From Balneolaceae bacterium (GTDB taxonomy: Bacteria; Bacteroidota; Rhodothermia; Balneolales; Balneolaceae): DNA of 64,000 nt. The DNA lies in NCBI GenBank assembly GCA_034521495.1, contig JAXHMK010000004.1, positions 496,001 to 560,000 on the forward strand, given 5' to 3'. Of the stretch, positions 1 to 64,000 are shown piece after piece. Below the pieces are notes generated by a model. The model was given only the letters and a program-made list of their open reading frames with translations. It was not told the origin of the DNA and made no database searches. The translations under genes and the position numbers were made by a program. The stretch's first letter is position 1. Each line of letters begins with the position of its first letter.

Positions 1-416
1 TAGAGAAGTTCGGCGTCATTTACATCTACCTGCTCCTCTTGGTTAGATGGCCATGCAACAAAATCTGTACGGAACTCCAGATCGTTCAGAACCTGTCCAT
101 TTTGTTTGAGGACAAAAGAAGCTGATGAAGGATCAACTGTTTGCCCCAACAGCGGAAATTCCTGTACGTACGAGCCATCATCCATGCCCGGCTCCACGCC
201 AATACTCTCAAGTTCGTTAACGAGATAGTTGACCGTTTTTTCCTCTCCCTCAGATGCGGTGGCACGTCCTTCATATTCATTAGAAGAAAGAGTTTCGATA
301 TGGTTCATCAGTGTCTCTTGTGTGATGGTTTGGGCGGCTTCCTCAATATTTGGAGAGGATTGACAACCAGCTAAGAAAAAAGACAGAATTAAGGTGGTGG
401 CTAAATATTTTTTCAT
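1..416 (-). CDS. M28-like peptidase lipoprotein, N-terminal part
   Basis: Partial gene that runs off the left edge. Reading from the ATG at 416, the product begins with a lipoprotein signal ending in the lipobox LAGC (Cys at about residue 18), so it should be an outer- or inner-membrane-anchored lipoprotein. The following 120 residues (ETLMNHIETLSSNEYEGR, then a stretch ending GVEPGMDDGSYVQEFPL) match the usual start of secreted M28 zinc aminopeptidases, where this part precedes the PA insert and the metal-binding domain. The catalytic domain is outside the window, so the activity is inferred from family resemblance only. Confidence 0.72.
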   Translation of the reverse strand, partial: MKKYLATTLILSFFLAGCQSSPNIEEAAQTITQETLMNHIETLSSNEYEGRATASEGEEKTVNYLVNELESIGVEPGMDDGSYVQEFPLLGQTVDPSSASFVLKQNGQVLNDLEFRTDFVAWPSNQEEQVDVNDAELL

Positions 417-672
417 GCGGAAAAGTGATTTTGTTCAGTTTGATGAAAAATAAGAGTTTCATCCGCAACGTGACAATAAAAAGGATTAATGTAAATCAAC
501 AAGCGAAGAGACATTGTATTTTTTCATAATTGGATTGAATGTTGATATTCTATTGTGGTTTTGAATATTTCAGAAAATATTAATTGCAAGAAAAATACAA
601 TGTCTTTCACATCACCATCTCTCATAAAAACATTTTTTACAGGCCTGCTAATTTTGTAAGCTTTAAGTAGAA

Positions 673-1491
673 ATGATGAATTACTACCAACATAAAACTA
701 TATTGATCACCGGCGCTGCCAGTGGAATTGGTAAACTTTTTGCTGAGCGAGTTTCAGAGATTGAAGGTGTCAGGCTGATTTTATGGGATCTGAACTCAGA
801 GGCACTGTATGAAACGACCGATCGCTTGAAGGAAAACTGTAAAGTTGATAAATCCATCATCGATATTACCGATGCCAACCGTGTGGAGCTGGAAGCAGAG
901 CGGTTGATAAAACAAAAATTGGTACCCGACCTGATACTCAACTGTGCCGGAATAGTAGCCGGTAAACTTTTCCATGAACATCGGTATCAAGAAATTGATA
1001 AAACGATCCGAGTGAATGTAAACGGCAGCATGTACGTAGCTCGTGCATTTCTTAATAAGATGATTGAACGCGGGTCGGGACACATTGTGAATATGGCATC
1101 GGCATCGGGCTACATCGGGAATCCAAAAATGAGCGTCTATGCGGCCAGCAAGTGGGCGGTGTTGGGGTGGACCGAATCGCTCTATCTTGAGATGAAACAG
1201 AATCGAACCGGAATTGATATCACTGCGGTAATTCCCAGTTATATTGATACGGGAATGTTTGAGGGAGTGAAAGCTCCACTTTTGACTCCAATTCTCACAA
1301 CAGAAGATATCGTCGACCGAATGCTGAAAGGAATTGCAAAGCGAAAGCGATCGATTAAAGCTCCTTTTATGGTGCGATTCACTCCATTTCTAAAAGGGAT
1401 TCTGCCGGCAACACTTTTCGACTGGATAGCTGGCCGTGTTTTTGGAGTGTATGAAACAATGGACTCATTTAAAGGACGAGAAACCAAATGA
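673..1491 (+). CDS. Short-chain dehydrogenase/reductase (SDR)
   Basis: Classical SDR of 272 residues, an NAD(P)-dependent oxidoreductase of the cytosol. The cofactor motif TGAASGIG is at residues 13-20, the NCAG motif at 90-93, and the catalytic set is Ser143 and Y156-x3-K160. The start is the first of two adjacent ATGs. The stop overlaps the start of the aldehyde dehydrogenase gene by 4 bases (ATGA), so the two are translationally coupled. The pairing suggests interconversion of an alcohol or ketone and an aldehyde on a fatty or aromatic substrate. The substrate cannot be read from the sequence. Confidence 0.9.
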   Translation: MMNYYQHKTILITGAASGIGKLFAERVSEIEGVRLILWDLNSEALYETTDRLKENCKVDKSIIDITDANRVELEAERLIKQKLVPDLILNCAGIVAGKLFHEHRYQEIDKTIRVNVNGSMYVARAFLNKMIERGSGHIVNMASASGYIGNPKMSVYAASKWAVLGWTESLYLEMKQNRTGIDITAVIPSYIDTGMFEGVKAPLLTPILTTEDIVDRMLKGIAKRKRSIKAPFMVRFTPFLKGILPATLFDWIAGRVFGVYETMDSFKGRETK

Positions 1492-2858
1492 CGGATATCG
1501 AACAAGTTGTCGCCAACCAAAAAAAGTGTTTCAGGGAGGGAAGAACCCGGAGTTTTGAGGCTCGGAAAGAGGGGCTTGAGAAGCTAAAAATTCTCGTTTC
1601 CGAAAACGAAAAGGAGCTGTGCAACGCCATTAAGAAAGATTTCGGGAAACCCTATTTTGAATCCTTTTCAACAGAGATCTATACCATTCTTCATGAGATC
1701 GATTTCCATCTGAAGAATCTGCAAAAGTGGATGGAACCGGAGTCGGTCGGCGGACCGATGGTTTCCTTCCCATCAAAAAGTGTGATTTATAAACAACCGC
1801 TCGGAACAGTACTGATTATTGGTGCCTGGAATTACCCGATTCATCTTACACTCATGCCATTGATCGGTGCAATTTCTGCCGGGAATACTTCTGTTTTAAA
1901 ACCTTCTGAGATAGCCCCTGAAACGTCTTCTGTTCTCAAAACATTAATTTCTGATTTTTTTGATCCGGGTATAATCACTGTGGTGGAAGGTGCGGTGAAC
2001 ACAACGACCGAACTCCTCAACCAATCTTTCGATAAAATCTTTTTTACAGGAAGTACCCGCGTTGGAAAAATTGTAATGAAAGCCGCGGCTGAGCAACTGA
2101 TTCCGGTCACGCTGGAGTTGGGCGGAAAGAGTCCGGCGATTGTTCATCATGATGCAGATATCGAGGTAAGTGCCCGGCGAATCTGGTGGGGCAAAACCAT
2201 CAATGCAGGTCAGACTTGTGTGGCCCCGGATTTTGTGACGGTTCACGAATCCGTTCGGGATGAATTCATAGATCAATCAAAAAAAGTGCTGTCTGAGTTT
2301 TTCAGGGATGATTATCAGCCGGGCGAGAACTACACGAAAATTGTCAATGAATCCCATTTTGAGCGTCTTGTCAATCTTCTGGAGAATAGTGATGTGATTT
2401 TCGGAGGCATTCATAAAAAAGAAACTCTTTTTATTGAACCGTCAATTATTAAGGCTGATTGGAATTCGGAGATCATGAAGGAGGAAATTTTTGGCCCTTT
2501 AATGCCTGTATTAACGTATTCTGATCCATCTGAACTGATTGAAAAATTGAGAGATAAACCATCACCACTTGCTCTTTATCTGTTTACAAAAGACAGTGTA
2601 TTTGAAGAGCAGATTATAGAAAAAGTGCCCTTTGGCGGTGGGTGTGTGAATGAAACGGTTCAGCATCTGGGAAATCCCAATTTGCCGTTTGGGGGAGTTG
2701 GGAACAGCGGAATGGGATCGTATCACGGCAAATACAGTTTTGATACATTCAGCCGAAATCAATCGGTGATGAAAAAAACGTTCTGGCCCGATCCCGACTT
2801 TCGATATCCGCCGTATGATGATACCATCGTTTCCTGGTTTAAGAGGATATTTTCGTGA
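1488..2858 (+). CDS. Aldehyde dehydrogenase, class 3 / fatty aldehyde type
   Basis: Full-length ALDH of 456 residues that oxidises an aldehyde to the acid with NAD(P). The short length and lack of an N-terminal extension fit the class 3 / YwdH-like group. Visible motifs are the cofactor-binding IGAWNYP, FTGSTRVGK, ELGGKSP with the general-base Glu, and GQTCVAPD with the catalytic Cys; the C-terminal part keeps the EEIFGPL motif. It forms a two-gene operon with the preceding SDR through an ATGA overlap. The two enzymes probably act in sequence (alcohol to aldehyde to acid), which is an inference from the pairing. Confidence 0.92.
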   Translation: MTDIEQVVANQKKCFREGRTRSFEARKEGLEKLKILVSENEKELCNAIKKDFGKPYFESFSTEIYTILHEIDFHLKNLQKWMEPESVGGPMVSFPSKSVIYKQPLGTVLIIGAWNYPIHLTLMPLIGAISAGNTSVLKPSEIAPETSSVLKTLISDFFDPGIITVVEGAVNTTTELLNQSFDKIFFTGSTRVGKIVMKAAAEQLIPVTLELGGKSPAIVHHDADIEVSARRIWWGKTINAGQTCVAPDFVTVHESVRDEFIDQSKKVLSEFFRDDYQPGENYTKIVNESHFERLVNLLENSDVIFGGIHKKETLFIEPSIIKADWNSEIMKEEIFGPLMPVLTYSDPSELIEKLRDKPSPLALYLFTKDSVFEEQIIEKVPFGGGCVNETVQHLGNPNLPFGGVGNSGMGSYHGKYSFDTFSRNQSVMKKTFWPDPDFRYPPYDDTIVSWFKRIFS

Positions 2859-2924
2859 TAAACTTTTTAAGTATGTTGCAACGTTTCTATATTCCTGTTG
2901 CAACATGCATAAATTTTAAGAGTT

Positions 2925-3194
2925 ATGAGCACTTCAAAAGAGAAAAAGAAAACAGAGTGGTTTGGGATGAAGTTAACACCTGAAGAGAAGGGAAAAATAC
3001 GTTCTCTTGCCAAAAGATGGGGTGTGAGCCAAAAGCAGGTTGTGCTTGAATTGATAGAAAAAGAGGTAGAAAGAGAACCCATTGAAACAAAGCCTGACTC
3101 ATTATTAGAACTTAACAAAGACTTATATGGAGTTGGAGTTGGTCCGGGAGATGTTTCAACAAATTCCAAATATATGGAAGGATTTGGTAAGTGA
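2925..3194 (+). CDS. Ribbon-helix-helix antitoxin-like protein
   Basis: Small 89-residue protein. Residues 12-50 (EWFGMKLTPEEKGKIRSLAK followed by GVSQKQVVLELIEKE) look like a ribbon-helix-helix DNA-binding domain. The C-terminal tail (VGVGPGDVSTNSKYMEGFGK) resembles the toxin-wrapping tails of VapB-type antitoxins. The stop overlaps the GTG start of the next gene by 4 bases, so the pair is co-translated. Expected role: neutralise the PIN toxin and repress the shared promoter. Function is inferred from domain type and gene order. Confidence 0.75.
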   Translation: MSTSKEKKKTEWFGMKLTPEEKGKIRSLAKRWGVSQKQVVLELIEKEVEREPIETKPDSLLELNKDLYGVGVGPGDVSTNSKYMEGFGK

Positions 3195-3607
3195 GCATAT
3201 TTATTGATACAGGACCTTTATATGCATTTTTTGATCGAAGAGATCAATATAACCGGTGGACAGGAGAACAGTTCGCAAATATTACAGAGCCGCTCATTAC
3301 TTGCGAAGCTGTAATCGCTGAAACCGTATTTTTAATGTTGGGGAGTGGAATCTCTCCAGACAACTTATTTGAATTCACACAACGTGATCACCTGCAAATT
3401 TTACCAGTACTGAGTAAGGTAAAAGGATTAGAAAGAGTCAGAGAAATTATTTCTAAATATAGCAACCTTCCTGCCTCTGTTGCTGATGCTTCTCTTTTGT
3501 ACTTGGCAGAAAGTGAACGAGAATCCAAAATTTTTACATTGGATCATCATTTTACAATCTATCGAACTAAGAAAGATAAGCCGGTTTCACTGATAAGTCC
3601 TTTTTGA
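3191..3607 (+). CDS. PIN-domain toxin, VapC-like RNase
   Basis: PIN-domain protein of 138 residues, a likely metal-dependent RNase toxin. It has the opening acidic motif FIDTGPLYAFFD (Asp6), a middle acidic residue in AVIAETVFLM, the conserved block SVADASLLYLAE and the final Asp in IFTLDHHF, the expected set of four acidic positions. The start is GTG, overlapping the antitoxin stop, which is typical of such pairs. A stand-alone type II toxin-antitoxin module in the chromosome is the simplest reading. Confidence 0.8.
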   Translation: MSIFIDTGPLYAFFDRRDQYNRWTGEQFANITEPLITCEAVIAETVFLMLGSGISPDNLFEFTQRDHLQILPVLSKVKGLERVREIISKYSNLPASVADASLLYLAESERESKIFTLDHHFTIYRTKKDKPVSLISPF

Positions 3608-3685
3608 GCTCTTTTATAGATAAAGCTTTTTAAGAATTTGGAGATTCCGGGTCAAGCCCGGAAGGAGAATCAATGAGACAATTAT

Positions 3686-4678
3686 ATGAAATCAAAAACC
3701 TACAAAGCACTTCTCGCTGAAGAGAAAGAGGGAGAGTTCATTCAGTCGATCAAAAAGCTGAATACAGGTGATCTGCCGAATAACGATGTATTGATCCGCG
3801 TGCATTATTCCTCCCTCAATTATAAAGATGCACTTTCTGCCACGGGACATAAAGGAATCACAAAAAAATACCCATTTACTCCCGGAATTGATGCGGCTGG
3901 AATTGTGGAAGAAAGTCAGGATGATCGGTTTAAATCCGGAGATGAAGTTATTGTAACCAGTTACGATTTGGGAATGAACACTCCGGGCGGGTTTGGTCAG
4001 TATATCTCGGTTCCGGGGGATTGGATTGTACCGCTGCCTGATGGGTTGACACTGAAAGAGAGTATGATGATCGGTACGTCCGGGTTAACCGCCGCAATTG
4101 GGGTGGAAAAAATTTTGGGTCAACATGTGAAACGTAAAAGTGGAAAGGTGTTGGTGACCGGAGCAACCGGAGCTGTTGGATCTTTTGGAGTTGCCCTGTT
4201 TGCATATTTGGGATTTGATGTGATCGCAGCTACGGGAAAACTGGATCAAGCCGATTTTTTGAAAAGATTGGGAGGTGCTAAGGTGATCCATCGGGACGAA
4301 GTTTCGGATGTAGAGTCAAAACCGATGCTCTCCTCAAAATGGGTTGCTGCATTGGATACGGTTGGAGGATCTATGTTAGATGCCGTTTTACGTCAAACAG
4401 CTCACAACGGCGTGGTGGCTTGCTGCGGAAATGTATTGGGACACAAATTACACACAAATATTTATCCTTTCATCTTGAGGGGTGTTAGCTTAATGGGTAT
4501 TGATTCGGGAATTGCTTTGATGCAAGACCGTATGAGAATTTGGAACAAATTAGCGGATGAGTGGAAACCTGAGGTTTTAGACAAATTATACATAGAAGAG
4601 CCGCTTGAAAATCTGCCCGAAGAGATTCAGCGTATTCAAAAAGGAGAGCAGGTGGGTAAGGTAGTTGTAAATCTTTAA
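3686..4678 (+). CDS. YhdH/YhfP-family (AcuI-like) NADPH reductase
   Basis: Medium-chain dehydrogenase/reductase of 330 residues without zinc ligands, matching the YhdH/YhfP/AcuI group that reduces acrylyl-CoA or quinone-like substrates with NADPH. The N-terminal GroES-like half contains NYKDALSATGHKGIT and the conserved PGIDAAGIVEES. The Rossmann half carries VTGATGAVGSFG with GATGAVG at residues 159-165. Length is normal for the family. It lies alone, with a terminal spacer holding a palindromic repeat element on its 3' side. The family is clear; whether the substrate is acrylyl-CoA is not. Confidence 0.87.
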   Translation: MKSKTYKALLAEEKEGEFIQSIKKLNTGDLPNNDVLIRVHYSSLNYKDALSATGHKGITKKYPFTPGIDAAGIVEESQDDRFKSGDEVIVTSYDLGMNTPGGFGQYISVPGDWIVPLPDGLTLKESMMIGTSGLTAAIGVEKILGQHVKRKSGKVLVTGATGAVGSFGVALFAYLGFDVIAATGKLDQADFLKRLGGAKVIHRDEVSDVESKPMLSSKWVAALDTVGGSMLDAVLRQTAHNGVVACCGNVLGHKLHTNIYPFILRGVSLMGIDSGIALMQDRMRIWNKLADEWKPEVLDKLYIEEPLENLPEEIQRIQKGEQVGKVVVNL

Positions 4679-4793
4679 GGTTGATACGATTAGCTCCCAC
4701 TGTCTCAAAGAGTCTTATCGTGTGTACACATCTTCTACATTATTCAAGTATATACCAAGAACTTATAGAGTCGTGAAGGCATGATAGCCTATA

Positions 4794-4982
4794 TCATGAG
4801 ATCCTCCATGCGTTCGCTCCACTCTTAGTCGGGATGACACACAGGGGTAAGAAGCGGCGGGCATAAGGACTGTATTTGGAAAAAACTTGCGTACTGCCCG
4901 CCGCCGATACCCACCACACCTTGTCATCCGACCGAAAACCCCGATGCGATTTTCTGTCGGGGTTCAGTGGAGGATCTCATGA
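4794..4982. repeat. Palindromic MITE-like element
   Basis: Non-coding block of 189 bp with nested inverted repeats. The ends are a perfect 15-bp pair (TCATGAGATCCTCCA at 4794-4808 and its complement at 4968-4982). Inside are a second pair (GTCGGGATGACA at 4828-4839 against 4922-4932, one base missing) and a third perfect 10-bp pair (GCGGCGGGCA at 4854-4863 against 4895-4904). The whole block could fold into one long hairpin. No coding potential was seen. This is the form of a small non-autonomous transposable element or an extragenic palindromic repeat. Confidence 0.7.
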
Positions 4983-5062
4983 AAACTATTGATCATTCAT
5001 TTGGGTAGACTTATAGATAAACTTGTGTGCACACGGGAAGTCGGACGCTCCTTCGAAGACAT

Positions 5063-5099
5063 AAAAAAACCAGGCAAATACGTCAATATTTGCCTGGTC
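5063..5099 (-). terminator. Rho-independent terminator
   Basis: Perfect stem of ACCAGGCAAATA and its complement with a short loop (CGTCA), followed on the minus strand by a run of seven T. It lies just downstream of the porin gene on that strand. Confidence 0.85.
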
Positions 5100-5149
5100 C
5101 GGAGTAGAAAATTAGGATGGTTTTCTACATATGAATAAGATGTTTTGTC

Positions 5150-5833
5150 TTAAAGAGAAAATCCTGCCAGAATGTAAAATTGTTCGGTATCAGGATTAAG
5201 AACCACGGCACCGCTTATTGGCAGTGAGAAAGAGTCCGTAATTTCGATCTCTTTAGAGGCACCTACACCCACGTTAACGATTGCAAAATCGCCATCAGTT
5301 GAGTGCCATCCGTCACCCCCGCCAACAAATACGGGACCATAACCAAGCTCGAAATAGGTATCACCGCCGGCTGATCCGGCTCCTGCTGCTTCATTTAAAA
5401 TATAGTTTGCTGATATTGAGAAATCGCCAGATGAAAATCCGCCGTTCAGTTCAAAGGCATGACTTTCTCCATCAAAGTAAAGAGAACCGGGATAGTAGTA
5501 ATCCGTGATTCCAAGGCTCAGCCCGAAATCAAAACTGTAAGAGGCGTAAAGGTCCATCTCCTGGAAGCCGTTGCTGGAAACTCCTCCGCCCGCTATTCCG
5601 TCAATTCCTTGTGATCCCCACGCGCCAAGAGTAAATCCACCCGCGGTGAAATCTACATAGGGCTGAATGGAAGGGCCGGAATACGCAACACCACGCCATA
5701 CATACGTGCTGTAGAAGTCAACTCCGGGTGTAAGTTCCTGAGCTTGAGCGTGGTTAACGGCAACGGTGCTGCCGATGATGACAGTAAGTACAACAGTTAA
5801 TAAAAGAGATTTTAATAGTTTCGTTAATTTCAT
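5150..5833 (-). CDS. TorF-like outer-membrane porin
   Basis: Protein of 227 residues with a signal peptide ending near AQA (about residue 31). The mature part is rich in alternating aromatic and glycine residues (DFYSTYVWRGVAYSG, YASYSFDFGLSLGITDYYYP) and ends in the outer-membrane signature ILAGFSL. The opening segment STYVWRG is characteristic of TorF/TIGR02001-type putative porins. It lies 155 bases downstream of an ammonium transporter on the same strand with its own terminator, so a role in outer-membrane passage for nitrogen compounds is plausible, but that is inference from context. Confidence 0.78.
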   Translation of the reverse strand: MKLTKLLKSLLLTVVLTVIIGSTVAVNHAQAQELTPGVDFYSTYVWRGVAYSGPSIQPYVDFTAGGFTLGAWGSQGIDGIAGGGVSSNGFQEMDLYASYSFDFGLSLGITDYYYPGSLYFDGESHAFELNGGFSSGDFSISANYILNEAAGAGSAGGDTYFELGYGPVFVGGGDGWHSTDGDFAIVNVGVGASKEIEITDSFSLPISGAVVLNPDTEQFYILAGFSL

Positions 5834-5934
5834 AATTGTAAGTATTAAAAAGATTATTAGAGATAGATTAGTTGAGTTAGCCAGAAAATTTTGAAACAGA
5901 ATAATCTGGATTCAGATAAGAAATAATTTTAAAG

Positions 5935-5962
5935 TCCTGCTCTCAACGCGGAGAACAGGACC
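5935..5962 (-). terminator. Terminator after amt
   Basis: Imperfect stem GTCCTGCTCTC / GAGAACAGGAC with a short loop, followed on the minus strand by TTTAAAATTATTT. It lies between amt and the porin gene and may let part of the transcript through. Confidence 0.55.
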
Positions 5963-5987
5963 TCAAATTGTTATTACCTATTGATAA

Positions 5988-7406
5988 TTAATCTGAAAAA
6001 GCACCCAGTTGTGATGTTTTAACAGGTGAGAAATCAGGATAGGCCTGGTTGCCGTGTTCAGAAATATCAAGTCCGTCGGATTCAATCTCCTTGGATACCC
6101 GAACACCTACGGTTGCTTTAATCGCCCCGAATACAATGAGGGTGAAGACAAATGTGAAAGCAACAATGCTCAGGGTACCTAACAACTGAACACCAAAACT
6201 TACATCCGGCGAAAAGATACCGACAGCAACAGTACCCCAGATACCGCAAACACCGTGAACGGAAATTGCACCGACAGGATCGTCAATTTTAAGTTTGTCG
6301 AACATAAGGATTGACAACACAACAATAATCCCTGCAATGGCGCCAATAATAACGGCATCCATCAATGAGACTGCATCCGCACCGGCTGTAATTCCTACCA
6401 GGCCGGCAAGAATACCGTTGAGTGCCATAGGGGCATCGAGTGACTTCATAACAACCTGAGTGGTTACCATAGAAGCCAATGCTCCGGCACATGCTGCCAA
6501 TGCGGTTGTTACAAATACGTAAGAAACGGTTGATGGATCTGCATTCAACACAGAACCACCGTTGAATCCAAACCAGCCCAGCCAGAGAATAAATACACCC
6601 ACAGTGGCAAGTGGAATGTTATGGGCGGGTATTCCATGAATTTTTCCGTCTTCATATTTACCGGTTCGTGCACCTAATAAGATTACACAAGCAAGTCCGG
6701 CTGCGCCGCCTACGCCGTGAACAAGGGTAGAGCCCGCAAAGTCATAAAAACCGAGAGAATCTAACCAGCCGCCGCCCCATACCCAGCTTCCTGTAACAGG
6801 ATAACTGAATGCAAGCAGTAAAACACCAAACATCATAAAAGAGGGTAATTTAATACGTCCCGTTACACAACCGGAAACGATTGTAGCCGCGGTAGCTGCA
6901 AACATAGCCTGGAAGATAAAATCTGTCCATATCGTCATATCCATGCCGTATGCTGGAGTGAGCATAGAGACCGGATCTGAGGGGTCAAATCCGATTCCAA
7001 AACCTCCGAATCCGAAGATTCCGTTGAAATCCCCCGGATACATAATTTGGAAACCCACAAAGGCGTAGAGCAAAATGCCAACGGTTACAATAAAGACGTT
7101 TTTATAGATAACGTTTACCGCATTTTTCGCTTGAGTAAGACCGCTTTCAACGGTTGCAAATCCCAGGTGCATCATGAGTACCATGAAAGCAGCAATCAGG
7201 ATCCAGAGATTATCAATCGTAAACTTGATAAAGTCTGTAGATGCCTGGAACTCCTCCATAGAGGTGTATTCGTTCCCATTCGTTTGAATTACTGTTGTAG
7301 TTGCTGCTTCTTCAGCAGGTATAGACTCCGTTTCAAACACGTCAAATGCTGAAGCGCTGAGAAGCAGAACCAGTAAAGTGAATATTATTCCATATCGTAG
7401 CTTCAT
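5988..7406 (-). CDS. amt: Ammonium transporter Amt/MEP
   Basis: Inner-membrane ammonium channel of 472 residues with about eleven membrane segments. It starts with a signal-like hydrophobic helix followed by a short hydrophilic stretch of about 30 residues before the first core helix, a form seen in many Amt proteins with an extra N-terminal segment. Family hallmarks are visible: YDFAGSTLVHGVGGAAG, with the Asp and pore His of the conserved region, and SVHGVCGIWGTVAVGIF, with the second pore His. No PII (GlnK) gene is adjacent. The TorF-like porin lies immediately downstream on the same strand. Confidence 0.93.
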   Translation of the reverse strand: MKLRYGIIFTLLVLLLSASAFDVFETESIPAEEAATTTVIQTNGNEYTSMEEFQASTDFIKFTIDNLWILIAAFMVLMMHLGFATVESGLTQAKNAVNVIYKNVFIVTVGILLYAFVGFQIMYPGDFNGIFGFGGFGIGFDPSDPVSMLTPAYGMDMTIWTDFIFQAMFAATAATIVSGCVTGRIKLPSFMMFGVLLLAFSYPVTGSWVWGGGWLDSLGFYDFAGSTLVHGVGGAAGLACVILLGARTGKYEDGKIHGIPAHNIPLATVGVFILWLGWFGFNGGSVLNADPSTVSYVFVTTALAACAGALASMVTTQVVMKSLDAPMALNGILAGLVGITAGADAVSLMDAVIIGAIAGIIVVLSILMFDKLKIDDPVGAISVHGVCGIWGTVAVGIFSPDVSFGVQLLGTLSIVAFTFVFTLIVFGAIKATVGVRVSKEIESDGLDISEHGNQAYPDFSPVKTSQLGAFSD

Positions 7407-8149
7407 TCTATAAATAAAACTTTAATTAAGGTTGATTTAGTTAACAAGTTAAAGCTAAGCCGTTTTGGCTTGATTTAAATTAGTTAGGAAAAAGAAAGAT
7501 TCAAATAGGTTAATTAAGTCTAATAGCAATTTTAACATAATTATAATAGACAGACTTGAGAATAGAATAAAAATTATTTATGGAACCGCTTCCGTAGTTT
7601 GTTGTGACAATTGTGGATAAATGGTTGATAATTCTCCCTGATCATTCCTAAAGCATTAATTTTTATAGATTATCTAAGGATGTGGAGAAGTTGATAAATC
7701 CTCTTTTTTTGAGAAAATCGAAAAATGTAGAGAATGGCAGAAAAGACCGTTGACCTTATATCGAAATTTGCCTCATTTATTTAATTATTCTGTAATCCTC
7801 ACAAAATTAATTTAATCAGAATCGGATTTTCTGTGCGCGAACGCTTCGTCAATCAAAATAACATCAGGGTCGAATTGAATGACAGTCTGTAAGATTTGCG
7901 TGCAATATTTTGATTTATGACTTTAAAGGGGCAGCGATGTGAGGGGGGTTAATCTTTTCTCTTTAGTATAGTAAAGTAGTGTAGTTCTGAAGGCGGGTAG
8001 TCATTGATACTACTGAAATCCACATATAGCTTTTAGGGACTGCCGGTCACAAAATTTGTTCAAATAAGTAAACAAACATAGGGCGTATGGAAATAAAGCG
8101 GTAACTATAGTATGTTAATCATCAATTTAAAACAGAAAACGGAGGACGT
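7407..8149. other. Intergenic region with a possible gene remnant
   Basis: This 743-base spacer between divergent genes has no full gene. On the minus strand, 7812-7900 encodes about 28 residues, QILQTVIQFDPDVILIDEAF and a few more, before a stop. This looks like the Walker-B neighbourhood of a P-loop ATPase and may be a remnant. The rest is AT-rich and presumably holds the amt promoter on the left and the promoter of the secreted protein on the right; no clear sites were identified. Confidence 0.4.
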
Positions 8150-8152
8150 GTG

Positions 8153-8773
8153 ATGCATCGAATTCTAATTGGATTTGTAATAATACTATTTGCATGGATT
8201 GAGCCGATACAGGCACAAACAGAGATTCCCTCGCCTGAAAAGCAGATCATGGCTGCTGTTAGCCCGGCACCAGCTGATATGAAGGATGGAGCCACAGTGT
8301 TGGGGTATAATGTTGATGGCGAATTGACAACATTACGTGAAGGTACAAACGAATTGATCTGCATTTCGGATGACCCCAACGCCGATCGATTTCATGTAGC
8401 CTGCTATTTTAAAGAGATGGAACCCTTTATGGAACGAGGACGCGAACTTCGTGCCCGGGGCCTGGAGAGAGAAGAGATCATGGAGATTCGAAAACAGGAA
8501 ATTGAATCAGGTGAAATTCCCTGGCCGCAGAAACCGATGGCGCTGTATTCACTTTCAGGATCTGAAAATGGTTTTAATTATTCAACCGGCCAGTTGAAGT
8601 CCGCCAGTCCGTTGTATGTAGTTTACATACCGTTTGCAACCGAGGAGACTACCGGTATTGCAACTAAACCGGCCAGCGAGGGAGCGCCCTGGCTGATGAA
8701 TCCCGGAGAACCCTGGGCACATATTATGATTAGTACGGGGCGGACGCTGGGAGATGAATCATCAGATGATTAG
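8153..8773 (+). CDS. Secreted protein of unknown function
   Basis: Protein of 206 residues with a cleavable signal peptide (MHRILIGFVIILFAWIEPIQ, cleavage near AQA). The mature part has no motif I can place; it contains a charged helical stretch (MEPFMERGRELRARGLEREE) and a Cys pair (LICISD and HVACYF). The ATG at 8153 is preferred over the in-frame GTG three bases upstream because it sits 7 bases after a strong ribosome-binding site (GGAGG at 8141-8145). It is followed 59 bases later by the Nif3-like gene on the same strand. Confidence 0.7.
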   Translation: MHRILIGFVIILFAWIEPIQAQTEIPSPEKQIMAAVSPAPADMKDGATVLGYNVDGELTTLREGTNELICISDDPNADRFHVACYFKEMEPFMERGRELRARGLEREEIMEIRKQEIESGEIPWPQKPMALYSLSGSENGFNYSTGQLKSASPLYVVYIPFATEETTGIATKPASEGAPWLMNPGEPWAHIMISTGRTLGDESSDD

Positions 8774-8832
8774 ATCATTAGATTTGATATGACCGAACTC
8801 GACTTTTGAAAAGCATCATTTAAAAAATAAAG

Positions 8833-9750
8833 ATGAAAGAAAACAATCGAATGACACGTGCTGCAAAAACCCGACGAGAATTCATTTCCGACCTCTCCAA
8901 AGCATCCGCCGGTGGATTGTTATTGAGTACTCCATTCAGACATACATCTTCTAAAAAAATGTGGACGGTTGGTGAAATTATGGATCTCTTTATTAAGGAA
9001 GCCACCGGTGAGCCATTGCCGGAGACGGTTGATACTCTCAAGGCCGGAAACCGGGACACAGAAGTGACGGGTATCATTACAACCATGTTTGCAACAGTTC
9101 CGGTTATAGAATACGCCATTGAGACCGGTGCAAACTTTATCATCCCACACGAACCCACCTTTTATAATCATTTAGATGAAACGGATTGGCTGGAGGACGA
9201 TGACACATTCCAGTACAAATCTAAGCTTCTGGAGGATAACGGGATTGCCATCTGGCGAAATCACGATTATATCCACCGGCATAACCCCGATGGTGTGTAC
9301 AGTGGTATTCTCGATAAGCTGATGTGGAAGCCATACGTCAAGGATGATTCGAATTCCAGGATTATTGAGATTCCCGAAATTCGATTGTCGGAGTTAATCA
9401 ACCATGTAAAAGGAAGGCTTGGGATTGATACGGTGCGTTACATGGGAGATCCGGATCAAATCTGTCGAAAAGTTCTTCTCTTGCCTGGTGCCATGGGAGG
9501 GGAAAATCATATTCGATTGACCAGTGAACTTAATCCCGATGTACTTATGATAGGTGAAGCCCAGGAATGGACGACTCCCGAATATATCCGCGACAGGAGT
9601 GCATCAGGGAAAGAAACGTCCCTCATCGTACTGGGACATGCCGATAGTGAGGATCCCGGGTCTATCTATATGAAAGACTGGCTGCTGAAAAATGTGCCGG
9701 GAGTTGAGGTGATGCATGTGCATTCGGGGAATCCATTTATGTATAGATAA
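8833..9750 (+). CDS. Nif3-like dinuclear-metal protein with Tat signal
   Basis: Protein of 305 residues of the Nif3/YbgI type. Recognisable parts are GITTTMFATVPVIEYAIE, the metal-site segment NFIIPHEPTFYNH, WRNHDYIHRHNPDG, and the late VLGHADSEDPGS followed by EVMHVHSGNPF, which fit the conserved metal ligands of this fold. Unusually, the N-terminus carries a twin-arginine motif (TRREFISDLSKA) followed by AGGLLLS, so the protein is probably exported folded through Tat. The function of Nif3 proteins is poorly defined; the family assignment is firm and the export prediction good. Confidence 0.82.
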   Translation: MKENNRMTRAAKTRREFISDLSKASAGGLLLSTPFRHTSSKKMWTVGEIMDLFIKEATGEPLPETVDTLKAGNRDTEVTGIITTMFATVPVIEYAIETGANFIIPHEPTFYNHLDETDWLEDDDTFQYKSKLLEDNGIAIWRNHDYIHRHNPDGVYSGILDKLMWKPYVKDDSNSRIIEIPEIRLSELINHVKGRLGIDTVRYMGDPDQICRKVLLLPGAMGGENHIRLTSELNPDVLMIGEAQEWTTPEYIRDRSASGKETSLIVLGHADSEDPGSIYMKDWLLKNVPGVEVMHVHSGNPFMYR

Positions 9751-9798
9751 ATCAGTGTTAGAATGCTTTTTGAAAAAGTTGAATGTAAACAAAGAAAA

Positions 9799-9835
9799 AC
9801 CCCTGTAAGTTTGTATCTAATTGTCCTACAGGGGT
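9799..9835. terminator. Bidirectional terminator
   Basis: Perfect 9-bp stem ACCCCTGTA / TACAGGGGT flanked by an A-rich run on the left and a T-rich run on the right. It lies between the convergent Nif3-like and DUF4914-like genes and could stop transcription from both sides. Confidence 0.85.
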
Positions 9836-9899
9836 AATTTTTGGGATAAACTCCTCAAAAAAGTAATGTTGTTTCTTCGACTAAAGCAGTTGATTATTT

Positions 9900-11783
9900 T
9901 TATTCGTTGGGCATTAATTGCTCATAGTCCTCTACAGATCCATTATTAAGGCAGCATTCTATGATCTTCTTGCCGAGATCGTCCAGCTCAGGTGTCAGGA
10001 ATTGGTTAAGCATTCTGTGGAAGAACTCAAGCAGAATTTCTGCACCGGCATCATATCCCTCTTCCTGAACTTCTCTTTGCAGTTCAACTTGCAGTAACCA
10101 TTCCGGAATTGTACGCCCTTCAAACGTCATATATTTCAGGGCATAACCAAGCACGTTACATCTGGCAGGTGTTATTTGATGATCCGTGAAAGTAGCATTT
10201 CCTTTTCTTGCCAAATATTCACGAACGACCCACTGAGACATAAAGCCTACTTTCCAGGCGCCAATGTTTTGATTTGGAGTGAGGATATACTCTACATTTG
10301 GCGTTTCTACAATTTGTTTAAGCAGAAGATTGGCTTGTTTTACCTTCTTGCCGGTAGCAAAAGGCCAGTAACTGCCTACACCTTCACTGCTGATTCCCTC
10401 CGTTTGAATAATGCTTGGATTTGCATATCCACGCGGAGCTACAAGACGCCATAGCCATGCAAGTGCGGGAGGAAGTACGTGCATAAGACCCACAATACCA
10501 TAATTGGGTTCTTTAGCGGTACAGGGCGGAGTACGCATGCCAATACTTCGAATGTCAATACTAACCGGTTCTTTAACGATATTCGGTACAATGTCCCTGG
10601 GCAAGATAACTCTTGGATTGGGGCAAGGTTTTCCGGGCTCATCATAGGTGTGATCCCATATCATCGCCCTGCCTCCCGGTACCGATTGGATATTTAAGAA
10701 AAGCAGTGGTTTTGGCGGTACAGCCGTCAATTTTTCCAGAGCGGGATCTGTGCCATACTCTTTGATATGATCCACACGGACAAACCAGCCCTCTTCAGCA
10801 TCTTCCAGCCCCAGTTTCCCGTCCTCTTTCTGCAGCGATGGGTGACAGAGCGCCATGTCATCGGCTACCGGCATTAAATCACAGGTTTGCGATAGCTCCA
10901 GATACCGCTTGTCATCTTTATATAAATTATCCCCCAATAATAACCGTCCGTCAGATAAACGATGAGGCTGCTGCAGCATTTCACTTTTACCGCCGCCGCT
11001 TGCACCCTCATGCATAAAGGTAACCACATTATCATAAGGAGTTTTTACCTGTACGGAAGAACAGTGAGCCGTAACCCATCCCTCTTCCTCGCCCTGACCA
11101 ATCAACATTCCATACACACCTTTTTTAGCACTGGGCCCGGGGTATAAATTATAGGCGAACATCTCGTAGTTACCAGGCTGCCGGTTGTGTATTACCACTT
11201 GCTTGCCTTCGAAATGTGTATGTCTGAATGGCGGAGCAGTGTAGATAAAGGCAGTTGGTTTAAATTCTTCATCAAGCTCATCTGGATTCACGATGCCCTG
11301 CAATAGCGCCAATCCCAGGCCAAAGAAACCTGCGTTTGCAGGAATTACAGCTGCGGCCTTGTATCCCATACCGGCTTTTCCGGCATTAAAGAAAAACAGG
11401 GCAAGATCTTGAGTTTTCAACCACTCAAAAGTTTCATCGCGCAACTCTTCAAAATCGTAGTCAAACCGATCTTCAAATTTGGTTTTATCTGTGGGAAAAT
11501 CATCGGCAATGACCATACAATTAGGGTCTCTCCGACGCATATAGGCTTCTGTATAATTTGCGGCAATTCCGTTTTTAACTCTGTGAACGATCGCCTCCTT
11601 TTTTCTTTCTCCGTCTGGGAGATCATAGGATACTTCTTTCGACAGTCCATCTTCTCCATCTACAGAAAGATTGACAAGATCGCCAATGGTTTTTGCAACA
11701 GTTACACTGGGTGCTTCATTTAATAATTCCTTGAACTTGGCATGAAGGTTAGAGTCAAGAACGGTCTCTGCAGGTAAATTCAT
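9900..11783 (-). CDS. DUF4914-like P-loop protein (PEPCK-like)
   Basis: Large cytosolic protein of 627 residues that I place in the DUF4914 family from its length and overall sequence. It contains the P-loop HEGASGGGKSEM in mid-protein and a kinase-like region around it reminiscent of phosphoenolpyruvate carboxykinase (VYGMLIGQGEEEGWVTAHC before it, GGRAMIWDHTYDEPG after it). It does not show the usual PEPCK active-site signatures, so I do not call it pckA/pckG. An ATP/GTP-dependent metabolic kinase is a reasonable guess, but no function is established from sequence. Confidence 0.7.
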   Translation of the reverse strand: MNLPAETVLDSNLHAKFKELLNEAPSVTVAKTIGDLVNLSVDGEDGLSKEVSYDLPDGERKKEAIVHRVKNGIAANYTEAYMRRRDPNCMVIADDFPTDKTKFEDRFDYDFEELRDETFEWLKTQDLALFFFNAGKAGMGYKAAAVIPANAGFFGLGLALLQGIVNPDELDEEFKPTAFIYTAPPFRHTHFEGKQVVIHNRQPGNYEMFAYNLYPGPSAKKGVYGMLIGQGEEEGWVTAHCSSVQVKTPYDNVVTFMHEGASGGGKSEMLQQPHRLSDGRLLLGDNLYKDDKRYLELSQTCDLMPVADDMALCHPSLQKEDGKLGLEDAEEGWFVRVDHIKEYGTDPALEKLTAVPPKPLLFLNIQSVPGGRAMIWDHTYDEPGKPCPNPRVILPRDIVPNIVKEPVSIDIRSIGMRTPPCTAKEPNYGIVGLMHVLPPALAWLWRLVAPRGYANPSIIQTEGISSEGVGSYWPFATGKKVKQANLLLKQIVETPNVEYILTPNQNIGAWKVGFMSQWVVREYLARKGNATFTDHQITPARCNVLGYALKYMTFEGRTIPEWLLQVELQREVQEEGYDAGAEILLEFFHRMLNQFLTPELDDLGKKIIECCLNNGSVEDYEQLMPNE

Positions 11784-11924
11784 AGGTTAAAAATTTTATA
11801 ACGAGTTATTTGATAGAATCTATAAGATAAGGTAGTTCGGTTTGATACAAAAACATACAGGCATTTGTTTATAATAACTTAACCGCAGGTAATTAGGAAT
11901 AAATCGATCTCTCAGAGAAACAAA

Positions 11925-11965
11925 AAACCCCTGTAAGATCATAAATCAAAGCCTCACAGGGGTTT
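11925..11965 (-). terminator. Terminator copy beside the left att site
   Basis: Stem AAACCCCTGT / ACAGGGGTTT with an A run on the left (a U run for minus-strand transcripts). It is nearly identical to the terminator downstream of the intact tRNA-Phe (48770-48810), including the loop, so it is the chromosomal half of the original tRNA terminator left behind by the insertion. Confidence 0.8.
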
Positions 11966-11974
11966 AGGTATGTG

Positions 11975-12007
11975 TGGGACCGGGCGGAATCGAACCGCTG
12001 ACACATA
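11975..12007 (-). repeat. attL: tRNA-Phe 3'-end fragment
   Basis: Thirty-odd bases matching the 3' end of tRNA-Phe on the minus strand (acceptor arm and T arm), with small differences at the inner end (CGCTGACACATAG instead of CGCCGACACACGG). Together with the terminator to its left it repeats about 80 bases found at 48770-48850. This is the outer boundary of the foreign DNA on the left side. Confidence 0.85.
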
Positions 12008-12009
12008 GC

Positions 12010-12067
12010 AGCTAATTTTATTACAATCAAATAAGCTAATTTTCATACATTTGAATAAGCTAATTTT
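12010..12067. promoter_or_regulatory. Three 24-bp-spaced direct repeats before the Fic gene
   Basis: AGCTAATTTT occurs at 12010-12019, 12034-12043 and 12058-12067, exactly 24 bp apart; the last two share AATAAGCTAATTTT. A 10-bp palindrome (CTAATATTAG, 12072-12081) follows, 13 bases before the start codon. The layout is that of an operator array, plausibly bound by the winged-helix domain of the gene it precedes. Confidence 0.6.
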
Positions 12068-12094
12068 AAAACTAATATTAGAATTAAATTTTTA

Positions 12095-13654
12095 ATGGCT
12101 TCTCCACAAGAAAAACTTGCAGAATCACTTGAAAAGCTTAAAGAGCTTCAGGTTGAAAATGGAATAGCTGCCATACGATCTAAAGAACTATCTCAAACAC
12201 ATCGGGAGAGATTATTGAGAAATGGATTCATAAGACGGGTTATGAAAGGATGGTATATCCCAACGGATCCAAGTGAAGGACCTGGAAGCAGCACTTCATG
12301 GTATACATCTTTTTGGGGGTTTTGTGCAAAATACTTAGCACATCGTTTCGATAATAAGTGGTGTATAGCTCCTGAACAATCTCTTTCATATTGGGTTGGT
12401 AACAGAAAAGTACCTTCACAGCTCATTGTACGATCCCCAAAAGCAAGAAATAAACCGACTACGCTACTACATGATACCTCAATCTTAGATATCAGGGCAG
12501 AACTGCCTTCAAAGGATGAAATTGAGCAGATCGATGGATTAAATCTTTATTCAGTTGCTTTTGGACTCATTGCTTGTTCGCCTCGCTTTTTTAGAAATGA
12601 ACCAATAGATGCAAAGGCAGCTTTAGAAATGATACGTGATTCATCTGAAATACTACGTCCACTACTTGAGGGAGGGCATAGTACAATTGCGGGAAGAATA
12701 GCAGGGGCTTTTCGAAACATCGGTCGGGATAGAATTGCAGATGAAATTATCAAAACAATGGAGTCTGCTGGTTATGAAATCAGAGAAAGTGATCCATTCA
12801 ATAGAAAAACTGATATTGCAAAAATAGACAGAAAAAATTCGCCGTATGTAAATAGAATGAACTTGATGTGGGAAGAAATGCGAGAAGAGGTTGAAAAAGT
12901 ATTCCCTGATTCACCTGGAATTCCTAAAAATGCTGATAAGTATTTGAAAGAAGTTGAAGATCTGTTTGTAACAGATGCCTATCATTCTCTTTCTATAGAA
13001 GGATACAGAGTAACTTCTGAATTGATAGAACGAGTTCGAACAGGAGATTGGGGCCCTGAAAATATTGAACAAGACAGAGAACACAGGAATGCTATGGCAG
13101 CACGTGGTTATTGGCAAGCATTTCAACCAGTGAAAGCGTGTGTTAAAAAAGTATTAGAGGGTAAAAATGCAGGCAAAGTTGTAGATGAAGACCATGGCAA
13201 TTGGTATCGTGAATTATTCGCTCCAAGTGTGACGGCGGGAATCATAAAAGCGACTGATCTTGCCGGTTATCGTTCTGATCAAGTATGGATACAGAACTCT
13301 ATGCATGTACCACCCCGAAGTGAAGCCGTTCGGGATATGATGCCTGCTTTTTTTGACTTATTGAAAAAAGAGGAAAGTGCTTCGGTTCGGGTTGTATTAG
13401 GGCATTTCATATTTGTATACATACATCCGTATATGGATGGAAATGGACGTATGGCAAGATTTTTAATGAATGTGATGCTTGCATCAGGCGGGTATCCGTG
13501 GACGGTCTTGCCGGTAGAGGAGCGAGATGAATATATGCAATCACTTGAGGAAGCCAGTACATCCAATAATATTTCAAGGTTCGCAAAATTTATTGCTCAT
13601 CACGTAGAGGAAGGGATGAAAGGGAATCCTGTAGCTAAAGTTCAAAGCAAATAG
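12095..13654 (+). CDS. AbiEi-like winged helix fused to Fic domain
   Basis: Protein of 519 residues. Residues 1-60 resemble the winged-helix start of AbiEi-type antitoxins (LRNGFIRRVMKGWYIPTDPS), followed by an AbiEi-like middle part to about residue 200. The C-terminal half is a Fic AMP-transferase: active-site motif HPYMDGNGR at 444-452. A Fic inhibitory motif of the form S-x3-E-G (SLSIEG, 298-303) precedes it, which is the class II arrangement with the inhibitory helix in the same chain. Expected action is to AMPylate or otherwise modify a target under tight self-inhibition, with the winged helix probably binding its own promoter. It is the only gene of the small island and is intact. Confidence 0.87.
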   Translation: MASPQEKLAESLEKLKELQVENGIAAIRSKELSQTHRERLLRNGFIRRVMKGWYIPTDPSEGPGSSTSWYTSFWGFCAKYLAHRFDNKWCIAPEQSLSYWVGNRKVPSQLIVRSPKARNKPTTLLHDTSILDIRAELPSKDEIEQIDGLNLYSVAFGLIACSPRFFRNEPIDAKAALEMIRDSSEILRPLLEGGHSTIAGRIAGAFRNIGRDRIADEIIKTMESAGYEIRESDPFNRKTDIAKIDRKNSPYVNRMNLMWEEMREEVEKVFPDSPGIPKNADKYLKEVEDLFVTDAYHSLSIEGYRVTSELIERVRTGDWGPENIEQDREHRNAMAARGYWQAFQPVKACVKKVLEGKNAGKVVDEDHGNWYRELFAPSVTAGIIKATDLAGYRSDQVWIQNSMHVPPRSEAVRDMMPAFFDLLKKEESASVRVVLGHFIFVYIHPYMDGNGRMARFLMNVMLASGGYPWTVLPVEERDEYMQSLEEASTSNNISRFAKFIAHHVEEGMKGNPVAKVQSK

Positions 13655-13719
13655 ATTAAAACATTTCTATTCGCGCACAGAAAATTCACTTGAAAAAGTG
13701 TGGGTAAAACATTCTATAG

Positions 13720-13737
13720 TGTCCCATACGTGTCCCA
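13720..13737. repeat. Putative integrase arm sites, small island
   Basis: TGTCCCA occurs at 13720-13726 and 13731-13737, start to start 11 bp. The same spacing is seen for the GTACCCAAAT pairs at both ends of the large island. Position just inside the att terminator fits arm-type binding sites of a tyrosine integrase. Confidence 0.5.
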
Positions 13738-13772
13738 AAATGGAAATGGAATCGAATTTAATCAAAAATAAT

Positions 13773-13813
13773 AAAGCCCTGAAAGCTCATAAGTATATGG
13801 CTATCAGGGCTTT
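13773..13813. terminator. Element-borne terminator next to the middle att
   Basis: Ten-bp stem AAAGCCCTGA / TCAGGGCTTT. It occupies the same place relative to the tRNA 3' fragment as the terminators at 11925 and 48770 but has a different sequence, so this element brought its own terminator for the tRNA it once completed. Confidence 0.75.
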
Positions 13814-13822
13814 ATATATGCG

Positions 13823-13868
13823 TGGGACCGGGCGGAATCGAACCGCCGACACACGGATTTTCAGTCCG
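13823..13868 (-). repeat. Middle att site: tRNA-Phe 3'-end fragment
   Basis: Forty-six bases identical to the 3' part of the intact tRNA-Phe at 48820-48865, from the discriminator base through the T arm, variable region and anticodon arm. Identity ends abruptly after the anticodon stem. This is the junction between the small island and the integrase end of the large island. Confidence 0.9.
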
Positions 13869-13998
13869 CATATCATTAGTTCTCATTAATTACCATTAGC
13901 AACTCTAAATACTTGGTTTATAGCCGTTTAAGGCGTATTAAGGCCAATTGGTACTCCCATTAAATACCACTATATTATCACCGGTGCTAATTAGTCGA

Positions 13999-14019
13999 GT
14001 ACCCAAATCGTACCCAAAT
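13999..14019. repeat. Putative integrase arm sites, left end
   Basis: GTACCCAAAT at 13999-14008 and again at 14010-14019, 11 bp apart, between the att site and the integrase start. A matching pair lies at 48716-48736 inside the right end. Confidence 0.6.
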
Positions 14020-14031
14020 TTTAGATGATTT

Positions 14032-15271
14032 ATGCCAAAAACCAAGCTTACTCATCAGTCAATTAAAGGATTGTCAACTCCGGAGAAACCTACAGAATAC
14101 TACGATACAAAAGAAACGGGCTTAATACTAAGGTTATCAAAAGCCGGAACTAAAACATTTGCATACAGATATCAGATCGGGGACAAAAAAAGACGAATGA
14201 CACTGGGTAAGTTCCCAGCTATAAGTTTAGCGGAGGCAAGGCAAAGAGTTCAGAAAATCAAAGTTCAAGTTAACGACGGAATAGATCCACAGGTAGAAAA
14301 GAAAAGAAAAAAGAGAAAAAGGGCTGAGAAGAAGATAACATTGCTCTATGCGGTTAATGAATATAAGAAGCGACACCTACCGAAATTGAAACAGTCAACC
14401 CAAGATGATTATGAAAATCGGATTAAACATATTGTAAAGGGGCAGGGTGAGGGTATTACAAAATCAAGAGGCCTACCTTCGGATTTGGAATTGAAAGATA
14501 TTAAGCGGGCTGAAATTTTAGAACTCTTAGAAGGCATTGCCAAGACAGCTCCTACACAGGCTCAACGTGTGCAGGCAATCATATCTGGTGTTTACAGTTT
14601 CTCTATTGACCGTGGTTGGATTGACTTTAATGTGGCCAGAAATATAAATTTTAAGCCTCGCAAAAGAAAGAAGAAAAAGAAGTGGCAAAACATTGCATTT
14701 GACGATGAACAAATACGACTTTTATGGAAAAATTTTTGTGAATACAATCAACCAGTTGGAGCTTGGTTTAAATTACTTATGATATTAGGCCAGAGAGCTG
14801 GCGAAACCAGGAAAATGGAATGGAAGCATATTAACTGGAAGAAAAATGAGTGGTATATACCAGGGCCAAATGCAAAAAATGATCGTAACCACTTTGTACC
14901 ACTAAATGAGAGGGCCTTAAATGTACTTGAAGAAATGAGAAAGCATACCGGTAAAAAAGAGTTTGTTTTCTTAAGTCCGGTAAAAAAAGATAGGCCCATC
15001 GGCCATCAGCAAAAAGCAGCTGAAAGAATAAGTGAGCGATCAGGTGTGAAGGATTTTAATATTCACTCATTACGTACTACTGTTTTGACGAGAATGGCAG
15101 CCTTGGGTATTTCCCAGCATGTAGTATCAAAGTACTATAATCATACAACGACACGGTACGGCGAGTAAAATTACGGCTATTTATGACAGGTATAATTACA
15201 GTCAAGAGAAGCGTGAAGCAGCAGAAAAATGGGGATTAGAACTCAATAGAATTATAAATGGAGGTAAATAA
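14032..15271 (+). pseudogene. P4-type tyrosine integrase, frameshifted
   Basis: Phage P4-like site-specific integrase with the DUF4102-like N-terminal domain (GLSTPEKPTEYYDTKETGL, YRYQIGDKKRRMTLGKFP) and the catalytic core with the first Arg in ILGQRAGETRKMEW and the HSLR box in NIHSLRTTVL. The frame is open to a stop at 15168, after SKYYNHTTTRYGE. One base later in phase the expected C-terminus continues as SKITAIYDRYNYSQEKREAA and on to a stop at 15271, and this part holds the catalytic Tyr. A single extra base near 15155 therefore cuts off the catalytic residue. As written the enzyme is inactive, which would leave the island fixed unless the shift is a sequence error. Confidence 0.88.
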
Positions 15272-15482
15272 GTGGAATATAATAAAAGGCATCACTTTGT
15301 AGAAAGCATAACTGAAAGGCTTTGCAGAGTACCAAAGTAAATTTATTGAACATTACAACAATTCAGAGAATAAAATTAAAGCAACTTCAGAGCTAAATTC
15401 GATAAAAAAAGGTCTTAAAATTCTTTCATATCATCAGAATGACGTTTTAGATAAATTGGATGCAGTAGAAGAGATTACTTAA
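15272..15482 (+). pseudogene. Remnant of a small unknown gene
   Basis: A GTG immediately after the integrase stop begins EYNKRHHFVESITERL. After a frameshift near 15316 the reading continues KGFAEYQSKFIEHYNNSENK and on through KKGLKILSYHQNDVLDKLDA to VEEIT and a stop. It looks like one small helical protein of about 70 residues broken by one indel. I do not recognise it. Confidence 0.45.
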
Positions 15483-15540
15483 TTATGAGATAAAGAGCAT
15501 TTCTAAAAACGATATAACTAAATAGTAATTTCAGAAAAGG

Positions 15541-15780
15541 GAGAAACTTATCAAAATGGAATAGCAAAAAACTAACAGAACTAAAGTTTGATTTGGTAGA
15601 TAGAATCAATAAAGATATAGATGAAGGAATGTTGACTTTAAAGCCCAGAAGAGCTTACGAACTTTGGAATTGATAATCACGGAAAATTTTATCAAAATAT
15701 CTGACAGCAGGAGCAATACAGAGCAGAAAGTGCTATGATTTTTTAGATTCAATTTATCATGAAGCGAGTAAAAAGAAATA
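15541..15780 (+). pseudogene. Decayed unknown coding remnant
   Basis: Frames 15541-15780 contain consecutive but broken peptide-like stretches: KWNSKKLTELKFDLVDRINK then DIDEGMLTLKPRRAYELWN and a stop, then in another phase LTAGAIQ-like and KCYDFLDSIYHEASKKK. The composition suggests a small helical protein with several indels. No family was recognised. Confidence 0.35.
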
Positions 15781-15804
15781 AGAATTTCAATATTTGACGT
15801 AGTT

Positions 15805-16119
15805 TTGACAAGTATTCTTGAAGAAATTTATATGCAAGAATTTCCTCAGGAACTTCAGTACTGTAAAGGACCAAGTAGCTGCAAATTACGTAGCATGAGT
15901 GCAGCTATAGGAAATCCGGCATTCAAAAAAAATAAATGGAAAGCACCAGAAGGTTTTTATAAGCGTGCAACCGAAATTAAAAGGGACAATCCCAATTTTG
16001 GCCAGGAAGGAATATATGAAGAGCTAATGGATGAGTTTTACAGTGATCCCTCAGATGAAGACGATAAACCTTCATTTCCAACGGTTCGAAGAAGACTAAA
16101 AGAAAGGCATATATTCTAA
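15805..16119 (+). CDS. Small unknown protein
   Basis: Open frame of 104 residues with a TTG start. The middle reads AFKKNKWKAPEGFYKRATEI, followed by an acidic segment (DEFYSDPSDEDDKPSFPTVR) and a basic end (RRRLKERHIF). The last part could be a helix-turn-helix-like tail, but this is not clear. The same frame appears open upstream into decayed sequence, so it may be the end of a longer broken gene. Function unknown. Confidence 0.4.
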   Translation: MTSILEEIYMQEFPQELQYCKGPSSCKLRSMSAAIGNPAFKKNKWKAPEGFYKRATEIKRDNPNFGQEGIYEELMDEFYSDPSDEDDKPSFPTVRRRLKERHIF

Positions 16120-16258
16120 AAAAATCACAATTATTCACTATTCATCATCGAATATCACAACTTTAATGCCAATACTGAAAATCCTTTTTTTGTTATCAAT
16201 GGCTATTTCTGGGAGTTTGTAAACGCAATCAGTTAGTTATAAACTCTAAAAAATAGTT

Positions 16259-16468
16259 ATGAGTAATATTGATTTACTTTCCCCAAAGGAAGCATCAGAA
16301 AGATTAAGCATACCAATCTCTACTTTATACAGGTGGATTTCAGAAGGTAAGTTTCCGCGTCCTATCAAAATCGGACCTCGCAGAACGGCCTTTAAAATTG
16401 AAGACATCATAGAGTGGAGAGAAAACCAAGAGGAAGCCAAAAGTATTTTGCACCGGGAAGATGATTAA
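16259..16468 (+). CDS. AlpA-family excisionase/regulator
   Basis: Protein of 69 residues with the AlpA/MerR-like winged-helix motif: LLSPKEASERLSIPISTLYR followed by WISEGKFPRPIKIGPRRTAF and DIIEW. AlpA proteins act as activators of P4-type integrases or as recombination directionality factors. Its place about 1 kb downstream of the island integrase fits that role. Length is normal for the family. Confidence 0.82.
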   Translation: MSNIDLLSPKEASERLSIPISTLYRWISEGKFPRPIKIGPRRTAFKIEDIIEWRENQEEAKSILHREDD

Positions 16469-16647
16469 GAGATTGATGCAAAGTACAAGATCTCTTTTAA
16501 AAAATCGGTTTCTTCAATCAATGCCATAAATCCGGTTCAAAATTACTTTTGTATTGTTATCAAGAATTGTCAGAAGTCTTGAATTGAAGTCGGCACCATG
16601 CAGATATATAATATGGGTGTTAATGATTCAACATAACCCATTACGAT

Positions 16648-16923
16648 ATGGACGAAATAATTGTCACGAAGCGAGAAACACTCTTAGAATTAATCTCCGA
16701 AGTGGTACGAGAGGAATTGGAAACTCACATGGAAAAAGTGGAAGTTTCTGATGGTAAAAATGAAGTACTCACAAATAAACAAGCAATGAAGCACCTCCAC
16801 GTGAGCCGATCAACACTTCAAAGATGGAGAAAGAGCGGAAAGCTTCCTTATCGAAAAGTTGAAGGGAAAATACTTTATACAAAATCCGATTTGAACGAAC
16901 TCCTGGAATACGCCGCTGTTTGA
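16648..16923 (+). CDS. HTH_17 helix-turn-helix protein
   Basis: Protein of 91 residues. The N-terminal 45 residues are a helical arm (TLLELISEVVREELETHMEK) and the C-terminal half is an excisionase-type helix-turn-helix (VLTNKQAMKHLHVSRSTLQR, WRKSGKLPYRKVEGKILYTK). Such proteins are common next to mobile elements in Bacteroidota. A similar protein lies at the opposite end of the island (48383). Role as regulator or excision factor is inferred. Confidence 0.78.
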   Translation: MDEIIVTKRETLLELISEVVREELETHMEKVEVSDGKNEVLTNKQAMKHLHVSRSTLQRWRKSGKLPYRKVEGKILYTKSDLNELLEYAAV

Positions 16924-17008
16924 AAGTGGAATCAAAACAGATCTCCATTGAATAAACTTCGTCGGCCGATAAACTTACCTGGTTTGAAATCATAAAAGAT
17001 AAATCACT

Positions 17009-17157
17009 AAAAAATCTATCCTCCCCGCCTACCTTTCCTCATCCAACCCCTATTAACAGTTGATTTGATCAAATACTCACTAAACCGGGGATATACAAGC
17101 GACTTATACCATTAATAAGAAATTTAAGCCGCTTAGAAGCGAAATTTGAAACCCGCC
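17009..17157. repeat. Repeat R1, first copy
   Basis: About 150 bases that recur at 19038-19187 with roughly nine in ten bases the same (by eye). Both copies contain the perfect 12-bp palindrome ATTTGATCAAAT and the segment AAATTTAAGCCGCTTAGAA. No coding potential was seen. Confidence 0.75.
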
Positions 17158-17181
17158 ATTAAATTTAGAGTTCAAACCCGC

Positions 17182-17364
17182 TTATATAACCTCAAAAGGC
17201 ATATCTGTGCCCGATAATAGATATTCCTTTACAGATTCAATGTTCTTATAAATAAAATGAAACGAAGAGAGAGTGCCACTATTGAAATCAGGAATCCCAG
17301 ATAAATAGATCAAAGCTACTTTAGTATAAAAGAGATCTCTTGTAACTACCGGCCAAGATAGCAC
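17182..17364 (-). pseudogene. Possible coding remnant
   Basis: Open stretch of 60 residues ending IPDFNSGTLSSFHFIYKNIE, then SVKEYLLSGTDMPFEVI. The composition is protein-like, but there is no start region or partner gene that supports it. It lies between the R1 repeat and the 1.2-kb module. Confidence 0.2.
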
Positions 17365-17562
17365 GAAGATTTATTATTGATTTGTGTCTGGCACAAGGGA
17401 AAAAGCCATCATGCTTGCGAGACTATCAATACAGTAACGTACAATCAAAGCTGAAGGTCCAACTCACTGTGGATGTTTAAACTGCGAGCTCCCAGAACGT
17501 TTAACCCCAATCAAAAAGCGTTAATTATTCGTCTATAATTGAGTCATTAAGTGCAAATCCTA

Positions 17563-18751
17563 AACCTAAATTATTTAACCGGGTTTTCCGATGGGGGAAT
17601 CAATGGCCCAATTATCAAAAAGACATCTAACCAAAGGCACTTTTTTAACTGTAAGTCATTGATATTACTTATTTAATTATGGTTAGATTTTTGGTTAGAA
17701 ATGGGTTAGAATAGGGTTATGAAGGTTAGAAATGGGTTAGAAAATTAGAAAGTATCTAACCCTATTTCTAACCAAGAATTATTCAATAAAAACAAACACT
17801 TATGGAAAAGGTTAGAAAGGTTAGAAACTCAAACACCCCCAAGTCAAACCCCCCAAAAATCACCATTTCAAAATATATGTGTAAAATATGTGTATTAAAT
17901 TATTAATGATTTCCGGGTATTTTACCAAATATATTTAACCTTAGATAAGTGGCTTTTTGGACTTTTAGAGTTTAAAATTGAAGCCAGCAAGGAGTGCCGC
18001 TACATGGGTGTCTCAAAAAGTTTATTCTTATCTCTGACCCTGTATTTTCTACTTTCTTAGCGCCTACAGTGATCCCCCTCGTAGTGTACCTCTATGAATG
18101 CACTATGGGATGTTTATGATCGTCGCTTTGAATGATTAACAGGTCTTTATTTTTCAAATAATTGCTATCAAGCTCTACACAAAACCGTGATAAGCAGCAT
18201 TTTAGGTCAAAGAGAGAATGAGCAGAATTTTTTTGATAATTAATTTTAAAAATATTGGAGTGGTTGTTGCTTCTCGGGCCTGTTTTAGAGGGAAAGTGAA
18301 TAGAAATTCAAATTTTGAACGTGTTCGTAGTTGTAAAATCGTACTGTTAAGTAGCCGGAAGGGAGGTTCGCCAATCAACAGGTATTTTTTTGATTTTTAA
18401 ACGATCATACCCGGTGACGCCACTGTTGGTTAAAAAGTTGAATATTGGTTGAATAGCGGCAAAAGAACGCCAATTAATAAAATTTTGACTGGCTTTCCGT
18501 AGAGATAAACCGGAAGCCATTGCAAGCTTCGTCCAAAAAATTCAGATTATTGCTCAAATTATTTCCTTCACCCGTGGATGACTGGTTGTATGAAACAACG
18601 TCGGCGTTAATGGTCCTGAAAAGTTACTTTTTAAAAAGGTTTCTTTTGCTTTAGAAGGGCCATCGTGTGTTGTTTTACCGTGAAAATTGGCCAATTTTTA
18701 AAATTTTAGGAGGGATTTTGTTCTATACATTCATAAAAAACCTAAAAAACT
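17563..18751. repeat. 1.2-kb non-coding module, copy A
   Basis: No open frame of useful length in either strand, yet it is repeated at 20189-21380 with most bases kept. Three stretches are identical in both copies: 18024-18116 (93 nt), 18329-18369 (41 nt) and 18531-18616 (86 nt). It starts with an array of TTAGA-containing heptamers (17681-17825), then the conserved blocks. Possible stems include ATCCC/GGGAT with TAGTG/CACTA at 18072-18111, GGCTTTCCG/CGGAAGCC at 18491-18518, and the palindrome AAAATTGGCCAATTTT near 18683 followed by an AT run. The pattern fits a large structured RNA or a DNA site for replication, transfer or recombination; which of these cannot be decided from sequence. Confidence 0.7.
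17681..17773. repeat. Heptamer array of module A
   Basis: GGTTAGA at 17681, 17693 and 17724; GGGTTAGA at 17703 and 17734 with a degenerate GGGTTAT at 17714; inverted TCTAACC at 17755 and 17767. The outer pairs are each spaced 12 bp. The segment 17724-17741 can pair with 17755-17773 with one bulge, making a long stem. Two further GGTTAGA copies follow at 17810 and 17819. Confidence 0.75.
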
Positions 18752-19037
18752 TTAGAGTTTAGAGTGGTTGACTGCAGTACAATTGCATTGATTTCATAAA
18801 AATGGATGGCAGTTCAAGCCGATTTGCCATCAAAGGTAAATAAGCCAGGAATGAAAACCGGAAAATTAGTGATAGAGAGCTAATAGAGTTGAACGTGAAC
18901 ACATTATAAACCACAGATATTGGATAAAACAATTCACTTATCGTAAAAAGACAACTACGTTTTTTGAATTTTCTACAACTACTAATATCAAACACTCTAT
19001 GAGATTTTGATTTTGTAAATCAAAAAAGATAGATCGT

Positions 19038-19187
19038 AAAAAAAATCTATCCTCCCCGCCCACCTTTCATCATTCAACACCTATCAACAGTTGATTTGAT
19101 CAAATACTCACTAAACCGTGGATATATAAGAAAGCTATACCACTGAAAAGAAATTTAAGCCGCTTAGAATCGAAATTTGAAACCCAC
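19038..19187. repeat. Repeat R1, second copy
   Basis: Second copy of the block at 17009-17157, including the palindrome ATTTGATCAAAT. It is preceded by a small hairpin sequence (TTTGATTT / AATCAAA near 19005) that also occurs before the recombinase remnants at 19693 and 21650. Confidence 0.75.
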
Positions 19188-19735
19188 TTTTTTGAGTTTA
19201 GCAGAAAATGCGGTTATGAGCCGTCAGCGTAGGTTTGCAGTGGATATGACAATTTTTTTGAAAATTCGAGGATTGTATAATTGATATTCAGATACAAGTA
19301 GTAGCTATGGCTGAATATTTTGCTCCGAGCAGTAGAGAAGCGAGGTTCGGTAAAAAATCAAAAAAATATGGTCTCCATATCAAAAAAGAAATTCAGCGAG
19401 CTTGCATGCGTGGGATAAAAATTAAATAATTGGCTTCGCCCGGCCGGATTATGGGGAGCTTATTGAAAGTATAGCAATCAATCGATTCCTCTGGGTGGAT
19501 GAAGAACGTTGAAGCCTTCAGAATTTAAATTTCGAGACCACAGTTCAATGTGGCCGCCAACGCTACTTACGGTTAAGCTTTGTCCGCGTGTGGATTAAAA
19601 CCAATTGGACTTCAACGAGATTACAAATTGTTGAAAATCGACAATTATTTGATTTTTAATCGCAACACAAATCAAAGTATCTTCTGATATTTTGATTTTG
19701 ACATCAAAAAAGATTGAAGGCTAAAAAGCAATATT

Positions 19736-20082
19736 CCAACCCACATTTTCCTTTGTAAACGGAATTTTCTTCCATACAATACCATCCGTTGACCAGAGCA
19801 ATGTTGTGGTAATGAAACGAATATCTATGAACAGAGGTCTCTGTAAACGGGAATTGTTCCGGGGTCTTTACATTCGCGGATACGTTGGCCGTTTCAAGGG
19901 TAGCTGACACCTGTAAGCGAACCGGTCGTGTAAACGATCTACAGAGATATGCAGAACGGACAGGCTACTCTACTGAACGTGTTACTGAGAAGGATGCCCA
20001 CCTGACTTCCAGGCAACGTAAAAGTAAAATGGAAAGGTTTAACTACAAAAGAGACACAAAATTCTCTATGGACCGAACATGA
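19736..20082 (+). pseudogene. Truncated tyrosine-recombinase remnant, copy 1
   Basis: Heavily decayed. Readable parts are KRELFRGLYIRGYVGRFKG and, in another phase, LQRYAERTGYSTERVTEKDA followed by HLTSRQRKSKMERF. They match the remnant at 21700-21934, and thus the C-terminal end of a tyrosine recombinase. The usual middle segment with the H-x-L-R-H box is missing between RYAERTG and YSTERVTEK, and the position of the catalytic Tyr is changed to Asp. Confidence 0.65.
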
Positions 20083-20188
20083 ACGGGCAGACGATATGTA
20101 TGCCCAGGGATACATTTGTAAACAGCATCCATTACGCCATTGAAATGAATCATATAGACTTGAAACCATCCGTTTTTCAACAATTTGC

Positions 20189-21380
20189 CAAACCTAAATT
20201 ATTTAACCGGGTTTTCCGATGGGGGAATCAATGGCCCAATTATCAAAAAGACATCTAACAAAACGGTATTTATGAGATGTAAGTTACTGTTTTTATTTAT
20301 TTATTTAACGTTAGATTTTACGTTAGAAATGGGTTAGAAAAGGGTTAGATACGTTAGAAAAGGGTTAGAAAATTCGGAAGCGTCTAACGTACTTTCTAAC
20401 GTTAAATTATTCAGTAAAAACAGGTACTTATGCAATTTGTTAGAATGTTAGAAACTCAAACACCCCCAAGTCAAACCCCCCAAAAATCACCATTTCAAAA
20501 TGTATGTGTAAAATATGTGTATTAAATAATTTATGATTTTCGGGTGCTTTACTAAATATATTTAACCATAGATAAGTGACTTTTTGGACTTTTAGAGTTT
20601 AAAATTGAAGCCAGAATAGGAGTGCCGCTACATGTGTGTCTCAAAAAGTTAATTCTTATCTCTGACCCTGTATTTTCTACTTTCTTAGCGCCTACAGTGA
20701 TCCCCCTCGTAGTGTACCTCTATGAATGCACTATGGGATGTTTACGATCATCGGTTTCAATGATTAATAGGTTTTTATTTTTTAAGTAATTGATATCAAG
20801 CACTACATAAAGCCGTGATAAACAGCTTTTTGAACCAAAGAGAGAAGGAGCCGAAATTTTTTTGAATATAAATTTTCAAAAATTTTGGAATGGTTGTAGT
20901 CTCTCGGACCCGTTTTCGAGGGACGTTGTGTTAAAATTCAAATTTTTAACGTGTTCGCAGTTGTAAAATCGTACTGTTAAGTAGCCGGAAGGGAGGTTCA
21001 CCAATCAATAGGTATTTTTTTGATTTTTAAACGGTCCTACCCGGTAACGCCACTGTTGGTTAAATAGTTGAATATTGGTTGAATTGCGACAAATGAACAC
21101 CAATTAATAACATTTTGACTGGCTTTCCGCAGGGATCAACCGGAAGCCATTGCAAGCTATGTCCAAAAAATTCAGATTATTGCTCAAATTATTTCCTTCA
21201 CCCGTGGATGACTGGTTGTATGAAACAACGTCGGCGTTAATGGTCCGGAAAAGTTACTTTTTAAAAAGTTGCTTTTTGCTTTAGAAGAGCCTTCTTGCGC
21301 TGTTTTACCGTGATAGTTGGCCAATTTTTAAATTTTTTGAGAGGGTTTGTTCTATTCATTCGTCAAAAACCTAAAAAACT
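20189..21380. repeat. 1.2-kb non-coding module, copy B
   Basis: Second copy of the module at 17563-18751, same orientation. The blocks 20652-20744, 20959-20999 and 21161-21246 are identical to those in copy A, while the parts between differ by substitutions and short indels. The heptamer array is present but its outer members read CGTTAGA / TCTAACG instead of GGTTAGA / TCTAACC. The hairpin at the end of the module is kept with a changed loop (CAGGGATCAA instead of TAGAGATAAA). No coding frame was found. Confidence 0.7.
20309..20401. repeat. Heptamer array of module B
   Basis: CGTTAGA at 20309, 20321 and 20352; GGGTTAGA at 20331, 20342 and 20362; inverted TCTAACG at 20383 and 20395. Order and spacing equal those of module A. 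Only the non-GGG members changed, and they changed in both orientations together. Confidence 0.75.
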
Positions 21381-21699
21381 AAAGAACGATGTGTAGTAAT
21401 TCGTGATCGTCCGAATAGACAGCAAAAGCGACCTTTAAAATTTAAACTTTTGTCCGTAGAAGGCGAATTGCCAACCAATGTTAACAATTCGATCCTGAAA
21501 ACTTAATAATTGATGACTGATGGGTATATGGATCGAAGTTGATCTTTTTAAAGCTCAAAATTAATAGATAAAAAAATTGATTATCGGTATATGTTGGCTG
21601 TAATTATTAGGTTTTTGAACGCTACAAAAATCAAATTGACTTCTGTCTTTTTGATATCGAAATCAAAAAAAGAGGCACCTTTCTAAAACGCGAATTGAA

Positions 21700-21934
21700 C
21701 CAATACCTCTGAATTCGCGGCGATGTTGATCGGAATGAATATGCATTCATCTACACCGGCGGCCGGTTCAAGGGAAGGCCGGTAAGCGGACAGGTAGTGT
21801 ATAAAGAGTTTAAGCGGTATGCAGAACTGGCTGGCCACTCTACTCAACGAGTTACAGAGAAGTATGCACATCTAACTTCGAAGCACCTAAAAAGCAAAAT
21901 GGAAAGGCTTACTACAAAAAAAGGCAGTGGTTGA
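21700..21934 (+). pseudogene. Truncated tyrosine-recombinase remnant, copy 2
   Basis: Better preserved than the first copy: EYAFIYTGGRFKGRPVSGQV, then VYKEFKRYAELAGHSTQRVT, then EKYAHLTSKHLKSKMERLTT and a stop. EKYAHL holds the catalytic Tyr. The H-x-L-R-H box expected between RYAELA and GHST is absent, so it cannot be a working recombinase. It lies about 320 bases after module B, as the first remnant lies in the same arrangement before it. Confidence 0.75.
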
Positions 21935-22070
21935 AACCGATGTACTTTTCAGTTGGTGATCTCATTTGCTAATAACGACAAAATAAAATATTCTGCGAAA
22001 CAAAGCGACAACCTACCTGTCGTGAGAATTATACGTTATAACACCAATATTCTTACTATTAATTTCAGAT

Positions 22071-22309
22071 ATGGGAAAATATAAAGAAGGATTCAGACGG
22101 TTATCAATTTCCTTTGGAGTTCTGGGTGTACTTGTTTGGATTATTATTTTTGCTAAAGGAGGGGAATTTGGGAGATTTAGAAAAGTTCGGGCTTGGGAAT
22201 GGATACTTTAGTAGTCCTTACTTTTTTTGCCTACTTAATCCCGTACTATTTTGTCAAAGGTATTTACTGGATTTTGTCTGGATTTAGTCAAAAAACCAAT
22301 AAATTATGA
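22071..22309 (+). pseudogene. Small two-helix membrane protein, frameshifted
   Basis: Starts MGKYKEGFRRLSISFGVLGV with a membrane helix (LVWIIIF) and stops early after RAWEWIL. The other phase then reads TLVVLTFFAYLIPYYFVKGI and ends KTNKL, giving a second helix. One indel near 22200 breaks what was a protein of about 80 residues. Its stop overlaps the next gene start (ATGA). Confidence 0.6.
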
Positions 22310-22557
22310 ATAAGTTTATCGAAACAGATTGTGAAGTGATTAGAATAACTTTTGTTAATGAGGATAAACAAGATGAACCTCTTGAACGCTATATTTTGGC
22401 ACAAGATTTAAAAACAGCCATCAATATTTTTAAAGCTTATTCAAAGGATTGGGAAAATCCAATTTTAATTAATAAAGCAGAATTTGTTTCCACGATGGCG
22501 CTTTGTGACGTTCAGAGAATATCTGATAAATTCAACAAGAATTCTGAATATTGGTAA
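22306..22557 (+). CDS. Small unknown protein
   Basis: Intact frame of 83 residues, starting MNKFIETDCEVIRITFVNED and ending DKFNKNSEYW. No family recognised. It overlaps the broken membrane-protein gene by 4 bases, so the two were once a coupled pair. A repeat that recurs at 25310 follows 6 bases after the stop. Confidence 0.55.
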   Translation: MNKFIETDCEVIRITFVNEDKQDEPLERYILAQDLKTAINIFKAYSKDWENPILINKAEFVSTMALCDVQRISDKFNKNSEYW

Positions 22558-22562
22558 GGAAC

Positions 22563-22680
22563 AAGCGCATCAACTGGAAACTCAGATTTGCCGTTAGTTT
22601 CTAATGTTGCTTGTTTTGAAATATTTAGCGCGTTAATTAACTCATACTTTCTGCGGCCTAAGTGCACTGGAACGTTAGGT
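22563..22680. repeat. attC-like spacer in a cassette-like run
   Basis: AAGCGCATCAACTGGAAAC (22563) follows the stop of the 83-residue gene. A related sequence, AAGACGCATTAACTGGGAC, follows another gene end at 25310. The spacer ends in ACGTTAGGT (GTTAGGT at 22674-22680), which matches the integron core consensus GTTRRRY, 20 bases before the next ATG. The inner palindrome is weak, so this is only attC-like. Confidence 0.35.
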
Positions 22681-22700
22681 AAATCAGATTATTACCTCAT

Positions 22701-23373
22701 ATGATATTTAAAGTTACAAGATTTTGATCTCGTAGATATCAAATATGAAATCTCAATTCTGAAACGTCAATTAAACTTCATTTCTGATGAGTTTAAGAGA
22801 CAAAGAGAACAAAGTAAAAGAGCTACAGACAAAGAAATAGAAGAATCAGATTTTGATCCAAATAATCCAAGTGATGAAGCATATTATTGGTATTTAGTGG
22901 GTGAACATAGACATCTAATAGAAGTGATGTTGACCACGCATTTTGATCAATCCGTTTATAGTCTCTTTATGGTCATTGTATGAGACAGCTATAAAAGAGC
23001 TTGCAGATTTAATAAAAGGAAAAGAGAGTATTAAAAAATCTTGGTTTGATATTAATGGAAAGCATTTGACCGCTAAAATTAAAAATTACTTTGAAAAGAT
23101 TTAGATTTCCCAATCAATTTTACACCGACGTTTATTAATAATCAAAAACGATTGTCAATCTTAGAAAATGGTGTAGCTCATCATAATAGTAGATTAAATT
23201 CGATCGAAAAGATTTTAGCTGATCGTTTGGAAGGTAGTGAGATAGAGGGTATTGAATTATCAGAAATTGGAGATATTTTTGTAATAAAACCAGATTTTGC
23301 GAGACGATCATTTGATATCATAGAAAATCACTTAAACAGCATAATGAAGGATTATGAAAAAAAATATACATAG
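22701..23373 (+). pseudogene. Unknown helical protein, several frameshifts
   Basis: MIFK, then after one indel LQDFDLVDIKYEISILKRQL and FISDEFKRQREQSKRATDKE, then a second shift near 22975 into YETAIKELADLIKGKESIKK, and a third near 23100 into LDFPINFTPTFINNQKRLSI, continuing to a stop at 23373 (NHLNSIMKDYEKKYT). The pieces join into one protein of about 220 residues. Family unknown. Confidence 0.55.
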
Positions 23374-23530
23374 ACGTTAAACTTCCGAATTAAGTGGGCT
23401 GAATCTCGCCATTTCACCACAGTTATTGGTTTTTTAGTTTGTCGACTATTATTTAACAAGTTAACATTTTTTGTGCGCTGCTTATTTTCAAGACCATTAT
23501 ACCCTTTAAACAAATTATTATTTTCTTAAA

Positions 23531-24122
23531 ATGCTTTGGTCCGAAATTTTAACATCGAGTATTGTAGCTACTGTTGTAAGTGGAATTATTAGCTGGATTG
23601 GAAAAAGATATCTTGATAAAAAATTGGAAATAGAAAAAGCAAATCACACAAAGAAGTTGGAAGATTTAAAGGCAGAGAATCAAAAAGTTTTAGAAAATTA
23701 TCGAGCTCGATTGAAGAACTCTGAAATATACTTTAATCGACAACTTACTGCATGTGATGAAATCCACGCTTTATGTCAAAGTATGCTTCCTAAAAATAAG
23801 TTTCCAAATATGGAGTGGGACGATGCACTGGAAGATATGGCATTAGAAATGGAGAGAATTGAAACAGAAGCTCAAAAATTATACACAAAATTCTATTCTG
23901 TGTTACCAGATTCTATTCTTACGAAACTAAATGCATCTATTAGATACGCCGGAAGATGCAAAGTTTGAAACAGAAGTGGGTAAAGTTTCTACGACAGGAA
24001 TTAAACTTGTTGAAGCAACTTTTAATGAATTGCATGAAGCAGCTGTAAACTCGAAAGAACTTTTAGATGGTCAAAGACATAGAATTATTGATCCTCCATC
24101 TAAAAAAGTAACCGAAATTTAA
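23531..24122 (+). pseudogene. Membrane-anchored coiled-coil protein, frameshifted
   Basis: Begins MLWSEILTSSIVATVVSGII, a single N-terminal membrane helix, followed by a long coiled coil (KLEIEKANHTKKLEDLKAEN). The first frame ends after NASIRYAGRCKV at 23968, while the next phase continues EDAKFETEVGKVSTTGIKLV to a stop at 24122. One indel near 23945 separates them. No enzyme motif. Such anchored coiled-coil proteins are frequent in gene cassettes and defence islands, but no function can be assigned. Confidence 0.6.
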
Positions 24123-24143
24123 ATCTTACAAGGTGGATTAAAA

Positions 24144-24489
24144 ATGGCAGATCATCGAAAATGTAGTTGGGTTGGTAAAAGGGGGACCGAATACACTTAT
24201 TATATTTGGAAACTACCAGCCTCGATAGGTGATAATCAATTTGGAAATTATATTTCATTCCAAGAAAAACTCCGAAGGTAAATGGGTTCCAATATACATT
24301 GGACAAGGGGACTTATCTGAAAGAGTAAATCCAGACTATCATCATAAAGTGCATGTATTAAAAAAAAGGTGCAACTCATATTCATATGCACCTCAACAAG
24401 AATGAATCCGATAGAGAACTTGAAGAAGAAAATTTATTAGATCGATACAAAAATGCTTTAAAACCCACAGTTGCAACGAACAAAGTAAA
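24144..24489 (+). pseudogene. GIY-YIG-like protein, frameshifted
   Basis: Starts MADHRKCSWVGKRGTEYTYY, shifts near 24255 into NSEGKWVPIYIGQGDLSERV and then, after a second shift in an A run at 24361, into GATHIHMHLNKNESDRELEE and LLDRYKNALKPT. The YIGQGDLSERV segment is like the second half of a GIY-YIG nuclease domain. Broken at least twice. Confidence 0.5.
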
Positions 24490-24496
24490 TAGTCAT

Positions 24497-24611
24497 GGTA
24501 TAACGTTTTCAAGGCTTACTTGGTCGCTACACGCCGTCTCAAAATTCGTAGACTTATAGAAATTTCGAGTTATATTTACGTTACTTCCTAATAAGACCAA
24601 GCTGGTTATCC
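24497..24611. repeat. Palindromic attC-like site
   Basis: Two nested inverted pairs: GGTATAAC (24497) with GGTTATCC (24604), and CTTGGTC (24519-24525) with GACCAAG (24595-24601). The layout (outer arms, spacer, inner arms, about 70-base loop) is that of an integron attC site, although the outer arms do not fit the strict consensus. It lies between two small genes. Confidence 0.4.
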
Positions 24612-24663
24612 GCAGGCCGTCGTACAGTTTCATTCGGTCATAATTTCAATCATACTTCTCAAT

Positions 24664-25292
24664 TTGATATACTTTGAAGCCAAGAAAAATATTGAGGTAG
24701 TTGAAAGGTTTAGAAATTTAGTAGAAGAATTTTGGAATCTGGAGGCTAATCTCAGAGAACACCAGAGAAAAATGAGACGTCATGAAGATTTTTCAGATGA
24801 AGAAATCGCATTATTCGAAAGACTACAGGAAATAAGAGAAGAGATTGCTAAATCTACTCCAAAACTTATTCGACTTGCCAGCCAAAATGGCATCCCCGCC
24901 AATTTACAATCTTATCCTGCTCCAATGGTTGGAGGTCCTGTTATAACTGTAAATATCTTTAATGCCATTTTAAATGATGACTCACACTAGGAGTTGATAA
25001 CCAAAGAATTTTAGATACTATTAACACCTTAATTGGCCAGCTTGAAGAAAGAGTAGATAGAGAATTCAAAAAACTGATCAATCCTTTCTTCTGGCTTGGG
25101 TTGATAATTGAAAAAATTCTCAGATTTCCATTTTGGTTACTTTCAAAAACTGGTTTCGATGTAAACAAGATTGAAGATCATTTTTGGGGTAAATTTTTCA
25201 AGGTATTAGAAGTACTTATTATTCTTTATATAGCAATTCGACTTGGTGTTTCAGATGAGATAATTTCGGAAGTCTTTTCTTTTATTAAATAA
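24664..25292 (+). pseudogene. Unknown small protein with C-terminal membrane helix, frameshifted
   Basis: First part (TTG start) EVVERFRNLVEEFWNLEANL and on to NIFNAILNDDSH, stopping at 24990. The next phase continues GVDNQRILDTINTLIGQLEE, LINPFFWLGLIIEKIL and a C-terminal hydrophobic helix VLIILYIAIRLGVSDEIISE, ending at 25292. One indel. Family unknown. Confidence 0.5.
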
Positions 25293-25309
25293 TCAACATG
25301 CATAATATC

Positions 25310-25333
25310 AAGACGCATTAACTGGGACCCAGA
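25310..25333. repeat. Second copy of the post-gene repeat
   Basis: Matches 22563-22586 at 20 positions with one gap. Both copies start 6 to 18 bases after the stop of a small gene. Confidence 0.4.
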
Positions 25334-25446
25334 CCAGATTCCGATTTATAGGGTTTAATTGATTTAAACTTTTAGCCGTTTATTAACTTATAATCTCCGC
25401 ACCTGTTCTATGCCGCACCGTCATAGCAATTTTCATCACTTTGATC

Positions 25447-26680
25447 ATGAGTCCATTTAAAAAAAATCTTGCAAATATAGACAAAGGGGATTTAGATCTT
25501 TTAATTAAAAGGGAAATATCGGAAGATGAATCTTTGGAGTTCAAAAAAACTTTGGCAAGCAACAAAGGAAATGATCCTTGGATTGATGGTAAAAGACAAG
25601 GTTGGCAAGAAGGCGTTATCCAAATTAATAAAAGAGATTATTGCGCTTGCTAACACGACAGGTGGATATCTCGTGCTTGGAATTGAAGAAAAAGGAAAGG
25701 TTAGACCAAGGGCAAACAAAATTAATCCTATCCCAAGAATCAAAGCTTTATCGGAAAAACTTAAATTGCAAATTAGGGATTATGTAGAACCAACCATTAA
25801 TAATATTAGATTTAAAGAAGTCGAAACTGAGGATGAAAAAGGTGTTTTAATTATAAGGGTTGAAAAATCTAACCTGGCCCCTCACAGATCGCTAATCGAT
25901 AAGGAATGTTATATTAGGAGAAATGATCGCTCAGAAAAAATGACTATGAGAGAAATTAAAGATTTGACTATTCTTCGAATAAGATCCCAGCAAGAAATAG
26001 AAAATGAATTCAAAAACGAGAGAAGAACTCTTTCTTAAAAAATTTAAAACCGGCACACTTCCATATCGCTATCACAAAGAACTTAATAATGAGCGAATTG
26101 GTGTAAGGTTCACCTTCATACCAATTTCAGATCGTTTGTTAGTTGAGTAACTTATATGACAAGATTGCAATTGAAGGACTTTCAATCAAACATTGGCTCT
26201 TAAACTAAATGATAGAAAAGAGGAAACGACTTTTCCTTTCATCCAAATAGGAAACAGCCGATCCTTAGAGGAGTCAGATTTTATGGTGACATTTTTAACT
26301 TAGATGTGTTAGAAAATGGAATAATTGAAGCAACTACTATAATCAATGAAACTACGCATGATGAGCCTGTTTTATTTATTCACTGGTATCTCGGATTCGT
26401 TTTATAGAGCTCTTATGCATGGCAATCAATTTAAGACATATGAGCAGCTTGTATAATGTTGAGTTCGCCATTGAACCAGAAATTATAACTGCTACAAAAA
26501 ATTTTAAAGTACAATTATTTCCAAGCGGATTTAATAGCAAAAAAATAGTCGAAGAGTCAAATATCAAACTTCCCAGATATTCCTTCGCTGATGCTAATGA
26601 AATTGAGGCCCTTGTCTCTTTAATGATTACAGATTTTTATCATATAACTGGTACTCATTTTTACCTACTATTTCAGTAAT
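25447..26680 (+). pseudogene. Schlafen AlbA_2-domain protein, many frameshifts
   Basis: Starts MSPFKKNLANIDKGDLDLLI and KREISEDESLEFKKTLASNK; after a shift near 25590 continues LSKLIKEIIALANTTGGYLV and LGIEEKGKVR, the AlbA_2 domain used by Schlafen-like regulators and defence proteins, to ECYIRRNDRSEKMT. The rest (GTLPYRYHKELNNERIGVRF, later GVRFYGDIFNLDVLENGIIE and ITATKNFKVQLFPSGF) is spread over three further phases up to 26680. At least four indels, so not functional as written. Confidence 0.65.
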
Positions 26681-26814
26681 TAAATGAATTTGCTATAGGG
26701 TATCATGAAGTAGTGTCTACGATTGGTAGCAAGACCTGTACATGGTGGTTTTGCTACATAAACCCAAGATTTAACCCATTTCTTTATAACACAGAACTTT
26801 TATAGGTTCCAACG

Positions 26815-26853
26815 ATGAAGAAAAATGAAGAATTTTTTAAAGAAGGTAGATGA
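26815..26853 (+). CDS. Twelve-codon leader frame
   Basis: ATG at 26815 reads MKKNEEFFKEGR and stops with TGA overlapping the ATG of the TPR gene (ATGA). It could couple translation of the large protein or be the tail of a lost gene. Too short to judge. Confidence 0.25.
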   Translation: MKKNEEFFKEGR

Positions 26854-28484
26854 CGATAACACACCGAATTGACGATTTTCTTTTTGAGTTATTTCCGGGG
26901 ACGGAATCAGATACAGAAAAGCTCACCGATGCCATCAAGAGATATTACACCATTGGGCCTTTTGAACCGTCTGTTGAAGTGGATGAGGATCTCATTCACA
27001 TCACGATTGACACAGAGCGAATCGAGACAGATAAAGATCGGTTCAAAAAGCTTGTATCGCTGGCTGAAAATGAGAAGTATGATGAAGCGAAAGAACTGGC
27101 GTTGGAGTTGATTGAACAGGCTCCGAATATCTCTGAATACCACCGCATTTTGGGACAGATCTATTCCGAGACCGGGGAGCAGGAAGAAGCGGTGAACTCA
27201 CTCATCGATGCGTTGAAATGGAATCCAAAGAATGAGTGGGCGCTTTTGATGATGGGCAACATCTATGCAAAGTTTAAAAATGATGTGGATACGGCTCTTA
27301 CCTTTTACGAGCAGATCCTCACCTTTAAACCGGACGATCACCTGGCGTTAAATAATATCGGTGCACAGCTATTGCAGGCGGACCAGGTGGATGAAGCGGC
27401 CAACTATTTCCGGAAAGCCCATGAGGTAAAACCGGACTATCCCAATACACTGTTTGCACTGGGTACCATTGAAGAAGAGAAGGGCAATAACTTTGAAGCT
27501 TTTGAGTATGCCATCGAATCGATCAAGAAGAATCCAAAACAGGATGAACTCTACAAGCGAAGTGTGAATTTGGCGCTGCAAGCATCACAGCAATACGCTT
27601 CTGCAACGGATACCCAATCCATCGTTGATGACTTTATTTCGGAGTTGGAGTACAAAACGGAAAAAGAGATCAAGAAAGTGGAAGATGACAGCATATCAAC
27701 GGCTGCTAAGATTGAATATGCTGAAGTCCACGACCGGCCGTATCATTTGATCAAATACAAGCCCGGCCAAACCGGAGTGAATCATCTGATCATTCATGAG
27801 CTTACTCACCTTGAATTGGCAGAGGAAGCCAGGGAAGAGGGGACGAACATGCTGTTCACCTCCAAGCCTTCGTTAAAAGCGAATTTCATGCAGCGCTTCA
27901 AGAAAGAGATCGATAAGCTGAAAAAGAAAGGTGTACCCGAACGAAATGTGGAACGGTATTTCGGTTCCATTTATGACGGGATGAATACACAAGTGTTCAA
28001 TACACCCATCGACCTGTTTATAGAAGACCGGATCTATAAACGGTTTGAAAATCTTCGGCCTGTTCAGTTCATATCTATGTTTTCGATGGTTCAGGAAGGG
28101 ATTGAAGCCACCACGACACCGGATGTCATAAAAAACGCACCCTCCGAAATTCTTTCAAAGTCCATTATTTACAGTCTTGTAAACGCACTTCATCTGAAAG
28201 AGTTATTCGGTGTTGATCTGATCAAAGATCACAAACCCAAAAAGTCTGAGGTTCAAAAAGCAAAAGAGTTCTACAACGAATATAAAGAGTACCGGCACAA
28301 CAAAAAGCCTGCTGAGGAATACGAACTGGTTCAGTTTTGGGCGGACGATCTTAACCTTTCATCCTTTTTTGAGTTGGTAGAAGAATCGGAGACGGAAAGG
28401 CAGACAGCCGACTCCGTTCTGGACGATATTGAACAAGACCCGTATGGCCTGGACTTGGACGATCCGGGGCTGAGCGGAAGATGA
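26850..28484 (+). CDS. TPR protein with HExxH metallopeptidase-like domain
   Basis: Intact, 544 residues. Residues about 70-240 form four to five TPR repeats (EYHRILGQIYSETGEQEEAV, LLMMGNIYAKFKND, ALNNIGAQLLQADQVDEAAN). The second half contains HELTHLELAEEAREEG with the zinc-binding HELTH at 316-320 and is otherwise unfamiliar. The stop overlaps the next gene by 4 bases. It opens a series of defence-type genes (type IIG methylase, PLD-helicase), and its composition is more GC-rich than the decayed run before it. A protease that senses or processes a partner is plausible but is inference. Confidence 0.75.
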   Translation: MTITHRIDDFLFELFPGTESDTEKLTDAIKRYYTIGPFEPSVEVDEDLIHITIDTERIETDKDRFKKLVSLAENEKYDEAKELALELIEQAPNISEYHRILGQIYSETGEQEEAVNSLIDALKWNPKNEWALLMMGNIYAKFKNDVDTALTFYEQILTFKPDDHLALNNIGAQLLQADQVDEAANYFRKAHEVKPDYPNTLFALGTIEEEKGNNFEAFEYAIESIKKNPKQDELYKRSVNLALQASQQYASATDTQSIVDDFISELEYKTEKEIKKVEDDSISTAAKIEYAEVHDRPYHLIKYKPGQTGVNHLIIHELTHLELAEEAREEGTNMLFTSKPSLKANFMQRFKKEIDKLKKKGVPERNVERYFGSIYDGMNTQVFNTPIDLFIEDRIYKRFENLRPVQFISMFSMVQEGIEATTTPDVIKNAPSEILSKSIIYSLVNALHLKELFGVDLIKDHKPKKSEVQKAKEFYNEYKEYRHNKKPAEEYELVQFWADDLNLSSFFELVEESETERQTADSVLDDIEQDPYGLDLDDPGLSGR

Positions 28485-28809
28485 AACAGTTCCTGGAAGC
28501 CCATTCGGATAAAGATGTGAACCAGGCAGTGGCCATGTATATGGTAGGGGCGTTACAGTACTTCAAGGATATGCCCAAACCGGAAGTGAAGGAGATTGCA
28601 CAAGAGATTGCGATGATGGGAATGACGGGAATAGATCCCAAAAAAGACGGCTATCACATTCCATCTATCGAAGGCAGCAGTTTTTCGGGCTATAAGACAC
28701 TGGCCTATTACTATGTAAGCTGGGCCATTGCGATACCGGAGATGTTATCTCAACTGCAATATGCCGTTTGATAAGGAGTATGAGTTGGCGAAGAAGATGA
28801 TTGAGCAAT
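28481..28809 (+). pseudogene. Small partner of the TPR-peptidase, C-terminus frameshifted
   Basis: Overlaps the TPR gene by ATGA. Reads MKQFLEAHSDKDVNQAVAMY and on to SSFSGYKTLAYYYVSWAIAI, with a stop at 28771. A shift near 28755 gives a natural end NMPFDKEYELAKKMIEQ at 28809. About 108 residues in the restored form. Tight coupling suggests the two proteins work together. Family unknown; the frame as written may still give a nearly full protein of 96 residues. Confidence 0.55.
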
Positions 28810-28919
28810 AGATGTACGTATTGGTTTCAAGCCTAATATAATTTTCTTATTTAGTGTGAAAGCTAAAAGAGGATAAGACAGTTCGATATCATGTAAATTC
28901 TAAAATCATAAACCGGTTT

Positions 28920-31900
28920 ATGAACCAAAGAGAACGGCTAAAAGATCTTTCATCAAATTTTAAGCTCGAAACACTTGAGCAATTTTTCCGGGATGCCAGC
29001 ATGGATTACAGGCCGGAACCGGAAAACCTGACTCGAGAAGTGGAGCCCGATCCGGAGTTCATTCAATCCATTGAAAAACTTGGAGAGATTGAATTTGAGG
29101 ATGGGCGTCGATTGGTTGTGGTTTCTTCATTGCTAACAGGGGAAATTACAGACAAAACCAGTAAGAAAAAGCAGTTCGATATCGGGTGGAAGTTCCTGAA
29201 GAAACGGTTTTATGATGCCGGGATTTTCATCTTCCGGGACGATCGTGGCCACTTTCGGTTCAGCCTGATTGTTACCAAATATACGGGGAACAAACGAACG
29301 CACACCCCTTTCCGCCGCTATACGTATTATGTACATCCCGGAAAGCCCAACAAAACGTTTATTAACCAGATTGGGAAGGCGGACTTTTCTTCCATTGATT
29401 CGATTCTGAAAGCATTTTCCATTGATGCGGTTTCGGATGACTTTTACAATGCCTTCAAACCCAAGTTCAATGAGATTTCTTCAAGTGTGCAGGGTACGGA
29501 TGATGCTAACCTGAAAGAGGACTTTGCCCTGTTGTTTGTGATACGGGTGATTTTTATCGGATTTGTGCAAAAGCGGGGATGGCTTAAAAAGAATGAGTTT
29601 TTGCAGCAGTTTTGGAAGGAATATCAAGAAACTGGTACTGAGGAGAATACACTTTACAAAAACTGGCTGGTACCCCTCTTTTTTGAGGCGTTAAACACTC
29701 AACCGGGTCATCAGGTGAAATACCGGAATAACGATTTTTCGGAAGAGACACAGCGGATTTTACAGATGGCTCCGTATTTGAATGGTGAGCTGTTCAAGGA
29801 GAAGAAAGGATATGACGATCAGGGATTGTGGATACCGGATGCTCAAATCGGGGAGTTCATTGACTTCCTGTTTCAGTACAATTTTACCATCGAGGAAAAC
29901 ACCTTTTATGATGAGGAGCTGGAGCTGAACCCGGAATTTCTGGGAATTATTTTTGAACGGCTGGTGAACAAGGAAGACGGGGCGGTTTATACTCCCAGAA
30001 CCGAAGTGGATTTTATGTGCCGTATGGGTCTGGTGAAGTGGCTGCAGAAAAATAGTTCAGCTGATACCAACGACTTGTATCATCTGTTTTTCCGGGATCG
30101 TGGACAAGATCCTGAATTTGATGAAGATCAAAAGCAGGGCGATTTTACCACGGCACAAATTCAGAGAGTTGGTGGATCTGCTCAGCAATGTAACGGTGTG
30201 TGATCCGGCTGCCGGTTCGGGAGCGTTTGAAGTGGGGATGCTGCATGTGCTCCATGATATTTTGGATAATCTATACCACCGGCATAATGCACCCAAAGAT
30301 CTGCCTGAATGGGATGATTTTGAGCAAAAGAAATCCATTATTGCCCGTTCGCTGTACGGGGTGGAAGTGAAGGAATGGGCGGTTTGGATTAACCAGCTCC
30401 GGCTGTGGCTCACCCTGTTTATTGATATGCCGGATGATTACAAGAATTCATTGCAACCGCTGTTACCCAGCCTGAATTTTAAGGTCCGCCAGGGCGACTC
30501 GCTGGTGCAGCGCATTGGCAACAAGTTGTTCCCTGGTTCAGGGGCACGCCCATCTCTCCAAAAATATAAAACGCAAGATCACCGAGCTGAAAAAGGCCAA
30601 GGTGGATTTCTTTTACAACAAGGGCGGTTCGTATGACGACTTGCGCGGAAAAGAGAACGATATTTTCCGGGCTATTTTGGATGAGGAAATTGTAGCTAAA
30701 CGGAAAGAACTGCGGGGTTTTGCCAATCCCAGGGGCGTACAAGGAAATTTACTGGGCGATTCAGGTCCCGCTCAGTCGAACATAGACCTGGATGAGAAGG
30801 AAAAAGAAAAACTGAAAGCTGAGATCACAGAACTGGAAGACCAGAAGAAGGCCCTGGGCGAAAACCATCCGCTGATCTGGAATATTGAGTTTGCCGAGAT
30901 CTTTTTTGACCGGGGTGGTTTTGATGTGGTGATCGGGAATCCGCCGTATGTACGGCAGGAAGGTATTGGAGACCCAATGGGAAATTTGGAGCCCAAAGAT
31001 TATAAGAACCAGTTGGAAGCTGCTGTCCGGGGTGATTTTCCAAAGTATTTTACTTCCGGGATTAAGATTAGCGGACGGTCTGATTTGTACACCTATTTCT
31101 ACATTCGTTCCCTACGGCTGTTGAATGAGAAAGGGAGAGCTGATCTTTATCTGCTCCAACTCCTGGCTGGATGTGGGCTATGGCGACTGGTTGCAACGAT
31201 TCCTGCTGCGCATGACCGAAGTGGACGGCATTGTGGACAACCACGCCAAGCGAAGTTTTGCCAGCGCCGATGTAAATACGGTGATTACCTTTATGGGCGC
31301 ACCCAAACAACGCAAAGACTGGATGGAAGGAACCGTTCCGTTCATTGCCTTTAAGAAGCCCTTTGAAGAAGTGATCATTGCCGACCACCTGCTCACCATA
31401 GAACACGCTAAGCAAACCATAGCCAACGATCAATTTCGCGTATTCCCGGTGCCCAAAAAGCGCTTGGTGGAAGAAGGCTCCGAGTTTAACAGCCCGGAAG
31501 ACAAAAAAATGCTGGAGGGAACCTATGTGGGAGATAAATGGGGTGGCAAATACCTGCGGGCCCCGGATATCTTTTTTACGATTTTAGAAAAAGGGGAAGG
31601 CAAATTAGAGAAATTGAAGGAGATTGCTGATATAGAATTTGGAATAAAGACAGGTGCTAACGATTTCTTTTACTTAACGAAAGAAGAGGCAGAATACCAT
31701 AAAATAGAAGAAGATTACCTCAAACCAGCGATTCTGAAAACTGATGAAATTAAGATTCCAATTTTGTCTAAAAATGATTTTGATGGGTATTTCTTTTGGT
31801 GTTCTAAGGAGAAAGATGATTTACAAGGTACAAATGCACTAAAGTACATTAACTGGGGTGAACAGCAACCCAATCGAAATCAAACAAGGTAATAGAAAAG

Positions 31901-32468
31901 GAGAATTTTATGATGGCTTTCATGAGGTAGCAAGTGTACAAAGTAGAAGTAATTGGTATGATATAGCAAAAAGAATCCCGCACCGGTTTGGTGGATTATT
32001 GCACATAATGAACGGTCTATCGCCTTTTACAATGAAGATTATGTGTGCAGTGATAATTTCTTTGAGATTACTCCATATAAATATCCGCCAGAGACATTAG
32101 CTCTATATTTATCATCAACCGTAGCTTGTTTTTATAAAGAACTACTTGGACGATCAAATTTTGGTGGTGGATTATTAAAAACCCAAAAGCCAGACTTACA
32201 GAAGATTGATGTTGTTAAGGATTTAAAAATTGATAAATCTATTCAATTTGCCTCAAATATAGTTGAATCAATCTTCAAAGAATGCGGCATCAATCCCGAA
32301 TCCGAGGTTCCCATTTCTGAGCAAGAGCCCAATCCGCTGCCCGACCGCGCCGAGTTAGACAACATCGTCTTCGACGCCCTCGGCCTCACCGAAGAAGAAC
32401 GTAAAGAAGTGTACCGGGCTGTGTGCCAGTTGGTGTGGAATAGGGTTAGTAAGGCGAGGAGTGTTTAA
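28920..32468 (+). pseudogene. Type IIG (Eco57I-like) adenine methylase/restriction enzyme, frameshifted
   Basis: One long gene of about 1,180 codons in six pieces. Piece 1 (to 30203) is the N-terminal region with ELNPEFLGIIFERLVNKEDG and YTPRTEVDFMCRM. Piece 2 holds methylase motif I DPAAGSGAFEVGM and QKKSIIARSLYGVEVKEWAV. Piece 3 has motif IV in VVIGNPPYVRQEG. Piece 4 is SNSWLDVGYGDWLQRFLLR and then the start of the target-recognition region. Pieces 5 and 6 end in LLGRSNFGGGLLKTQKPDLQ and TEEERKEVYRAVCQLVWNRV. Phase changes lie near 30160, 30530, 31130, 31860 and 31990. The family is certain; as written it is not functional. Confidence 0.85.
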
Positions 32469-32483
32469 TTAAATGAAGAGATT

Positions 32484-34057
32484 ATGAAAACGACCTATTT
32501 CACGACTTTTCAACTTGGTAACAAAGATCAAGCCATTAGAAAATTATTCTGAATTATATAAAATCATCAGAAACTGGCTTGAAAAACCAATTCGAGGTTT
32601 CAAGCTTCCAGAAAAATACAATTTTATAAAAGAGAATATTGATTATGAAAATAATGGACATCGTCTTTCAACGATGTATGATAGTTCTACAGATTTTGGA
32701 AAATATTTAGCAATAAAATATGAGCATCCGGATAGTTCAGAAGACAGACATAAAGTGGAGAACCGAAATAATTATCGGCGACAAGATAAGGGAGACGGAC
32801 AGTTCGTCTCGCATAGCAGTTCGGATATCTTACGGTGGATCTTCTCCACATTTTCGCCCGGTAAGAACGGTATAATAGTCGTCCAAGTATCAGTCAATAG
32901 TACTTTTAAATGAAATCGGTGCTTTTGAGTCACTACCGTTAATTGATGGGCATTTAAGACTTCCTGAAAGTGATATACAACAATTTGTGCATTTACTTTC
33001 TGATGAAAACAGATACCTACCAATTTTATTTATTAGTAAAGATTCAGAGACAAATCAACCAATCAGTTGATATTGATAAATTAACCTCCATGTGTTCAGG
33101 GTTGGCTTATATATTGTTGGCAGATAATAAAAATGTGACATGGAAGTTAGACGCCTTCCTTGGTGCAACTCACAACTGTTTTGATGGTGCAATAAGAATC
33201 TATTGGCCGAAATTTAAGGTCTCAGATAATCGTTTTTCACATCCATTATGGACAAGTGATAAAATTGAAAATATAAACCAAAGACCTGGTGGCTTTGAGT
33301 CCTATATTTTCAATATACTTTGCGACCATTCATCAAGTAGATTTGTGCATGAAGCACTTACTTGGGAAGGTGCAAATAGAGTCTTTAGAAAAATAGAGAT
33401 TGAAGAATTAAAGAAGGCAGGGAATAAGGATGAATGGATTGACCTTCTTGAAGATGAGAACGCGGATCTAACTGCTCGGGTTAACGGGTTTGAGAATGAA
33501 AATGATGCTTTGCGACAGGAGAACTTTCAATTAAAGTCTCAAGTTAATCAGTTTAAGTATCAATTAAATGAAAAAGATACTACTGGAAATTTATCGGAAG
33601 AACTTGAGGAGTTCGAAAGTGTTCATGCAAATTATAAATCACTTTAATGACAAATATTCTGAGTTTATTGAAATTCCAAAGAATATAACTAGTAAACGAA
33701 CATTTTGAAGATTTAGATTCTCTATTTGCCGCTTTGAAATGGTTGACACTGACCTATCGTCAAGCAAGATTAGGTAGAATTAAGTATTTCTGATTTCAAT
33801 CATAATTGCATGGAAAGTTCTGCGATTTCTTATGAGGCAAATCAATCTGATATAACAATTGGGACAATTTCCTGATGAATATAAAATGAACTATAATGGT
33901 AAAAAGGCAGTCTGCTCAAAGAGCATATCGGACAAGGATCATCTAAACAACCGAGATATACAATACGAATTGCTTTCTTTTTTGATGAAAAATATGAAAA
34001 GGTTGTTGTTGGATATATGGGGCAACATCAAAAAACGAGGGCAACTTAAAAACATGA
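32484..34057 (+). pseudogene. Large unknown defence-island protein, frameshifted
   Basis: Starts MKTTYFTTFQLGNKDQA, then pieces in changing phases: YSELYKIIRNWLEKPIRGFK, FGKYLAIKYEHPDSSEDRHK, TEIIIGDKIRETDSSSRIAV, LLNEIGAFESLPLIDGHLRL, SGLAYILLADNKNVTWKLDA, THNCFDGAIRIYWPKF, then a coiled coil (DENADLTARVNGFENENDAL) and finally IRIAFFFDEKYEKVVVGYMG followed by QHQKT. Together they make about 520 residues. I know this type only as an uncharacterised protein of defence islands; I can give no function. At least five indels. Confidence 0.55.
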
Positions 34058-34063
34058 GGAAAT

Positions 34064-36483
34064 CGTGCCAAACAGACCACATCTATACTTTCGGGGAGAG
34101 CAGTTATTAGAGGGGCGTTTTAGTTATCGCAGCAGATACACGACCCCAATAGTAACAAAGACGATAATCCAGATCCGGATTATCGTCCCATGCAGAATGT
34201 GTTCAGGCAGAGTTTGGCAAGTTTTACGCGAAAAAGAAATCTGAGAAGAGAGCGAAGAAACCCGGACATTCGGCTTCCCCATAAGGATTACATTCAGTTG
34301 AATTTTTATGGTGTCTACGATAATGCCAAATTTGAAAAAACGTATCGAGATAATTTTGGAATAAGTCCTGTTACCTTTTGGAATTTTAATCGCTCTGGGC
34401 TCTTTATCATAGAATCACCAAATCGTTTTGAAAGGTTTATCAGAGATGTCCAAACATTTATTGATGCAGATGATCCATTAGAAAACACTGGTAGTTACTC
34501 AGGTGCAATTCGGTTTATTGAATCTTTTGATGGTTATTCGACAGAAGAAATCATGCAATTAAGTGGAGCCCATCGACATGTAGTTATTGACGTCTTTAAA
34601 ACGCTTCGTTTATCCAATCAATTTTTTGTACCGGTTCGTGAACGGTTGCAAGAGTATTTAGAAGAACGAGATATCTCATATGAGTTTAATGCAACTGCAG
34701 AGATTCTCTTGAACTTACTGACCCAACTCAGGAAATATTGATTGAGATTGCTAATAATTTCGATATTATTCAGAGCATATCCTCTCATGATGCCGGAGTT
34801 ATTCGCCCTTCAAGGTTTGGGGAACCTATACGTGAATTCGGTTTTTCAGTGAATGAAACAGGCATTGATGAGCTACCTATTATTGGCATCCTTGACTCTG
34901 GTGTAAGTGATCAAACCCCATTGGCACCGTTATTGATTCAGACAACTCCCAATTTTGATCTGACAAATACGGATCCATTTACTGATGAAATAGATCATGG
35001 CACAGGAGTGGCTGCTATAGCTGCTTTAGGTACAAAGCCATACCCTGAATTTCTTGGAGAATTTGAAGCCGATGCCCAGAATTCTTCCTATTAAGATAAT
35101 TCATACTAACCATACACCCATATCTCAAAAAGGGATTCTTGAAGCCATTCGAAGGGCAAACCGAGAGTCTGGTGTACGTATTATGGTATTGGCTGTATCT
35201 TGGGACGATCACAAGAGAACGCACGAAAAACCATCAGAATATACATTTGCTCTTGATCAATTGGCAAATGAACTGGACATCCTCATTTTTATATCCACCG
35301 GAAATCGAAATGATATACTACGTGGAGTGAATGGATTTCTCAATTACCCGGATCACTTTCTTGATGAAGAATCAAATCTGAATACTCCTGCCGAAAGCAT
35401 GAATAATATTACGGTAGGAGCAATAGCCGATAATTTATCTGGAGAAGGATTATCAGGGATTTTCAATTGACAGAAGTTATCCTGCAGTATACAGTAAAAA
35501 GTTCCATTATAACTGGGCAGATGAACATCTAAAAGAAAGTATTATAAACCTGAAACTAACTAAGCCGGACATTTTAATGCCTGGAGGTGATTATCCTGGT
35601 GAAGGTTTTACAGACAGAACAGATCCAGAACTTTTCGGTTTTAAAGTGGTCTCATCAGAAACGGGAGAATATTTCGAAAAAAATGCCCGGTACAAGTTAC
35701 GCCGCTCCACTTGCAGCTAATCTTGCTGCACGATTAATGCAACAATATCCGGATATCACAAACATTCAAACAATCAAAGCCTTGATTCTAAACTCTTCAC
35801 GTGAAATAAGGTTTGGTCCTGATTTTGATAATGTACATAAACGTATAAGAAATGCAGTATGCGGTTTGGGTGTACCTGATGAATCCATATGTCTCCATTC
35901 AGATAATCACAGAGCAACGTTTATCATTGAGGGTTCAATACGACCTGAAAAGATGGAGGTATTTGAACTAAAGCTCCCTGAATATCTTCTTGAAGCTGAT
36001 AGAGACATGGGATTGCTAAAGATTCATGCCACTCTATGTTTTAAATTCAATCCCGTTTCTGAAAATCAACTTGCTTATTGTCCTGTACATTTTGCTTTTG
36101 GTTTCTTTAAGAATATACCTGTTGATGATATTCAAAACGGAAAACTTAGTGAAACGAAACTAAAGCAAGGATGGACGGAAGATTACTATTTTGCAAAAGG
36201 CATTTTAAGTAATACTCAAAAAGTTGATTTCTCAATCAGCAAACCGGATTTAGTAACAGAGGAAAATACGGTTAGAATAGGAGTGCACAGCAAGCTTCAT
36301 AAATATCTCGATGGAGGGCGTAAGACTGAAAATACACGAGAACACTCCTACTCGCTTGTGATCAGTATTGAAGAAACGACCAGAGAGGAGGTACGGATCA
36401 ACAACTTATATGATGAATTGGTAGCAATAAATGAACTTGAAGCAATTGGAGAAATTGAAATTGAACTTGAGGCTGAAACCTAA
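34064..36483 (+). pseudogene. IetS-like subtilisin-family protease, frameshifted
   Basis: S8 peptidase of about 800 residues in at least five pieces. N-terminal part begins at GTG 34064 (PNRPHLYFRGEQLLEGRFSY). Catalytic residues are readable: Asp in IIGILDSGVSD (about 34893), His in EIDHGTGVAAIAA (about 34997), Ser in PGTSYAAPLAANLAA (about 35696). A C-terminal domain of about 200 residues follows without membrane segments. With the AAA ATPase on its 3' side it resembles the IetAS defence pair, but the two genes converge here instead of forming an operon. Not functional as written. Confidence 0.75.
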
Positions 36484-36652
36484 TCAGAAACAGATTGTTG
36501 TTTCTTTTCCTTTTAATTGTGTTTATCCAATATTGAGTCTTAATAATGGGGTTAAGATGGGTTGTTTTTTGTTTTAGGTCGAACAAGCTATTCTTAATTG
36601 CACCAATTAATGTCCGCTGAATACTTGTAATAAGAAAGGCCATCTGCAAGTT

Positions 36653-37508
36653 CTACAATCTCCTCAAGCCTTCTTCGCGATCAAGTGAAAAAGGGCCTGC
36701 ATTCAGCGTTTTATCAATTAATTGTTTGATTTTGTTTTTATCTGGTAATTCTAATTTCAGTTTTACATCGAAACGACGAATTAAAGCGGAATCAATAATA
36801 TGGGAATGGTTTGTTGCAGCTATGAGAACCACATTTTGAGGCAGATAATCGAACAGTTGCAAAAAGGTATTGACAACCCTTTTCATTTCAGCATGATCTT
36901 GGTTTGCATCTCTCAATTTTCCAAGCGTATCAAACTCATCAAAAAATAATACACGCTCATTTCGGGCAGCTTTTTGAACAGTCTGAGTTTACTGGTTTCG
37001 CCCAATTTAGAAGATACGATTGCTCCGACATTCACTACATACATGGGGCGATTTAATCTTCCGGCCAACACATAAGCAGCTAATGTTTTTCCACAACCTG
37101 ATGGGCCGTGCAGAAACACCTTGTTGGAAACAGGTAGTTCATATTTTTTTAAATACTAAAATTTTCCTGTTCTTTTATGAATAGTTTTAATGACTCACTG
37201 ACATAATTATCACTGATAAGATCATCAAAAGTATATCTTGAACTTAATTTTTCAAGAATGAGATCTTTTAAAGACTGATCCTCAATGGGTACAGATTCTG
37301 CAATTCTGCTTTTGAAAAGACAGGTCCGGCAGTTCACCGCCTGTTTTTGCCAACTCTGCTTAAGAATGGATTGAAGTTCCAAAGCAAAATTATGCTTATT
37401 GATCTTTTTGGAATAATCAATCAATCCCTGCACTTTTTCCTTAAGACGCTTTTCATCGTTTTGCAGAGCGTAACGGGTAATTTCTTTTATGTAGTCGTAT
37501 TGGCTCAT
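36653..37508 (-). pseudogene. IetA-like AAA ATPase, frameshifted
   Basis: Starts MSQYDYIKEITRYALQNDEK at 37508. After a shift near 37150 it continues KVFLHGPSGCGKTLAAYVLA (Walker A), GAIVSSKLGETS, then after a second shift near 36920 DANQDHAEMKRVVNTFLQLF and NVVLIAATNHSHIIDSALIR (sensor region with the arginine finger area), ending at 36653. An AAA+ ATPase of about 285 residues in three pieces, facing the subtilase gene. IetA with IetS is the closest known pairing. Confidence 0.75.
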
Positions 37509-37930
37509 GATTCCAATCGATATTTATATGAGCAGAGTGATAATTTTATTTCGATGATGTTGCTAAATAATAAAAATAGGCAGTGACAGCCTTATGACAC
37601 CTTAGACCGTATATTTAAAATGTAACATTTTTTTTGAATGAACCATTATTTTATCATAGATGAAACGCAAAGCCACAATGTGCAATTCAGTTCGTGTAAT
37701 GGCAAAAAAGGTTAAATGACCGTAAAATGAAACAGCTGAAAAGTTCAAATCAGATTATGGGTGAGCGCAAAATTTAGCATTTGGCATCATACTATCACTT
37801 TAAAACATTTATAATGTCTTCATCTTCATAATATACTGTTTTTAAAAAAAGAACCTTTACAACAAAATTGCATGACCATGGGGTTATTCTTTTATTCCAG
37901 CCTCTGTTTAAATTGACCTGACAAAAACAA
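37509..37930. other. AT-rich intergenic region
   Basis: Spacer of 422 bases between the divergent AAA ATPase and PLD-helicase genes. It should contain both promoters. No repeat, hairpin or coding stretch stood out. Confidence 0.5.
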
Positions 37931-40900
37931 ATGCCTACCAAAGCTTTTATCACCAACAGTAAAACACAAGCCAGGACTTTAAAGAAAAGACTACATGAAT
38001 TAATCAGTCACAGTGCTGAACTGAAATTTCTTGTCGGCTTTTTCTATTTCTCAGGGTGGAGAGAATTATACAGTGCTCTAAAAGAGAAAGAGGATCTGAC
38101 GATTAAGCTTTTGGTTGGGCTACAAATCGACCATTTGCTGGGAAAAATGGTTGAGGTGGAAACAGAGGATGGAGAAAAGTCCAATAGGGAAATTGCCGAC
38201 CGACTGATGGAATCTTTTTCCAAAGCTTTGAATGATGAGGAACTGGATCACGAAGAATTTTACAAGCAGGTGGATTTCTTTATCGGTCTGCTGGAAAGCG
38301 GCCGCTTGCAGATTCGAAAAACACAGGAGCCAAACCATGCTAAGCTCTATTTCTTTAAATATGATGATGCGTCTAAAACGCTGATCGAATCCAGTTTTAT
38401 CACCGGCAGCAGTAACCTCACCAGAGCAGGTATGCAAGAGCAGAATGAATTCAATGTAGAGCTGCGCGATTTGGGAGCAAGCGAGGCCGAAGCCTATTTT
38501 GATGAACTTTGGGATACGGCCATTCGAATTACAGAAGATGATGCCACAAAAGAGTATTTGATACAACTTATCAAAAATCGTACCCAGGCGGCGACCGTTT
38601 CCCCATTTGAAGCATACATCATGGTGCTTCAAACATACCTGGAGCTGATGGATCAGAAGAAGATAAAGCCCCAGATCAAGGATCTTCTCGAAAAGCAGGG
38701 GTACATAGAATATACCTACCAGACGGATGCCGTGAAGCAAGCACTGACGATCATTGATCAATATCACGGAGCCATTATTGCAGATGTTGTTGGTTTAGGG
38801 AAATCTGTGATTGCAAGCCTGGTGGCAAAAAGTCTTGGAAAAAGGGGAATGATTATTTGTCCACCCGGATTGATGGGCGACCCCAAAGCTAAAACATCCG
38901 GCTGGCACAAATACACCCAGGATTTCAAGCTCTATGATTGGGAAGTCCATTCCGCCGGTAATCTGGAAGCGGCTTCGAACTATCTGAATGAATGGGGGGA
39001 GGATATAGAAATCGTCATTATTGATGAGGCGCACCGTTTTCGGAATCAGGACACGCAGGATTATGAATATCTCAGCACCATTTGCCAGGGACGTATTGTA
39101 TTGTTGTTAACGGCAACGCCATTTAACAACAGCCCGGCTGATATTTTCGCTCTTCTTAAACTGTTCATTGTTCCGGGTAAATCGGGCATTACTCTGGAAG
39201 ATAATCTCGAAGCAAGGTTTTCACACTATGAGTCTGTTTTCAGGAAGCTCTCTTACATCACAAAGAACTATAATTCAAATGATCCGGATAAGAGAAGTAA
39301 AGCCGAACGAACCTATGAACAACTATTTGGAACGTTACCTATTGATCTCAACAGGGTAAAGCAACGGTCGAAAGAACTGGCTGATGAAATACGCAATGTG
39401 TTAGAACCGGTTTTGATACGCCGGAACCGGCTGGATTTAAAAAATGATCCTGTGTACAAGAAGGAAGTGATGAATCTTTCTAACACGGAAAATCCCAAAG
39501 AGCTGTTCTACGAGTTAACAAAAGAGCAGTCGGCCTTTTATGATGAAATTCAACAGGATTACTTTGGAGATGGAGCGGCATTTAAGGGAGCCATCTATCA
39601 GCCCTTTATGTATGAAAATAAAGTAGATGAAGAGGACTTAGACGAAGAAGGGAACCGGTCATTCCAGCAACAACGCAACTTGTATGAATTTATGAGACGA
39701 TTGCTGGTAAAACGTTTTGAGAGTTCGTTTGGCTCGTTTAGGCAAAGCATTTCCAACTTTATTCAAGTGCATCAGGCTGTTTTGAAGTTTATAGAGCGGT
39801 CAGGGAAATATATACTGGACAGAAAAATTATTGAAAAGGTGTACAATGGCTCAGAGGAAGAAATTGAAGAAGCGTTAGAGAAATTTAAGGAATCATTGGA
39901 TGAAGACCGGCATCCAAGACATGATAAGGTTTATGAAGTAGAAGAATTTGAATTCAAGGATCAATTCTTATCTGATATTAAATCAGACATTGAATTATTG
40001 GAGGAGGTCAAAGGAAAGGTTGAACGATTAAACCTTGCTACCAATGATCCAAAGGCTCACCGGGTTATTGAAGAAATAAAAAAGATCATCCATGAAACTC
40101 CGAAGCCGGGTGAACCCAAAAGAAAAGTAATCTTATTCACCGAGTATGTGGACACGGTTAAACATCTGAGAACTTTTTTTGAAAAAGAGTTTAAAGACGA
40201 GCTGTTTGTAGTGGATGGCAGTCTGGGGAAAAACAAGGCAGAAGAATTGCTGAATAACTTTGATGCCAGCAGAAAAAAAAGTAAACAGGAAGATAAGTAC
40301 AGTGTCTTGCTAACCAGTGATATTCTTTCGGAAGGCCAGAATCTTAACCGGGCTGGTGCTATCATTAATTACGATATTCCCTGGAATCCAACGAGGGTAA
40401 TTCAACGGGTGGGAAGAATTAACCGTATCGGGGAGAAGGTGTTTGAAAATCTGAGAATTTATAATTTTTTCCCAACCGAACAGGGGGCGACGGTTGTAAA
40501 GAGCCGGGAGATTGCCGCTAATAAGATGTATTTGATTCATAATACACTGGGTGAAGACGTTAAAGTTTTTGATGCAGATGAAGAACCGTCACCATCAGAA
40601 CTTTTTAACCGGGTAAACAGACACCCTGATGAGAGTGAGGAAATAGCTCCGATTACACAGATAAGACTGAAGTATGACGAAATTAAAAAACACCATGCAG
40701 ACATTGTCGAGAGAGTCGAAAAATTACCTTACCGTATAAAAACCGCCAAGCAATTCGACAAAAATGAATTACTTGTTTTTAGAAAAAAAAGATTAAGTCT
40801 TTTTATCAGTCATATAGCCGATACAGAAGCAGAAAAAATTGTGCCGGAAACGATCTATTCTCTTTTAGATGCCATTCCTCATATTGAATGTGGCAACGAT

Positions 40901-41308
40901 GAGCCAACCCTGCCGTTAAGCCCACGCTTCTGGACATGCTATGAATCTGTAAAAGCTCACAAAATGGACTACACATCAACTCATTCAGAAATTTCTTTTG
41001 AGGTAAAAGCCATCAACGTTTTGAAAGCTGCACTGCATCATTTTAAGCAGGAATTTCAACCTGAGATTCCATTTATACGAACCCTGATTAAAGATTTAAC
41101 GCAATATCGTTCCCTTCCAAAATTTACTCTTCGAAGGATAGCAAATGTTGATTTCGAAAAAGACAAAAAGAAAGCAATTAGTGATCTTAAAATTGCTTTA
41201 AAAAGCACTAAGAAACGTTTCGGGGAAGATTACCTGGAAAAACTCGAATCGAGAATTGGGGATATGAAGAGTGAGATTATTATTGCGGTTGAGAATGTTA
41301 GAAATTAA
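37931..41308 (+). CDS. PLD-domain helicase (SNF2-like)
   Basis: Intact, 1,125 residues. Residues 1-190 form a phospholipase-D-like domain with NHAKLYFFKYDD (His135) and ITGSSNLTRAGMQEQNEFNV, a nuclease-type PLD half. A superfamily 2 helicase follows: VVGLGKSVIASLVAKS (Walker A, about 284-292), IVIIDEAHRFRN (about 360), LLLTATPFNNSP, and C-terminal LLTSDILSEGQNLNRAG then IIPWNPTRVI-like QRVGRINRIG. Such PLD-helicases accompany methylases in DISARM-like and related systems. The type IIG methylase upstream is the natural partner, although broken. Cleavage or translocation on unmodified DNA is inferred. Confidence 0.87.
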   Translation: MPTKAFITNSKTQARTLKKRLHELISHSAELKFLVGFFYFSGWRELYSALKEKEDLTIKLLVGLQIDHLLGKMVEVETEDGEKSNREIADRLMESFSKALNDEELDHEEFYKQVDFFIGLLESGRLQIRKTQEPNHAKLYFFKYDDASKTLIESSFITGSSNLTRAGMQEQNEFNVELRDLGASEAEAYFDELWDTAIRITEDDATKEYLIQLIKNRTQAATVSPFEAYIMVLQTYLELMDQKKIKPQIKDLLEKQGYIEYTYQTDAVKQALTIIDQYHGAIIADVVGLGKSVIASLVAKSLGKRGMIICPPGLMGDPKAKTSGWHKYTQDFKLYDWEVHSAGNLEAASNYLNEWGEDIEIVIIDEAHRFRNQDTQDYEYLSTICQGRIVLLLTATPFNNSPADIFALLKLFIVPGKSGITLEDNLEARFSHYESVFRKLSYITKNYNSNDPDKRSKAERTYEQLFGTLPIDLNRVKQRSKELADEIRNVLEPVLIRRNRLDLKNDPVYKKEVMNLSNTENPKELFYELTKEQSAFYDEIQQDYFGDGAAFKGAIYQPFMYENKVDEEDLDEEGNRSFQQQRNLYEFMRRLLVKRFESSFGSFRQSISNFIQVHQAVLKFIERSGKYILDRKIIEKVYNGSEEEIEEALEKFKESLDEDRHPRHDKVYEVEEFEFKDQFLSDIKSDIELLEEVKGKVERLNLATNDPKAHRVIEEIKKIIHETPKPGEPKRKVILFTEYVDTVKHLRTFFEKEFKDELFVVDGSLGKNKAEELLNNFDASRKKSKQEDKYSVLLTSDILSEGQNLNRAGAIINYDIPWNPTRVIQRVGRINRIGEKVFENLRIYNFFPTEQGATVVKSREIAANKMYLIHNTLGEDVKVFDADEEPSPSELFNRVNRHPDESEEIAPITQIRLKYDEIKKHHADIVERVEKLPYRIKTAKQFDKNELLVFRKKRLSLFISHIADTEAEKIVPETIYSLLDAIPHIECGNDEPTLPLSPRFWTCYESVKAHKMDYTSTHSEISFEVKAINVLKAALHHFKQEFQPEIPFIRTLIKDLTQYRSLPKFTLRRIANVDFEKDKKKAISDLKIALKSTKKRFGEDYLEKLESRIGDMKSEIIIAVENVRN

Positions 41309-41316
41309 AATCAAGA

Positions 41317-41375
41317 ATTCCTCTCAAAAAATGCGTATTCCCTTCCACTTGATGTAGTGTATTTGCCTTGGTTAT
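41317..41375 (-). pseudogene. 3'-end remnant of a second Y-family polymerase gene
   Basis: Fifty-nine bases nearly identical to the 3' end of the polymerase gene at 43329-43388, same orientation. The minus-strand reading is TKANTLHQVEGNTHFLR, against TRANTLHRVEGNTHFLERNV in the full gene. It marks the left edge of the AbiE segment. Confidence 0.75.
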
Positions 41376-41503
41376 GTTTCATATCTAAAGAACATGAATT
41401 AAAACTCATAAATTAGATATAAAATATAACTATAGGAGCTTTTTATTATGTTTTGTATCTTAAAAGTGATTTAATAACTCATTATACAGATATAAAACAT
41501 AAT
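41371..41503. promoter_or_regulatory. AbiE operator: two inverted repeats
   Basis: Four related 16-bp half-sites: GTTATGTTTCATATCT (41371-41386) facing AGATATAAAATATAAC (41415-41430), and ATTATGTTTTGTATCT (41445-41460) facing AGATATAAAACATAAT (41488-41503). Arm matches are 14/16 and 15/16. AbiEi antitoxins are known to repress through inverted repeats in their promoter, and this layout fits well. Confidence 0.7.
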
Positions 41504-41519
41504 TACCATTCTGAATGGT

Positions 41520-42347
41520 ATGGGAACACGAATGAAAAATATCTCAACAAAATCGAGTACACTGCTACGGTATTTGGCAAAGAACAAGATACGTTGCTTT
41601 GAAGTATCCGATGCGAAACAGGCACTTCCCGAATCATCGGATAACACGTTGATCAAGTTGCTTTCCGATATGGTACAGCGGGGATTGTTAATGAGGATTA
41701 AAAATGGAGTGTATTGCGTCATCCCCTATGAGGAAGATCCGGAACAATATATGCCCGAGTGGCATCTGCTGCCTGAATATTTAATATCCGGGGGTGAGTA
41801 TTACATTGGATATTATTCCGCGATGGAAATCCATAACCTGATTACCCAGCCTTCATTAAAAGAACAAGTGGTCGTCTCGAAACAGGTGAAGCCGAGCATC
41901 CAAAACGTAAAAGATGTGACGTTTCAGTTTATCTATCACAACGAAAAGCATTTCTTTGGCAAGAAAAAGATGTGGATAAATTCCTACGATAAAGTTTGGT
42001 GCTCTGACCTTGAGAAGACCCTGATCGACTGCTTGTACAAACCGGATTATGCCGGTGGCATTGTAGAAGTGGCTCGCGGCCTGTATAGATCAAAAGACAA
42101 CATCGATTATGAAAAACTGCTGGAGTACGTCATTACATTTGATACGCAGGTTGTGATCAAACGCCTGGGCTTTTTATTGGAATTGTTTGAAATAGACACC
42201 GACATTATTCCAAAGCTACAGGAGCTGAAAACGGCTTCCTATACTGTTTTAGATACCGAACTTCCCAAGACCGGAAAAATGCACAGCCGCTGGAGTATTC
42301 GTCAGAACCTGGATACCGAAACCATTACATCCGCTATAACCACATGA
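41520..42347 (+). CDS. abiEi: AbiEi-type antitoxin and repressor
   Basis: Protein of 275 residues. The first 70 residues are a winged helix (LRYLAKNKIRCFEVSDAKQA to LLSDMVQRGLLMRIKNGVYC), followed by the AbiEi core (PEYLISGGEYYIGYYSAMEI, KTLIDCLYKPDYAGGIVEVA). The start could be ATG 41520 or ATG 41532; the first overlaps a small palindrome TACCATT/AATGGTA. The stop overlaps the abiEii start by 4 bases. As in other type IV systems it should repress the operon and counter the toxin's activity. Intact. Confidence 0.88.
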   Translation: MGTRMKNISTKSSTLLRYLAKNKIRCFEVSDAKQALPESSDNTLIKLLSDMVQRGLLMRIKNGVYCVIPYEEDPEQYMPEWHLLPEYLISGGEYYIGYYSAMEIHNLITQPSLKEQVVVSKQVKPSIQNVKDVTFQFIYHNEKHFFGKKKMWINSYDKVWCSDLEKTLIDCLYKPDYAGGIVEVARGLYRSKDNIDYEKLLEYVITFDTQVVIKRLGFLLELFEIDTDIIPKLQELKTASYTVLDTELPKTGKMHSRWSIRQNLDTETITSAITT

Positions 42348-43147
42348 TTGTACCTGCAGAAATTCAACAACAGGCCCGTGAGGTCGGAGTACGTGATACG
42401 CAAATGGAAAAGGATTACATCTTGTCCTGGATTTTGCAGGGAGTAGCTCATCACGAGCATCTGCGGACTGCTTTGGTGTTCAAAGGAGGGACTGTTTTAA
42501 AGAAGTTTTATTTTGAGGACTACCGCTTTTCTGAAGATCTGGATTTTACACTGAATAATTCTGAGGTGACCAATGAGCAAATATTTGAGGGGTTTCACGA
42601 GGTATTTGAATACATAAAAGAGGAAGCCAATATTCCATTGGAGCTTATTGATGACAATGAACATGAGGATGGCGGCATCAATTTCTACATCAGCTATACG
42701 GGGCCGCTCGGCGGAAAGGGAAAGCAAAAAAGTGTGAAGGTAGATATATCGAGAAGTGAGCTTATCTGTTTTGATCCCGTTACCAAACCGGCCATTGGGC
42801 TTTACAGCGATCAGGATGAATTCGAGCTGCTGTGTTATCCACTAAAAGAGATATTAATCGAAAAGATGAGATCGGTGATGCAGCGCATGCAGCCCCGCGA
42901 CTTTTACGACATTTGGTACTTATTGGAAATTGAACAGATGGATCTGGAATTTTTATTGCCTGAATTTTCGCAGAAGTGCGAGCACAAAGGTCTCCATTCT
43001 GCCGATTTTGAAGATGCTTTACAAAAACGCCTCCCACTCTACCAGGCCCGCTGGACTGGCTCAATCAGTGATCAAATTCAGGAACTACCCGAGTTTGAAC
43101 AGGTGGAAAGAGAAGTTCAACGCCATTTTAGAAATATTGAGTTTTAG
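42344..43147 (+). CDS. abiEii: AbiEii-type nucleotidyltransferase toxin
   Basis: Protein of 267 residues of the AbiEii/DUF1814 nucleotidyltransferase family. The catalytic region is visible as ALVFKGGTVLKKFYFEDYRF followed by SEDLDFTL, with the two metal-binding Asp residues, and further KVDISRSE and LKEILIEKMRSVMQRMQPRD with the family signature of this part. AbiEii toxins transfer nucleotides to the acceptor end of tRNA. Co-translated with abiEi, and both genes are intact. The pair is bracketed by two copies of a polymerase 3' end. Confidence 0.9.
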   Translation: MIVPAEIQQQAREVGVRDTQMEKDYILSWILQGVAHHEHLRTALVFKGGTVLKKFYFEDYRFSEDLDFTLNNSEVTNEQIFEGFHEVFEYIKEEANIPLELIDDNEHEDGGINFYISYTGPLGGKGKQKSVKVDISRSELICFDPVTKPAIGLYSDQDEFELLCYPLKEILIEKMRSVMQRMQPRDFYDIWYLLEIEQMDLEFLLPEFSQKCEHKGLHSADFEDALQKRLPLYQARWTGSISDQIQELPEFEQVEREVQRHFRNIEF

Positions 43148-43152
43148 GCGAA

Positions 43153-43248
43153 GGTGACGACCAAGATCACGACTAAGATGGCGACCAAGTTTACGACCAA
43201 GATAGTGACCAAGCTACTGACCAAGGTAGTGACCAAGCTGCTGTCCAA
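43153..43248 (+). repeat. Eight 12-bp tandem repeats (gene remnant)
   Basis: Eight degenerate units of 12 bp ending in GACCAA. In one frame they read D-Q tetrads (VYDQ, DSDQ, ATDQ, GSDQ) followed by ELQVFELCKLLHSRKEILEC and IGSGFQTF. This matches the T-D-Q-V repeat and winged-helix tail of many Schlafen/AlbA-type ATP-binding regulators. A stop lies inside the second unit, so it is a leftover C-terminus. Confidence 0.6.
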
Positions 43249-43322
43249 GAGTTGCAGGTGTTTGAACTCTGTAAACTGCTACACTCCCGAAAGGAGATCT
43301 TAGAATGCATTGGTTCAGGGTT

Positions 43323-44666
43323 TCAAACATTCCTCTCCAAAAAATGCGTATTCCCTTCCACCCGATGTAGCGTATTCGCCCTGGTAATACACTTTGGCCC
43401 AAACCGGTTTTTGATCTTATCCACAGCTTTTGTCCTGGCTACTTTATCCTCATCATCCTGGAAGAATACATTCAGTTGATTGGTCTTGTCGATCTTATGC
43501 GTTCCAAGACCGATGTTTCGAATTTCCATGCCGTGCTGGCTTGCTTTCTCAATGGCCGGAGATACTTTCTCCATCAGTGCAGCGTACACGTAGTCATCAA
43601 TATTCGTATGAGCCTCGGTACCAAACCGAAATCCTACTCCCGGTTTGTCTGGTTCGTTGAATCCAAACATCCCTGAATAGGAGTTGGCCCGGATGCCGTA
43701 GGCTCTCATCCGGTAGCAGATCTGCTGGACGGCAATGGCGTATTCTCCTTTGATCCGTTCAACATCCGTAGAACCTTCCGAAAAGGTGTGGCCATAGCTA
43801 ACCCCTTGTTTGGGTTTGTAGTCCTCGGAGATCTCTTCCAGTACACGTCCCTGGTCTTTGCCGGTAATGGTTTGATAGAGCATCTTTCCGAAGTTGGCAC
43901 CAAACAGGCGGGTGAAGGTATGAATGTTGCCACGCTCCGCAACATCTCCAATGGTTTTGTACCCTTCGGCCAGGATATGTTCATGTCGTCGTCGGCCCAC
44001 GCCCCAAACCTCGTCCAGATCCAGCGGCCAGATTTGGGTTCGTTCATCATCATCGGTCAAGATCAATGTTCGTCCCTTCGGTTTATTCAAACTGCTGGAT
44101 AGCTTGGCGTAGGTCTTGGAACGGGCAATCCCCACAGCCCCGACCAGGTTCGTCACTTCGTAAATTCGCTCCTGAAGCCGCCGGGCAAACTCATCAATCT
44201 CTTTTCGGGATCTGTCTTTCAGGAAATCGACCTCCATAAAGTATTCATCCATGCTGTAGCGCTCTACCACCGGCGCGAACTCCTTGAAGATGAAATGAAC
44301 CTGCTTGGAGATGGCGGTGTATGCGTCATAATCCACCTGAAGCATGCAGACGTGCGGACAGAGCTGCCACGCTTCATAGGCACTCATTCCGGTCTTGATG
44401 CCAAAGCTTCGGGCTTCGTAGCTGGCCGTGGCTACAATGCCTTTCACCTGCCCGTTCTCTTTTCTCCATCCACCGATAATCAGCGGCAGTCCGTACAGAC
44501 TCTTACGAAGCTGTTCGACCTGTGCGTAGAAACATGCGAAATCAAAGTGAAGATACAGACGCTCTTTTCGGGATTTGTGTTGGTGCTCCGGGTAGATGGT
44601 ATTGTAGAGCGTAATCCGGTGGACATCGTGCTCAGGTTGGTAGCTGTGGTTCTTGTTTTTCTTCAT
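43323..44666 (-). CDS. Y-family DNA polymerase (DinB/UmuC-like)
   Basis: Intact polymerase of 447 residues for translesion synthesis. The first metal-binding Asp is in LHFDFACFYAQVEQ and the catalytic pair in VVERYSMDEYFMEVD. GVGRRRHEHILAEGYKTIGD is the helix-hairpin-helix part. The N-terminus has an extra stretch of about 35 residues before the palm. It is divergently transcribed from an unknown gene at 44739, which converges on an SRAP gene; together they form a DNA-damage cassette. No clear LexA box was identified in the 72-base divergent spacer. Confidence 0.9.
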   Translation of the reverse strand: MKKNKNHSYQPEHDVHRITLYNTIYPEHQHKSRKERLYLHFDFACFYAQVEQLRKSLYGLPLIIGGWRKENGQVKGIVATASYEARSFGIKTGMSAYEAWQLCPHVCMLQVDYDAYTAISKQVHFIFKEFAPVVERYSMDEYFMEVDFLKDRSRKEIDEFARRLQERIYEVTNLVGAVGIARSKTYAKLSSSLNKPKGRTLILTDDDERTQIWPLDLDEVWGVGRRRHEHILAEGYKTIGDVAERGNIHTFTRLFGANFGKMLYQTITGKDQGRVLEEISEDYKPKQGVSYGHTFSEGSTDVERIKGEYAIAVQQICYRMRAYGIRANSYSGMFGFNEPDKPGVGFRFGTEAHTNIDDYVYAALMEKVSPAIEKASQHGMEIRNIGLGTHKIDKTNQLNVFFQDDEDKVARTKAVDKIKNRFGPKCITRANTLHRVEGNTHFLERNV

Positions 44667-44738
44667 AAATATTCTCGAAACCTATTGATATGTGTAATAT
44701 ATGTGTGTAGGTTGCTTTGACCAAAAAGATTTACGGTC

Positions 44739-45347
44739 ATGAATGAATTTCCTCTTGTAGAAATGCTGGCTCTATTTACCCGCTATGAGGCCAACCCGGA
44801 TGCCGACTGGCGGTTGCCCTATCGAAGGGATCTGCTGCGCGTGCGCTCCTGCCACAGCAAAGAGCAGGGAGGCGTTCGTAAATCCTTCTACACCATTGAT
44901 ACCAAACAGGGAGAGAGGTTCGATCTGGTCTTTAATGAACAGGAACTGCTGTGGTCACTGAATAAAGCCAATGGCTATGAGGACAAAGCCATCGACCGTG
45001 TACTGGCACTTGTGGACCGGCATAAGCACAAGCCGTCCAGGGCACACCGCGTCATTCCCTACCGGTTTGAACTGCTGCCGGAAGAGCTGGCCAAGAAAAC
45101 CTATGACGGCACTGAAAAACCGTTGATACGCAGAATGCAGCCGTACCGGTTCCGATCTGGAAAGATACCTTCCACACAAGTATTTGGAATTCCAACGATT
45201 CACATGGAAAACACGATGATTACCAAAGAGCTAAACTATGTGGTGGAAACCGATCAGCACCGGTTTTTTCACCTGGTCTACATCCTGGATGAGATGGACT
45301 GGCGGTTTATGCAGGAGGTGGATGAGGAGTTCTTCTTTGTTCGCTAA
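44739..45347 (+). CDS. Unknown protein between Y-polymerase and SRAP
   Basis: Intact, 202 residues, starting MNEFPLVEMLALFTRYEANP. Contains RDLLRVRSCHSKEQGGVRKS FYT, a lysine/arginine-rich middle (LVDRHKHKPSRAHRVIPYRF) and a C-terminus rich in aromatic and acidic residues (LDEMDWRFMQEVDEEFFFVR). No signal peptide or membrane helix. The 3' end overlaps the SRAP gene by 41 bases in convergent orientation. Its neighbours suggest a role in DNA-damage tolerance. I do not recognise the family. Confidence 0.7.
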   Translation: MNEFPLVEMLALFTRYEANPDADWRLPYRRDLLRVRSCHSKEQGGVRKSFYTIDTKQGERFDLVFNEQELLWSLNKANGYEDKAIDRVLALVDRHKHKPSRAHRVIPYRFELLPEELAKKTYDGTEKPLIRRMQPYRFRSGKIPSTQVFGIPTIHMENTMITKELNYVVETDQHRFFHLVYILDEMDWRFMQEVDEEFFFVR

Positions 45348-46045
45348 CCAAACAGATCTGCTTTCTGAGTGAGGCTTTGTCATTATTCCTCACATTGCCG
45401 ACAGCTTTGCTCACAATATACTCATCGATTGCATCATCGGGATACGGACGCAGGAAATCCGTAAGATAGTCCGGGTCTTGATTGTCCGGATTCAGCCAGT
45501 CATCGAATTCCGATGGGTGCAGGATTACCGGCATACGATCATGGATGTCTTCCATCACTTTATTCGGCTTGGTCGTAATGATCGAGTAGGATTTGTTCGA
45601 GGCTTTATCTTCCGGGGCTAAATCGGAAAATATTCCGGCAAATCCCATGAACTTCTCTTTCGTAGGATAGATATAGTGAGGGGTCTTGTTTCCTTTCTTC
45701 CCAGCCCACTCGTAGAACCCACTGGCCGGAACGATGCACCGGCTTTTGATAAAAGGCTTTTTCCACATGGGCTTCTCTAATAAAGAGTCATCTCGTGTAT
45801 TGATCGGCAGGAAAGGCTTCTTCCCCGGTTTCGGCTTCCACCCCATAAATCCCCAGTGCATGGTATCCAGGATTCGCTTTCCGTTCTCATCGACAAACGC
45901 CACCGGCATTTCGTGAGTGGGAGCAACATTATAGTTGCCGTAGGGTTCATCCTGTTCACTTGTTATGGCACCGCTGTCAACGGCATTTAAGAACTCTTCG
46001 ATTTCCTGTGCTTTTCTGTAGGTAAGTAGTGTATCGCCGACACAT
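45307..46045 (-). pseudogene. SRAP/YedK-family abasic-site protein, start frameshifted
   Basis: SRAP proteins crosslink to abasic sites in single-stranded DNA through Cys2. Here the expected start MCRRYTTY is present at 46045, but one extra base near 46020 puts the rest out of frame: YRKAQEIEEFLNAVDSGAIT, EPYGNYNVAPTHEMPVAF, the Asn segment in NTRDDSLLEKPMW, the Glu in ASGFYEWAGKK and the His in DIHDRMPVILHP are all kept. Reading restarts only at ATG 45909, which would lack Cys2 and the first strands. Either recently broken or a sequence error. It forms a cassette with the Y-polymerase. Confidence 0.8.
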
Positions 46046-46119
46046 AGGTTTTACTTTTTTATTGAGTCTAATAATTGAGATATATGTGAAAAAAAAAACA
46101 AACGTTTAAGGGCTGCGGT

Positions 46120-46488
46120 TCAAATCTTTACACTGTTTATTTTTAAATGCCTCCAAAAATTATCGCCATTGCTTCTATCGTTTTCATTTGGCTCATAGTT
46201 CAAAACATATTGGACTTCAAAATTTTTGGAATCTCTATCATTTACTGCAATGCAGGAATCTAAATCAAAGTATGCAATGGCTGATGTCAACAGTGTCATA
46301 CCACGATCAATAATTTCTTGACGGTTAATGCCTTTTGAAGATGTAAAGACGTAGCCAAAATTAGGCTTTGAATCAGATAGCATAATACCATAAGCTGTAT
46401 TTTTATCATTTGATTCATTTTTGTTTTTATCAATAATATTGTTGAATTGTGTCCCAAATTGAACTCTTTCATTTAAATTTAACGCCAC
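46120..46488 (-). CDS. Unknown small protein
   Basis: Open frame of 122 residues with a GTG start at 46488, overlapping the end of the nuclease-like gene. Reads FGTQFNNIIDKNKNESNDKN, GIMLSDSKPNFGYVFTSSKG, TLLTSAIAYFDLDSCIAVND and ends HLKINSVKI. No family recognised. Possibly a partner of the upstream gene. Confidence 0.45.
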   Translation of the reverse strand: MALNLNERVQFGTQFNNIIDKNKNESNDKNTAYGIMLSDSKPNFGYVFTSSKGINRQEIIDRGMTLLTSAIAYFDLDSCIAVNDRDSKNFEVQYVLNYEPNENDRSNGDNFWRHLKINSVKI

Positions 46489-47313
46489 AAATTTCTTGCT
46501 GCATTAACATATAATTATCGCGTGCATCTTCAGGATCAAATGCTTGAAGTGTATCTTTCTGAGCCCTGATCTATAATTTGGTAATCTTTCAGTGAGCGAA
46601 TTAATCACATTTTCAGTTAGCTCCATATTTGCTTCATTCTCCTTTTTCCAGTCAATAAATTCTATCCACTTTGATGGTACGACAGTTAAATCGTCGATTG
46701 AGGCGACATCACTAAAGGATTGATTATGAGAAATATAATGTTGAAAAAATTTTCGCTCGTATCCGATATAGTTTCTCGTATTTTCGTACAAAGAGCTTCT
46801 CGATTCTAAGTAATTTTTTAAATCTGTGAATGTTCTTAATTCTGAAACCAAGTTTAAAAAGTCATTTACTGAAAAATATAGAATAGGAATTCCATCTTGA
46901 GCATTTGGAAGTTTTTCTGAAATTAAAAAGTGATCGTTAAATAGTTCTGCAATGACTATTACATATTTTATTTCTATTGATTTTGGATCAAAATTTACTT
47001 TACCTCTTATGTCATGGTCACACCAGAACTTTTCATTTGCAATAGTTTTTAAAGCACCTTTAGCTTGTTTTACAGCTTTTTTACTACTCTTTTTAACCCA
47101 GCTTTTTAGTTTTTTTCCAGATTTAGAATCCGGATCTTCTTGAGCTTTCATTGAAATAAGAATTGCTTCTTCTTTCATAATGATCAAATGATCACATACT
47201 TCTTTCTCAATACCCTTTTTTAAATATTTCGGGCTATGATAAACACACTCACGACTTAACGGTAACGATGAAAATTGTGCTACAAATTTTTCAGCCCAAT
47301 CAGTTCTTGACAT
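46469..47313 (-). pseudogene. Restriction-nuclease-like protein, frameshifted near its end
   Basis: Protein of about 280 residues beginning MSRTDWAEKFVAQFSSLPLS. The segment KGIEKEVCDHLIIMKEEAIL followed by ISMKAQEDPDSKSGKKL has the spacing of acidic and lysine residues seen in PD-(D/E)XK-like proteins, but the match is loose. A shift near 46560 gives a natural end (DTLQAFDPEDARDNYMLMQQ, EICGVKFK). As written it ends slightly differently at 46504, so it might still be nearly full length. Confidence 0.5.
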
Positions 47314-47349
47314 TTTTCTCTATTGTGTATTAATGTAAAGGATTACGGT

Positions 47350-47946
47350 CAGCGGTTGTGCCGCCGGGTGATCAATGTTGAAGTAAGAAAAAAACCTAAA
47401 CCGGTCTGCACGAAAGTCGTTAACTTCCATTGCGAGTTTTCCCCACTGGTTATTCAGTTTCCCCGGATCTTCGATTTTTTCAACTCTCAGTCCAGCCTTT
47501 TAATAATTTTCTCACGTATACCGAAGCAATTTTGTTTTTGTTGATGCCGTTTAGAATTCTTTCTTCATCATCAGTAACTAAATTCTTCCCTTGGCCGCTT
47601 TTGCAATTCTCCAATCAAGTGGAGGGTATAGTCCCCTTTCAAAACGGACAGGATGCAAATAGAGGTTTTGATTCCAGCACCCCATGAGTCAATTATATCC
47701 AACAGTCTTTGATTTCTTTACAGTTATTTCTGAGGATCTGGAAGAATTTCCAACTGTGTCAACCACGATGATGTCCGAGATTGGAATGGGAGGTGTGCGT
47801 TTTTTTGCAGACTCTATACTTTTGTACTCTTCCATCTTTACCAATATATCTTTCGACAAGCTATCGATTTCAATTGAGTACCGCTTATCGATATCCCAGA
47901 TGCTTCGTTTGTAAGGTTGATTACGGTCATTGATGGCAGTTAACAT
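47350..47946 (-). pseudogene. Decayed unknown gene
   Basis: Minus-strand pieces read AINDRNQPYKRSIWDIDKRY and SIEIDSLSKDILVKMEEYKS, then in new phases DIIDSWGAGIKTSICILSVL and KGDYTLHLIGELQKRPREE, NLVTDDEERILNGINKNKIA with SVYVRKLLKGWTES, and KIEDPGKLNNQWGKLAMEVN. They fit one protein of about 190 residues with at least three indels. Family unknown. Confidence 0.5.
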
Positions 47947-48382
47947 ATAATGCTACGACAAATAGGTTGTTGCTTCGTGTGTTGCAGAATTTATTATTCA
48001 TATTATTGGCAAATGTAGAGTCTTTCAAGGCAAGTCACACCAAATTGTATATTTGAAGGAATTGTCGTGTAATATCAAAAATGATCTATAAGGAATTTGG
48101 ATTTTTTGGTTCATGCATATGAGAACACGAATATGTAGAACCGATAAGTGTTTGATAACACAATGAGTCTTTCCAGGCGTCGTGATGGATAATCACAACC
48201 CTCGATTATTTTAAAGCAATTTCTCTTTGAAAGTCACTGACTGGTTAACAAATCAAATAAAAAATTTATTTGAGGCGGTTTGAACCGGAACGAATCCCTG
48301 GGACTGTCGGCTGAAATTTCAATATCGAAATTCTGCACATCTTCGAATAGAAAGTAACTTTTCAAACTAAGACCAACAGAAC
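47947..48382. other. AT-rich spacer near the island's right end
   Basis: Spacer of 436 bases without coding potential or clear repeats. The last 60 bases should hold the promoter of the HTH gene. Confidence 0.5.
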
Positions 48383-48670
48383 ATGAAACTCGTAATTACG
48401 ACAGAAGATGAATTGAAAGCACTGATCAAAGAAGCCACAGGTGAAATTTTAAAAGATGTATTACCTGGCATCATCCGTAAGGCATCAATGAAAGAGTGGT
48501 TAACAACGGATGACGTGATGGAATACCTTCGGTGCAGCAGGCGCCACGTTCAACATCTAAGAGATTCAAACCAGATTACATTTACTCAAAATGGTCGCAC
48601 AATACGATATCATATAGATGATGTGCTCGAATATTTGAATAGAGGAAAAGTGCCAAAAAGAGATTGCTGA
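48383..48670 (+). CDS. HTH_17 helix-turn-helix protein
   Basis: Intact, 95 residues: N-terminal helical arm (ELKALIKEATGEILKDVLPG) and C-terminal excisionase-type helix-turn-helix (WLTTDDVMEYLRCSRRHVQH, LRDSNQITFTQNGRTIRYHI). Same architecture as the protein at 16648, so the island has related regulators at both ends. Possible excision factor or regulator. Confidence 0.78.
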   Translation: MKLVITTEDELKALIKEATGEILKDVLPGIIRKASMKEWLTTDDVMEYLRCSRRHVQHLRDSNQITFTQNGRTIRYHIDDVLEYLNRGKVPKRDC

Positions 48671-48715
48671 GTTGGGTCCCTGATATTCTTGAGTATATTT
48701 GGGCTGATTAATTTT

Positions 48716-48736
48716 GTACCCAATGAGTACCCAAAT
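48716..48736. repeat. Putative integrase arm sites, right end
   Basis: GTACCCAAT at 48716 and GTACCCAAAT at 48727, start to start 11 bp, matching the left-end pair at 13999/14010. Confidence 0.6.
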
Positions 48737-48769
48737 CTTAAAATTCTCAAATATATTAGCAGAAAAAGA

Positions 48770-48810
48770 AAACCCCTGTAAGATCATAAATCAATGCCTC
48801 ACAGGGGTTT
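48770..48810 (-). terminator. Terminator of tRNA-Phe
   Basis: Ten-bp stem AAACCCCTGT / ACAGGGGTTT followed on the minus strand by a T-rich run. Nearly the same as the copy at 11925-11965. Confidence 0.85.
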
Positions 48811-48819
48811 AAGTATGTG

Positions 48820-48892
<73 letters not shown>

Positions 48893-49061
48893 TCACAGAG
48901 CCATCAAATATAAGGGCTTTAAAAACCGAACACAATCTGTTTTGAGTGAAAAGTGAAAAGGCAAAAGTGAAAAGAAGCGTTTGAGAGAATTTATAATGTG
49001 TAGCGATATAATATCTATTTGTCTGCACCGATCTTATGTAAACTTACTTACTTTTGCCTTT

Positions 49062-50787
49062 TCACTTTTCACTTCTGCCTTTAATATGAATATCCTTCAA
49101 ACGCATCTGGATCGTTCGGCGGCCGTTCCAGTGGTTCTCTTCAAGGACGTAGGCGATGTCGATTTTGTCCCGGTCACAATTTCGCAACTTGGGTTCAAAT
49201 GCGTGCATATTAAAACCGATACAGTCAAAAACGGGTGACTTGCCCTGGCGAATTTTCATCTTTAGGTGCCCGTTTCCAACGATAGTTGGCACTCCTTCGA
49301 TGCATACATCTTCGCTCACAAAAATAGGCCGCATATTTCCGGGGCCAAACGGTTCAAACTGGGTGAGAAGTTTCCAGAATTTCATATCTACCTTGGAGAG
49401 ATCGAGGTCGCTTGAAATTTCAAGCTCGGGAGTGAAATCTTTGTCAGACAGGTTCGAACCTGCAATTTTATTCATCCGTTTACGGAACTCGTCCAGGTTT
49501 TCTTTATCCATGGTCAGTCCCGCGGCAAATTCGTGACCCCCAAATTGCTCAAGCAGATCTTCGCACTCTTTCAGCGCATCATAGATATTAAACCCTTTGA
49601 TGGATCTTGCCGATCCTTTGATTTTTCCCTCCACAGTACTGAGCATAATCGCAGGGCGATAGTGGGCATCCACCAGCCGGGATGCTACGATACCAATCAC
49701 ACCAAGATGCCAGCCCGGATCATGGAGAACCATGGCCGAAAGATCATCAAGATTGAAACTATTTTCGAGCATCTCCATCGCCTGGTCCATCGTTTTAGAA
49801 TCGGTGTTTCTCCGCATTTTATTGATGGATTCCAATTCATTGGCATATCTTTTAGCCGAGGTTTCTTCTTCGGCAATCATCAGTTCCACGGCAGTAGTTG
49901 CATCCCCCATCCTGCCGGCTGCGTTAATTCGCGGACCAATAGAAAATACGATACTGGAAGTAGTGACAGAGCTGGCCGGAATTTTTATCCTGTCGAGCAA
50001 GGCTTTAATGCCAATGCGTGGTTCTGTGTTGATGAGGTTCAGTCCCTTTCTCATTAAAATGCGGTTCTCGTCGATAATGGGAACAATGTCTGATGCGATG
50101 GAGATTGCAACGAGATCCAGGTATTTATTGGGTAGTTTTTTTGGGAGGCCCAGTTTTTCAACTGTACCCTGAACCAATTTGTATCCTACACCGGCTCCGG
50201 ATAATCCGTCAAATGGGTAATTGCAATCTGTTCGTTTGGGATCTAAAACCGCAACTGCATCGGGCAGCTCATCCCCAACGGTATGGTGATCGCAGATGAT
50301 GAGATCAACTCCTTTTTGCCGGGCATATTTGGCTTCTTCAATAGCGGTGATACCACAGTCAACGGAGACAATCAGGTCGGCATTTTTTTCAAGAGAAAAC
50401 TGAATGCCCTCCGGGTTGATGCCGTACCCCTCTTTAAAGCGATGGGGAATATAATAATACACATCCAGCCCGAAACTTTTTAAAAAAGTGAAGAGAAGGC
50501 TGACGGCCGTGGTGCCGTCTACATCATAATCGCCGTAAATAACAACGGTTTCGTGATTGCGGATGGCTGCAGATAGTCGACACGCACCAGCCTCCATATC
50601 TTTCATCAAAAAAGGATCATGGAGTTTTACCTTTTCAGGTCTGAAAAACGTTTTAGCTTTTTCGTAGGTGTCAATTCCCCGAATGCTTAATAAGATGGGC
50701 AATTTCCGGTGGAATGTTCAGTTCGTCTTGAATATCGTTGGCAGAGTTCCCCCCTTGGGGTTCGGAATAGACCCATCGGTAAGACAT
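49062..50787 (-). CDS. recJ: Single-strand exonuclease RecJ, one frameshift near the start
   Basis: RecJ 5'-3' single-strand DNA exonuclease of repair and recombination. Motifs: YGDYDVDGTTAVSLL (motif I), VSVDCGIT, CDHHTVGDELPDA (DHH), GPRINAAGRMGDA, and GGHEFAAGLTMD of the DHHA1 domain. The natural start is ATG 50787 (MSYRWVYSEPQGGNSANDIQ, DELNIPPEIAHL), but one extra base near 50695 breaks the phase so that the main frame begins at TTG 50702 (PILLSIRGIDTYEKAKTFF). About 30 residues are affected. In a core gene this may be a sequence error. Confidence 0.9.
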
Positions 50788-51712
50788 GATTATGTTCCTG
50801 TTTTATTATCATTTAACAGGTATGAGAGCTTCACCCCAAACATACCCAAGCTTTATTTTCCTGAATGTCTAATTTTGTAAATCAGGCGGCATCGAATCAA
50901 TCTCTTCTATACAAATACGATTATAAAGAAGAGAAAGACAAATGTGAAGAGGAGATTTTTACCAGTTTAACATAGACGTCCGAAGTCTGCCAAAATATTG
51001 CTATTGTTAATTCCCCGAATCAATATAAGAAGCGTTGATTTGTACCTGTTTAGCGGTTTGAGTCAAACAACCTGAAAGAACCCGTGCTTTTTCGGTTTCG
51101 GTGCCCGAGGCCTCGGGATGGGATAAGATCAATTCCCTTCGAAAACCTCTACTCGTGACTCTCTGGCAGGAGCTATCGCACTCTGCCTGGTCGGTAAACA
51201 CATGAGAAGTTACCCCGAAATTTTAAGTTTAAGTATGCTAAAGATATAAATAACAGTAGTTTAATACATTTAACAAGTGGAAATGGTGATTTTGGGAAAA
51301 TAACCGACCTTGAATAGTTGGCGGGAAAAAGGACAACGAGAGAACCGTGAGAAGAATCCTTTCATACCGGCGAGGAGCGAAATTTAAGGGCTGAAAGCCT
51401 GATGGACCATTGAAAGGATTCCACGGTGAACTCGTGTCCGCCGCCAAGTATTCACAGTCTTGATCTTTTCGTTCTTTTGTATCAAGACAAAAGGACATAC
51501 AACATGCAATAAGTTTACACTTACAATAATGGGGTAAGTCCTCGATAAACACATAAACACATACGTTGATTTTGTCCTGAAAGAGTTTGAAAATTTCTTC
51601 ATCTAAAGACATTGGCTGATCTTTCGGTTACATTCCCTGCAGAAAAAAGTTATGATGTAGGTTAAAATATTTTAAGCCTTCGTCTCAACATGTTTAAACG
51701 GAATAAGGGTCT
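50788..51712. other. Long intergenic region with palindromes
   Basis: No convincing gene in 925 bases. Contains a copy of the AGACTTC-type palindrome (50974-50988), the perfect palindrome CCCGAGGCCTCGGG (51104-51117) and an inverted pair GTCTTGAT / ATCAAGAC (51457-51464 and 51481-51488). The last lies in a segment like the extragenic repeats common in Bacteroidota. A minus-strand open stretch (51238-51612) is judged not to be a gene. Confidence 0.5.
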
Positions 51713-52639
51713 GTGCTGGTAAAGGAAAATCGGAAACATATTCTGGTAACGGGAACTCATCGCTCGGGTACAACATGGGTAGGGCGGACACTTTCCAAGA
51801 CAAAAAATGTAGAGTTGGTTTATGAACCCTTCAACCCGGAAACAACACGGTACAATTTTGAATACAAATTCGATCACTGGTTTGAGCACGTTCCCACTTC
51901 ACAGAATTACAGGGAAATTAAAAGAGAGTTCGATCGGTATATACCCAATACCGCATTCCAATATCCGGCAAAAATTTGCAGGGAATCGGGGTATAACTGG
52001 AAAACCCCGCTTATCTATCTAAAATATCTTCTGTTGAGTGGAAATCGTCCCCGCTATTTGTTGAAAGACCCGATTGCGCTTTTATCGGCGGGATGGTTAT
52101 ATGAGCGGTACCAGCTAAAAGTGATCTGCATGATTCGAAATCCCCTTGCATTTGCAGGAAGCTTAAAAAAACAGGGGTGGGATTTTGACTTCAAAAATTT
52201 TCTCAACCAGGAAAAACTGATCAATACCCGTTTGGAACCATTCAAGAAAGAGATCGAGAAAACGGATGCAGAAGGCGATTTCATTGACCGGATCAGTCTG
52301 TTATGGAATGTGCTGAACTTTGTGATTTTGGATTACCGGGAAACATATCCCGAGTGGCTTTTCATGAAGCATGAAAAACTTGCTCAAGATCCGATTGAAA
52401 ACTTCCGAAAAATGTTCACCTACCTGGACCTGGAATTCAGCGAAGAAATTGAACAGTATATAAGGGAGTTTACATCGAAGCAGAATCCTGCAGAAGCTGA
52501 ATCGAACGATTATCAGCCCAGAGATTCGAAGCAAACGATTCATACATGGAAAAACCGGCTGACAGATGATGAAGCTAAGCGGGTAAAAGAAAAAACTGCA
52601 AAAATCTATCGCAAACTTTATACAGCCGAAGAGAGTTAA
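51713..52639 (+). CDS. Sulfotransferase-family protein
   Basis: Protein of 308 residues with the PAPS-binding P-loop near the start, LVTGTHRSGTTWVGRTLS (residues 11-28), and a second phosphate-binding stretch around VICMIRNPLAFAGSLKKQGW, as in sulfotransferases. No membrane helix. It starts with GTG; no better start in frame was seen. The acceptor is unknown and could be a polysaccharide or lipid. It converges with the next gene, overlapping it by 4 bases. Confidence 0.82.
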   Translation: MLVKENRKHILVTGTHRSGTTWVGRTLSKTKNVELVYEPFNPETTRYNFEYKFDHWFEHVPTSQNYREIKREFDRYIPNTAFQYPAKICRESGYNWKTPLIYLKYLLLSGNRPRYLLKDPIALLSAGWLYERYQLKVICMIRNPLAFAGSLKKQGWDFDFKNFLNQEKLINTRLEPFKKEIEKTDAEGDFIDRISLLWNVLNFVILDYRETYPEWLFMKHEKLAQDPIENFRKMFTYLDLEFSEEIEQYIREFTSKQNPAEAESNDYQPRDSKQTIHTWKNRLTDDEAKRVKEKTAKIYRKLYTAEES

Positions 52640-55539
52640 AAGCTGCCAAAATGGTAGGAAAGATTGTCCCGGGTCGGTTCCCAGCCGAGTGAAATCCCGA
52701 TATCGAAACTCATGTTGCTCAAACGAAATCTCGATCGAATTCCGGCACCGAAAATAGTCCTTGAGTTTGAGGTACGAATGGTATGATCTAAATCAGCAGC
52801 TGTCTGAGAAAACAGAACCAGGTAAATATTGGATAGATAGAGAGGCAAGAGCAATCCTCCCTCATCGGGATAGATAATGGGAATGGTATAGCGGGTATTC
52901 AGGAAACCGATATTGTTGGCACCGGGAAATGGAAACTCTGAGAAATGATCAATAAAACGAGAGGATACTCCAAATACAGGAACGTCGGTTTGCGAATACA
53001 GCTCAGCGGAAATTCGCAAAGATTGATTCCAGCGCTTCAGTGGAGAAAGAAATGTAATTGCGCCAACATTGAGCCCGCGCCGGCGAGAGAGAGTTCCGTC
53101 AACCGAAACCTGGTCTGTTTCAATCATAAATTCATCTTTGTTCAATGCCTGCCGACCCTCTACAAAGAAAGCCCATCCTGCATTGGGCTGAATGTCACGG
53201 GTAAAATGACGTAGTTTCCAGTTGAAAATGGTTTTGAACCCGAGAGTATGGCGGGTTCCAAAATCAGAAACAGGTTGCCATGATTGATCCGGGTTCAGAA
53301 AGCGGATCTGAGAAACAGAATATCGCGGTTCAAAAAAGAGAGATGTAAACCGGGTGTTTGATTCGAGCATGAGTGGAATAGGGATGCTGAATGAGGCTCC
53401 ACGGGATTCCTGCAGCAACTCCTGGTATGATTCATCCTCACCATCGTCCGTTTGGAACTGGGTGAAAATCGGGCTGTTAAATAGCTCAACTTTAAACCCG
53501 GGATAAAATCCTTTGTAGTTATAGGATGTATTAAACCAGAGCCGTTCTGCTAAATAACTCACGTCAAGCGAGTAAGCTTGCGAGCTCATCACATCTCCGC
53601 TTTCAAATGTTAATCCGGGCCGGTGGTATCCATTCTGTTCTTCATAGGTGGGAAGCCAAAGCCGGGGTTTGAGCCAGGCCCAACCGGTTGAGTACGACTC
53701 GGGTTTCCAGGCAGAGGTATCGACTGCCATTTTCCGGTTCATTAACGGACGAGAAAGGCTTTCCCGAATTGACGAATCGAATTGCCACCGATCGGCCGGA
53801 ACCTGTTCCCAAACGGCATCATCTGCATCGAACAATTGAAGCGTTTGCTCATTTTCATCCTGCATGATGTAGGCGATCTGCTGTCCATCGGGAGAATACG
53901 AAGCCTCAAATACATTGAATTGACTATTGGTGATTTGATGAACTTGACCACCTTTCAGATCGTACTGATACAGGTTCATGGTTCCGGTATGATCGCTCAC
54001 AAACAGTAGTTTCTGTTCGGTGGGATGCCACGACAGATCAAAAACAGAACCTTCTTCAAAAACAATATCGGGTTTAGCATCGAGAATCCTCGTCTTATCG
54101 AGATCTTCAAACCAAATTCCCTGGGTGCTTTTTATTCGCCCGATGATGGCTGCAGAGACAGGTTTGTGAGGATTGGGAGCCACCTGAACAAGGGTGGAGT
54201 GCTCTGGCCTGGAGTACTTTTTCATAATCTCACCATCGTTTGGGTTGATCCGTACGAGATTCATCTGGTTGGCTTCTGTTTGAAGAGCAAGGATATTCCC
54301 ATCAAAAAAAGCCGGAGAAAAAAGTCTCGATTTTTGGGTGATGCGTTCCGAATCTCCAGTTGAGAGTTCAAGGATATGAAGATCTCCCTGATAGAGGTTG
54401 TCGTAGAGAAGATTTGTGTGATAGCGAGAATAGACCGCAATACTTTTATCTTCCGAAAGTGAATACAGAAAATCGTCGGTGATGGATACTTCCTTCAGTA
54501 GTTCTAATGACTTGGAATTAAGATCGTACGTATAAAAGCCGGAGGCCCGGTTGCATCCTCTTCCATAAAAAATAAGAGTATGATTGTTCAGCCATTTTGG
54601 GCGTTGAAGCCGTTTACAAGTGGCGGTAAATGGAATCTCTTTTGACAGCGTATCAGTGCTGTTACCGATCTTTTTGAGGCGGTCATCTTCATTCTGTTTT
54701 TTTTGCTCGTTGAACTGATCGTAAAGTTGGCCCGGCCAAAAATCTGTTTCATGTTTTAAGGCTAACCCAAAACCTAAAAAAGGGTATTTATAATGATATT
54801 CAATTGCGTTTTTCATGGAATCCTGTCCGTAGGAATCCAGCAGCCAGTTTACAAATTCATATCCGCCAATGTAGTGCCGGTTAAACGGCGGCGTATAGGT
54901 TGAACTGTGAACCAACTGCCCCATCGACCACGGGTTGGAAGAATGTAAAACAGACCGAAATTGATTGCGGAAATAGGGATGGTGTCCCCGTCCTGCCTGC
55001 GGTATTTGATTGTGAGTTTCATACTCTACGGCAATTCCCTCAATCAAACCGATTGGAGCGGCGCCGTGAGTAGCTCGCCTGATGTCGGGAGAAAAGATGG
55101 AGAGGATACTGGTTACCGATGATGGATTTTCGTTGAAATGCATGGCGTGAACCAACTCGTGGGGAAGAACCAGTTCCAGCCACCCGCCCGACTTAGGATT
55201 CATCGTTTTGCTGATGATGGGGGAGAGTTCAACCTCTGACCGGAAATTTATTGGAGAGACGAACCCGTTCGAGTTGTCATTTTCAGGGTTGAGGATAAAG
55301 GGAAATCGATTCATCGTTCCGCCAACCAGGTTTTTTATATCTGAATATTCGCTCTCTAAAATGGCCATTGAACGATAAGCTTCCTGCTGATATCGTTTAG
55401 GGTAGATAAGCCTGAATCGGTCGGTGTTGAGCTCCATCCACTCCTGGCCTGGCACCCTGTACTGGGTATTGTACATTTGTGCCTGCGCTGGCAGTACAAC
55501 AAAAAGTGAAATGAAACCGAAAAGAAAAAACCTGACCAT
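52636..55539 (-). CDS. Secreted peptidase-like / TolB propeller / beta-barrel protein
   Basis: Large exported protein of 967 residues. Signal peptide to about residue 20 (VVLPAQAQ). The N-terminal domain has the zinc-peptidase motif LVLPHELVHAMHFNENP with a distal LIEGIAVEYETH. The middle contains TolB/WD40-like propeller blades (WHPTEQKLLFVSDHTGTMNL, ASYSPDGQQIAYIMQDENEQ). The last 300 residues alternate as in an outer-membrane barrel and end in LSYHFGSF. It probably sits in the outer membrane with the peptidase and propeller in the periplasm or outside. Substrate unknown. Confidence 0.78.
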   Translation of the reverse strand: MVRFFLFGFISLFVVLPAQAQMYNTQYRVPGQEWMELNTDRFRLIYPKRYQQEAYRSMAILESEYSDIKNLVGGTMNRFPFILNPENDNSNGFVSPINFRSEVELSPIISKTMNPKSGGWLELVLPHELVHAMHFNENPSSVTSILSIFSPDIRRATHGAAPIGLIEGIAVEYETHNQIPQAGRGHHPYFRNQFRSVLHSSNPWSMGQLVHSSTYTPPFNRHYIGGYEFVNWLLDSYGQDSMKNAIEYHYKYPFLGFGLALKHETDFWPGQLYDQFNEQKKQNEDDRLKKIGNSTDTLSKEIPFTATCKRLQRPKWLNNHTLIFYGRGCNRASGFYTYDLNSKSLELLKEVSITDDFLYSLSEDKSIAVYSRYHTNLLYDNLYQGDLHILELSTGDSERITQKSRLFSPAFFDGNILALQTEANQMNLVRINPNDGEIMKKYSRPEHSTLVQVAPNPHKPVSAAIIGRIKSTQGIWFEDLDKTRILDAKPDIVFEEGSVFDLSWHPTEQKLLFVSDHTGTMNLYQYDLKGGQVHQITNSQFNVFEASYSPDGQQIAYIMQDENEQTLQLFDADDAVWEQVPADRWQFDSSIRESLSRPLMNRKMAVDTSAWKPESYSTGWAWLKPRLWLPTYEEQNGYHRPGLTFESGDVMSSQAYSLDVSYLAERLWFNTSYNYKGFYPGFKVELFNSPIFTQFQTDDGEDESYQELLQESRGASFSIPIPLMLESNTRFTSLFFEPRYSVSQIRFLNPDQSWQPVSDFGTRHTLGFKTIFNWKLRHFTRDIQPNAGWAFFVEGRQALNKDEFMIETDQVSVDGTLSRRRGLNVGAITFLSPLKRWNQSLRISAELYSQTDVPVFGVSSRFIDHFSEFPFPGANNIGFLNTRYTIPIIYPDEGGLLLPLYLSNIYLVLFSQTAADLDHTIRTSNSRTIFGAGIRSRFRLSNMSFDIGISLGWEPTRDNLSYHFGSF

Positions 55540-55548
55540 GGAATAAAG

Positions 55549-56806
55549 TTAATAAAAGAGCATCCAATACAGGTAAATTAAGGCAAATAGTGTAAGAAAA
55601 ATAATGCCGCTCACGCTCAGCCAGTAGAGCCATGGTTTAGGCCTGAACTGCTCTTCAACTTCAGGTTGATGAATGAGTTTGTGATTCATAAATGCTAATA
55701 CCGGCGCTGTGAGAAATGACATGGTTGTGGCGAGATCGATCAGAAAACCGAAATTGATCCCCAAGAAAAATCAATAGCAAAAGCGAGCCGGCACTAACCC
55801 CGATAAGAAGATACCGGTAACGGATTTCTGTTGATTGATTGTCGTCCTTTTTTAAGACCGACACAAATTCATTAACTACGCGCGGGTATGTATCTGTTAC
55901 CGTAAGTGTTGTACTAAACATGGTTGTGAAGGCACAGGCGGCAATCAGTACAAAAGCCCAATCGCCCAGTGCCGAGGTGTAAAGTTCAATCAGTTGATTT
56001 GAGAATCCGGCTGCGCTGGCAGCGTATTCCTCTCCTGAACCGTACATAACCATTGCGCCAAGTGTTAAAAAACAGAGTGCGATAATGGCCGTGCCGATGT
56101 AACCGAGATTAAAGTCGAACTGCACTTCGCCGAGTTGTGGTTTGTACTTGGTTTCCTTCATTCGCTCCAGTGTCCAGATTGATTGCCAGGCTGCGGCATC
56201 AATAGGAATGGGCATCCAGCCCATCAGGGCAATCAAAAAAGCAACCCCGGATACGGTCCAGATCTCGGGTGCAATAGCTTTAGGTTTTGGTGTGTAACCG
56301 ATGTTTACAAACGCCAAAATCATGGCAATTACTGTTGAAATGGCCAAAATTACCATCAATACTTTAATGGCCTTATCTAATAATGCATATGTGTTTCGAA
56401 ATAGATAAATGACGCACAAAACGAGAATGATGGCACACCATACCGTAACGGATAGTTCAATTCCGGTGAGGCTGGTTGCCAGGCTTGCTGTTACAATTGT
56501 AACTGCCGCATGAACCGCAAACATTGTTGAAACTGTAAAGATGATGAAAATCCATAGTGCCAGGGAGCTCATTTTGGCATATCCCCGGATCAAATTTTTG
56601 CGTGTGGCAAGAGCGTACCGCGGGCCAAACTCCAGAAACGGATATTTAAAAATATTTGCTAAAAGTACCGCCCATACAAGAGCAAAACCATATTCGGCGC
56701 CGGCACGGGTTGACTGAACAAGATGTGAAACACCTATTGCAGCGGCAGCCATAATTAACCCGGGGCCCAAACTGTTTTTAATTCCCTGAAGAGTAGATTT
56801 ACTCAT
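55549..56806 (-). CDS. Nramp-family divalent metal transporter, frameshifted
   Basis: Inner-membrane protein of the Nramp superfamily with about eleven helices. Begins MSKSTLQGIKNSLGPGLIMA and AAAIGVSHLVQSTRAGAEYG (the metal-binding helix 1 region), with MGWMPIPIDAAAWQSIW later. The first frame is lost after LLLLIFLG; one base fewer gives INFGFLIDLATTMSFLTAPV and LAFMNHKL, ending at 55549. The shift is in a run of four G on the coding strand near 55761. An indel error or a phase-variable tract are the two explanations. The substrate is not clear, as the Nramp DPGN motif is not typical here. Confidence 0.78.
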
Positions 56807-56997
56807 TTTGTCTTTTAGTTGTACTTATTTCTTTTCATTCACGTAGAGTAAGAAATTTTTATCAGAGTCAGTAAAACCTCTTGTTTTCACATTTAGCGAC
56901 TTTATTTTTGTACGTATATTTTAAGTGGAACCTTAAGACTCAGAAATTCTTTATTTTTATAGAAGACTCATCGAAATATTAAGTAGGAGACAAAAGG

Positions 56998-58125
56998 ATG
57001 GTAAGCGAAAAAACAATACACGAGCTGATTAATAAAAACGCTGAAAATTACGTAACAATAACTCTTCCAACTCACGAAAAAGGAGAAGAATCAAAGCAAG
57101 ATCCCATTCGGTTCAAAAATTTACTGTCTAACGCTGAAAATAAATTAGAAGAACGAAATTTAAAAAAAGAAGATGTCCAGCAGATGCTTAAACCGGCGAA
57201 AGAACTGCTGGATAAGCCATTGTTTTGGTCTCATCTTAAAAAAGGACTTGTGGTTTATATAACTGAAGATTCATATGACCTCTATCATCTACCCTACGAA
57301 GTAGATGAACGGGTGTTTGTGAATGATCATTTTATGATAACCCCGTTGCTGCCCATGACCAGTATGGACGGTTCATTTGTGGTATTGGCAGCGAGCCGAA
57401 AGAATGTACGTTTACTGCGCTGCACCCGAAATTCCGTTCATGATATCACTCCGGATAACATTGAAACATCTGTGACCGATTATCTTGAAGTGGATCCTCA
57501 AAAGCAGCTTCAGTTTCATACCGGGGCGAGGGGGCAATCTGCTATGTATTTCGGGCATAATGCCAACGAAGAGGACAAAATGGTAGTTGTTGAAGCGTTT
57601 TACCGCGAAATTGAGAAAGAGATATCTAACGTAGTGAATGAAACGGGCGACCCGTTAATTCTGGTCGGACTTACGGAAAATACCGGGCTTTATAAAAAGG
57701 TGAATCACTACAATCGATTAATTGAAAATACAGTTTCTCACAACCCCGATGACCTTTCCGATAAAGAACTGCGGGATAAAGGCTGGGATGTAGTGAAAGA
57801 GCACTTTTTATCTGAGATGTACAGATCTCTTGAAAATTTCTCTGAGTATGGAGAAGACCGCGTATCCAATAATCTGAGTGAGATTATTGAATCAACTGTG
57901 ATGGGGAAATCTCAAACCATATTTATTTCACGAGGAGAAACCAAGTGGGGTAAGTATGATGAAGAGAACCACACCGTTCACTACAGCGGTGAGCCGAATG
58001 GCGAGGATGTAGAACTCCTGAACTGGCTGTCCATCACCGGTTATAAAACAGGCAGCAAAGTGTATGTGCTTCCCAAAGAAGAGATGCCCATTCACTCAAC
58101 CGTAGCTGCAGAATTCAGATTCTAA
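56998..58125 (+). CDS. Archaeo-eukaryotic release factor-like protein (baeRF3 type)
   Basis: Protein of 375 residues I place in the bacterial archaeo-eukaryotic release factor (baeRF family 3) group from its layout: N-terminal YVTITLPTHEKGEESKQDPI, RFKNLL, middle VLAASRKNVRLLRCTRNSVH, and C-terminal STVMGKSQTIFISRGETKWG then YKTGSKVYVLPKEEMPIHST. These proteins are predicted to act on stalled or hibernating ribosomes. Its own terminator follows. Preceded by a good ribosome-binding site (GTAGGAG, 56982-56988). Confidence 0.75.
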   Translation: MVSEKTIHELINKNAENYVTITLPTHEKGEESKQDPIRFKNLLSNAENKLEERNLKKEDVQQMLKPAKELLDKPLFWSHLKKGLVVYITEDSYDLYHLPYEVDERVFVNDHFMITPLLPMTSMDGSFVVLAASRKNVRLLRCTRNSVHDITPDNIETSVTDYLEVDPQKQLQFHTGARGQSAMYFGHNANEEDKMVVVEAFYREIEKEISNVVNETGDPLILVGLTENTGLYKKVNHYNRLIENTVSHNPDDLSDKELRDKGWDVVKEHFLSEMYRSLENFSEYGEDRVSNNLSEIIESTVMGKSQTIFISRGETKWGKYDEENHTVHYSGEPNGEDVELLNWLSITGYKTGSKVYVLPKEEMPIHSTVAAEFRF

Positions 58126-58142
58126 GGTATTGTTGATCCCTA

Positions 58143-58189
58143 AAAAGGCACACTTCTAATGTAAAGGAGTGTGCCTTTTAATTTTTTTT
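58143..58189 (+). terminator. Strong terminator
   Basis: Twelve-bp perfect stem AAAAGGCACACT / AGTGTGCCTTTT with a 13-base loop, followed by eight T. Confidence 0.92.
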
Positions 58190-58306
58190 GGCTGAAAACA
58201 ATTCGTTTAGGAAAAACAGTTTCAGTAGTTTTAAAAGAGACCCGGATTAAATGAAAAAACTCAGGGGTATACACTACTAACCAAATTAACTATCAAATAA
58301 ATATAC

Positions 58307-59530
58307 ATGCTTGTATTAGTCATCAATTGCGGAAGTTCATCCGTAAAATACGACCTGATTGAAGTTGAAGAGAGAGAAGAACTTTGCCATGGAATAATTG
58401 AACGCATTGGCGCAGTTACATCCATCGTAAAACATGAACCGGCAACCGGCAACCGGATTAAAGACACAAAAGTAATTTCCAACCATGGAGAGGCACTAAA
58501 AGAGATCCTGGATTACCTGTTGAGCCCGGAAGCTGATATTATCTCTTCGCCATCTGATATTAAAGCTGTGGGGCACCGGGTTGTTCATGGCGGCGAAATG
58601 TTTAAGGATTCTGTATTGATTGACAAGGAAGTAAAATATGCCATCAAACAGGCGTTTGACCTGGCTCCCCTTCATAATCCGCCTAACTTGAAAGGAATTC
58701 AGGCTGCCCAGGAAAAATTGCCGGACATTCCGCATGTAGCTGTATTTGATACGGCTTTTCATCAGTCTATTCCGCCTGAAGCTTACATGTATGGTATTCC
58801 AAACCGGTTGTACCGCCGCCATAAAATCCGGCGCTATGGATTTCATGGAACCTCTCATTATTATGTGAGCCGGCAGTATTACAAACAGATTGAAAAGGCA
58901 AAAGAGAAGACCAAAGTAATTACCTGCCACCTTGGTAACGGGGCATCAATTGCGGCGATTGAAGGAGGACAGTCAAAAGATACATCGATGGGTTTTACGC
59001 CGTTGTCTGGACTGGTGATGGGAACCCGAAGCGGGGATCTGGATCCATCAATTTTGTTCTACATTGTGGAAAAAGAGGAGCTTCCGCTGAATAGTCTGCA
59101 TGCTATGCTGAACCGCCACAGCGGACTGTTAGGCCTGAGTGGATTTGCCAGCGATATGCGGGATTTGATATCTGAAGCAGAACGGGGAGACCGGCGCTGC
59201 CAACAGGCAATTGATGTGTTTTGCTACAACATCAAAAAATATATCGGTACCTATTTTGCCACGCTGAATGGTTGTGATGCCATCATCTTTACGGCTGGAA
59301 TCGGAGAGAACTCTTCATTGATCAGGGAAAAATCGCTCGAAAATCTCGAGTCACTTGGTATTGAGGTCGACTCAAACCGGAATAATTCAGTAAAACCGGG
59401 GGAGATCGAAAAAATAAGTTCAGATACTTCGAAAACAGATGTGTATGTAATACCCACAAACGAAGAATTGGTTATTGCGATTGACGCGGCAAAAATTGCA
59501 GAAGCGAGCGACCAAAGTCCGTGGGTTTGA
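58307..59530 (+). CDS. ackA: Acetate kinase
   Basis: Full-length acetate kinase of 407 residues (ATP plus acetate to ADP plus acetyl phosphate). Motifs: N-terminal VLVINCGSSSVKYDLI, HRVVHGGEMF, VFDTAFHQSIPPEAYMYGIP, RRYGFHGTSHYYVS, HLGNGASIAAIEGGQSKDTS, GLVMGTRSGDLDPSI, and FTAGIGENSSLIRE. No pta gene is next to it. It lies after a strong terminator, so it is transcribed on its own. Confidence 0.96.
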   Translation: MLVLVINCGSSSVKYDLIEVEEREELCHGIIERIGAVTSIVKHEPATGNRIKDTKVISNHGEALKEILDYLLSPEADIISSPSDIKAVGHRVVHGGEMFKDSVLIDKEVKYAIKQAFDLAPLHNPPNLKGIQAAQEKLPDIPHVAVFDTAFHQSIPPEAYMYGIPNRLYRRHKIRRYGFHGTSHYYVSRQYYKQIEKAKEKTKVITCHLGNGASIAAIEGGQSKDTSMGFTPLSGLVMGTRSGDLDPSILFYIVEKEELPLNSLHAMLNRHSGLLGLSGFASDMRDLISEAERGDRRCQQAIDVFCYNIKKYIGTYFATLNGCDAIIFTAGIGENSSLIREKSLENLESLGIEVDSNRNNSVKPGEIEKISSDTSKTDVYVIPTNEELVIAIDAAKIAEASDQSPWV

Positions 59531-59541
59531 ACCGAATGTGT

Positions 59542-59633
59542 AGACTTCCGAAGTCTGTATACTTGTTTTTATAAGAAAGGAGATATTAAAGCTCTAAAGC
59601 CTTTGATAAAGTCTCGCGAGACTTCGGAAGTCT
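59542..59633. repeat. Palindromic extragenic repeats
   Basis: Two copies of AGACTTC-N-GAAGTCT (59542-59556 and 59619-59633) with a perfect 16-bp palindrome AAGTCTCGCGAGACTT overlapping the second (59609-59624). A third copy with one mismatch is at 50974-50988. They may also act as weak terminators between the convergent ackA and secG genes. Confidence 0.65.
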
Positions 59634-59647
59634 TGGCTGGGAAGAGC

Positions 59648-60028
59648 TTAGTTACCTTCTTCATTAGAAGATCCCTGATTCTGCGGCTGTTGCGGAACAG
59701 CTGATTCTGTTTCAGACGGAACCGAAAAATCTTGTTGTTCAACCGGTTCACCAAAATTAGACTGCTGTTGAATCGTGCTCTGATTCGTTTCCTCGCTGTC
59801 AATGGCAAAATTAGCAAGTACACTTAATCCGAGAAAAAGCCCTGCGAGAATTGCAGTGGTTTTCGATAAAAGATCGGCTGTTCGTCTTGCTCCCATCGAA
59901 GAGCCGCCGGCCATTCCGGCAGCCAGTCCACCCGACAATCCCTCTTTTTGGCCGGGTTGTAATAAGATTACTACAATCAGTAAAATACAGATTAAAGTAA
60001 TCAGCGATATGATAATTCCGTATAGCAT
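59648..60028 (-). CDS. secG: Preprotein translocase subunit SecG
   Basis: Small inner-membrane subunit of the SecYEG translocon, 126 residues. Two membrane helices (ISLITLICILLIVVILLQPG and TTAILAGLFLGLSVLANFAI) with the typical connecting loop QKEGLSGGLAAGMAGGSSMG, ARRTADLL. The C-terminal tail is rich in Gln, Ser and acidic residues and longer than in E. coli, as is common in this phylum. Confidence 0.93.
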   Translation of the reverse strand: MLYGIIISLITLICILLIVVILLQPGQKEGLSGGLAAGMAGGSSMGARRTADLLSKTTAILAGLFLGLSVLANFAIDSEETNQSTIQQQSNFGEPVEQQDFSVPSETESAVPQQPQNQGSSNEEGN

Positions 60029-60158
60029 AAAATAAAGTTTTCAGTTTGTTGCAAAGAGTGTAAAAATATCACTATTTATACTTTTAACAAAGTGGTAAAG
60101 ATATAACAAATTGGAACCCTTTTAATTGTTCTGAATTGGTACAGATTAGTGAAATAAA

Positions 60159-61106
60159 ATGAACGAGGAAACAACTCAATCCATTCAAGACATTTTATCG
60201 AATATCTATCTGGATTTCGGCAATCTCATTGAGTCAGTATTCATTATTCTGGTTTTGATAGCCATTCGGTTTATTGTTATTCGAATTGTGCGTCGGCAAA
60301 CTGACGACGATTCAATTCGATATAAGTGGCGCAAGAATTTAACCTACTTCTTAAGTTTTCTTGGGTTTCTGCTGATCGGCCGGATCTGGTTCCAGGGGAT
60401 GGCTTCTGTAGCCACGTTTTTGGGATTGCTCTCAGCAGGTTTGGCCATTGCCCTGCGAGACCCGGTAACAGATATGGCGGGATGGCTCTTTTTGATTTGG
60501 CGAAAACCATTTGTGGTGGGAGATCGGATCGAAATTGGCGACCGTAAAGGAGACGTGATTGATATTCGATTCTTCAAATTTACGATCCTGGAAATTGGGA
60601 ATTGGACCAAATCCGATCAAAGTACCGGCCGTGTAATTCATATTCCAAATCATTACATACTGCAAAATTCTGTAGCCAACTACACCAGCGATTTCAATTT
60701 TATTTGGAATGAAATTGAGATTGTAGTGACATTTGAAAGCAACTGGAGAAAAGCGAAAGAGATACTCACTGAGATTGTAAACAGCCACTCTGAAGACTAT
60801 GTAGCTGATGCCGAGCAGCAGATTCGACGAGCCAAAAAATCATACTTGATACAGTACAAAAACCTGACTCCGATCGTCTATACCGAGGTTGTGGAAGTAG
60901 GGGTGAAACTCACAATTCGCCATCTGTCGCATGCAAGAAGACGCCGCGGACTCAACCAACTGATTTGGGAGGATATTCTGGACAAGCTATTGGCTGAGCC
61001 GGATATTGATTTTGCATATAATACACTGCGTATCTATCAAAACCAGATTGAGGGTAAGCCGGATCTTCAGCCTAAATCTTCATCTACTTCGGAATCGGCT
61101 GAATGA
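60159..61106 (+). CDS. MscS-family mechanosensitive channel
   Basis: Inner-membrane channel of 315 residues with three predicted helices at the N-terminus and the MscS pore helix and beta domain: VATFLGLLSAGLAIALRDPV, TDMAGWLFLIWRKPFVVGDR, IEIGDRKGDVIDIRFFKFTI. Then RVIHIPNHYILQNSVANYTS. It should open under hypo-osmotic stress. The 3' end overlaps the convergent SRAP-like gene by 23 bases. Confidence 0.92.
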   Translation: MNEETTQSIQDILSNIYLDFGNLIESVFIILVLIAIRFIVIRIVRRQTDDDSIRYKWRKNLTYFLSFLGFLLIGRIWFQGMASVATFLGLLSAGLAIALRDPVTDMAGWLFLIWRKPFVVGDRIEIGDRKGDVIDIRFFKFTILEIGNWTKSDQSTGRVIHIPNHYILQNSVANYTSDFNFIWNEIEIVVTFESNWRKAKEILTEIVNSHSEDYVADAEQQIRRAKKSYLIQYKNLTPIVYTEVVEVGVKLTIRHLSHARRRRGLNQLIWEDILDKLLAEPDIDFAYNTLRIYQNQIEGKPDLQPKSSSTSESAE

Positions 61107-61713
61107 TCTCCGCACTGTTGTTCGTAGGGTCATTCACTTTTTTACTTACACGAAGCACAGAAAGGTCGGTAAGCATAAACAGATTATCCGCCTCTTCAAG
61201 AAGTTCAGAAATATCCATACCTACGTCGAGCCACTGAAGAGCCGTCGGGCGATCGAACATTAAAGGCATTCGGGGAGACATTGGCTGAACAAGGGTGTTG
61301 GCTTCGGTAGTAATGAGACTCACAAACGGTTCATCGTCGTCGTAATATAGTCCAGCTACCGACATTACAGCATTATTCAACAACCGGACGAAAAAGGGAT
61401 GATTTTTTTCCTGGTCATCTTTCCAGACAAAAAAACCACTAAGCGATATAATAGATCGCTTAACATTATCTTTTTTAAGTTCCTCAAGAACCTTCTCTTT
61501 TTTTACAGTGGTTTGTTCTGCCCGGCTTGCCCCCATCTTTCCCCAACGAATTCGATTAATATCGGGCTCTCCTTCATTCAGAGAGATAACCGGAAGTTGA
61601 TGACCCGGAGAGAGATTGTAGTGAGGTTCAAACAATGCCTCTTTATTTGTTTCTATATTGTAATACTCTTCAACCTCTTCTTTGGATGCAAAAAATGCGA
61701 CTCTTTTAGCCAT
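61084..61713 (-). CDS. SRAP-like protein lacking catalytic residues
   Basis: Protein of 209 residues with the SRAP fold pattern: HYNLSPGHQLPVISLNEG (31-48, compare N-Y-N-V-A-P), RWGKMGASRAEQ, IISLSGFFVWKDD (89-100), TTEANTLVQPMSPRMPLMFD. Compared with YedK, Cys2 is Ala (MAKRVAFF), the Glu of the GFYEW motif is Val (GFFVW), the His of the HxRMP motif is Pro (SPRMP), and the Asn before R-A-E is absent. It therefore cannot form the Cys-linked crosslink and may be a pseudoenzyme that still binds DNA. The gene is intact. Confidence 0.72.
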   Translation of the reverse strand: MAKRVAFFASKEEVEEYYNIETNKEALFEPHYNLSPGHQLPVISLNEGEPDINRIRWGKMGASRAEQTTVKKEKVLEELKKDNVKRSIISLSGFFVWKDDQEKNHPFFVRLLNNAVMSVAGLYYDDDEPFVSLITTEANTLVQPMSPRMPLMFDRPTALQWLDVGMDISELLEEADNLFMLTDLSVLRVSKKVNDPTNNSAEIIQPIPK

Positions 61714-62512
61714 TGTGTATCAGTTTTTACGGTGTTCTTATTAGTAAGAGTATACAAAATTTTTGTGTTCGGGAATGATCTGTAACAACACCAATTTTTT
61801 CAGGTTAAATAGTGTCTTCGCGCGCCTTGAATTTGACGTTTTCTTAGGACACTATGAGTTTTCTTACAAGCACTAATTAAGAAGTCTATGCTATTTTGTA
61901 TATACAATTATGGGTGTTCAATAATTCCGTTTAACAGGTTGAACTCATATCATTTTACAAAAAAAGAGTTTAGTAAAACAAAGAGTTTCAAAAAATGAGT
62001 TGGAATGCATTCTTCTGAGATTTATTTTCAGAGAGCAGCAGTGGCCGGCTTAAAATAAGTTGGTGGCAAGTTTAGTTTAATCGCAGTAGTAAAGGCGATA
62101 CCTTGTTAAAAAATATAGCAGGCACAATTGGTAATTTATAGAAATTGTGGGCTGTTTCTGTAGTGATGGTTATAAGATGCAGATGTAATATGCGTTTATA
62201 AACCTATAGATTGACGCGTTTACCGGTTAACCAAAAAAGTGTCACGTTTTCTTAAAGAAAATTTAACCGGTAAACGCATTGCATACGTTTATTTGAAGGC
62301 TGATAGAAGAGTATTTTTACGAATGTCGGTGAGTTATTCACCTGTTATTGTGATGTGATTTAAGATGAATATTGTCTGACAATGTATGTTTTTGGGCATT
62401 TCTTGAAATCCAGGTTGATCGTAGTGAATACTCTTATTTGATCATCAGTCGTTGGGCAGGTTTGCTGCCGTTTGTTAATTGAAATGTTGATCAAAATTGA
62501 AGAGGTACCACA
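61714..62512. other. Long intergenic region with two inverted repeats
   Basis: About 800 bases without a gene between divergent genes. Holds an 8-bp inverted pair ATAGTGTC / GACACTAT (61809-61816 and 61848-61855) and a strong 15-bp pair described separately (62216-62277). The last 60 bases should contain the promoter of the DEAD-like gene. Confidence 0.55.
62216..62277. promoter_or_regulatory. 15-bp inverted repeat with ACCGGT cores
   Basis: GCGTTTACCGGTTAA (62216-62230) and its exact complement TTAACCGGTAAACGC (62263-62277), 32 bases apart. Each arm is itself nearly palindromic around ACCGGT, like paired operators of LacI-type repressors. It lies 236 bases before the DEAD-like gene. Alternatively a hairpin. 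Confidence 0.5.
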
Positions 62513-63892
62513 TTGTCGTTTAATCAATTTCGACTGAGTTCTGATATCTTGAAGGGGTTGAATGATGTAAAACTTGAAAGCCCCTCATCTTTACAAAAGA
62601 AAATATTCAAAGCAGTACAAGAGAAGAAAGATCTTGTCATAAATACAACAAAAGAGGAGAGCCCGGAGGTAGGCTATCTGATTTCCTTATTAAATGAGAT
62701 AGCGAAATCAGAACGCAGGCAGGGTACTCGTGCTATTGTTGTAACAGCCGATAAAGAACGGGCCAAAACGCTTGATGAATGGATCTGGGCGATCGGTTAT
62801 CATGCATCTATAGAGAGTGCATGTATAACAGATGATGGTGACCCTGATGAGCAGCTCGATGCTTTGATGAAGGGGCCTGTTGTGGTTGTTGCCACACCGG
62901 AGCGCCTTACCAATGTTCTTGAAAAGGGACGCATGATTTTTCGTGAAGTTCAGCAGTTAATCATTGACCAGGCCGAATTAATTGACGATTGGGATTCAAT
63001 TGAAGCAATCTCAAACCGCGTTATTGGGAACTGCCAGCGAATCTTCACTGCAGCTAAAGACAGCAAAGAACTGCGCGAAGCTGAAAAGCAGATGCTCAAT
63101 GATCCTGAACTGGTAACACTTGCCAAGAAAAAGTCATCTGCGCCGAAGGCAGCTTCAAACGGGCAAGAAGAACCAAAAATTACAAAAGATCTTACGCAGT
63201 ACTACATCAATGTTCCACCGCGATCTAAGATCTCTACACTGATGGCTCACCTCGATAAACACAAGCCTGATTCTGACTCGGCCGTAATTTTTACAGCTTC
63301 ACGTAAAACGGCAGACAGGCTCTACAAAATTCTTCGAAAGAGTAATAAGCGGGCTGTCAGTATCCACGACAAGACCGATAAAGATACATTTAATGAGCGG
63401 TTTGGACGATTTAAATCCGGAAATGTTCAGCATTTGATTGTTGGGCAGATGTCTGCCGGTGACATTCCGATCGAACACACTTCACAGGTAATCAATTATG
63501 ATGTACCGGAAGATGTAAACGAATACAAATTACGAGCCGAGCTTATAGGAGATGGAAAAGCAACGAGAATCATCAGTCTTGTATCCAAACAAGATCGGAG
63601 TGATATTAAAACGATTTGCAAATCACTTGGATATGCACCCGAGGAAGTACCTTTACCAAAAAGTGTAAAGGACAAACTTTCGTCTCGCGGAAAATCGAAA
63701 TCCAAAAACAAACGGGGCGGACATGGAAAAGGTCGCGGAGGATCAAAAAAGAAAAAGAAACGATCGGCACGAAAACTCCACGAACTGCCCAAGCCCACGT
63801 TCGATCAGCTTGAGGGCGGGCGAACCGGTAAGAAGAAGAAAAAGAAAGAGAAGAAGGGGTTTATCGGATTTCTGAAGAACCTGTTTGATTAG
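62513..63892 (+). CDS. DEAD-box helicase homologue with lost ATPase motifs
   Basis: Intact, 459 residues, TTG start with an AGAGG site before it. The overall plan is DEAD-box: FNQFRLSSDILKGLNDVKLE, VVVATPERLTNVLEKGRMIF (motif Ib region kept), VIFTASRKTADRL (motif IV) and SQVINYDVPEDVNEY. But Walker A is INTTKEES (43-50), motif II is IDQAEL (151-156, DEAD lost), motif III is TAA instead of SAT, and the Arg motif reads LRAELIGDGKAT. The tail after residue 385 is Lys/Arg/Gly-rich (KNKRGGHGKGRGGSKKKKKR). Probably an RNA-binding pseudohelicase. Confidence 0.8.
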   Translation: MSFNQFRLSSDILKGLNDVKLESPSSLQKKIFKAVQEKKDLVINTTKEESPEVGYLISLLNEIAKSERRQGTRAIVVTADKERAKTLDEWIWAIGYHASIESACITDDGDPDEQLDALMKGPVVVVATPERLTNVLEKGRMIFREVQQLIIDQAELIDDWDSIEAISNRVIGNCQRIFTAAKDSKELREAEKQMLNDPELVTLAKKKSSAPKAASNGQEEPKITKDLTQYYINVPPRSKISTLMAHLDKHKPDSDSAVIFTASRKTADRLYKILRKSNKRAVSIHDKTDKDTFNERFGRFKSGNVQHLIVGQMSAGDIPIEHTSQVINYDVPEDVNEYKLRAELIGDGKATRIISLVSKQDRSDIKTICKSLGYAPEEVPLPKSVKDKLSSRGKSKSKNKRGGHGKGRGGSKKKKKRSARKLHELPKPTFDQLEGGRTGKKKKKKEKKGFIGFLKNLFD

Positions 63893-64000
63893 GAATCCTG
63901 CATATCTTCAAATGCCTGTTCTACTTTTGGAGCGGGTTCTGTAAAAAGACTGACGATCCACGTTGCGAAGAGTGCTGCAGTAAATCCCGGGATGAGCTCA
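63889..64000 (-). CDS. Sodium/solute symporter, C-terminal end
   Basis: Only the last 36 residues are in the window: ELIPGFTAALFATWIVSLFT, EPAPKVEQAFEDMQDS, stop at 63889. A final membrane helix followed by an acidic tail of this type is usual in PutP-like sodium/solute symporters. The call is based on this short end only. It converges with the DEAD-like gene with a 4-base overlap. Confidence 0.5.
   Translation of the reverse strand, partial: ELIPGFTAALFATWIVSLFTEPAPKVEQAFEDMQDS

Follow-up and report, generated by a model that had tools for sequence, protein, structure and literature searches.

A duplicated module in a tRNA-Phe island of a Balneolaceae bacterium most likely represents two orphan, SOS-marked replication origins rather than a large RNA

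The origins of PICIs consist of iteron sets around an AT-rich stretch, just 3' of the primase/initiator gene (pri-rep), as laid out in the parts of PMC6092414 consulted, and the same placement is seen in elements related to the locus studied here. LexA is mentioned once in those parts, in a cited title on a SaPI operon. The oriV of SGI1, according to the consulted sections of PMC7433901, is made of iterons and belongs to a chromosomal island that depends on help for its replication; the rep gene is under the helper's AcaCD, and the word ‘LexA’ is absent from the main text in those sections. In Salinibacter ruber, the plasmids pSR14 and pSR31 have a related primase-helicase gene followed by short direct and inverted repeats. 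Their primase is 36–37% identical over 26% of its length, and a 7-mer is present 9 and 11 times (counts without a shuffle control). A LexA motif of the Balneolaeota is backed by gel shifts of Balneola vulgaris LexA on Balneola and Rhodohalobacter promoters, as given in the consulted part of PMC7739468.

We analyzed a window of 64,000 nt (the whole stretch of DNA under study) from a Balneolaceae bacterium, in which a non-coding module is present in two copies, A and B. Unlike the PICI origins, which lie 3' of pri-rep in the consulted part of PMC6092414, A and B have no primase gene, are duplicated, use two iteron variants and are followed by a LexA box. The surrounding island compares with PICIs in having an integrase and an AlpA-like gene. 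In contrast to A and B, SGI1 has kept its own rep gene and its iterons are unrelated 17-mers (PMC7433901, in part), while pSR14 and pSR31 are circular plasmids with unrelated repeat sequences. We consider it rather probable that each module is a replication origin like those located directly behind the primase-helicase gene of phage-like satellites and phage-plasmids, supplemented with a LexA operator, and that helper elements could fire it in trans. For the locus in its tRNA-Phe island, the most likely reading is two orphan origins with an SOS mark, not a large RNA. If such origins work in trans, the island would be able to outsource its replication entirely and to adapt its iteron code whenever its helpers are replaced by others. 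A natural origin pair in one genome would also make initiator–iteron co-evolution testable, and a LexA operator beside an origin would directly link DNA damage to island replication in Balneolota.

Extent and setting of the duplicated modules

The initial annotation had reported a duplicated module of ~1.2 kb without coding capacity (17563–18751 and 20189–21380), with identical blocks of 93, 41 and 86 nt. The blastn self-comparison bears out the duplication, at 88.4% identity across 1194 alignment columns, and places the units as follows:

17562–18751, plus strand: module A, whole repeated unit (blastn self-match)
20190–21380, plus strand: module B, whole repeated unit (blastn self-match)
17906–18751, plus strand: tail of module A, non-coding; without match in Rfam or, above the cut-offs, in Pfam; folds like shuffles
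20533–21380, plus strand: non-coding tail of module B; no Rfam match, no PHROG match, folds like shuffles

No ORF of at least 100 aa is present in 16119–23531. All three blocks were recovered among the A–B identical runs of at least 30 nt, at 93 (18024–18116), 41 (18329–18369) and 86 nt (18531–18616), together with runs of 70 (17562–17631), 55 (17820–17874) and 35 nt (17953–17987). When the 144 differing columns among 1193 were shuffled 20,000 times, the longest run reached at least 93 nt in 0.045% of the shuffles and the third-longest reached at least 70 nt in none of the 20,000, so the uneven identity between A and B is real. We read the identical runs as probable gene conversion between the two copies; with three sequences in the comparison, lineage-specific constraint or replacement of a block in the homologue described below are possible alternatives. 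X-masked six-frame translations of the ~850-nt A tail gave two Pfam matches, both far under the cut-offs, and the three plus-strand frames of the B tail gave no match to PHROGs. A 71-codon open frame at 20043–20255, ending in block 1, was taken as chance or relic. Pfam, PHROGs and phage records gave no match to it, it is interrupted by two stops in the homologue G068, and its weak matches (E 0.003 to 0.09) are to unrelated-looking frames elsewhere. Its last 22 codons, compared in A and G068, include 11 that are the same, 1 silent difference and 10 residue changes.

Among 92 family genomes (this one included), with up to four candidates scored in each, 11 have any match to the module, and the sole long match outside this genome is in G068 (889 nt, 73%). 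A search of public genome contigs with the module start block gave one record, Rhodohalobacter sulfatireducens WB101 (Balneolota), which points to this species as the source of G068. At the sensitivity of blastn, records of plasmids and phages gave no match to the module, and a scan of viral contigs did not find the start block.

The modules sit in an apparent genomic island, with a copy of the tRNA-Phe 3' end at either border (13773–13868 and 48770–48865). The integrase, AlpA-like regulator and att repeats at a tRNA that characterize PICI/P4-like satellites are all present when the island is taken as a whole. Its features outside the modules include:

13773–13868, plus strand: copy of the tRNA-Phe 3' part and flank, probable island end (86% match to 48770–48865)
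14032–15168, plus strand: island integrase (Arm-DNA-bind_3 and Phage_integrase, Pfam)
16259–16468, plus strand: AlpA-like regulator (PF05930, PF12728)
16648–16923, plus strand: excisionase-like HTH_17 protein (PF12728, phrog_66)
17009–17154, plus strand: repeat D5, copy 1
18955–19039, plus strand: repeat M, ~85 nt, with a TTTTGAT...ATCAAAA core (nhmmer, match by construction)
19040–19185, plus strand: repeat D5, copy 2
19638–19723, plus strand: repeat M, copy 2 (nhmmer, match by construction; also a direct repeat)
19887–20050, plus strand: tyrosine recombinase C-terminal remnant, upstream of module B
21597–21682, plus strand: repeat M, copy 3 (nhmmer, match by construction; also a direct repeat)
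21713–21931, plus strand: second integrase remnant, 73 codons open
48819–48892, minus strand: tRNA-Phe, probable island integration site (Rfam)

The nhmmer model of repeat M was built from its own four copies, three here and one in G068. Given its inverted core and changing neighbours, repeat M is possibly a recombinase attachment site. An integrase remnant similar to the one upstream of B also precedes the G068 module, and the remnant at 21713–21931 is without ~33 codons that are kept by the intact G068 integrase, which lies near a tRNA-Arg at the opposite end of the G068 island. Repeat M, repeat D5 and the remnants of integrases together suggest that several integrated units lie in a row here, in partial decay. 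A D5 motif (19137–19182; ~46–65 nt, 77–85% identical) recurs outside 90-aa ORFs in three other genomes, G012, G045 and G009 (L085, L086 and L087). Further along the island, 28920–43147 has an MmeI-like fragment (under the Pfam cut-off, with broken frames), an SNF2/PLD helicase and an AbiEi/AbiEii pair, and is probable defence cargo. A further copy of the tRNA-Phe 3' end is located at 11916–12005, and a Fic-domain gene lies between two such copies (11916–13868), like a small separate insert.

Iteron arrays and related primase-helicase elements

The iterons, with the consensus NGTTAGA, lie in the first ~270 nt of each module:

17626–17825, plus strand: iteron origin of A; 10 sites in both orientations, first base G in 10/10, AT-rich between sets
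20254–20452, plus strand: iteron origin of B; 11 sites, first base C in 5, T in 3 and G in 3

The array of A is laid out as sites at 17626, 17682–17772 and 17811–17825 with AT-rich stretches between them, and that of B is alike in an alignment judged by eye; the layout also largely resembles that of the related elements described below. Iteron cores were picked in A and then scored in the other copies. Between A and B, 59/60 core positions are kept compared with 94/140 positions between cores (Fisher 1.2e-7); the values are 60/60 and 107/140 for A and G068 (Fisher 3.9e-6), and 59/60 and 92/140 for B and G068 (Fisher 5.5e-8). Judged by these counts, change has been far rarer within the cores than at the positions separating them. 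The first base of the iteron varies among the copies: five cores in B are preceded by C instead of G, like the G018 element of another species, which has C in 6/6 exact sites. At A's 10 positions, the G068 copy has C twice and G eight times, so the switch to C is not unique to B. The iteron variants of A and B differ as if they were matched to two initiators.

In five further family genomes, the best match to the module falls within 17626–17825, and so does the match in G097, which belongs to another family. The first iteron is located 63 nt past the stop of a primase-helicase-like protein in G045 (916 aa) and in G042 (927 aa), 57 nt past that of a 915 aa protein of the same kind in G018, and 31 nt past that of a 932 aa relative in G097, 57% identical to the G045 protein. 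G009 has its first iteron 54 nt past the stop of a different, 712 aa helicase-like protein. A viral contig (L029), retrieved by the iteron pattern alone, has 4 sites located 79–280 nt past a DUF5906/primase gene. The G045, G042 and G018 proteins are identified as DNA primase by PHROGs. Against Pfam, the G045 protein gave zinc-ribbon and Toprim matches only, both under the cut-offs, and the 712 aa protein of G009 has no match to PHROGs; we apply the label ‘helicase’ to both kinds on our own reading of an ATP-binding motif. The initial annotation had left the choice between a large structured RNA and a DNA site for replication, transfer or recombination. The replication site is supported by the homology of the array to those that directly follow primase-helicase genes, and the RNA is not supported (see below). 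The case for the iteron arrays being origins is strong, and their use in trans is inferred. The primase elements of G042 and G018 (L018 and L021) encode a transglutaminase-like protein, and L021 also has several small proteins in a row whose C-terminal ends are hydrophobic, as judged by eye; these elements may represent an undescribed kind of provirus.

Several results count against the origin reading. A and B themselves do not lie directly 3' of a primase/initiator gene, and searches of this genome found no relative of the G045 primase or of the G009 helicase, so no resident helper is known. The search for a primase-replication gene covered relatives of these two proteins, and the G045 primase as query does find relatives in 11/127 genomes. 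In G068, a distant helicase-like protein of 777 aa (22% identity to both queries) is encoded ~4 kb from the module; the repeats found around it (L016, 12900–17800) were limited to two short direct pairs and a single inverted one. The integrase remnants are broken, and the match extends beyond a short piece in only 2/92 family genomes. Among viral primase relatives, which match roughly the N-terminal third of the query, none of the 80 kept out of 432 confirmed has three GTTAGA within 300 nt. Repeat counting 3' of viral primases was set aside: a 7-mer is found in at least five copies there in 8 of 55 loci, hand-picked from the 80, and proves little as other windows of the same loci reach this count in most of the 8.

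LexA-like operators

Directly 3' of the iterons, a 19-nt direct repeat is identical in A and B and agrees at 18/19 bases in G068:

17876–17894, plus strand: probable LexA operator (SOS box) of A (motif match, PMC7739468)
20503–20521, plus strand: probable LexA operator (SOS box) of B, the same 19 bases (motif match)

When reverse-complemented, the box agrees at 18/20 places with the motif of the Balneolaeota LexA regulon, TTACACATATTTTWTACATA, as given in the consulted part of PMC7739468. In this match to a validated operator motif, the modules resemble the LexA-regulated loci of the Balneolaeota. The window contains 3 LexA-like sites against 0.01 expected. With up to 3 mismatches, this genome (G000) has 7 sites compared with 10 for the reversed-pattern control, which counts against the assignment, while G068 has 7 compared with 4 for its control; the count in this genome therefore proves nothing alone. 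The only zero-mismatch sites in this genome are the two in the modules. Its five non-module sites adjoin lexA, two Y-family polymerases, a radical-SAM gene and a 95-codon gene divergent from exonuclease VII. In G068, five of six non-module sites were examined and 5/5 lie by the same kinds of genes, some of them named by resemblance. The exact pattern, with an iteron core 30–60 nt before the box, is found in 2/128 genomes of the order, only in A, B and the G068 copy, and a scan of viral contigs did not find the LexA-box block.

LexA-like sites were also seen by radical-SAM-like, S24/UmuD-like and Y-polymerase-like genes, named by sequence reading, in L009, L012 and L015. Small matches in L010, L011 and L014 were judged by eye to be chance. 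Elsewhere in the window, a LexA-like site is flanked by genes for a Y-family polymerase and a 202-aa protein (43323–45340), in a stretch 86% identical to part of the G068 island, and within 43323–45909 an SRAP peptidase gene adjoins these two genes. The stretch 43323–45909 looks like SOS cargo common to both islands.

Competing explanations and history of the modules

The origin reading corrects a plausible earlier one, that of a new large RNA. In the most specific form of the RNA reading, LexA would repress the promoter of an 850-nt tail encoding an SOS-induced structured RNA, with the identical blocks as conserved structure. The tail does lie immediately 3' of the LexA box, and A and B share identical runs of 93 and 86 nt. 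The 93-nt run, however, is 49% identical between A and G068, against 61% for the 41-nt, 40% for the 35-nt, 80% for the 70-nt and 76% for the 55-nt run. The 86-nt run is outside the blastn-alignable part of G068 (17562–18450) and reaches 37% identity when its alignment is forced. In 22 separate windows, A–B identity does not correlate with identity to G068 (Spearman −0.27, p=0.23). The proposed stems ATCCC/GGGAT and GGCTTTCCG/CGGAAGCC have no counterpart in the alignment with G068, the single homologue among the three sequences. Rfam at the gathering threshold found tRNA only in the whole window, without a module match in support of an RNA, and a permissive threshold added three weak, implausible sub-threshold matches near the modules; no Rfam covariance model places the modules among structured RNAs. 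Compared with 20 shuffles each, the tails gave folding z values of 0.61 (A, plus strand), −1.17 (B, plus strand) and 0.23 (A, minus strand), and five of seven short pieces are between −1.59 and 0.78. The iteron stretches fold well (z −2.64 in A and −3.92 in B) because their sites face each other. Alternatively, the stretch could be a hairpin with co-changing arms; in the centroid fold, the arms do not include the switched site at 20353. By these comparisons, the duplicated stretch does not resemble a gene for an RNA, the identical runs do not appear to mark a conserved RNA, and an SOS-induced RNA seems highly improbable.

The main rival to orphan origins is a decaying relic, in which origin fragments from a decayed primase-encoding satellite lie in an island hot spot, with iterons intact through recent loss of the primase and unused now. 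It is consistent with the broken integrase pieces, the partial D5 and M repeats, the failure to find a related primase in the genome and the rarity of the module. Set against this, the B–G068 cores are intact at 59/60 positions despite a primase-less junction in both, while 48/140 positions between them differ, and the first-base change in B strikes several sites alike. We regard the relic as possible, with the odds against it. Far less credible is an iteron decoy, in which chromosomal origin copies would titrate or handcuff the initiator of a parasite and protect the cell, beside the island's defence genes. The lack of a resident initiator among our searches, the two copies with two iteron variants, the island's AbiEi/AbiEii pair, MmeI-like fragment and SNF2/PLD helicase, and the destabilization of the helper plasmid by SGI1 replication (PMC7433901, in the part consulted) would all suit a decoy. 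The LexA box and island context equally fit mobility, however, and our literature search met no iteron decoys; an origin, LexA and an island are named jointly in PMC6092414 and PMC2647930.

Under the preferred reading of orphan origins, a primase-helicase from another element would bind the iterons, the AT-rich stretch would be opened by the bound protein and copying of the island would start, with the LexA box making one of the steps responsive to DNA damage. Loss of the primase gene would predate the split of two Rhodohalobacter lineages, and A and B now have different iteron variants, as if for two initiators. More speculatively, and in our judgement unlikely, the replicase-less island keeps two origins with two iteron specificities, both SOS-wired, in order to be replicated by, or to block, more than one kind of helper upon damage.

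B and G068 align without a break from the integrase remnant through to the module, and neither has a primase gene in between. As this primase-less junction is common to both, the primase was probably lost before the two lineages split, and the cores were held after its loss if the stretch descended as a unit. B–G068 identity per 100 nt is 0.73–0.91 in the integrase remnant compared with 0.51–0.83 in the module, which hints at a mosaic history in which the stretch may not have descended as a unit. Within the tail, 18120–18180 is 82–85% identical in G068, with less conserved flanks.
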